A stretch of DNA of 24,683 nt from a virus: positions 1 through 24,683 of the IMG/VR virus record IMGVR_UViG_3300035698_002096; one strand, given 5' to 3'. Shown here one piece after another: positions 1 through 24,683 of the stretch; the first letter of the stretch is position 1, and the number at the start of each line of letters is the position of its first letter. Under the pieces are notes generated by a model. The model was not told the origin of the DNA. It ran no database searches and was given only the letters and a program-made list of their open reading frames with translations. The position numbers were made by a program, and so were the translations under genes.

Positions 1-73
1 GCGCTTCAATATCACCACCGATAATATTAAAGTCATAGCCTAACTTTGATTGAAAAAGAGCTGCATCTAGCAT
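1..73 (-). CDS. Mu gp46-like baseplate protein, N-terminal fragment
   Basis: The reading frame starts at an ATG at position 73 and runs off the left edge, so only 24 residues are visible. They read like the start of the Mu gp46 family (baseplate wedge component): an ALF motif, then GYDFNI and GGDIE, which correspond to the usual ALF...GFDI...GGDL pattern at the family N-terminus. The gene order supports this, because in Mu gp46 follows gp45 directly and the gene to the right is gp45-like. No good Shine-Dalgarno sequence precedes the ATG, and the frame stays open for 15 more codons upstream without a standard start. The family call rests on a short match plus synteny. Confidence 0.5.
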   Translation of the reverse strand, partial: MLDAALFQSKLGYDFNIIGGDIEA

Positions 74-170
74 GATGTAAGTATAGATTAAATCTATTAA
101 GGTTTCAAAATAGTGATATTACTTAGGCATACCCGTATTGCCGCCGTAATTAATTATATATACTTTGTCT

Positions 171-1970
171 TTATGATAATTTCTTAAATGTTAACGATGA
201 TAGGCCCGCCGGAACTGTAAAGTTTGAAGCTGCCACTGTTGTTAAGTTACCGTACCAAACCTCAACATGGATTGTGGCCCCGCCTGTCACTTCAATTAAT
301 TGCCCTGTTAAGTGGCCCGAACTTTCATTATGCCCATTTGCTGCACGCATGTAACCAGTACCCGTCTGCGCTCCATAAAGGGCAGGTGTTGAGCCGACAG
401 CCAATTGTATTGTAGGGGATGATCTAACCCCTGATGATTCTGTCCAGTAGGAATTAACCGCAACCTCATATAAGCCATCTTCATCAAGTGATGCCCTATC
501 GCCCGATATAGAAAGCCACGAAGGTAGCCCAGCGGCGGGGATTAAAGGGGTCGCATTTAATGGCATCTTGTGCGTTCCGTCCAACGCCTGACTACCCGCT
601 AATGTTGATGCCGCCTTAGCTGTGTTTTGTATTTGCGCTGCCGGAACGCTACCCCCGCCCCCCGATGGCTCAGACCAAGTGCCATCGCCGCGTAAAAATG
701 TTGTAGCACTTGCTGTGCCAGTTGCGCTCATCATAGCTATATCAACCACGCCCGCTGCGATAGTAAGCGCCACATCCCCAGTCACATCCCCAGTATGGGT
801 AGCGTTACTAACCTTAGCATTGTTAGCGGTTATATTACCCGACAAAGCAGTTGTAAAACTTGATGTAGTATTGGTTAAAACGGTTGCTAATGGTTGAAGT
901 CCGCTCAAATCTTGATCACCCGTATATCCCTCATCATTATCCCATTGAGAATTAGACCCGCCCTTATTAGTAAGAGTTTCTGAGCTTGACGCTGTAATAT
1001 ACGCGCCGCTTGCCTGCTTGCCATCTAGGGCGGATTGTAAATCAGTTTGGTCTGATAGTGTGCCTGTAATATCGCCCCATGCAGGAGACCCGCCGCCGCC
1101 CGCTGGCTCAGACCAAGTGCCATCGCCGCGAAGATATGTAGTTGCGCTTGCCGTGCCAGTTGCGCTTAACATTGAGATGTTAACAGCTCCAGCCGAAATA
1201 GTTAAAACGCCGTCCCCTGTAACATCCCCAGTATGGGTAGCGTTTGTTAATTTCGCCGTGTTCAAAGTTATAGCCGCGTCAATAGCCGTGGTAAAGCTAG
1301 CGGTCGTGTTTGTTAAAACAGTGTCAATAGGTTGTTTACCATCTAGCGCGGATTGCAAATCAGTTTGGCCCGATATCGTACCTGTTATATCGCCCCAAGC
1401 CACGGACCCTCCGCCGCCGCCGCCGCCGCCGCCTCCGCCTCCAGCAATCGGAGCGCTAGTATCGCCGCCATCATCTCCAGTATGTATGTGAGTATTAAAA
1501 TTTGCGTTAATGCCTGTGCTTATGAAGTTATTAGCCGTAACGTCTCCAGTAACAGTGATACTACCGTTTATGGTAGATGTTCCAGTCGCGGTTATATCTA
1601 AGTCTGTAGTGTTTACAATCGTATTCCCGCTAACAGAAGCCGCAAGATTTCCGCTAGGAACATTCACCGTAACATTGCCACTAGCGTCAAACTTAATACT
1701 GGCTTGAGTTAAATAGTTTCCTATTTGAACCTCGCCAGCAGAGAGGTTTTTAAAACGCCCCGTCATATGGTCTAAAATCGCATACTTAGTGCTATTGCTT
1801 CCGTCAACTTGGAAAAGCAAGCCGTTACTTCCTTCTGGCGGACTTGTGCAAACACCATACACAGACTGACGTACCGCATCAGTATCTTTGCCCTTGTACG
1901 AAACCCCCACATTTGGGTAGTTAGTTGCATCGCCGCGTATAGCACTTAAGATAGCTTGAAAAACCCTCAT
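171..1970 (-). CDS. Baseplate spike (Mu gp45-like) fused to fibre repeats and jelly-roll-like tip
   Basis: Predicted 599-residue baseplate spike. Residues 1-165 resemble the Mu gp45/P2 gpV spike: an OB-like N-terminus, an LSAGEVQIG segment where the family has its PGEVALY segment, a Ser/Thr/Asn-rich beta region, and the tip motif HIH at 161-163, which in known spikes binds iron at the membrane-piercing apex. Known members stop about here. This one continues with 12 glycines (177-188) and two long repeats, each with AWGDITGT, TDLQSALDGKQ, NATHTGDVTGD and LRGDGTWSEP followed by GGGG, typical of tail-fibre shafts. Residues about 442-599 (DEDGLYEVAVNSYW..., ending in a beta-rich stretch) look like a C1q/TNF-type trimeric receptor-binding jelly roll. 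Its start codon overlaps the stop of the gpP-like gene in TAATG. The fold of the tip and its receptor role are inferred. Confidence 0.75.
   Translation of the reverse strand: MRVFQAILSAIRGDATNYPNVGVSYKGKDTDAVRQSVYGVCTSPPEGSNGLLFQVDGSNSTKYAILDHMTGRFKNLSAGEVQIGNYLTQASIKFDASGNVTVNVPSGNLAASVSGNTIVNTTDLDITATGTSTINGSITVTGDVTANNFISTGINANFNTHIHTGDDGGDTSAPIAGGGGGGGGGGGGSVAWGDITGTISGQTDLQSALDGKQPIDTVLTNTTASFTTAIDAAITLNTAKLTNATHTGDVTGDGVLTISAGAVNISMLSATGTASATTYLRGDGTWSEPAGGGGSPAWGDITGTLSDQTDLQSALDGKQASGAYITASSSETLTNKGGSNSQWDNDEGYTGDQDLSGLQPLATVLTNTTSSFTTALSGNITANNAKVSNATHTGDVTGDVALTIAAGVVDIAMMSATGTASATTFLRGDGTWSEPSGGGGSVPAAQIQNTAKAASTLAGSQALDGTHKMPLNATPLIPAAGLPSWLSISGDRASLDEDGLYEVAVNSYWTESSGVRSSPTIQLAVGSTPALYGAQTGTGYMRAANGHNESSGHLTGQLIEVTGGATIHVEVWYGNLTTVAASNFTVPAGLSSLTFKKLS
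651..1406 (-). repeat. Two fibre-type repeat units inside the spike gene
   Basis: Unit 1 is residues 189-294 and unit 2 is residues 295-440. Both open with AWGDITGT and TDLQSALDGKQ, share TVLTNTT, NATHTGDVTGD and TGTASATT, and close with LRGDGTWSEP plus four glycines. Unit 2 carries about 40 extra residues after the KQ motif (SSSETLTNKGGSNSQWDND region). Such repeats are typical of trimeric fibre shafts and recombine easily. Confidence 0.85.
1407..1442 (-). repeat. GGC/GGA triplet run coding 12 glycines
   Basis: Twelve consecutive glycine codons, mostly GGC, form a near-perfect trinucleotide microsatellite inside the spike gene at the junction between the spike tip and the fibre repeats. Replication slippage here would add or remove glycines without breaking the frame. 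Confidence 0.9.
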
Positions 1971-3040
1971 TAGAAACTATCCCCTAAACTTTGTCGAGCC
2001 GCTTCACGGGCTTCCTGTTGAGCATTGAGCGTGTAAGCATCTTTATAAGTCATCTGAAATTTACTAACACTTCCAGAATTTAAAGAATAGCTGTATTCAA
2101 TCGAATGAATAAGCATGTCGGATGATATATCGCAAAAATCATCTTCAACGAATGATAATGTATTAACCTTAAATGGCACGCCATTGTGGGAATGCCCTTG
2201 AACGACACAAGAATAATTTACGCTATTCGCACGCCTGATATTGGCTTCAAACTCGGCACGGTTAAAGCTTGATGAATTATTCATTTCCTCTTCAGTATTA
2301 AACTCAATAACCCGCGATTTTCTAACTTTATTGTCAATCGAAGTCGAGCCTGACTGAGAAACAATATCACTAGCTGGCGCGGCATCATTTGCTATAGGAT
2401 CAAGCTGCGCCCGTGCTGTGTATTTATAAAATATCTTATCAGCCTTCTTTTTAAAAGTTGCAGCCTTAATGTTTTTCCCCCTAACCAGTCGGAGGCCCGA
2501 TTGAACGCTTCCAGCTCGCATAAGAACAATATTACCGTCTTCATTTGTTGTCATTACGACCTGAAGTTTCCTAGCATAAGGCTCAAGGAAATTAAAAATA
2601 GTCTGACCTACTTCAGCCTCTATTCTTTCCCCACTCGCAAAATCTTGAATAGGCGTTTGAGATATAACTTTAATATCATGCATATTACCAGCGTCAAGAA
2701 CAATGCGAATAATATCAGCAAGCCCATTAGGAGCGCTAAAAACTTTATTGCCGCTAACGGTGCTGTCAAAAGCATCACCCGTACGATCCCGACCGAATAG
2801 GTATAAACTGTGGCTAGTGTCATCATGAGATACCTCTAATATTTCTATAAAACCGTTAAAGATCGCTGTGCCATCCGCAAAAACTCGAACGGCATCACCG
2901 ATCTTTACGGGCAAAAGGTTTTCAGGGTTAGCGGACACGTTCGCCTCAAAGTAGCCCATAAAGTTATGAATAGAACGGTTTACAGTAATATTTAAGGCGT
3001 CCTCGTATAAAACGCCATTTACCTCTATAGATAAGGCCAT
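1970..3040 (-). CDS. Mu gpP-like baseplate/tail protein
   Basis: 356-residue protein of the Mu gpP (gp44) family, a baseplate hub component related to T4 gp27 and P2 gpD that holds the central spike. The N-terminus (VNGVLYEDALNITVNRSIHN, then FEANVSA, VKIGDAVRVFADG, IFNGFIE) is the family's first tail-tube-like domain, and YLFGRDRTGDAFDSTV is the typical following motif. The middle contains GQTIFNFLEPYARKLQVVMTT, usual for the family. It lies between the gpN-like gene and the spike gene, exactly the Mu order. Its ATG overlaps the TAA of the upstream gene (TAATG), suggesting translational coupling. Length is close to the family norm. Confidence 0.85.
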   Translation of the reverse strand: MALSIEVNGVLYEDALNITVNRSIHNFMGYFEANVSANPENLLPVKIGDAVRVFADGTAIFNGFIEILEVSHDDTSHSLYLFGRDRTGDAFDSTVSGNKVFSAPNGLADIIRIVLDAGNMHDIKVISQTPIQDFASGERIEAEVGQTIFNFLEPYARKLQVVMTTNEDGNIVLMRAGSVQSGLRLVRGKNIKAATFKKKADKIFYKYTARAQLDPIANDAAPASDIVSQSGSTSIDNKVRKSRVIEFNTEEEMNNSSSFNRAEFEANIRRANSVNYSCVVQGHSHNGVPFKVNTLSFVEDDFCDISSDMLIHSIEYSYSLNSGSVSKFQMTYKDAYTLNAQQEAREAARQSLGDSF

Positions 3041-4242
3041 TAAGAAATACCTTTGATGGATGTTTCGCTTATTGAAGAGTTAATATTTGGATTGAGATTT
3101 GAAAGCGTATCAATATTATCAATACTTTCGTAATACCTATATGAAGTCAACGCTAAACTACTTTCGCCTGCGTCTATATCCACAACACGCCAAGCGCTTT
3201 GTTGCTTTTGGTCAAACACAGTTCGGCTGGTAGCCCTGAGTTCATTCAAAATAGACTTAACGTCTGGATTGAATATTAACCCGTCATCATTAGATGTTTC
3301 AATAATAAAATCATAAGCTGTCTCCAGATCGTCTTTAACATCTATTAATTGCGTCTCTGTATTATAGTCGGCATAAGTTGCGGCCTCATATGAGGAAATA
3401 AGCGAGTTAACCCGCGTTAAATCCTCAAAAGCGCTTAAATTGTTATCCTCTTCAATACGTTTATTTGTGGTTAAATCCTTAGCAACCCTATCGCTACCGT
3501 ATGTAGTTAGGCCTATATAGCCCTCGTAAAATGATCCTATGTTAGCGCTTAAATTCTCATATGCGTTATAAACTCCGCGCATTTGCGATAGGAAGTTAAC
3601 ACCGCTGCGTACTGCGGTAGGGGCTATGTTTTCAGCTATATCAATAATGGTATTAAAATCAGTTAGGTTATCTGGTATTATTCCTTGAACGTCAGAAGAA
3701 AGGACGGTAAGATTACCCAAAACACCCGTTAACTGTGATGCGCTTTCTTGCAAAATAAAAGGGGTGGTTAGGTTTATATATTGATCAGAAAAACTTAAAT
3801 CCAAAGATGATTTTGCTTGCGCGGCAATATTTGAAATAAGATTAACGCTATTAATGCCAGCGTTTAGAGTGATATTTTCTTGGCTCTCTTTAAACGTTAT
3901 CGAGAATGTAAACTTACCAATTGAGGCGTCACTTGCCGTTGAAGTCCATACCGTTGCGACAACCATTATCTGACCATAAACAGGATGAATTAACAGGCCG
4001 CGTCCCGCCCTATCAAGCTCTGTCTCAAATCTTATGCGCCTTTGTATAGCGTCCGCGCCGTGAATAATTGCTGTTAACTCATAGGTTCCAGCTTGCGATC
4101 CTAACTCTTCTACGTAACGCCTGTTATTGGCCCCCGTGTATTCATGGTCAACCGTCTTTTTTCCGCCAGACCTTGTTTCATCCGGCGTTAAAAAAGATAT
4201 TCCGTTATATGATGCTGTTAGTAATTGTTTAAAAACGCTCAT
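3040..4242 (-). CDS. Mu gpN-like DNA circularisation/tail protein
   Basis: 400-residue member of the Mu gpN (gp43) 'DNA circulation' family, a contractile-tail baseplate protein whose old name comes from a Mu phenotype. The N-terminal 130 residues hold the recognisable domain: the SYNGISFLTPDETRSGGKKTVDHEY segment, a central GAD..RR..FE..LDRAGRGLLIHPVYGQ stretch, and an FTFSITFKES strand. The remainder is alpha-helical and less conserved. A clear Shine-Dalgarno (AAGGAAG) lies inside the last codons of the tape-measure gene just upstream, so the two are probably coupled. In Mu the equivalent gene also sits directly after the tape measure. Confidence 0.85.
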   Translation of the reverse strand: MSVFKQLLTASYNGISFLTPDETRSGGKKTVDHEYTGANNRRYVEELGSQAGTYELTAIIHGADAIQRRIRFETELDRAGRGLLIHPVYGQIMVVATVWTSTASDASIGKFTFSITFKESQENITLNAGINSVNLISNIAAQAKSSLDLSFSDQYINLTTPFILQESASQLTGVLGNLTVLSSDVQGIIPDNLTDFNTIIDIAENIAPTAVRSGVNFLSQMRGVYNAYENLSANIGSFYEGYIGLTTYGSDRVAKDLTTNKRIEEDNNLSAFEDLTRVNSLISSYEAATYADYNTETQLIDVKDDLETAYDFIIETSNDDGLIFNPDVKSILNELRATSRTVFDQKQQSAWRVVDIDAGESSLALTSYRYYESIDNIDTLSNLNPNINSSISETSIKGIS

Positions 4243-4244
4243 TA

Positions 4245-5666
4245 TTAACTTCCTTGCCCCGCCACTGTTGTTCCAATATTACCGACCGCGCTACTACCCA
4301 TAGAGGAGCTGTTAACCGTTGCACCATTGGCTGTTATATCAATATTGCCGTTAAGGGTATTTTGATTTGCTGCACCTTGGGCGGCTGGGTTGACGTTAGG
4401 GATAAGGTTATTGCTCAAGCTATTTGATTTATTTAAGTTGAAAACAGCCGCGCTTTTTTGTGTCGCCATTAAGTCAGTTAATCCGCTAGGGATACTAATT
4501 CCGGGAATCATATCAATGGCGCGCATTATTAACTTTACTGGAGACATGAATATATCAGCCAATATAGCCCCCATAGTTACGAAAGCGCTTGTAATAACGT
4601 CGACAACGCCTAATGCTGTAGCCTTAATCGCGTTTAACGCACCGCCAGACTTCACCGATAGCCAAGCGAACGCCGCCCCTATGCCTATAACACCAGCAAC
4701 AACCGCGGCCACAACCCCGCTTCCTATAATAGCCCCTATAGCTGCCACCAATATACCCACAACTAGTATAGCGCCACCCAAGGCAGCAATAATTCCAACC
4801 ACCAAGAGTATAATTCTTTTTGTTTCGGGTGATAATGCCTTAAATGCTTTCGCCATTTTTGTTATATATTCTACAAACTTAATCGCAGTTGGCAGTAACT
4901 CCTCGCCTAACGATGCCTGTAGTAAGAATACGTTATCTTTCATTGTTGACATCAAGCCGTTAAACGTCTTTGATTGCTTATCCATCATACCAAAGAAAAG
5001 ACCGCCATCTCCCGTCATACTAACTAGAGCTTTATTCAGAACGTCAAACGTTATCTCCCCCTTTGACCCCATTTTTAAAATCTCGGCAGTGGTCACCCCG
5101 TATTGCTCTGCTAAAATCCTTAAAACGGGTATTCCGCGCAATGCAAATTGATTAAGCTCTTCAGCCATAGCCTTCCCAAGGTTTTTAGATTTAGCGTAGA
5201 TAGTAGTCATTTCGTTAATAGGAACCTTAGCGCCAGCGGCTAAATCACCTATTAACTGTAGCTCCTTAGTCATATTCTCTGCGCTAGTGCCAGCAGCCAA
5301 TAACTGGGTAGCTGAGTTAGCTATACCCCCCAATTGGAAGGGGGTAGATGCTGAAAACTCTTTAAGCTCTCCGAATAGTTTTTTGCCCCTCTCAGCCGAG
5401 CCAAGCAGGACATCAAAGGAAACTTGCATCGTCTCCATATCGGCTGCAGCCTGTATCATCTGCTTGCCCATTAGCATTATAGGTAAAGTTACAACGGCGG
5501 ACATAGCAGCGCCCACTTTCATCATATTCTTGCCAAGTTTTTTTAGGCTTTTGGCTGCGTGATCAGTGCTAGCCTTTATTCTATCTGTTGATCTTTTGAT
5601 ACGTTTAGCATGGGCCGTGTATTTGTCAATTATCTCGTAAACATATGAAACTGAATATTTAGCCAT
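4245..5666 (-). CDS. Tail tape measure protein
   Basis: 473-residue tape measure that sets tail length and passes through the tail tube. I chose the ATG at 5666 (MAKYSVSYVYEIIDKYTAHA), preceded by AAGG at good spacing, rather than the ATG at 5744, which would extend into the chaperone frame. The N-terminal half has basic coiled-coil sequence and the conserved tape-measure motif METMQVSFDVLLGS...ELKEFSASTPFQL...ATQLLAAG. Residues about 280-350 form two or three very hydrophobic Gly/Ala-rich helices, as expected for the membrane-inserting part. The C-terminus is low-complexity and Asn/Ser/Gly-rich. The protein is short for a contractile-tail phage, so a fairly short tail is predicted. Confidence 0.85.
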   Translation of the reverse strand: MAKYSVSYVYEIIDKYTAHAKRIKRSTDRIKASTDHAAKSLKKLGKNMMKVGAAMSAVVTLPIMLMGKQMIQAAADMETMQVSFDVLLGSAERGKKLFGELKEFSASTPFQLGGIANSATQLLAAGTSAENMTKELQLIGDLAAGAKVPINEMTTIYAKSKNLGKAMAEELNQFALRGIPVLRILAEQYGVTTAEILKMGSKGEITFDVLNKALVSMTGDGGLFFGMMDKQSKTFNGLMSTMKDNVFLLQASLGEELLPTAIKFVEYITKMAKAFKALSPETKRIILLVVGIIAALGGAILVVGILVAAIGAIIGSGVVAAVVAGVIGIGAAFAWLSVKSGGALNAIKATALGVVDVITSAFVTMGAILADIFMSPVKLIMRAIDMIPGISIPSGLTDLMATQKSAAVFNLNKSNSLSNNLIPNVNPAAQGAANQNTLNGNIDITANGATVNSSSMGSSAVGNIGTTVAGQGS

Positions 5667-5862
5667 TTTTTGAAGCCTTATCCATTGCTTGTTTGGTTTC
5701 GCGGTTAATTCTTTCCGCTTCTGTTTGAATTTGACGAACCTCATCGAATGGAAGCGTCATTAATGTATCATAAAGAAGGCCACCTTCGCCCCATTTGACG
5801 AGATTTAAAACCATCGAATAAGCGTCTTGATATTTACTGTCTAGCCAAAACGCTATTTGATA
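5659..5862 (-). CDS. Tail assembly chaperone, frameshift-encoded C-terminal part
   Basis: This 67-residue extension (YQIAFWLDSKYQDAYSM... to ...AMDKASKNG) has no standard start of its own except a weak TTG at 5874 inside the upstream gene. It lies in the -1 frame relative to the 5853-6308 gene, and entering it by slippage at 5868-5862 gives a 216-residue fusion. This matches the G/GT arrangement found just upstream of the tape measure in most long-tailed phages, where the fused form chaperones the tape measure. Its last codons overlap the tape-measure start. Two prolines only and many charged residues suggest an alpha-helical protein. Independent TTG initiation is the alternative. Confidence 0.7.
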   Translation of the reverse strand, partial: YQIAFWLDSKYQDAYSMVLNLVKWGEGGLLYDTLMTLPFDEVRQIQTEAERINRETKQAMDKASKNG

Positions 5863-6308
5863 AAATTTTCGCAATACTCAAAGCATACGTTTTCAAAGTC
5901 TTTTAGGCTCATATTTTCGATATGCGAATCTTTAATAGCAGTATTATCAAGAACGGTACATACCCGAACCATAATAGTTTGGAAGCAAGCATAAAATCCC
6001 TCTAAGTCTTCGTTTGACCCGACAACTAATTCTCTGATTGATTGAGATTTATCGCCATCAATTTCTATTTCACTTTGACCATTCGCCTTTGCATCGTCAG
6101 CCATTTGCATCATCTTATCAAGACCGATAGAGCCTATAAACTTTTGCTGCTGCTGATCTTGCGCCCGTGCGATATATTGCGCAAGCTTTGAAGCCTGCTT
6201 GCGATCCTTCATAGAAGGGGCGGTTAAAACAAGCTCGTAAACTTCCTCAAATCCCCCGTCTTTTGATACCTGTATAGATGTAGATAGTTTAAAACTTAAC
6301 TCGTTCAT
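5853..6308 (-). CDS. Tail assembly chaperone (G-like, zero-frame product)
   Basis: 151-residue product between the tail tube and the tape measure, the position of the tail assembly chaperone (Mu gp41-like) in contractile-tail phages. I chose the ATG at 6308 (MNELSFKLSTSIQV), one base after the tube gene's stop and preceded by GAGG, over the more distal ATG at 6341, which overlaps the tube gene. The sequence opens with a beta-strand pattern and continues as charged, helical sequence with FEEVYELVLTAPSMKDRK and a QDQQQQK run. The family is poorly conserved, so the call rests on position, size and the frameshift site at its 3' end, which produces a 216-residue long form. Confidence 0.7.
   Translation of the reverse strand: MNELSFKLSTSIQVSKDGGFEEVYELVLTAPSMKDRKQASKLAQYIARAQDQQQQKFIGSIGLDKMMQMADDAKANGQSEIEIDGDKSQSIRELVVGSNEDLEGFYACFQTIMVRVCTVLDNTAIKDSHIENMSLKDFENVCFEYCENFIK
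5862..5868 (-). other. Programmed -1 ribosomal frameshift site A AAT TTT
   Basis: On the minus strand the zero frame reads GAA AAT TTT ATC AAA TAG. The heptamer A AAT TTT fits X XXY YYZ, allowing both tRNAs to re-pair as AAA TTT after a one-base slip. It sits two codons plus the stop before the end of the zero frame, and the new frame stays open for 67 residues up to the tape measure. Position, frame and gene context all fit the conserved tail-chaperone frameshift. I did not identify a certain downstream stimulatory hairpin. Confidence 0.75.
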
Positions 6309-6309
6309 G

Positions 6310-6699
6310 TTAACCAGCCTCACCCATAAATTCAACTTCAACAGAACCGTCCGCGCCTACTGAAAACTCAGGCTCACTTGTTATGTTCATGTTAGTGAAT
6401 GACAAAGGAGTTGTAATTGTACGGCTAGAAATTCTAATTGTATTCCCGCCGTTAAACTTATTGTCGTGCCATGTCTGAACATATTCCATGTTGGCATCAG
6501 TAACAGAAAGGCTAAATTTGACCATTCCTATTTTTGTCTCTGCGTTCTCGGTAATAACCGCCTCAACACTGTCTCCGCCTGCGCTTTGTGCGCGGACATT
6601 AACATCACCAACACCGCGTTTATAAGAAAGGGTATTAGGTAAGATTGAAATCGTTTGATCATTCACCTGAATGGTCGGATTTGATAAAGCATTAGCCAT
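6310..6699 (-). CDS. Tail tube protein (Mu gpM-like)
   Basis: 129-residue tail tube subunit that polymerises into the inner tube inside the sheath. The sequence is almost all beta-strand, with features of the Mu gpM type: NPTIQVNDQTISILPNTLSYKRG near the start, SVEAVITENAETKIGMVKFSL in the middle, and a C-terminal EPEFSVGADGSVEVEFMG hairpin. A strong GGAGG Shine-Dalgarno lies inside the last codons of the sheath gene. Sheath-tube-chaperone-tape measure is the standard order for contractile tails. Size fits the family. Confidence 0.8.
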   Translation of the reverse strand: MANALSNPTIQVNDQTISILPNTLSYKRGVGDVNVRAQSAGGDSVEAVITENAETKIGMVKFSLSVTDANMEYVQTWHDNKFNGGNTIRISSRTITTPLSFTNMNITSEPEFSVGADGSVEVEFMGEAG

Positions 6700-6707
6700 G
6701 TATATTA

Positions 6708-8240
6708 TTAACCTCCAAAGTTAACTTGAATTGTACCAACAATAGCACGAAGTTGCGTAACTAAAAGCGGGGCCATATTAACAGTCGCCGTTCCAGTTGC
6801 CAAATTCAGGCTGATAGCTAGGTTGTTTAAAAAGTCTTGTTCAGCATTGCGTCCGCTTTGAACTAAACCGCTTAAAGCAAGTGAGCGATAAACCTCAAGG
6901 GAGAAAGCGCGGATACTTGCGGCGTTAGCCATGTCACGTCCGGCGATCAAGTCACCCTCCGTTAAGCGTGATTGCGCGTAATTCTTCTTATAGTTTGCAA
7001 AGTATGTTTCGCGAATAAGAGACGCTGTATCAATCGTGTTTAAGAACTTATAAGAGCTATCTCCGTTTCCTGCGTTATCTGTCAAGTATGTTGTAACCAT
7101 ATCGCCAAAGATTGTCGTATTAAACGCACGGTTAGCACCAAGCAATGATATAGCCGCGCCGTTAAGCTCGTCTTGATCTTCAAATGTAAACTCATCTTCA
7201 GGCAAAGGCACTGGCAAGTTAGGCAAAGCCGTATTAAAGTAAGGCAATGAACCAAGTGAGATACCACCGAATTGATCAAGAGCCGCTGTTGTCGTTAGGT
7301 ACTGAGTAAGGTTAGCGCCAGTCGTAAGTCGCAAAGCTCTAAGCGCCCCGACTTGAGCCGCGGTAACATCTGGCATTTCACGCAATGATGTACCCTTGCG
7401 AAAACCAAGGTTAACCGTTTTATCACCAATAACCGATAGGCTCTGTGAGTTTAAAGCCGCAACATATGACTTAAGGCTTGAAAGCGTGCCTTTTTTAACT
7501 TGAATAGCAACGCCATCAAGAACTTCGTTTGTTGAGTTAAATCGTGTATTTAGAACATCTTCGATAACTGTAATATCGTAAACAGAGGGCCAAACAACAG
7601 TATGGTATCGGGTAGAACCCAAAACATCCAAAACGCCTGTTAATGAAGGGTCGGTTGCTCCGTTGGCCCATCCTGTTACCGTGTAAGTAATTCCAGCAAC
7701 CGCGCCTTTTACGCTTACTGTCCATTCGTTAGAATGTGTACCGCCGTTAGAAGCCGTCGCTGTCGCTGTGCCAGTTGAGGCTGCAACTGTAAATGGGCTT
7801 GATGTGTAAACCGCAAAAGCAGTTTCAACTGATGCCGCTACGTCCGTAGCAGTGTCATCCACCGCGATAGAAACAACAGTGTCATATCGTTTATCAGAAC
7901 CGAAAGTAACTGTGATAGTTCCAGCGGCTGTAGCAGTACCAGAAAAGGCGACAATGCCTGTACCGTCTGATGCCGCGCCCGCGTCTGCTATTGGCAAAAC
8001 ATCAATCGGCGTGATCTTATTGTATTTCTTAAATTCTCTGACCATTTCAGCTACCTGCGAGCGAGCGCCAAACAAGGCGTTAATCGCGTTAGTAGCGTCA
8101 TCAACATCACGCTCAAGTACGCCATCTGCGGCTGTGCCTGAAAGTAACTGACCCACTAAAAGTACTCGATGGGCCGAAACCTTAGCGAGTTGCTCGGCTG
8201 GGATAATATTTAGGGTTACACTTGGTTTTGAAATTGGCAT
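6708..8240 (-). CDS. Tail sheath protein (Mu gpL-like)
   Basis: 510-residue contractile sheath subunit of the Mu gpL type. It opens with a family-like segment (VTLNIIPAEQLAKVSAHRVLLVGQLLSGTA), followed by a variable beta-rich insert (about residues 75-195, with TFGSDKRYDTVVSIAVDDTATDVA) probably exposed on the tail surface. The conserved C-terminal part includes AGRDMANAASIRAFSLEVYRSLALSGLVQSG, the handshake region that links neighbouring subunits. The gene starts one base after the DUF2635 gene's stop and has a GGAG Shine-Dalgarno. Contractile injection follows from the sheath and tube pair. Confidence 0.87.
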   Translation of the reverse strand: MPISKPSVTLNIIPAEQLAKVSAHRVLLVGQLLSGTAADGVLERDVDDATNAINALFGARSQVAEMVREFKKYNKITPIDVLPIADAGAASDGTGIVAFSGTATAAGTITVTFGSDKRYDTVVSIAVDDTATDVAASVETAFAVYTSSPFTVAASTGTATATASNGGTHSNEWTVSVKGAVAGITYTVTGWANGATDPSLTGVLDVLGSTRYHTVVWPSVYDITVIEDVLNTRFNSTNEVLDGVAIQVKKGTLSSLKSYVAALNSQSLSVIGDKTVNLGFRKGTSLREMPDVTAAQVGALRALRLTTGANLTQYLTTTAALDQFGGISLGSLPYFNTALPNLPVPLPEDEFTFEDQDELNGAAISLLGANRAFNTTIFGDMVTTYLTDNAGNGDSSYKFLNTIDTASLIRETYFANYKKNYAQSRLTEGDLIAGRDMANAASIRAFSLEVYRSLALSGLVQSGRNAEQDFLNNLAISLNLATGTATVNMAPLLVTQLRAIVGTIQVNFGG

Positions 8241-8465
8241 TTATTTCTTACTCCGTTTTTCTTTTGGCTTGTCTGTAATAATTTCTACGCATCCGTCAAC
8301 TTTGGCGTCTTTAAGACGGTCGCGCCAGTAACGGGAAAGAGGAACGCCATCTTTATCCGTGTCGATATCTAATTTATGACCCGCGGGGTGATTTTTTAAC
8401 GGTGCATTAAGTAAGATTTTTTTCTTATAGCCCGTAAAAGCTTTATTTTCATACTCGTTTATCAT
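8241..8465 (-). CDS. DUF2635 / Mu gp38-like small protein
   Basis: 74-residue protein directly before the sheath gene, the position of Mu gp38. The pattern DGVPLSRYWRDRLKDAKVDGCVEI matches the DUF2635 signature (a short peptide ending in a tyrosine-aromatic, arginine-rich, acidic motif); the C-terminus is lysine-rich. The function is unknown in the family, with a role near the tail neck assumed from synteny. It is the first gene of the tail operon after the plus-strand insertion. Its predicted promoter would start transcription almost at the ATG, and there is no nearby Shine-Dalgarno, so a leaderless mRNA is possible. Confidence 0.65.
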   Translation of the reverse strand: MINEYENKAFTGYKKKILLNAPLKNHPAGHKLDIDTDKDGVPLSRYWRDRLKDAKVDGCVEIITDKPKEKRSKK

Positions 8466-8471
8466 GCGTTA

Positions 8472-8500
8472 ATAGTAACCCCTGAACATCAATGTTTCAA
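8472..8500 (-). promoter_or_regulatory. Leftward promoter of the tail operon
   Basis: The minus strand has -35 TTGAAA (8500-8495), a 17-base spacer and -10 TACTAT (8477-8472). The -35 is embedded in CTAATTTG, an octamer repeated at two other leftward promoters in this window. The start site would be near 8465, the ATG of the DUF2635 gene. Confidence 0.5.
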
Positions 8501-8517
8501 ATTAGCAAAATAAACGC

Positions 8518-8546
8518 TTGCAATGAATTTAAAATTAAAATAAGAT
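8518..8546 (+). promoter_or_regulatory. Rightward promoter of the plus-strand insertion
   Basis: -35 TTGCAA, 17-base spacer, -10 TAAGAT. The AT-rich spacer (TTTAAAATTAAAA) and the 62-base distance from the -35 to the start codon match the promoter at 18015-18043. It lies back to back with the leftward tail promoter. Confidence 0.6.
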
Positions 8547-8579
8547 AGCTGTAGTTAAACAGAACATAAGGAACGAACA

Positions 8580-8792
8580 ATGCATAAAGTAGTAATTGAA
8601 GTTAGAAACTATAAAACAAAAGAATTGATTGAAACGAAAACCGAGGAGTTCTTTTCTATCTATAATGCCGAACGCCGTTTATTCGATGTTGAGTGCGAGA
8701 TTGTAGAACAAGAGGAATTGCGCCGCCGATACCAAGGCCATTATGATGACAATTGTCAATCGGTTGAGATTGTTAAAATGGGGGCTTTGTAG
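8580..8792 (+). CDS. Hypothetical protein, first gene of the plus-strand cassette
   Basis: 70-residue protein of unknown function. An AAGGAA Shine-Dalgarno precedes the ATG at good spacing. The sequence has an N-terminal beta pattern (HKVVIEVRNYKTKELIETKTEEFF) and a charged helix (ERRLFDVECEIVEQEELRRRYQ). I do not recognise the family. It is transcribed from its own promoter against the direction of the late genes and its stop is one base from the next start, so it heads a small operon. The position is typical of a 'moron', an accessory cassette, but no role can be read from the sequence. Confidence 0.7.
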   Translation: MHKVVIEVRNYKTKELIETKTEEFFSIYNAERRLFDVECEIVEQEELRRRYQGHYDDNCQSVEIVKMGAL

Positions 8793-8793
8793 G

Positions 8794-9063
8794 ATGATAC
8801 ATACAAAAGGGCCATGGCGTTATTGCTCAGTAATAGATCAGGTTGAGGCATTTGAAGAAAGTGGCAATAGGTCTTTGCAGGTAAAGATAAGCTGCATGGA
8901 AGTAGAAAAAGAAGCAAACGCCCGACTAATAGCCGCCGCCCCTAAAATGCTTAAGGTTTTGGATGCATTGCGAACCGAATTAATTTCGGGCTACGGAAAA
9001 GAATATTTTGACCTTGAATGGCCCGAAATTAATGAAGTAATCAATAAAGCAAGGGGCGAATAA
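8794..9063 (+). CDS. Conserved phage hypothetical protein (ANARLIAAAP motif)
   Basis: 89-residue protein from the ATG at 8794, one base after the previous stop; an in-frame ATG at 8743 lies inside the previous gene and is less likely. It carries an N-terminal KGPWR and a central EANARLIAAAPKMLKVLDAL, a combination seen in many small phage early proteins of unknown function. The second half is a charged helix. The function is not known to me. Confidence 0.7.
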   Translation: MIHTKGPWRYCSVIDQVEAFEESGNRSLQVKISCMEVEKEANARLIAAAPKMLKVLDALRTELISGYGKEYFDLEWPEINEVINKARGE

Positions 9064-9065
9064 TA

Positions 9066-9284
9066 ATGATACATAAACAAAGAGTAGGGCGGGCTTTACG
9101 CCCAATCCCTAATTACTACAAAATAAAAGCCCTAACATCCGCAAAGGATTATATCGAGCGTGGTATGGCACTATTAGAGCATGAGGGATTAGATGAAACT
9201 AACCATAGTCAAAGACGGATTGCGCTAGGGATTGAGCTTTTAAAGCAAGATATTATTGATTTGCAAACAAAAGGAATAGAATAA
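9066..9284 (+). CDS. Hypothetical protein, cassette gene 3
   Basis: 72-residue protein, mostly helical and rich in charged residues, with a basic N-terminus (HKQRVGRALRPIPNYYKIK). The start follows the previous stop by two bases, with AAGGGG upstream. Its last codons (AAAGGAATAGAATAA, encoding KGIE) contain the Shine-Dalgarno for the next gene, whose ATG follows immediately. No family recognised. Confidence 0.65.
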   Translation: MIHKQRVGRALRPIPNYYKIKALTSAKDYIERGMALLEHEGLDETNHSQRRIALGIELLKQDIIDLQTKGIE

Positions 9285-9587
9285 ATGTTTACACTAAGAA
9301 AGATTAGTATTGAGGATGGCAAACAATCAGCGCTAGAAACGGGATACACATCTACGCTGCCATATGCTATGATATTCAAGTGGGACGACCCAGATTGTAG
9401 GTATCCTATCACAAACGTGGACGAAGTGGAAGAGGGGTTTCAGATACTCCTAACTGGCGACTACCCTAGCGAATACCATCGCACGTCTAAGATCAAAGAG
9501 ATTGTTTCTAGGGAAGTCAATAAGGTTGTATTTAAAACGCAAACATCAGTCTACGAAATGACTTTTACAAACGAAGGAATAGAATAA
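9285..9587 (+). CDS. Hypothetical protein, cassette gene 4
   Basis: 100-residue protein with a beta-rich, acidic sequence (MIFKWDDPDCRYPITNVDEVEEGFQILL, KIKEIVSREVNKVVFKTQTSVYEMTF). No signal peptide or membrane segment. It begins directly after the previous stop and ends with the same EGIE-stop junction as its upstream neighbour, overlapping the next start by one base (TAATG). Not recognised; nothing in the sequence indicates an enzymatic motif. Confidence 0.65.
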   Translation: MFTLRKISIEDGKQSALETGYTSTLPYAMIFKWDDPDCRYPITNVDEVEEGFQILLTGDYPSEYHRTSKIKEIVSREVNKVVFKTQTSVYEMTFTNEGIE

Positions 9588-9835
9588 TGAGAATGAAATT
9601 TGAAAATACAACAAACGGTTATGTTGAGGAAAGTAAATGCCCTTGGTTTTGGTTACTATGCTTTGGCTGGATGTATCTAGCATATAAGGGCGCTGGAGGT
9701 ATGGCCTTTATATGGATTATCGCTTATATCTTTACATTTAGCATATCTGGTTTCATATTCCCATTCTTTGCAAAGGGGATCATTGAGAAATCGTACCAAA
9801 AGCGCGGATGGAAAGATGTGACCCATGGCAGTTAA
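9587..9835 (+). CDS. Small membrane protein with two transmembrane segments
   Basis: 82-residue inner-membrane protein. Two hydrophobic stretches are visible, about residues 19-35 (PWFWLLCFGWMYLAYKG) and 39-63 (MAFIWIIAYIFTFSISGFIFPFF), followed by a basic tail (KSYQKRGWKDV). The pattern PWFW-LFG-YLAYKG ... YPFFAK..IEK.Y..RGW resembles a small uncharacterised membrane family found in bacteria and phages. In a phage cassette with its own promoter, such a protein could alter the host envelope, for example by superinfection exclusion, but this is only a context-based guess. Confidence 0.7.
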   Translation: MRMKFENTTNGYVEESKCPWFWLLCFGWMYLAYKGAGGMAFIWIIAYIFTFSISGFIFPFFAKGIIEKSYQKRGWKDVTHGS

Positions 9836-9962
9836 TGACAACGTAAAGACAAAAATAAACAAAGGACGCCTTGAGGTGTTTATGAATAGCTTTATCCTTG
9901 TCTTTGACGAGATACATGAGGCTAATGATTTTTTAATGGATTACTATGAAAGGGATTTATAA
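9825..9962 (+). CDS. Short hypothetical protein (45 aa)
   Basis: 45-residue frame starting at the ATG inside the last codons of the membrane protein gene (11-base overlap) and ending in TAATG with the next gene. It reads as one charged amphipathic helix pair (NKGRLEVFMNSFILVFDEIHE, then FLMDYYERDL). The overlaps on both sides and continuing codon character support translation. Function unknown. Confidence 0.5.
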   Translation: MAVNDNVKTKINKGRLEVFMNSFILVFDEIHEANDFLMDYYERDL

Positions 9963-10060
9963 TGTACGACGATGAAAAGTACAACGCTTTTAAAGATGAG
10001 TTTGGTGTTTGGATTATTGAGATTAAAGAGGCACAACATCCAAATCAATCGGATCAATAG
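9962..10060 (+). CDS. Very short hypothetical protein (32 aa), last cassette gene
   Basis: 32-residue acidic peptide (MYDDEKYNAFKDEFGVWIIE...). An AGGGA Shine-Dalgarno lies in the preceding gene and the ATG overlaps its stop in TAATG. Its 3' end overlaps the convergent neck gene by 38 bases, and no terminator is visible between the two. It might be longer in relatives and truncated here by the insertion junction. Weak evidence beyond coupling. Confidence 0.4.
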   Translation: MYDDEKYNAFKDEFGVWIIEIKEAQHPNQSDQ

Positions 10061-11114
10061 TCATATCCTCGGTATCATTGCCGCCAATCGCTATAGTGTA
10101 ATCAATATCACGAAATGCGCGTGTAGCGGTTGGCAATACAGTATCATCATCGGTCAAATCCATGACTACTTGAAACTCATAGCGATAAACAAGAAAAGCT
10201 TTGTTGTACGCCGCTACTCCATGACCGTTTAAGATTGTGCGAAAGTCCGCGGTATTAGATAGCCCTGTGTCGAACTGTGTTCCGTACAAGGTGCGCATCA
10301 TTGGCAATAGCAAATCATGGCGGCATACATCTAGACTAACCTCGCCCGCTATTTGATCAGTGACAGGCGCTACAATATAACAAACAAACCCGTCGATAAT
10401 ACGCGTTCGCATTTCCTCGCCATTAGTAATCGTGCTAGTTGCATCTGAAAACGTACTTCTATCTTTAGATACCTCAGCATCTAAAGGCTCAACGAAAAGC
10501 CAAAAGTCACTTAAGTCTTGCTTTGTATATTCATCCAAGGCGCGATCAATATCAATAATACTGGCAACTCGTGGATTTAAGTAAACAGCCCCATTAATCG
10601 GCGTGTAAACCCCGTCAAGAAAATCCCCCGCTATAGTGAATGTATTCGCGCCAGTAACGGTAACGCTATAAACGCCATTAATACCGTCGATACGATCTTT
10701 CTCAAGTAAGAATTCATTGCCATTTAATGTCGGCGCAGTGTTAACGCTCATAACTTTAAAAGAACGGCGATTATCACTCGACTTTAGATCGAATACATCG
10801 TTCCATCCCGTATCAGTAAAGCCGCCCATCTCTATCTGGTTATGCTCATCCCATCCTAGGGTTAAGTCATGATCAGCGCTTGTCGTAAAAGTATAATTGA
10901 GGCCGTCTTTGGTCACAGCGCTTATGGGCGTACGAGTTTCAACGCCCGCAATCGTAACCGCGCCACCTGTGTCAAGTCCGTGCGCGGTTAAGGTGGTTAT
11001 TGTAGCCACGCCTGAACTAGCTGCAATACTTGATATTCCTATTGCATCACCGAACAAGTCAGTATAATTAGGAAGCACTGCTCTAATCTGTTTTACTACG
11101 TCGCTAATCCGCAT
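10023..11114 (-). CDS. Neck/tail terminator-like protein with inserted beta domains
   Basis: 363-residue protein after the HK97 gp10-like gene, where Mu has gp37 and other phages have a tail terminator. The N-terminus (MRISDVVKQIRAVLPNYTDLFGDAI) and C-terminus (YEFQVVMDLTDDDTVLPTATRAFRDIDYTIAIGG) look like a DUF1834/tail-terminator-type protein, but it is about twice the usual length. Residues about 27-180 form an insert with two FCCH-like beta motifs, TAHGLDTGGAVTIAG and INGVYSVTVTGANTFTIAG, which are common surface modules in phage structural proteins. The gene starts inside the end of the upstream gene. Assigning it as terminator is inference from order and ends; the insert is directly visible. 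Confidence 0.5.
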   Translation of the reverse strand: MRISDVVKQIRAVLPNYTDLFGDAIGISSIAASSGVATITTLTAHGLDTGGAVTIAGVETRTPISAVTKDGLNYTFTTSADHDLTLGWDEHNQIEMGGFTDTGWNDVFDLKSSDNRRSFKVMSVNTAPTLNGNEFLLEKDRIDGINGVYSVTVTGANTFTIAGDFLDGVYTPINGAVYLNPRVASIIDIDRALDEYTKQDLSDFWLFVEPLDAEVSKDRSTFSDATSTITNGEEMRTRIIDGFVCYIVAPVTDQIAGEVSLDVCRHDLLLPMMRTLYGTQFDTGLSNTADFRTILNGHGVAAYNKAFLVYRYEFQVVMDLTDDDTVLPTATRAFRDIDYTIAIGGNDTEDMTIDPIDLDVVPL

Positions 11115-11535
11115 TGTAAGCCCTCACCATATAGTTAATAAATGTTTGCGCGTTATTGTCAGCAACCCTTTTAACGTTGGGGCGCGGCATCATTTTAGAA
11201 GTTCCGTCTTCAAGATATTCGCCGTAATGGGCCGACTTGCCGTAGCCGAACTCAACTTGCTTGTAACCCCTAACGTTAAACGTTACGCTTCGCGCTAGGT
11301 TACCCGTTAGGTTTGCGGGCGCTTCCCCAGCGGCAGACGCGCGATGAACCCTAGACCCTACGCGATAAACCTTACCTGATTTTCGGTCAAGTTTAATATG
11401 ATTGCGTATATCAAGCTGGTTGCGACGTCCAATATTAAAAGCACCGTCGCGAATAGCCTTCTTATGCCCGCTAGTAATGTTTTCAAGACCGAAATAAACA
11501 CGCTTATTTAACGGATCACCTTTAACACGTATCAT
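11104..11535 (-). CDS. HK97 gp10-like neck/tail-completion protein
   Basis: 143-residue member of the HK97 gp10 family. The core motif is plain: basic N-terminal region, ASAAGEAPANLTGNLARSVTF, then VEFGYGKSAHYGEYLEDGTSKMMPRP. Proteins of this family sit in the neck between head-closure ring and tail. It overlaps the upstream adaptor gene by four bases (ATGA), consistent with translational coupling in the neck operon. Confidence 0.8.
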   Translation of the reverse strand: MIRVKGDPLNKRVYFGLENITSGHKKAIRDGAFNIGRRNQLDIRNHIKLDRKSGKVYRVGSRVHRASAAGEAPANLTGNLARSVTFNVRGYKQVEFGYGKSAHYGEYLEDGTSKMMPRPNVKRVADNNAQTFINYMVRAYNAD

Positions 11536-11918
11536 TGTGCGCTTTCCTTAGTATCGTCCCCGTCAATCATTGCGAATATTTCCGTATATTCTTCACGGCC
11601 CTCATAGTCATCAATACGAACAATACGATATAAAACATCTTTCCATCTTACGCGGGTTTCGTTAGTTACATCATCGCGCCAACGCACGGTAAATTTATGG
11701 CTAGGTTTTTCATCAATTGAAACACCATCAAACACGCGTGCATTAAATTCCGTCTCAACCTTGGCGAAAACCTCGGCTAATTGCGTGTATGCCTCGCTAA
11801 ACCCAACGTTAGAAAAAGAAGGGGCTTTAATGCCCCGAACTTCAAGAGATATACAATCCCTCATGTCGCCTATTGAAACCTTCCTAAGTTTACGGCGCTG
11901 TATTTGTCTAACTGGCAT
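11532..11918 (-). CDS. Head-tail adaptor / head closure protein
   Basis: 128-residue protein of the phage head-tail joining family (SPP1 gp16/HK97 gp9 type), a small beta-barrel that closes the portal channel and docks the tail. Visible features are the N-terminal GDMRDCISLEVRGIK strand, a central W-R-D core (KFTVRWRDDVTNETRVRWKD) and the closing LYRIVRIDDYEGREEYTEIFA strands, which are the family hallmarks. Gene order connector-adaptor-gp10 is standard. Confidence 0.75.
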   Translation of the reverse strand: MPVRQIQRRKLRKVSIGDMRDCISLEVRGIKAPSFSNVGFSEAYTQLAEVFAKVETEFNARVFDGVSIDEKPSHKFTVRWRDDVTNETRVRWKDVLYRIVRIDDYEGREEYTEIFAMIDGDDTKESAQ

Positions 11919-12479
11919 TTATCCATATCCAATAACTATTTTAAACGGAGCGTAAAGGTTTTTAACCTGCATAGGGGGCGATGTAGGATCGTCGCCTCTA
12001 TTCTCGTACAAGAATGAAACATGTTCAAGGATGGCGTCCTTAATAGCGCTAGGCGTTGATGTATAACCCGCGCTAAACGTTACCTTAAACGTATAAGGCA
12101 CAGTTGTATCAAGGTTAGGGGCCGTCGTGAATAAGAGCCTATTAAAGTTTGACCGCTTCTTTCTAAAAAATGAAGTATTGGCAACGTAAGAGCCATCTAC
12201 GGAAACTTCTAAGCTCGTTACTGTATCGACCGGACTTCTTTGCAGCTCAAGAAAGGGTTTAGCCTCGCTATATGAGCCGCAAAGTCCGTCAAAAAAACCA
12301 ACCCAGTCTTTTGATGTAAAATCTCTGCCTGTGTATGCTTCGCCCCATTCAGTCGCGGATGCAACCATGGAAGTGATAACCGCGTCATCTTTGGCAAAGT
12401 CAATCTTAAGGAATGCCTTTGCCTCGGACAATGAAACCGCTACATCAGGAGTGTTTTGTAATTCGTAATAGCTACCCAT
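11919..12479 (-). CDS. Head-tail connector protein (HK97 gp6-like)
   Basis: 186-residue adaptor that forms the ring under the portal. The N-terminus shows the family pattern VSLSEAKAFLKIDFAKDDAVITSMVASATEWGEAYTGRDF (four-helix core), followed by beta-rich sequence and a C-terminal helix AIKDAILEHVSFLYENRGD. The length is a little above the basic gp6 because of the beta-rich middle part. Its start overlaps the stop of the preceding small gene by one base. Confidence 0.75.
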   Translation of the reverse strand: MGSYYELQNTPDVAVSLSEAKAFLKIDFAKDDAVITSMVASATEWGEAYTGRDFTSKDWVGFFDGLCGSYSEAKPFLELQRSPVDTVTSLEVSVDGSYVANTSFFRKKRSNFNRLLFTTAPNLDTTVPYTFKVTFSAGYTSTPSAIKDAILEHVSFLYENRGDDPTSPPMQVKNLYAPFKIVIGYG

Positions 12480-12718
12480 TACTTAACCTTTTTATTAGGG
12501 CCTCTTTTTTTAGGCTTAGTCTCAACTTCAACGGATTTAGCTTCATGCTCGTCTTTAGTTTCAACTTCAACGGCGTCAAGAACGGCGACACCATCTTCAA
12601 TTAAAATAAGCGCGTGCGCATCGGAAACTTCAAGAACCTGATTGGCCTCAACCTCAATAATTCCGTCAATGCCGTGATTAAGGGCTACTTTACCAGTTTT
12701 TTTAAATTTAATATTCAT
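12479..12718 (-). CDS. Small hypothetical structural-module protein
   Basis: 79-residue protein between decoration protein and connector. A short N-terminal beta domain (MNIKFKKTGKVALNHGIDGIIEVEANQVLEVSDAHALILIEDGVAVLD) resembles the small 'L-loop' proteins often found in this slot, which read like V/I-rich, acidic barrel fragments; the rest is an acidic then strongly basic tail (PKKRGPNKKVK). It follows a terminator, so expression should be lower than for the capsid gene. Role unknown. Confidence 0.65.
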   Translation of the reverse strand: MNIKFKKTGKVALNHGIDGIIEVEANQVLEVSDAHALILIEDGVAVLDAVEVETKDEHEAKSVEVETKPKKRGPNKKVK

Positions 12719-12745
12719 TATCTATTCCTTTTTGTTATTCTTATA

Positions 12746-12779
12746 TAAAAAGAGGCGGGCCACAAAGGAGCAGCCCGCC
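12746..12779 (-). terminator. Intrinsic terminator after the capsid/decoration genes
   Basis: The minus strand folds into a 7-bp GC stem (GGCGGGC/GCCCGCC at 12779-12773 and 12760-12754, 12-base loop) followed by TCTTTTT. It lies between the decoration gene and the next leftward gene, a good place to limit the highly expressed capsid transcript and allow partial read-through into the neck genes. Confidence 0.8.
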
Positions 12780-12788
12780 AACTCGTAT

Positions 12789-13199
12789 TTATTGATTAGC
12801 TACTGGAGCATGGTTAGGCGAGAATTTAACAGCTACGCCGTCAAAAACACCACCTGAACTAGTCCCAGCCGAAACGACGCTCAAACGAACATAACGCTTC
12901 TTACCGATATAACCAACGCGTTTAGGCGTGTTATCTTCGGTTGCAGCGAATGCGATTGAACCCAACAAATCAGCAGCACCAACGGTAGCCGCGTCTGAAA
13001 GGTCATCAGCGTCACCGTGCGCAAGAACAACGGTATAAGTACCGTCAGTGATAACCGCGGACTTAAGAACAAATTCTAAGCCGTGATATCCGGCAATATC
13101 AATGATCTCGCCGTCTGTTGTTGCGTTTGTACTGATAGTAGCACTGTCAAACGCGTTAGCGACTTCACAGTTATCGTGTAGGTCAAAAAGTTTACCCAT
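12789..13199 (-). CDS. Probable head decoration/minor capsid protein
   Basis: 136-residue protein directly after the major capsid gene. It is beta-rich, Ala/Gly/Asp-rich and has no membrane segment: GEIIDIAGYHGLEFVLKSAVITDGTYTVVLAHGDADDL, then KKRYVRLSVVSAGTSSGGVFDGVAVKFSP. The pattern is common in phage proteins encoded next to the capsid gene and thought to sit on or near the capsid shell. The decoration role is inferred from position and composition. Confidence 0.6.
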   Translation of the reverse strand: MGKLFDLHDNCEVANAFDSATISTNATTDGEIIDIAGYHGLEFVLKSAVITDGTYTVVLAHGDADDLSDAATVGAADLLGSIAFAATEDNTPKRVGYIGKKRYVRLSVVSAGTSSGGVFDGVAVKFSPNHAPVANQ

Positions 13200-13214
13200 T
13201 TGTTTCTTCTCCTA

Positions 13215-14408
13215 TTAAGCTTTGATTTTAAGCGCTTTGAAAGCTTCTGAAAGAACAACCTGACCAGTATTATACTTATGGAAGCAAAGTTCAATGATAC
13301 GCTCTTTTTTGCGTGTTACTTCATCGCGAACTACAGCAAGGCCAGTACGATCAATGATCGTGTAACCGCGCATAAAGTCGCCATAAATTACAGACAAAGC
13401 ATTAGTTGCGATTGAAGGAACATCTTGCATAACAAGATAGTCTTCGCCTGCGATTTGGTTAGGCTTACCACCACCAAGACCTACATTCCATAGGTACTGA
13501 CCGTTTGAACCTTTAAGCGTACGCAAGAAAGCTAAAGTCTGGCGATTAAATCCGAATAGAGGATTATAGCCTTCTTTAAGCTCACCAGTAAGCGTAATGA
13601 TATCGTCGCCTGTGATTGTGCCTGAACTTTCTGAAGTATAAGCGCCTGCAATAACTTCTGCATTAGCAAGAACACCTTCAGGTTGTCTTACGCCGTCACC
13701 AAGTAGGAACTTATTGCCCTCTTTTTGTGCGAACGCTTCAGCAACATCACGGTTGATTTCAGCTTCAATGTCAAAGTCAGAAGACAAAAGCATATCGAAA
13801 GTGAAAGGAACATTAACAGTCAAAGCGTTAGCCGTGATAGTTTCTGAACCGTACTCGCTTGTGCTGTCTTGTGCTGCGGCAGTTTCGCCTTCATAAGTAG
13901 CTGTTAAGATGCCTGTACGTTTAGGCATTTCAAGAGTTTTCTTACCAATTGTGCGAACGCGTGCAACTTGGCGAATTGGAGAAATTTCAGTCATCAATCG
14001 GATGATTTCATTATCCATTTCAGAAGATGTTAAGTAACCGCCAGCAGTATCGCTGTCAGTACGCAAAAGCGCCTTAGCTTCCATGTCAACATGTTCCATA
14101 CCTTTAGACGCAAAGAGATTAAGAGCTTTATACTCTTCAGTTTCTTTATAGTCTACGCCATCAAAACCACCTGATTTACGGGCAATTTCAACTTCTAGGT
14201 CTTTTACTTGGTCAGCCATATCTTCACGGGCTTTACGCTCCGCTGCGATTTCGGCAACCACTTCTTGGTTTTTAGTTTCTTGCTTGGCAAGTGTGTCTTC
14301 AGCTTTCGCAGAGAAAGCCTTAAACTCAGCGGATTCAATGCCGAACTTTTCCGCTTTTTCGCGGATTTGCTCAACTAACTGAACCACTTCTTTATTTTCA
14401 TCAGACAT
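13215..14408 (-). CDS. Major capsid protein, HK97 fold
   Basis: 397-residue HK97 gp5-family capsid protein. Residues about 1-85 are charged coiled coil (QLVEQIREKAEKFGIE...), the scaffolding delta domain that the prohead protease removes. The mature part begins around the ALLRTDSDTAGGYLTSSEM segment, the typical family start, followed by the E-loop/P-domain motif ISPIRQVARVRTIGKKTLEMPK and the A-domain stretch NKFLLGDGVRQPEGVL. The C-terminus has the expected VIYGDFMRGYTIIDRTGLAVVRD motif. An AAAGGG Shine-Dalgarno precedes the ATG. No independent promoter is obvious directly upstream. Confidence 0.92.
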   Translation of the reverse strand: MSDENKEVVQLVEQIREKAEKFGIESAEFKAFSAKAEDTLAKQETKNQEVVAEIAAERKAREDMADQVKDLEVEIARKSGGFDGVDYKETEEYKALNLFASKGMEHVDMEAKALLRTDSDTAGGYLTSSEMDNEIIRLMTEISPIRQVARVRTIGKKTLEMPKRTGILTATYEGETAAAQDSTSEYGSETITANALTVNVPFTFDMLLSSDFDIEAEINRDVAEAFAQKEGNKFLLGDGVRQPEGVLANAEVIAGAYTSESSGTITGDDIITLTGELKEGYNPLFGFNRQTLAFLRTLKGSNGQYLWNVGLGGGKPNQIAGEDYLVMQDVPSIATNALSVIYGDFMRGYTIIDRTGLAVVRDEVTRKKERIIELCFHKYNTGQVVLSEAFKALKIKA

Positions 14409-14420
14409 ATTATGCCCTTT

Positions 14421-15461
14421 CTATAATGTTTTTAAAGTTTCGTTAAGTTTGGTTAAAGTGTCTTTTAATTCAGCATCCCGCTGCGACTTCTCATCAGCGT
14501 CCCGCTGATCGTCATCATTTAAAAGTGATACAAAAGCCTTAGCCTGTTTTTGACTAAAGCATACGCCGCCTTTCAGCAGTGTTTCTAATTCGCGCTCGCT
14601 TAACAGTTTAACGTTGTCTGCGCGGAATGTCCCGTTTTCTTTGTACGGGCTTTCTAAATTCATTTTAACGTAGTAATCAGCAATTGTTTTTTTAATAGCT
14701 TCATGCTCGTACTCATTAACTCCATCAATACCCTTTTGAACTAAAAAGGCAGATCGGAAAATAGCGTCTGGGATAATAGTAAGCTTGCCATCTAGGATAT
14801 CAGCAATAGGAAGTAAGCATTCTGTTACTCCATCTTTTTCTTTTGTAAATAAGTAAGCGCTATCATTAACGTCTTTTCCTTCGTGTCTTTTTTGTGCGCC
14901 GTCATGATCCCAATGCGTGCCCATCGGAGCGACAGGCAAATCCTGAATGCCAGATGATTTAAAGCCAGTAATTACGGCATCGGCGTTCATTGGGATAGTA
15001 ACTAGCGAAGTTTCAAACAATTCTGCCTTTTCAATGCTTCGAATATTACCGTTAAAGCTTTCTTTTTCAATAACGTAACCAATAGACATATCAGAAATAG
15101 ATCCAGCTTCCATTTGCGGAATAACTCGGCCTTTAACAAAATCATCGCCCTTCGGTAATATAGCTTTAACGTACAAGCCCTTTTCGTCTTCGCGCATTTC
15201 AACAAAAGAGCCAATAGGTTGATCCCAATTATGCTGCCATAAAACAGGCATCATCTTAGAAAACTCAGTACCCTTAATCGGCACGACCTTAGACGCCATC
15301 CTTCTAATCGTATCAGTAAAAGCGCCGCGTAAAACAATATCGTTCCCGCGGTCTTTATTACCGAACGTTGAAGCATAACCTTCAAACATAAAATATTTAT
15401 CAGAAATATCTTGTGTCTTAACTTCGGTTAACTCACAATTTAAAAAATGCTTTGTTTTCAT
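14421..15461 (-). CDS. Prohead protease (HK97 gp4-like) with C-terminal extension
   Basis: 346-residue maturation protease that cleaves the capsid delta domain. The N-terminal 170 residues are the catalytic domain: FEGYASTFGNKDRGNDIVLRGAF, catalytic histidine 77 in WQHNWDQPIG, and catalytic serine 126 in GSISDMSIGY. Residues about 180-290 form a second domain (THWDHDGAQKRHEGK, YLFTKE, LLPIADILDGKLTIIPDAIF) known as an extra module in some phage proteases or minor head proteins. The C-terminus is a charged coiled coil. The predicted promoter at 15482-15510 and an AGAGGA Shine-Dalgarno precede it, so the protease and capsid genes can be expressed separately from the portal operon. Confidence 0.88.
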   Translation of the reverse strand: MKTKHFLNCELTEVKTQDISDKYFMFEGYASTFGNKDRGNDIVLRGAFTDTIRRMASKVVPIKGTEFSKMMPVLWQHNWDQPIGSFVEMREDEKGLYVKAILPKGDDFVKGRVIPQMEAGSISDMSIGYVIEKESFNGNIRSIEKAELFETSLVTIPMNADAVITGFKSSGIQDLPVAPMGTHWDHDGAQKRHEGKDVNDSAYLFTKEKDGVTECLLPIADILDGKLTIIPDAIFRSAFLVQKGIDGVNEYEHEAIKKTIADYYVKMNLESPYKENGTFRADNVKLLSERELETLLKGGVCFSQKQAKAFVSLLNDDDQRDADEKSQRDAELKDTLTKLNETLKTL

Positions 15462-15481
15462 TTAATCCTCTATTCGCTTTA

Positions 15482-15510
15482 ATTGTATATTATGCGGTGT
15501 TGCTTCTCAA
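15482..15510 (-). promoter_or_regulatory. Leftward promoter of the protease/capsid genes
   Basis: The minus strand shows -35 TTGAGA (15510-15505), 17 bases, -10 TACAAT (15487-15482). The -35 is again inside CTAATTTG. A TTGCAA on the plus strand (15527-15532) completes the same island design as at 8498 and 18004, but no plus-strand gene follows here. Confidence 0.6.
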
Positions 15511-15557
15511 ATTAGCCTTAAAGCCATTGCAAAGCCCAATTAAGCCAAAATTATATA

Positions 15558-15821
15558 TTAATACATTCCAACTAGGTCTGTCGCTGTCGTTAATGTGCTA
15601 TTTACACGAAGTGCGCGAAACGGAATTATAGAACCCGTTGGCACGTCTTTATAAACAACAACAACGCTGCCCTTTGATACGATAGCTATATCGCCACCAA
15701 CACCAACATAAATACCACGGGTTACTTTTGTAAAATCAGTCCCGTCGCTTGGCGTGATTGAAAAATGGTTATCCGCTGGATCGCTCAAACCTTCTCTGTA
15801 TGTGTTAAAATCATCACTCAT
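15558..15821 (-). CDS. Spike-base-like protein (RCAP_Rcc01079/GTA GhsA type)
   Basis: 87-residue beta-rich protein. The pattern LSDPADNHFSITPSDGTDFTKVTRGIYVGVGGDIAI, then VPTGSIIPFRALRVNSTLTTATDLVGMY, matches the small family named after Rhodobacter capsulatus Rcc01079, the base of the GTA head spike that binds host capsule. In many phages such genes lie in the head module. The assignment is from recalled family pattern; the role as a head-surface spike base in this phage is inference. It follows the head morphogenesis gene. Confidence 0.6.
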   Translation of the reverse strand: MSDDFNTYREGLSDPADNHFSITPSDGTDFTKVTRGIYVGVGGDIAIVSKGSVVVVYKDVPTGSIIPFRALRVNSTLTTATDLVGMY

Positions 15822-15835
15822 AGTCTTCTCCTTAG

Positions 15836-16675
15836 TTAAAATTTAATATTAATATTACTTGCGCATCGACAGTTAACCCATTCACGGATCGGAGCGCCTA
15901 AACTTGTATCACCCGGAAACCTCATTTTAAAACCACCGACTATAAAGGCGTCGTCTATTCCTACAACTTGCCTATCCGCTGTTATGTGCGTGCTTCTGAC
16001 ATTAGCGTCACCAACCGTAACCCATTGCTTCGTACCCTCTTTAATAGGCTCTTCACGGCTTATTTGTGCGAAAGGGTCTTGCTGAACGGTATAAGGAACG
16101 CGCCCTGAATTGGCCTGCGCCATTATTAACTTAGTGCTTTCCGCTGCGGTCTGAGTTTCTGTTATAGCAATGCCTGATACGCGGCTCAAAAACTTGCGGC
16201 GGTTAAACGTGGCGGCCAAAACTGCAACTGATGCCGCGGTGACTGTAATCCCGTCTTCTAGTAATGATTGCTGTGCTTTTCGCACTGATTGATTGGCGTC
16301 TCTTTGCGTAGTATTAAGGATAAAGGCGGGCTGAGTAACAACTTTATCGGATTGCCATTCAGCTAATCCTAAATCAGCTAACTCCTCGTTGCTCACCTGT
16401 TTAACTTTTACTTTTTTAAATACCCTTTGTACACGGTCATAATGCTTGCGCAATATAGCCGCAAGATCGCCAGTATAAACGCTAAAATCAATAATGCTTC
16501 CATTAGACGCATATTTTCTTTTGAAGTCCCTATTCATACGGTTCATAAGCGGGCGTATAGATGCGTCAAGCTTTTGTTCAAGGCGCAGTTTATTATTAAG
16601 CTCGCGCGTAGCTATGTTTTTTTGCTCTAAAGTTAAAGCGTCCGGCGACAATACTTTGCACTGACATTTATTCAT
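15836..16675 (-). CDS. Head morphogenesis protein, F-like (SPP1 gp7/Mu gpF type)
   Basis: 279-residue minor head protein that associates with the portal inside the procapsid. I chose the ATG at 16675 (MNKCQCKVLSPDALT), preceded by GAGG and overlapping the portal stop, over the ATG at 16699. The C-terminal half has the family signature: KQWVTVGDANVRSTHITADRQVVGIDDAFIVGG, MRFPGDTSLGAP and the closing WVNCRCA cysteine motif. The N-terminal half is helical and basic. Translational coupling to the portal gene is expected from the overlap. Confidence 0.83.
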   Translation of the reverse strand: MNKCQCKVLSPDALTLEQKNIATRELNNKLRLEQKLDASIRPLMNRMNRDFKRKYASNGSIIDFSVYTGDLAAILRKHYDRVQRVFKKVKVKQVSNEELADLGLAEWQSDKVVTQPAFILNTTQRDANQSVRKAQQSLLEDGITVTAASVAVLAATFNRRKFLSRVSGIAITETQTAAESTKLIMAQANSGRVPYTVQQDPFAQISREEPIKEGTKQWVTVGDANVRSTHITADRQVVGIDDAFIVGGFKMRFPGDTSLGAPIREWVNCRCASNINIKF

Positions 16676-17945
16676 CTTCATCCTCAAATGGGGCTTCATC
16701 TGCTAAATCCTCGCCAGCGGGGATGAGTGTTGCGGCTTGATAGAATACATCTCCTCCGATAAGCGGATCACGGTTTGGCAATGCTTCACGTAATTCATTG
16801 ACAGTCTCAACATTAACCTCGCGGCGTGTTTTAAGCTCTGCAAGTAGACGGCTTTTAAGCGCGGTGATTGTTTCAGGGTTATAAGTTACTGCCTCGAATG
16901 TATCGCCGTATCTATGACGCAAGCTTTTTGTTAAACCGCTAAATATAATTTCAGCATACGGCAATACGGAACGGTCATACAAATCCTCAATAGCACGATC
17001 AAAATTATTATAGGTTTGACTGTCTGGGGATATGATCGGCAGTGGTATTCCATAGCGCATAAAGATACTATCACGAGAAACAGTCTCAAGGGATGCAAAA
17101 TCCATATCTTTATTGTTTTGCCCTAGCTCAACAATATCCATATCGCTAGCCGCATATACTGCAATCTTGCCCGCGTTATCAGATCCGCTAAAATCATCAA
17201 TAACCTTGTCTTTAAATTCTTGAAATTGCTCCGGCTGGGGTGCTTGCTCACCCTTCATAATAACAGCCATGGAAAGACGACCGCCATTTGATAAAAGTTT
17301 AAGGTTATGATTTTTTCCTGATATCTGTTGACGAGCCTCAAGAGCCGCGGCCTGCAATGGACTATCGGCTAGGGTGTTTGAAATTCTTGATGAATAACCG
17401 TGTATTTGATAAAGCTCCCTAAGATTTCCGTCGTAAAAACGAGTAACGCCCTTTAACTTGTTGCGCGAATAAACCCCATTAGACATGCCCTGAGTGGTTT
17501 GATACGTGTTAGGGTACTTGTCCATCCCGTCTTCTGTTATGCTTACCGTCTGATTATTAATAGCGAATAAGGTCGCGGGCGGACGGTTAACTGAACCTTC
17601 AGAGTAAATAAAAGCATCATGGTTCAAAAGGTAATTACGAATAAGCTGACCCATGAACTCGCGATAATCTTCGAACTCGTTGGGATTTTTAAGGAGGTCA
17701 AGAACTTCGTGCGTATCGTCTAACGTGCCATCTTTTAGCAGTACTACGGGTTTTATTTGTTCAACCTCTTTTGCAATTGTGTCAATAGCAGTTGCGACCG
17801 CGCTTGAGTTTCGATAAAACTCCGCAGACTTTGCAGCCGTGACCATTCCCCCGAACAATACTTGATCCATAAATGAACCTTCGAGTACTGAAGAGTAGGA
17901 ATATGACTTTTTTTCGATTTTAGGCTTAAAGAATTTTTTTAACAT
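16668..17945 (-). CDS. Portal protein (HK97 gp3 family)
   Basis: 425-residue portal, the dodecameric ring through which DNA is packaged and released. Family motifs are visible: VATAIDTIAKEVEQIKPVVL, VLDLLKNPNEFEDYREFMGQLIRNYLLNHDAFIY, SPLQAAALEARQQ, the stretch FQEFKDKVIDDFSGSDNAGKIAVY, and FASLETVSRDSIFMRYGIPLPII. It ends with a very acidic tail (EDLADEAPFEDEDE). It is the first gene leftward of the divergent promoter island at 17978-18043, separated from the terminase genes by the HTH insertion and a terminator. Only a weak Shine-Dalgarno (GGTTGG) is seen. Confidence 0.9.
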   Translation of the reverse strand: MLKKFFKPKIEKKSYSYSSVLEGSFMDQVLFGGMVTAAKSAEFYRNSSAVATAIDTIAKEVEQIKPVVLLKDGTLDDTHEVLDLLKNPNEFEDYREFMGQLIRNYLLNHDAFIYSEGSVNRPPATLFAINNQTVSITEDGMDKYPNTYQTTQGMSNGVYSRNKLKGVTRFYDGNLRELYQIHGYSSRISNTLADSPLQAAALEARQQISGKNHNLKLLSNGGRLSMAVIMKGEQAPQPEQFQEFKDKVIDDFSGSDNAGKIAVYAASDMDIVELGQNNKDMDFASLETVSRDSIFMRYGIPLPIISPDSQTYNNFDRAIEDLYDRSVLPYAEIIFSGLTKSLRHRYGDTFEAVTYNPETITALKSRLLAELKTRREVNVETVNELREALPNRDPLIGGDVFYQAATLIPAGEDLADEAPFEDEDE

Positions 17946-17977
17946 TCGCCAACCATTGTTATATACATGCGCCTTTC

Positions 17978-18006
17978 ATTATGGGGTATCTATGACAGGT
18001 TGGCAA
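17978..18006 (-). promoter_or_regulatory. Leftward promoter of the portal operon
   Basis: The minus strand has -35 TTGCCA (18006-18001), 17 bases, -10 CATAAT (17983-17978), with the -35 inside CTAATTTG. The start site would be about 30 bases before the portal ATG. It is needed because a terminator blocks read-through from the terminase genes. Confidence 0.65.
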
Positions 18007-18014
18007 ATTAGGGG

Positions 18015-18043
18015 TTGCATCGGCTTTAAATTTAAAATATAAT
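18015..18043 (+). promoter_or_regulatory. Rightward promoter of the HTH gene
   Basis: -35 TTGCAT, 17-base spacer, perfect -10 TATAAT. It is back to back with the portal promoter (only 8 bases between the -35 boxes), so a protein bound here could control both directions. Confidence 0.75.
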
Positions 18044-18076
18044 CGGTTGAGCTAAACAAAAAGGGGAAAAGCACAT

Positions 18077-18262
18077 ATGAATTTCACAATTAATAAAGAC
18101 CGTAATGATAAGATTGTTGAAATGGTTAACAACGGTTATACCTATGCAGAGACGGCAGGCGCTTTGGGGATTACTCGCAGTACTGTTTCTGGCGTAATTG
18201 GTAAGGCATCGGTTAAAAATAAGAAACTAAGCTTTGAAGACCGAATGGCTAAGTACATATAA
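18077..18262 (+). CDS. Small helix-turn-helix protein, GcrA-like
   Basis: 61-residue DNA-binding protein. Residues about 10-46 (NDKIVEMVNNGYTYAETAGALGITRSTVSGVIGKASV) form a helix-turn-helix closely resembling the N-terminal domain of GcrA, an alphaproteobacterial cell-cycle transcription factor (pattern ...LW..G.S...IA..LG.TR.AVIGK...). It lacks any further domain. An AGGGGA Shine-Dalgarno precedes the ATG. The gene stands alone on the plus strand between portal and terminase, has its own strong promoter and terminator, and shares a promoter island with the portal operon, so it may regulate the late genes. The target is not shown by the sequence. Confidence 0.75.
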   Translation: MNFTINKDRNDKIVEMVNNGYTYAETAGALGITRSTVSGVIGKASVKNKKLSFEDRMAKYI

Positions 18263-18299
18263 AAAAGACCCCGCACTATAATAATGCGGGGTTTAGTTT
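18261..18299. terminator. Bidirectional intrinsic terminator
   Basis: An 8-bp perfect stem ACCCCGCA/TGCGGGGT (18268-18275 and 18285-18292) with a 9-base loop. To the left it is followed, on the minus strand, by CTTTTTT; to the right by TTTAGTTT. It separates the converging HTH gene and large terminase gene. Confidence 0.88.
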
Positions 18300-18347
18300 C
18301 GTGGTAAGGGTCGTGTTATTTAGTTTTACATGTGGCCCTTTATTTTG

Positions 18348-19583
18348 TCAAGCCATAAAGTAAGATTTAGATTGTGAAACGATTAAATCAGTTAGACCCC
18401 ATACCACGGCGTCAAGTCTATCGGGTGATTTCTTGCTATTCAATGGCACGTATTCGCATTGCTCTGTTTCAAGCTCATCAAGCCCATCGCAATGCCTAAC
18501 CTCACCGCGCTCATAACATGCCGCTACTGGCTCTGCCCTTGCAAACTTACCCTTAGACGCACGAACCTTCTTAACAACAATGGTTTTATCAATGTTATGT
18601 ATCATGGCCTCAACCATATCCCCGCCCTGATTAACTTCAGCAACGATATAGGCCGCCTCATGCTTATGGTATGCGTTAACAGCTCTTTGCGCCCAGTCGT
18701 TAGGGGAAAACTTGCCAGAGTAATCGGCAATAACTACGCCATGATTATCAATATCAAGCCCGCAGGCGATTATTCCTGTTAAATCGCTGTTTTCATTATT
18801 AGTAACAGCGGGATCAATTGCAATAACTGTTTTTTTAAGCTCCTTGATAGGAACAGCCTTCGCTTGCTCTATTAACAATATATTCCATAGAGCGCCCTCA
18901 ATATCATCTTGAAATTCACCGTCTAAAAATCGTTTGCGCTGTCTGGAAGGAAGGCTTTCCAAAAGGTCAATATACTCTTGGGGCAAATTGTCCATATTGT
19001 CTTTAGGGTTCATTTGCAGGCAAGCATACCTATGATGATTTTTTATTATTTCCCCGTCTGGGGTCTTACCCTCTTTAAAAACAGTATAAGACCAATGCTT
19101 TCTGCTCGTAGGGTTGCAGTCATACATAGCTAACAATGGAAGCCCGCTATTTTCTGCTAGACGTGACATAATTGTATTTCGTGTATCCCAGTCGATCTGA
19201 GTACACTCGTTTAATTTTATTGTAGAGTACTCGTTTCCTAGTATTTTATCCACTCGGTCTTTATCATCAAAACCGCCGAACCATATTTCCGATCCGTTTT
19301 CAAATTCCACAAACCAATCAGATTTGTTTAATTTATATCTAACATTGGGAAAGGCTAGGCTCATTACTTTTGGAAATGTGTCCATACCAATAGATTGTTT
19401 TACGTGGTTAAAACGCAGCCTACCTATTAAATGACGACTTGGCTTAAGTAGGGCCCTAGCAGCTATGTTTCTAATATCAATCGCCGTTTTACCAGACCTT
19501 GATCCGCCGTAAAGCATTACATGAGTTTTTTCGCCGTGAAGCTTTGTAGCCTCTATTTGTCTTGGGGTTTTGATAAATGCCAA
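18348..19583 (-). CDS. Terminase large subunit
   Basis: 411-residue packaging motor. The N-terminal ATPase domain has Walker A GGSRSGKT (26-33), a Walker B-type segment STIKLNECTQ with catalytic glutamate 126, and the coupling motif around DCNPTSRKHW. The C-terminal RNase H-like nuclease starts at VIAIDPAV (aspartate 257), with AAYIVAEVNQGGDMVE and a last acidic site in PDRLDAVVWGLTDL near the end. It follows the small subunit by three bases. Transcripts end at the terminator 50 bases downstream. Full length for the family. Confidence 0.93.
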   Translation of the reverse strand: MAFIKTPRQIEATKLHGEKTHVMLYGGSRSGKTAIDIRNIAARALLKPSRHLIGRLRFNHVKQSIGMDTFPKVMSLAFPNVRYKLNKSDWFVEFENGSEIWFGGFDDKDRVDKILGNEYSTIKLNECTQIDWDTRNTIMSRLAENSGLPLLAMYDCNPTSRKHWSYTVFKEGKTPDGEIIKNHHRYACLQMNPKDNMDNLPQEYIDLLESLPSRQRKRFLDGEFQDDIEGALWNILLIEQAKAVPIKELKKTVIAIDPAVTNNENSDLTGIIACGLDIDNHGVVIADYSGKFSPNDWAQRAVNAYHKHEAAYIVAEVNQGGDMVEAMIHNIDKTIVVKKVRASKGKFARAEPVAACYERGEVRHCDGLDELETEQCEYVPLNSKKSPDRLDAVVWGLTDLIVSQSKSYFMA

Positions 19584-19586
19584 TAA

Positions 19587-20015
19587 CTATCCCCCTAGTT
19601 TCATATCATCTTCATCTAATTCTACAATCTGAATACCGCCAGATACTTCAACTTTATCCGTAAACAACTTAAGATGCTTACCAAGTAGTTCATAGCCTTT
19701 AAATCCACCTGCTACCTCAAATTTCCATTCTCCGGTAGGGGTTCCATTTTCATCGCGTACTGGCTCTGCCTGTATGCAACGATCTGTAAGTTCTTTGATG
19801 CCCCCTATCACGTAATCAGCGTCAATCTCAACACGCTCAGACCTAGCGTTCATAAGCTTTTGAATTTCCGCAACTATATTAGGTTTTGTAAGGTTTTCGC
19901 AACCGATGGATGCGGCTGTTTTTTCGGAGTATCCAGCTCGTATTGCTGCCTGTGTAGCGTTCAAGTCAACGAGGAACTCCTTGCAAAACATTAATTGTTT
20001 TTCATTAAGTCCCAT
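19587..20015 (-). CDS. Terminase small subunit
   Basis: 142-residue DNA-recognition subunit of the packaging enzyme (terminase_2 family). I chose the ATG at 20015 (MGLNEKQLMFCKEFLVDLNATQAAIRAGYSEKTAASIGCENL), since this is exactly the usual family start; a GTG at 20057 would add 14 residues and overlap the upstream gene. The N-terminal helix-turn-helix (NATQAAIRAGYSEKTA) is the DNA-binding part. The middle is helical and the end acidic (IVELDEDD), as usual. Two bases separate it from the upstream gene's stop. Confidence 0.88.
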   Translation of the reverse strand: MGLNEKQLMFCKEFLVDLNATQAAIRAGYSEKTAASIGCENLTKPNIVAEIQKLMNARSERVEIDADYVIGGIKELTDRCIQAEPVRDENGTPTGEWKFEVAGGFKGYELLGKHLKLFTDKVEVSGGIQIVELDEDDMKLGG

Positions 20016-20017
20016 AA

Positions 20018-20494
20018 TTAAATCACATTCGTTTCTTCTAGGAAATTCTGATACCACGAATTAGTCCGCGACCAATTGTCATCTTTCCAATTATCAATAT
20101 ACATGAAGAAAGCCTCATGTTCAATATCGAAGTAATCTAGTATGTGATTTAGGGGTATTGGTGAATATTGCGCTTTTTCTGTTGGTTGAAATTTTTCTGC
20201 CATGCTTTCATGGTTTCTCTTGGGCGTGTATTTAATATTGCTATCATCATAATAATAATGACCATATTTTTTTATGTACCCTACCATTAGGTATTCTCTT
20301 GCATGATTTTTTTCTTGATGAGTTAGAAGGTGGTCTATTAAATTTTCCCCTGACGCGTCTTGAATTGCCCGCCTTAATATATTGATTAGAATAATTGATA
20401 CGTCTTCATCTGTTAGCTCCGCTTGTGGATCGATATTAATAACATTAATTTCGTTATTATCTGCTAGCTCGGGGAATAGTTTCATAGATTGCAT
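20018..20494 (-). CDS. Hypothetical protein before the terminase
   Basis: 158-residue acidic, Asn/Tyr-rich protein. An AAAGGA Shine-Dalgarno lies six bases before the ATG and a possible TTGACA promoter upstream. Features include DEDVSIILINILRRAIQDASGENL, an aromatic stretch KKYGHYYYDD and a C-terminal DIEHEAFFMYIDNWKDDNWSRTNSWYQNFLEE. No signal peptide, membrane segment or known catalytic motif. I do not recognise it. Two-base spacing to the small terminase suggests co-expression with packaging genes. Confidence 0.6.
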   Translation of the reverse strand: MQSMKLFPELADNNEINVINIDPQAELTDEDVSIILINILRRAIQDASGENLIDHLLTHQEKNHAREYLMVGYIKKYGHYYYDDSNIKYTPKRNHESMAEKFQPTEKAQYSPIPLNHILDYFDIEHEAFFMYIDNWKDDNWSRTNSWYQNFLEETNVI

Positions 20495-20539
20495 TTTATT
20501 GTCCTTTGCTTTGAAAGCGTGGAGCGTTGAATTATTTTT

Positions 20540-20568
20540 ATGATGTGTTGGTTATTGCGTTGTGTCAA
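20540..20568 (-). promoter_or_regulatory. Leftward promoter of the terminase operon
   Basis: The minus strand has a perfect -35 TTGACA (20568-20563), 17 bases and -10 CATCAT (20545-20540). It lies in the gap between the 93-residue protein gene and the gene at 20018-20494, and lacks the CTAATTTG octamer of the other leftward promoters. Confidence 0.45.
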
Positions 20569-20574
20569 GCATGC

Positions 20575-20856
20575 TTATAGCTTTCTATATATAATTGTTC
20601 TTCTTCTTGACTCTGGCGATACAAAAAAAGATTTTATGATCATCCCGCTATTAATTAGGTTGTCGATAGCCTCTTGCCTTTCATACCTGTTTATCCACTG
20701 AGTTTTTCTTGTTATTTCTGATTTAGTAAAGGTGTTACCCATGTTGTTTATCGCGTATAGAACTTTCTTTTCTGTAGTTACCTCCCCTTTATATTTTTTA
20801 CCCATACAAACGACCGCTATCGTTCCGTCGTCCATTTTTTTCGTTTTGATTTCCAT
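20575..20856 (-). CDS. Stand-alone winged-helix-like paralogue of the replication protein's C-terminus
   Basis: 93-residue protein whose last 50 residues align with the last 50 of the 710-residue primase-helicase in this window: TKSEITRKTQ against SKSDITRKTQ, RQEAIDNLINSGMI against RQDIIETLIESGDI, both ending in a basic/aromatic beta-hairpin (RRRTIIYRKL against GRNVTMYYC). The pattern fits a winged-helix DNA-binding domain found at the end of DUF3987-type helicases. The N-terminal 40 residues form a short beta-rich segment (GTIAVVCMGKKYKGEV). It may bind the same DNA or partner as the helicase, acting as initiator helper or competitor. The homology is visible; the role is inference. Confidence 0.7.
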   Translation of the reverse strand: MEIKTKKMDDGTIAVVCMGKKYKGEVTTEKKVLYAINNMGNTFTKSEITRKTQWINRYERQEAIDNLINSGMIIKSFFVSPESRRRTIIYRKL

Positions 20857-20898
20857 GCCAATTGAACGCGCCTTACTGTATATATTTTTTCTTTCTGA

Positions 20899-21000
20899 TT
20901 ACAGAACATAATGAACATCGTGCAATTCCATATGTTCTAATATTTTTGTTGTACTGTCTTTTTCAAAAAACTCATTAGGGTTTACCTTTTCAAAATTCAT
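20899..21000 (-). CDS. Short acidic peptide (33 aa)
   Basis: 33-residue frame MNFEKVNPNEFFEKD...LHDVHYVL. A textbook AAGGA Shine-Dalgarno lies nine bases before the ATG, and a possible promoter (21037-21065) would give a 30-base leader. It is first in the leftward early transcript. No family recognised. Confidence 0.5.
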   Translation of the reverse strand: MNFEKVNPNEFFEKDSTTKILEHMELHDVHYVL

Positions 21001-21036
21001 TTTAATTTTCCTTTTTAAATGTTGATTACATGCCGT

Positions 21037-21065
21037 ATCATGACCTATCTATATCGTAATGTAAA
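21037..21065 (-). promoter_or_regulatory. Possible leftward early promoter
   Basis: The minus strand shows -35 TTTACA (21065-21060), 17 bases, -10 CATGAT (21042-21037). The -35 falls inside the first of two 20-base direct repeats, which could therefore be operator sites. Confidence 0.4.
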
Positions 21066-21092
21066 GTAATTGATCGTAATGCAAAGTAATTG
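21053..21092. repeat. Two adjacent 20-bp direct repeats (iteron- or operator-like)
   Basis: Positions 21053-21072 and 21073-21092 are identical except for one base (T at 21062, C at 21082). The period of 20-21 bases places both copies on the same face of the helix. They precede an AT-rich region next to the replication genes, as iterons do, and also overlap a possible leftward promoter. Confidence 0.8.
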
Positions 21093-21503
21093 CCTAACAT
21101 GGTCGAAATAAAAGACTTACAATTTCAATGAAAGCTTTGATGTAATATGACTTACTTATACTTAATGTGAATTTACTGAATGAACTCTGTGAACTCTCGT
21201 GAATTCTCACTGAAATGAAATACTAAGGATTATGAAAACTGTGTTCTGTGTAACTCTTTGTATTTATTACTTTATATATATATTAATATATATATTATAC
21301 TATGTTTATACTCTAAATTCATTCTTATTACCTACCCCCTTATTGTTTAAATTATGTTAAGTAGTCATTTTTTCTAGTAAGACACCCCCCTATTATTAAT
21401 GAATTTGAGATTTTTTCAGCCGTATAGCCTTGTCACTGCGGGATACAAAGATCAATTCTTTCAATGAAGTTAAAATGAATTCATAATTTACGTTATTCGG
21501 TCA
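21093..21503. other. Gene-free AT-rich region, candidate replication origin
   Basis: No convincing gene is seen on either strand. The stretch holds the phased TGAA repeats (21181-21209), a 22-bp perfect AT palindrome centred at 21284/21285 (21274-21295, alternating A and T around TTAA), and two C5-C6 tracts in similar AT contexts (21335-21340 and 21386-21391). Direct repeats at its left edge, an easily melted AT palindrome, and a primase-helicase gene to the right together suggest a phage origin. No DnaA box was identified with confidence. Confidence 0.5.
21181..21209. repeat. Three phased TGAA-type short repeats
   Basis: TGAACTCTG, TGAACTCTCG and TGAATTCTCA follow each other with a period of 9-10 bases and are flanked by further TGAA words at 21177 and 21211. 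Helical phasing suggests a protein-binding array, possibly part of the origin. Confidence 0.6.
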
Positions 21504-21543
21504 TAAAAAAGCCCCTGAAAAGCGGGGGGCTAATCAGAGGCTT
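21504..21543 (-). terminator. Leftward terminator with two competing stems
   Basis: On the minus strand AAGCCTCTGA (21543-21534) pairs with TCAGGGGCTT (21518-21509), one mismatch, followed by a T run (21508-21504 and adjacent). The right arm can instead pair locally: AGCCCC (minus 21531-21526) with GGGGCT (21515-21510). Both forms end at the same T run. Confidence 0.75.
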
Positions 21544-21633
21544 TAAGCTGCGCCCTAAGAAGGAACGAACAAAATAAGGCGCGCTTTAATGTGATCGCGG
21601 CGCTAATAATAGCGGAATGCGTCTCACATCTAA
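21505..21633 (-). ncRNA. Possible leftward small RNA
   Basis: A promoter at 21668-21640 (TTGACA, 17, AATTAT) would start a transcript near 21633 that ends at the terminator near 21505, about 130 nt. It contains a long imperfect hairpin at 21589-21629: outer stem ATGTGA/TCACAT, short CGC/GCG stem and inner CGCTA/TAGCG with a 4-base loop. A 39-codon frame (21649-21530) covers the same strand, but its ATG lies at the -10 box, so a noncoding role is preferred. Position beside the replication gene recalls phage immunity/copy-control RNAs; this is a hypothesis. Confidence 0.4.
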
Positions 21634-21639
21634 GCTTCA

Positions 21640-21668
21640 ATAATTGCATAATCATATATGACTGTCAA
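21640..21668 (-). promoter_or_regulatory. Promoter of the candidate small RNA
   Basis: The minus strand has a perfect -35 TTGACA (21668-21663), 17 bases, -10 AATTAT (21645-21640). The -35 is preceded by TAAAT, giving AAATTTGACA, similar to the CTAATTTG context of the late leftward promoters. Confidence 0.5.
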
Positions 21669-21687
21669 ATTTATTATAGGGTTTGAC
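21664..21687. promoter_or_regulatory. Operator-like inverted repeat GTCAAA-N12-TTTGAC
   Basis: Perfect 6-bp arms at 21664-21669 and 21682-21687, 18 bases centre to centre. The left arm coincides with the leftward -35 box, and a TATAAT lies in the spacer on the minus strand. A repressor bound here could control the small RNA and the replication gene. No clear rightward promoter for the replication gene was found. Confidence 0.45.
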
Positions 21688-21748
21688 TAACCTTTAAAAA
21701 CATGGCAACCTGAGTTCAAATAAATCAATCGGGGGATTAAAAACCAAC

Positions 21749-23881
21749 ATGCATAATTTCACTAGCTATTATAAACTTGGCTTAAGTATATTCCCCCTCC
21801 GCGGGAAGCATCCATTGATTTCATGGAAGCGTTTTCAAGATAACCGCGCGGATGTTGAGGAGGTAACCAAGTGGGACGTTACCCCTCATAATATTGGTAT
21901 TGCTACGGGCCATGTGTCTGAAATATTAGTTGTTGATGTTGATGGGGTTTATCCTCCTGATTGGCCGGAAATGCCGAAAACGTGGACGGCTAAGACAAAA
22001 AAAGGCTTTCACTATTATTTTTATATGTCGCCTGATCAGGATTTCCGCAATTCCACGAGGATTGCCGAGAACGTCGATATTCGTGCAAATGGGGGGTATG
22101 TGGTGGCCCCGCCCTCTAAACACCCTGACGGGGGATTGTATTCGTGGGAAATAGCGCCAGAGGATGCGACACTTGCAGATATACCTGATTGGCTCATTGA
22201 GGTTTTGAATAAGCATGACAAGCGTTTGTTTGAAGCACCTAATCATACAAAGGTTGATAAGCCTGTTGTTAGGTCTGTTAATTCTAGCGATAACGATCAA
22301 GCTTACATTGATGCCGCGGTTAAGGCCGAATGCGATATTTTAAGAACTATCGGCGAGGGCGGTCGTAATGATCAGTTGAATAAAAGCACGTTTGCGCTTG
22401 CCGGATTGTTACCCGCTGGCGAGGTTTCTGCGATTTTAACGCCTATTGCATTAGAGATAGGGCTTAACGCTGTTGAAACACGTAAAACGATTGATAGCGG
22501 ATGCCAAGGGGCAAGGCCGCGGGAAATACCCCAGCGCATCGGATTTGTGTCTAATCCAGAGGCCCCAGAAGAAATGCCTCTTATTGTTAAGAATATATTA
22601 GAACGTAATGGCAAGGTTATAAAGCAAAGTGAAATATCGTCAGATTTAATTAGCGGAGCGCCTTCTTTTATGGGTGACTTTATACGATGGTCGCTTGCTA
22701 CGTCTTTCTTTCCTCAACCGACATTATCGCTAGCTGCTGCTATTGCTTTGGCGGGGCATCTTATGGCGCATAAAGTGGCGACGGAAACGGATTTAAGAAC
22801 TAATTTTTATACGATGGGCGTGGCAGAGAGTGGCGCTGGAAAAGAACATGCCAGACGGTGCGTTGCCAAGTTGCTAGATGCTGCGGGTCATTCTGATGGC
22901 TTGTCCGGTGATCCGGCATCATCCCCCGCCGTGATCAACTTGGTTAGTAGGGCCGGAGGCGCTGCGCTAATTCAAATAGATGAAATGGGTCATTACATAA
23001 AAAGTATTGGCGGGGATAATTCAGCCAGTCATAATAAGATGGTAGCCGCTAACTTTATGAAACTGTATTCTAGTGCGGGCGGAATGTATATCGGTCAAGA
23101 GTATGCTAACAATGAAACCAATGGAGGGCGGTCTGATATTGACCAGCCGTGTTTAAATATATACGGAACGACTATACCTGATAATCTTTATGGGGCGCTT
23201 TCTAAAGAGAGTGCATATGATGGGTTTTTGTCTCGCTGGATGATATTTGAAACATCACGATTTGATATTGAGGGTAATGTTAATGCACAAAGATTAGGAA
23301 CACCCCCAGACGGGTTAGTTGAAAGCGCGAAATTTTGGATTGACCAGCCTAAATATCACGCGGGTGCAGGCGGTCAGGATGGAAATTTAAACACTTACAC
23401 TATGATTAAACCTCGCGTTATTGAATTTACTGATACGGCTAGAAAGCAATATTACGAGTTTAGAACGGATTGCCGTAGAAAAATGGCCAATTCTAGCGAT
23501 AAGATTGATCGGGCATTTTGGAATAGAACGGCAGAACATGCGGCAAAGCTTGCCCTAGTTGGACATGTTGGCGATAAAATTTGTACTAGCGTTTTTGATT
23601 GGGCGGTTGAGCTATCTAATGCTTTGACCATATCGGCTATTGATAATATTAAAGCTAATGTTTATGATAATGCTTATGAGGCAGAGCTTCAAAATATATT
23701 TAAACTGGTTAAAAATGCGCGTGCCGGAATAAGCAAAAGCGATATTACCCGCAAAACGCAAACGATGGAACGCCGAAAACGTCAAGACATTATTGAAACG
23801 CTTATTGAAAGTGGCGACATTAGAGAAGAAAAAAAGCAGTCCGAGGGTTCGGGACGCAATGTAACTATGTATTACTGTTAG
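21749..23881 (+). CDS. Primase-polymerase/helicase replication protein (Prim-Pol + DUF3987-like + winged helix)
   Basis: 710-residue replication protein. Residues 1-155 are a bifunctional primase/polymerase domain: YYKLGLSIFPLRGKHPLISW, metal-binding DVD at 63-65 (VVDVDG), GFHYYF with histidine 88, and VDIRANGGYVVAPPS with aspartate 110. Residues about 195-262 (GRNDQLNKSTFALAGL...TIDSGCQGAR) form the linker domain usual after Prim-Pol. Residues about 305-640 are a DUF3987-type ATPase/helicase with Walker A AESGAGKE (lysine 365) and Walker B ALIQIDE (411-412). Residues 661-710 are a winged-helix-like domain shared with the 93-residue protein at 20575-20856. It should prime and unwind at the phage origin, probably the repeat region just upstream. 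The GGGGGA 12 bases before the ATG is a distant Shine-Dalgarno. Confidence 0.85.
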   Translation: MHNFTSYYKLGLSIFPLRGKHPLISWKRFQDNRADVEEVTKWDVTPHNIGIATGHVSEILVVDVDGVYPPDWPEMPKTWTAKTKKGFHYYFYMSPDQDFRNSTRIAENVDIRANGGYVVAPPSKHPDGGLYSWEIAPEDATLADIPDWLIEVLNKHDKRLFEAPNHTKVDKPVVRSVNSSDNDQAYIDAAVKAECDILRTIGEGGRNDQLNKSTFALAGLLPAGEVSAILTPIALEIGLNAVETRKTIDSGCQGARPREIPQRIGFVSNPEAPEEMPLIVKNILERNGKVIKQSEISSDLISGAPSFMGDFIRWSLATSFFPQPTLSLAAAIALAGHLMAHKVATETDLRTNFYTMGVAESGAGKEHARRCVAKLLDAAGHSDGLSGDPASSPAVINLVSRAGGAALIQIDEMGHYIKSIGGDNSASHNKMVAANFMKLYSSAGGMYIGQEYANNETNGGRSDIDQPCLNIYGTTIPDNLYGALSKESAYDGFLSRWMIFETSRFDIEGNVNAQRLGTPPDGLVESAKFWIDQPKYHAGAGGQDGNLNTYTMIKPRVIEFTDTARKQYYEFRTDCRRKMANSSDKIDRAFWNRTAEHAAKLALVGHVGDKICTSVFDWAVELSNALTISAIDNIKANVYDNAYEAELQNIFKLVKNARAGISKSDITRKTQTMERRKRQDIIETLIESGDIREEKKQSEGSGRNVTMYYC

Positions 23882-23889
23882 GAAAAACC

Positions 23890-24033
23890 ATGAATGAAGA
23901 ACAAAGAGATATGATGTTAAACGATGTTATAAGCGTTTTTAGAACTTACAACTGCCCCAAAGAAGATATGGTAAGCGTTTGCCTTAATATCGTGCAAGCC
24001 TCTTTTGAATTAGAGGTTGATAATAATAATTAA
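23890..24033 (+). CDS. Short hypothetical protein (47 aa)
   Basis: 47-residue acidic helical peptide (MNEEQRDMMLNDVISVFRTY...ASFELEVDNNN). An AGGA Shine-Dalgarno overlaps the stop of the replication gene, eight bases before the ATG, so it is probably co-translated with it. Cysteines at 22 and 31 do not form a known motif. Function unknown. Confidence 0.6.
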   Translation: MNEEQRDMMLNDVISVFRTYNCPKEDMVSVCLNIVQASFELEVDNNN

Positions 24034-24042
24034 AATAAGGGG

Positions 24043-24071
24043 TTGCGTTCTTACACTAGGGGGCGTATATT
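24043..24071 (+). promoter_or_regulatory. Rightward promoter for the small early genes
   Basis: -35 TTGCGT, 17 bases, -10 TATATT. GGGGTTGC is shared with the promoter of the HTH gene at 18012-18018. A GGGGGC in the spacer (24059-24064) is repeated inverted as GCCCCC at 24094-24099, a possible operator pair. Confidence 0.6.
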
Positions 24072-24126
24072 AGATGAATGAGGTGAGGGATTAGCCCCCG
24101 CCAAGACTTTTAAGAAAGATAATAAA

Positions 24127-24369
24127 ATGACACAAGATATCACTTACACTCAGGACGGAATTTGGACTAGGTTTTTTCCAGAGACAGATGCAGGACGCCC
24201 TGTTTGGGATGAAATGCAGGAAGACGGCGTAGCAGCGGTTTTAAATAATCATGCGGAATACGTAATTAAGAAAATTCGTGACGCTGGCTATAAAATTGCA
24301 AAAGCTAAAAAAGTAACCAAGGCGGATATGGAAGAAATTTTCGACCTCATGGAAAAGGAGGGGCTATAG
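24127..24369 (+). CDS. Hypothetical early protein
   Basis: 80-residue protein with an aromatic N-terminus (TQDGIWTRFFPETDAGRPVWDEMQEDGVAAVLNNH) and two charged helices (AEYVIKKIRDAGYKIAKAKKVTKADMEEIFDLMEKEGL). No known domain recognised. It is transcribed from the promoter at 24043-24071, with a leader of about 50 bases, and carries in its last codons the AAGGAGG that serves the next gene. Confidence 0.7.
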   Translation: MTQDITYTQDGIWTRFFPETDAGRPVWDEMQEDGVAAVLNNHAEYVIKKIRDAGYKIAKAKKVTKADMEEIFDLMEKEGL

Positions 24370-24370
24370 A

Positions 24371-24601
24371 ATGTCAATTATTCAAGAAAGAACAGACGCG
24401 AAAAATGAGGCCATGGAAACGCTTAAGGGCTTGCCAATGTGTTACGAGGTTACGAAAGATAAAGACACTCTTGTAATTGAGTTTCCCTATCCATCGCTTG
24501 CCGTTGATGGTTTGCGGGTTGATAATACAAAGGCTGGAATTGAGCAGGCTATTGAAATGTGCGAAGAGGCTTGGCTGGCTTTTGCTTTGAAGGGGTTGTA
24601 A
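24371..24601 (+). CDS. Hypothetical early protein
   Basis: 76-residue protein. A perfect AAGGAGG lies upstream in the previous gene. The sequence has an N-terminal helix (QERTDAKNEAMETLKGLP), a beta hairpin (CYEVTKDKDTLVIEFPYPSL) and a C-terminal helix (KAGIEQAIEMCEEAWLAFALKGL). I do not recognise it. The short gap to both neighbours indicates an operon of small early genes. Confidence 0.7.
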   Translation: MSIIQERTDAKNEAMETLKGLPMCYEVTKDKDTLVIEFPYPSLAVDGLRVDNTKAGIEQAIEMCEEAWLAFALKGL

Positions 24602-24602
24602 G

Positions 24603-24683
24603 ATGGTCTACTTGCCATTTAGAGAGGAAGTAAAACAGCGAAAAACATATAAACAAATAATAAAGGATAGGGCTATGAATAAA
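24603..24683 (+). CDS. Partial hypothetical gene at the right edge
   Basis: From the ATG at 24603, one base after the previous stop, the frame (MVYLPFREEVKQRKTYKQ...) stays open to the window edge, 27 codons. AAGGGG lies upstream. A second in-frame ATG at 24675 has its own AAGGA, so the real start is uncertain. Too short to identify. Confidence 0.45.
   Translation, partial: MVYLPFREEVKQRKTYKQIIKDRAMNK

Follow-up and report, generated by a model that had tools for sequence, protein, structure and literature searches.

The PR and PRM promoters of phage lambda are divergent; their -35 boxes lie near enough to each other to interfere, with a site between them. Repeated promoter modules termed PeSLs were reportedly described in T4-like phages by Arbiol in 2010 and by Comeau in 2014. 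These modules lie between genes and are linked to exchangeable small genes (PMC4503421). Lambdoid phages have morons, ORFs that lie between two genes adjacent in relatives and come with a promoter and a terminator of their own (PMC1524935). Cluster K mycobacteriophages carry SAS and ESAS elements, composed of GGGATAGGAGCCC at gene starts and 17-bp inverted repeats, for which a role in translation initiation has been proposed (PMC3203893). Finally, the C-dependent late promoters of phage Mu carry a conserved element at the -35 box or immediately before it, and are used by the host polymerase together with an activator (PMC4461284). In the literature searched, which includes only a minority of subscription papers, we found no description of late and cassette promoters placed back-to-back, which is the arrangement that we report here.

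The stretch of DNA analyzed (the window) is a complete virus record of 24,683 bases, which probably represents a genome fragment. Its minus strand carries packaging, head and contractile-tail genes; the portal and terminase were identified by family search, and the genes which we take to be sheath, tube and other tail genes are named by position and general knowledge. The primase region is on the plus strand, and two further groups of plus-strand genes (8580-10060 and a helix-turn-helix, or HTH, gene at 18077-18262) are located within the late gene array. Neither the window DNA nor its sheath protein matched anything in a phage collection. Relatives were obtained among uncultured viral contigs via the capsid and sheath proteins, which are 82-84% identical to those of the window in G001, 63-73% in G004 and G002, and about 60% in G003. 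Because G004 and G002 are 99-100% identical in DNA, they are counted as one phage. All of these records are fragments, and neither a single-protein scan with the portal nor scans of genome contigs found relatives.

An initial annotation of this DNA had drawn attention to the plus-strand word CAAATTAG in the gene gaps at 8498, 15508 and 18004. A whole-window word count confirms the octamer at these three positions and nowhere else in the window; every copy is on the plus strand and falls in a gap. Read on the minus strand the word is CTAATTTG, whose TTG begins a -35 box, and at each of the three sites a good -10 box (TACTAT, TACAAT and CATAAT) follows after the proposed 17-bp spacer. The promoters, cassettes and other elements of the window, as predicted, are as follows.

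80..113, minus strand: a fourth late promoter, with CTATTTTG at 106-113, a 17-bp spacer and TATACT at 80-85
8472..8505, minus strand: late promoter of the 74-aa gene and sheath operon, with CTAATTTG at 8498-8505, -35 box TTGAAA, a 17-bp spacer and -10 box TACTAT at 8472-8477
8506..8513, plus strand: another word resembling the octamer, CAAAATAA, with 4 nt between it and the cassette -35 box
8518..8546, plus strand: cassette promoter with TTGCAA, a 17-bp spacer, TAAGAT and the conserved leader AGTTAAACA, paired back-to-back with the 8472-8505 late promoter
8580..10060, plus strand: reverse cassette of about seven small ORFs within the late array
15482..15515, minus strand: late promoter of the protease and major capsid operon, with CTAATTTG at 15508-15515, TTGAGA, a 17-bp spacer and TACAAT
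17978..18011, minus strand: late promoter of the portal operon, with CTAATTTG at 18004-18011, TTGCCA, a 17-bp spacer, CATAAT and a 32-nt leader
18015..18043, plus strand: promoter of the HTH-gene cassette, with TTGCAT, a 17-bp spacer, TATAAT and leader GAGCTAAACA; the late octamer is 3 nt away
18077..18262, plus strand: one-gene reverse cassette encoding a 61-aa helix-turn-helix protein (HTH_23, E 1.7e-5)
18268..18292, no strand assigned: hairpin separating terL from the HTH cassette, a strong terminator when read on the minus strand (U-run CTTTTTT) and with a weaker T-run on the plus strand (z -3.7)

The late promoter at 80..113 was absent from the list given in the initial annotation.

One explanation for the octamer would be a chance word in AT-rich gaps, and its bare count in the window is indeed unremarkable: three copies against 1.7 expected, a number matched by 25 of 100 shuffles, and thus no over-representation. 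However, the promoter-linked arrangement in three gaps was not reproduced in any of 1000 gap shuffles. The octamer is also alone among the 8-mers of the window in occurring three or more times, exclusively in gaps, and in three different gaps. A motif search in relatives had been set as the refuting test for the proposal, and it found the word enriched in gene gaps. In G001 and G004, neither of which was used to find the octamer, four of the five copies of CTAATTTG are in upstream gene gaps on the correct strand, in a gap space that makes up 2.5% of the sequence (P = 2e-6), and the word ranks first of all 8-mers for upstream enrichment. These four copies are positioned 33-53 bases before a late gene and are followed by a -10 box at 17 or 18 bp. 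Together with the orthologous positions described below, this enrichment refutes the chance explanation, whose probability we regard as negligible.

When variants of the form CTAWTTTGA are counted, allowing one or two differences from the octamer, the three phages have 15 sites. The word by itself was enough to find the three exact sites in the window and four in the relatives; at several of the sites mismatches were allowed and a -10 box was required, and so the presence at all 15 of sigma70-type features (TTG, and a -10 box at 17-18 bp that matches at only four of six positions in some cases) is partly a product of selection. Moreover, the islands of G001 and those of G004 are partly paralogous copies, and the 15 sites do not represent 15 independent events. 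TTTG is invariant across the set, TA is nearly so, C is present in 11 sites, position 4 is A or T, and an A follows the octamer in 11.

Most of these sites belong to late operons that are orthologous between the phages. All three phages have one before the portal, the protease/capsid operon, the 74-aa gene/sheath operon and the gene after the baseplate cluster, and the remaining sites precede the circulation gene of G001 and the tail-terminator gene and terL of G004. The terL gene of G004 has been relocated and inverted, and a late promoter precedes it. Orthologous counterparts of the window promoters occur at 17110 in G001 (TTAATTTG) and 24105/1330 in G004/G002 for 8472..8505, at G001 25812 and G004 15400 for 15482..15515, at G001 28394 (GTAATTTGCCA) and G004 9053 (GCAATTTG) for 17978..18011, and at G001 8857 and G004 31845 for 80..113. 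Pairwise alignment of orthologous gaps shows that the octamer and the -10 box are kept, whereas the gap as a whole is only about 55-60% alike. The pattern was not found in G003 or in more distant relatives; the more distant capsid and portal relatives have scattered copies of the octamer that are mostly intragenic or unplaced relative to genes. On the evidence of the sequence, we read CTAWTTTGA as the -35 region of a class of late promoters that is phage-specific and has a TATWAT-like -10 box at 17-18 bp, such that a conserved element lies beside the -35 box before each late operon. These sites would be active as promoters, and the content of the genes behind them suggests that they act late.

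The distance between these elements and the start codons provides further support for viewing them as promoters. At 7 of the 15 sites, 6-7 nt separate the end of the -10 box from the start codon, an arrangement with a background frequency of 5.7% before ATG in the same genomes (P 9e-6). RNA polymerase is therefore expected to begin on or near the A of the ATG, and several late mRNAs are predicted to be leaderless. In the window, these include the transcript from 8472..8505, predicted to begin on the ATG of the gene whose end is at 8465, and that from 80..113, which would begin on the ATG (71-73) of a gene (MLDAALF..) that runs off the window. Six of the seven sites have no Shine-Dalgarno match of at least three bases, and the seventh has only GGT. 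Shine-Dalgarno sequences (AGGA, AAGG or AGGT) are found at leadered sites, namely before the protease in the window, where the leader is 20 nt long and includes AGGA, before the protease in G001 and before the portal in G004.

Reverse cassettes are preceded by seven islands, in each of which a late promoter is placed beside a second promoter facing the opposite direction; the window has two of these islands, G001 three and G004 two. The rightward promoters that had been proposed at TTGCAA 8518 and TTGCAT 18015 proved to have appropriate -10 boxes (TAAGAT and TATAAT), the word TAAACA is present in both leaders, and the divergent promoter common to the two islands recurs in the three islands of G001. 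In the first window island and those of G001, the cassette promoter is sigma70-like and consists of TTGAC or TTGCA, then ATTTAAAAWTWAAATAAGRTAG, four bases and AGTTAAACA; the second window island has a weaker version. Scored against this module, 8518..8546 reaches 39.7 and 18015..18043 reaches 31.6, compared with 10.6 for the best non-island site in the window. The three G001 islands stand before different genes and share 79-81% identity over 67 bp, against 57% for the best shuffle, and the two islands of G004 have another module in common that starts with GGGTTTACATTGT. A literal search of viral contigs with the first module returned G001 only. The reported distance of 62 bases from -35 box to ATG is correct for both window islands, but relaxes to about 59-63 in the three G001 islands. 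Beyond the octamer, the late side of the islands has only the -10 box in common. The idea of three equivalent divergent islands in the window is not supported: at 15508 the genes on either side are both minus-strand genes, no plus-strand gene comes after them, and the corresponding gaps of G001 and G004 lack the nearby TTGCA. This TTGCA is spurious, and a real rightward partner accompanies the octamer only at reverse cassettes, two of them in the window and three in G001. A reading of the islands as PeSLs was set aside, as five gaps (four islands and one late-only gap) fold like shuffled sequences, with z values from -1.6 to +1.0 and no stem-loop.

The spacing between the octamer and the cassette -35 box is nearly fixed, being 3 nt in six of the seven islands and 12 nt in the island at 8498. 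In the latter, the word CAAAATAA at 8506-8513, which also occurs in the G001 12293 island, may be a copy of the octamer, and when it is counted an octamer or octamer-like word lies 3-4 nt from the cassette -35 box in all seven. This regularity would be expected if the octamer were an operator of the cassette promoter occupying its -40 region, with any effect on late genes arising by chance. However, octamers are found in places that have no cassette promoter (before the protease, before terL and before the 74-aa gene of G004), and this explanation is largely refuted and in our view very improbable. A dual role, in which the octamer is an operator as well as part of the late promoter, is possible.

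The relationship between late promoters and inserts becomes evident when gene junctions are compared across phages. Only G001 has a cassette at the circulation gene, together with a full promoter; in the window, G004 and G003 the genes adjoin there without a promoter. In G004, a cassette and a promoter are present at the tail-terminator gene, where in the window, G001 and G003 the genes overlap or abut and have no promoter. The 74-aa gene of G003 is joined to the tail-terminator gene across a junction of only a few bases, with neither insert nor promoter; the other three have an insert and a promoter, although the G004 insert runs in the same direction as the late genes. Thus at these three positions an ORF lies between genes that are adjacent in relatives, as in morons, and the HTH gene is not among these cases. 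All seven listed reverse cassettes are accompanied by a late promoter and all seven islands have a promoter of their own, but a clear terminator is present only at 18268-18292, with a similar hairpin after the G001 17110 cassette. This terminator would cut terL transcripts off before the portal, and the promoter at 17978-18011 would repair the break.

Near-identical islands before different genes, within G001 and within G004, also raise the prospect that the octamer-cassette module is a site at which cassettes are exchanged by homologous recombination, with promoter function being secondary. At the site after the baseplate cluster, for example, the cassettes of G001 and G004 are inserted exactly between the stop codon and the octamer. 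In the window, however, the promoter at this site directly follows the stop codon, with no cassette, and the octamer is likewise kept without a cassette at the protease and terL sites. Promoter and cassette are therefore not an obligatory unit, as the window sites after the baseplate cluster and before the protease demonstrate. In addition, the octamer is always accompanied by a -10 box at 17-18 bp in gaps that have otherwise diverged, and we consider the exchange-site explanation improbable.

The most likely reading is that the islands pair promoters back-to-back and so allow reverse cassettes to sit in late operons without silencing the genes downstream. Where a reverse cassette breaks the late gene array, the late promoter would face out of the insert, so that the cassette is read in one direction and the interrupted late operon restarts in the other, often exactly at the ATG. 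The -35 boxes of the two promoters are about 8 bp apart in most islands. Given the size of promoter footprints, two polymerases are unlikely to be accommodated together at such a distance; competition is therefore expected, and the pair probably operates as an either/or switch. The cassette would be on early, and a phage late activator that contacts the CTAWT flank would then tip the balance to the late side and turn the late promoter on. Such a putative activator would explain why this flank is as conserved as the -35 box itself, and a phage-encoded regulator that binds it is plausible.

A competing view holds that these are plain host sigma70 promoters, in which the octamer is merely the -35 context preferred by the host (UP-like, for example), no phage regulator exists and timing is set by copy number or antitermination. 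The -10 boxes and 17-bp spacing are indeed of the ordinary sigma70 type, and a family search of selected proteins from these incomplete records gave no candidate activator gene. On the other hand, CTAWT is as conserved as TTG, it is found only before late genes, and the cassette promoters in the same DNA have better -35 boxes and no CTAWT on their own strand. We therefore judge plain sigma70 promoters to be the less likely alternative, though one that deserves serious attention. The initial annotation was right that a conserved flank marks late operons, adjoins cassettes and would be enriched in the gaps of relatives, but its suggestion that the HTH protein of the window is the shared regulator is not sustained, since the motif-keeping relatives, in their fragment records, have no homologue at E <= 1e-4. 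As a candidate regulator, this protein (18077-18262) was rejected with only a weak 38-aa match to the HTH protein of a G001 cassette (E 0.002). The 72-aa ORF of the cassette at 8580..10060 does have a homologue in the cassette that G001 carries at this position. Control of the GcrA/CcrM type through GANTC sites was also considered and rejected; the window has five such sites, none in gaps.

Taken together, we consider it probable that CTAWTTTGA promoters start the late operons and that, where they are back-to-back with a cassette promoter at reverse inserts, they restart the interrupted operon as part of an activator-driven switch. More tentatively, and with some doubt, we propose that each reverse cassette brings an outward, often leaderless late promoter that repairs its own polar effect, and that a single late regulator switches all junctions. 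If so, a promoter at the junction that restarts the operon would offer a testable answer to the question of how phages accept counter-running genes in a long late operon. For a group of uncultured phages, the sites also define a putative late regulon from the sequence alone.

Each of the described systems resembles this one in part. Like SAS, the octamer is a short, clade-specific repeat just upstream of phage genes that is conserved per gene family, but SAS/ESAS elements consist of GGGATAGGAGCCC, whereas the element here is CTAWTTTG with a -10 box. As in the Mu late promoters, a conserved element is located at the -35 box of each late operon; unlike in the C system, it is a single 8-mer combined with good -10 boxes, and no C-like protein was identified. 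The islands share with lambda PR/PRM the divergent promoters with nearby -35 boxes and a site between, but they are repeated at several operons rather than forming one switch. Like PeSLs, the islands pair repeated promoters with exchangeable genes, but they have no stem-loop and their late promoter is paired divergently. Morons correspond to the cassettes in being extra genes between late genes that have a promoter of their own and, at one of the cassettes, a terminator. A lysogenic role for the cassettes is unsupported because no integrase was found in a search with PF00589. Unlike morons, the cassettes run against the late genes, include at least one multi-gene block, have a common repeated promoter and are met back-to-back by an outward-facing late promoter.

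A strong terminator-like hairpin follows the capsid and decoration genes in the window:

12754-12779 (-), strong terminator-like hairpin

No late promoter was found ahead of the next gene (start 12718), so expression of the head-completion genes must depend on read-through past the hairpin or on a promoter of lower strength. Farther along, an inverted repeat (GCCAACC/GGTTGGC, 17946-18010) spans the late promoter and leader of the portal operon, and shows no clear conservation in the related uncultured viral contig G001.

Rearranged late genes occur in two nearly identical relatives, G002 and G004, where terL lies apart from terS and in opposite orientation to the other late genes:

G002 (L019) 15661-16822, terL, inverted
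G004 (L023) 436-1689, terL, inverted

The relocated terL has its own predicted CTAATTTG promoter, and in G002 a frame break splits the ORF.

Reverse-oriented cassettes within the late array of G001 carry two genes of interest:

G001 (L018) 1996-2070, cassette strand, tRNA-Met(cat) gene
G001 (L017) 12367-12822, gene of one cassette

The tRNA gene is located at the 3' end of the cassette preceding the 74-aa gene, which heads the sheath operon. The second product combines an HTH-like N-terminus with a domain similar to the C-terminal domain of the alpha subunit of RNA polymerase (PF03118, E 2e-6), and could possibly be a transcription-modifying protein.

Two further ORFs lie near the right end of the window:

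20575-20856 (-), 93-aa ORF
21749-23881 (+), primase-like protein ORF

The former matches the last ~66 residues of the latter, encoded at its 3' end (24/69 identical, E 7e-9), and is a stand-alone relative of this C-terminal part, which is probably a domain of winged-helix type. The AT-rich gap of ~890 bp preceding the primase contains a tandem pair of 20-bp copies of ATCGTAATGYAAAGTAATTG (95% identical, 21053-21092, +), and the repeats and gap may represent an origin or early control region. The 13-mer AAGGAACGAACAA has two exact copies in the window, where chance predicts none: one within this gap (21560-21572, +), the other where the ribosome would bind ahead of the first cassette gene (8568-8580, +).

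The opposite end carries a repetitive gene:

171-1970 (-), baseplate/spike-like ORF

This ORF contains internal repeats of 183 bp and 86 bp (75-81% identical) and a poly-glycine run. Its relatives in G001 and G004 are ~180 aa, and the window ORF is unlike both.
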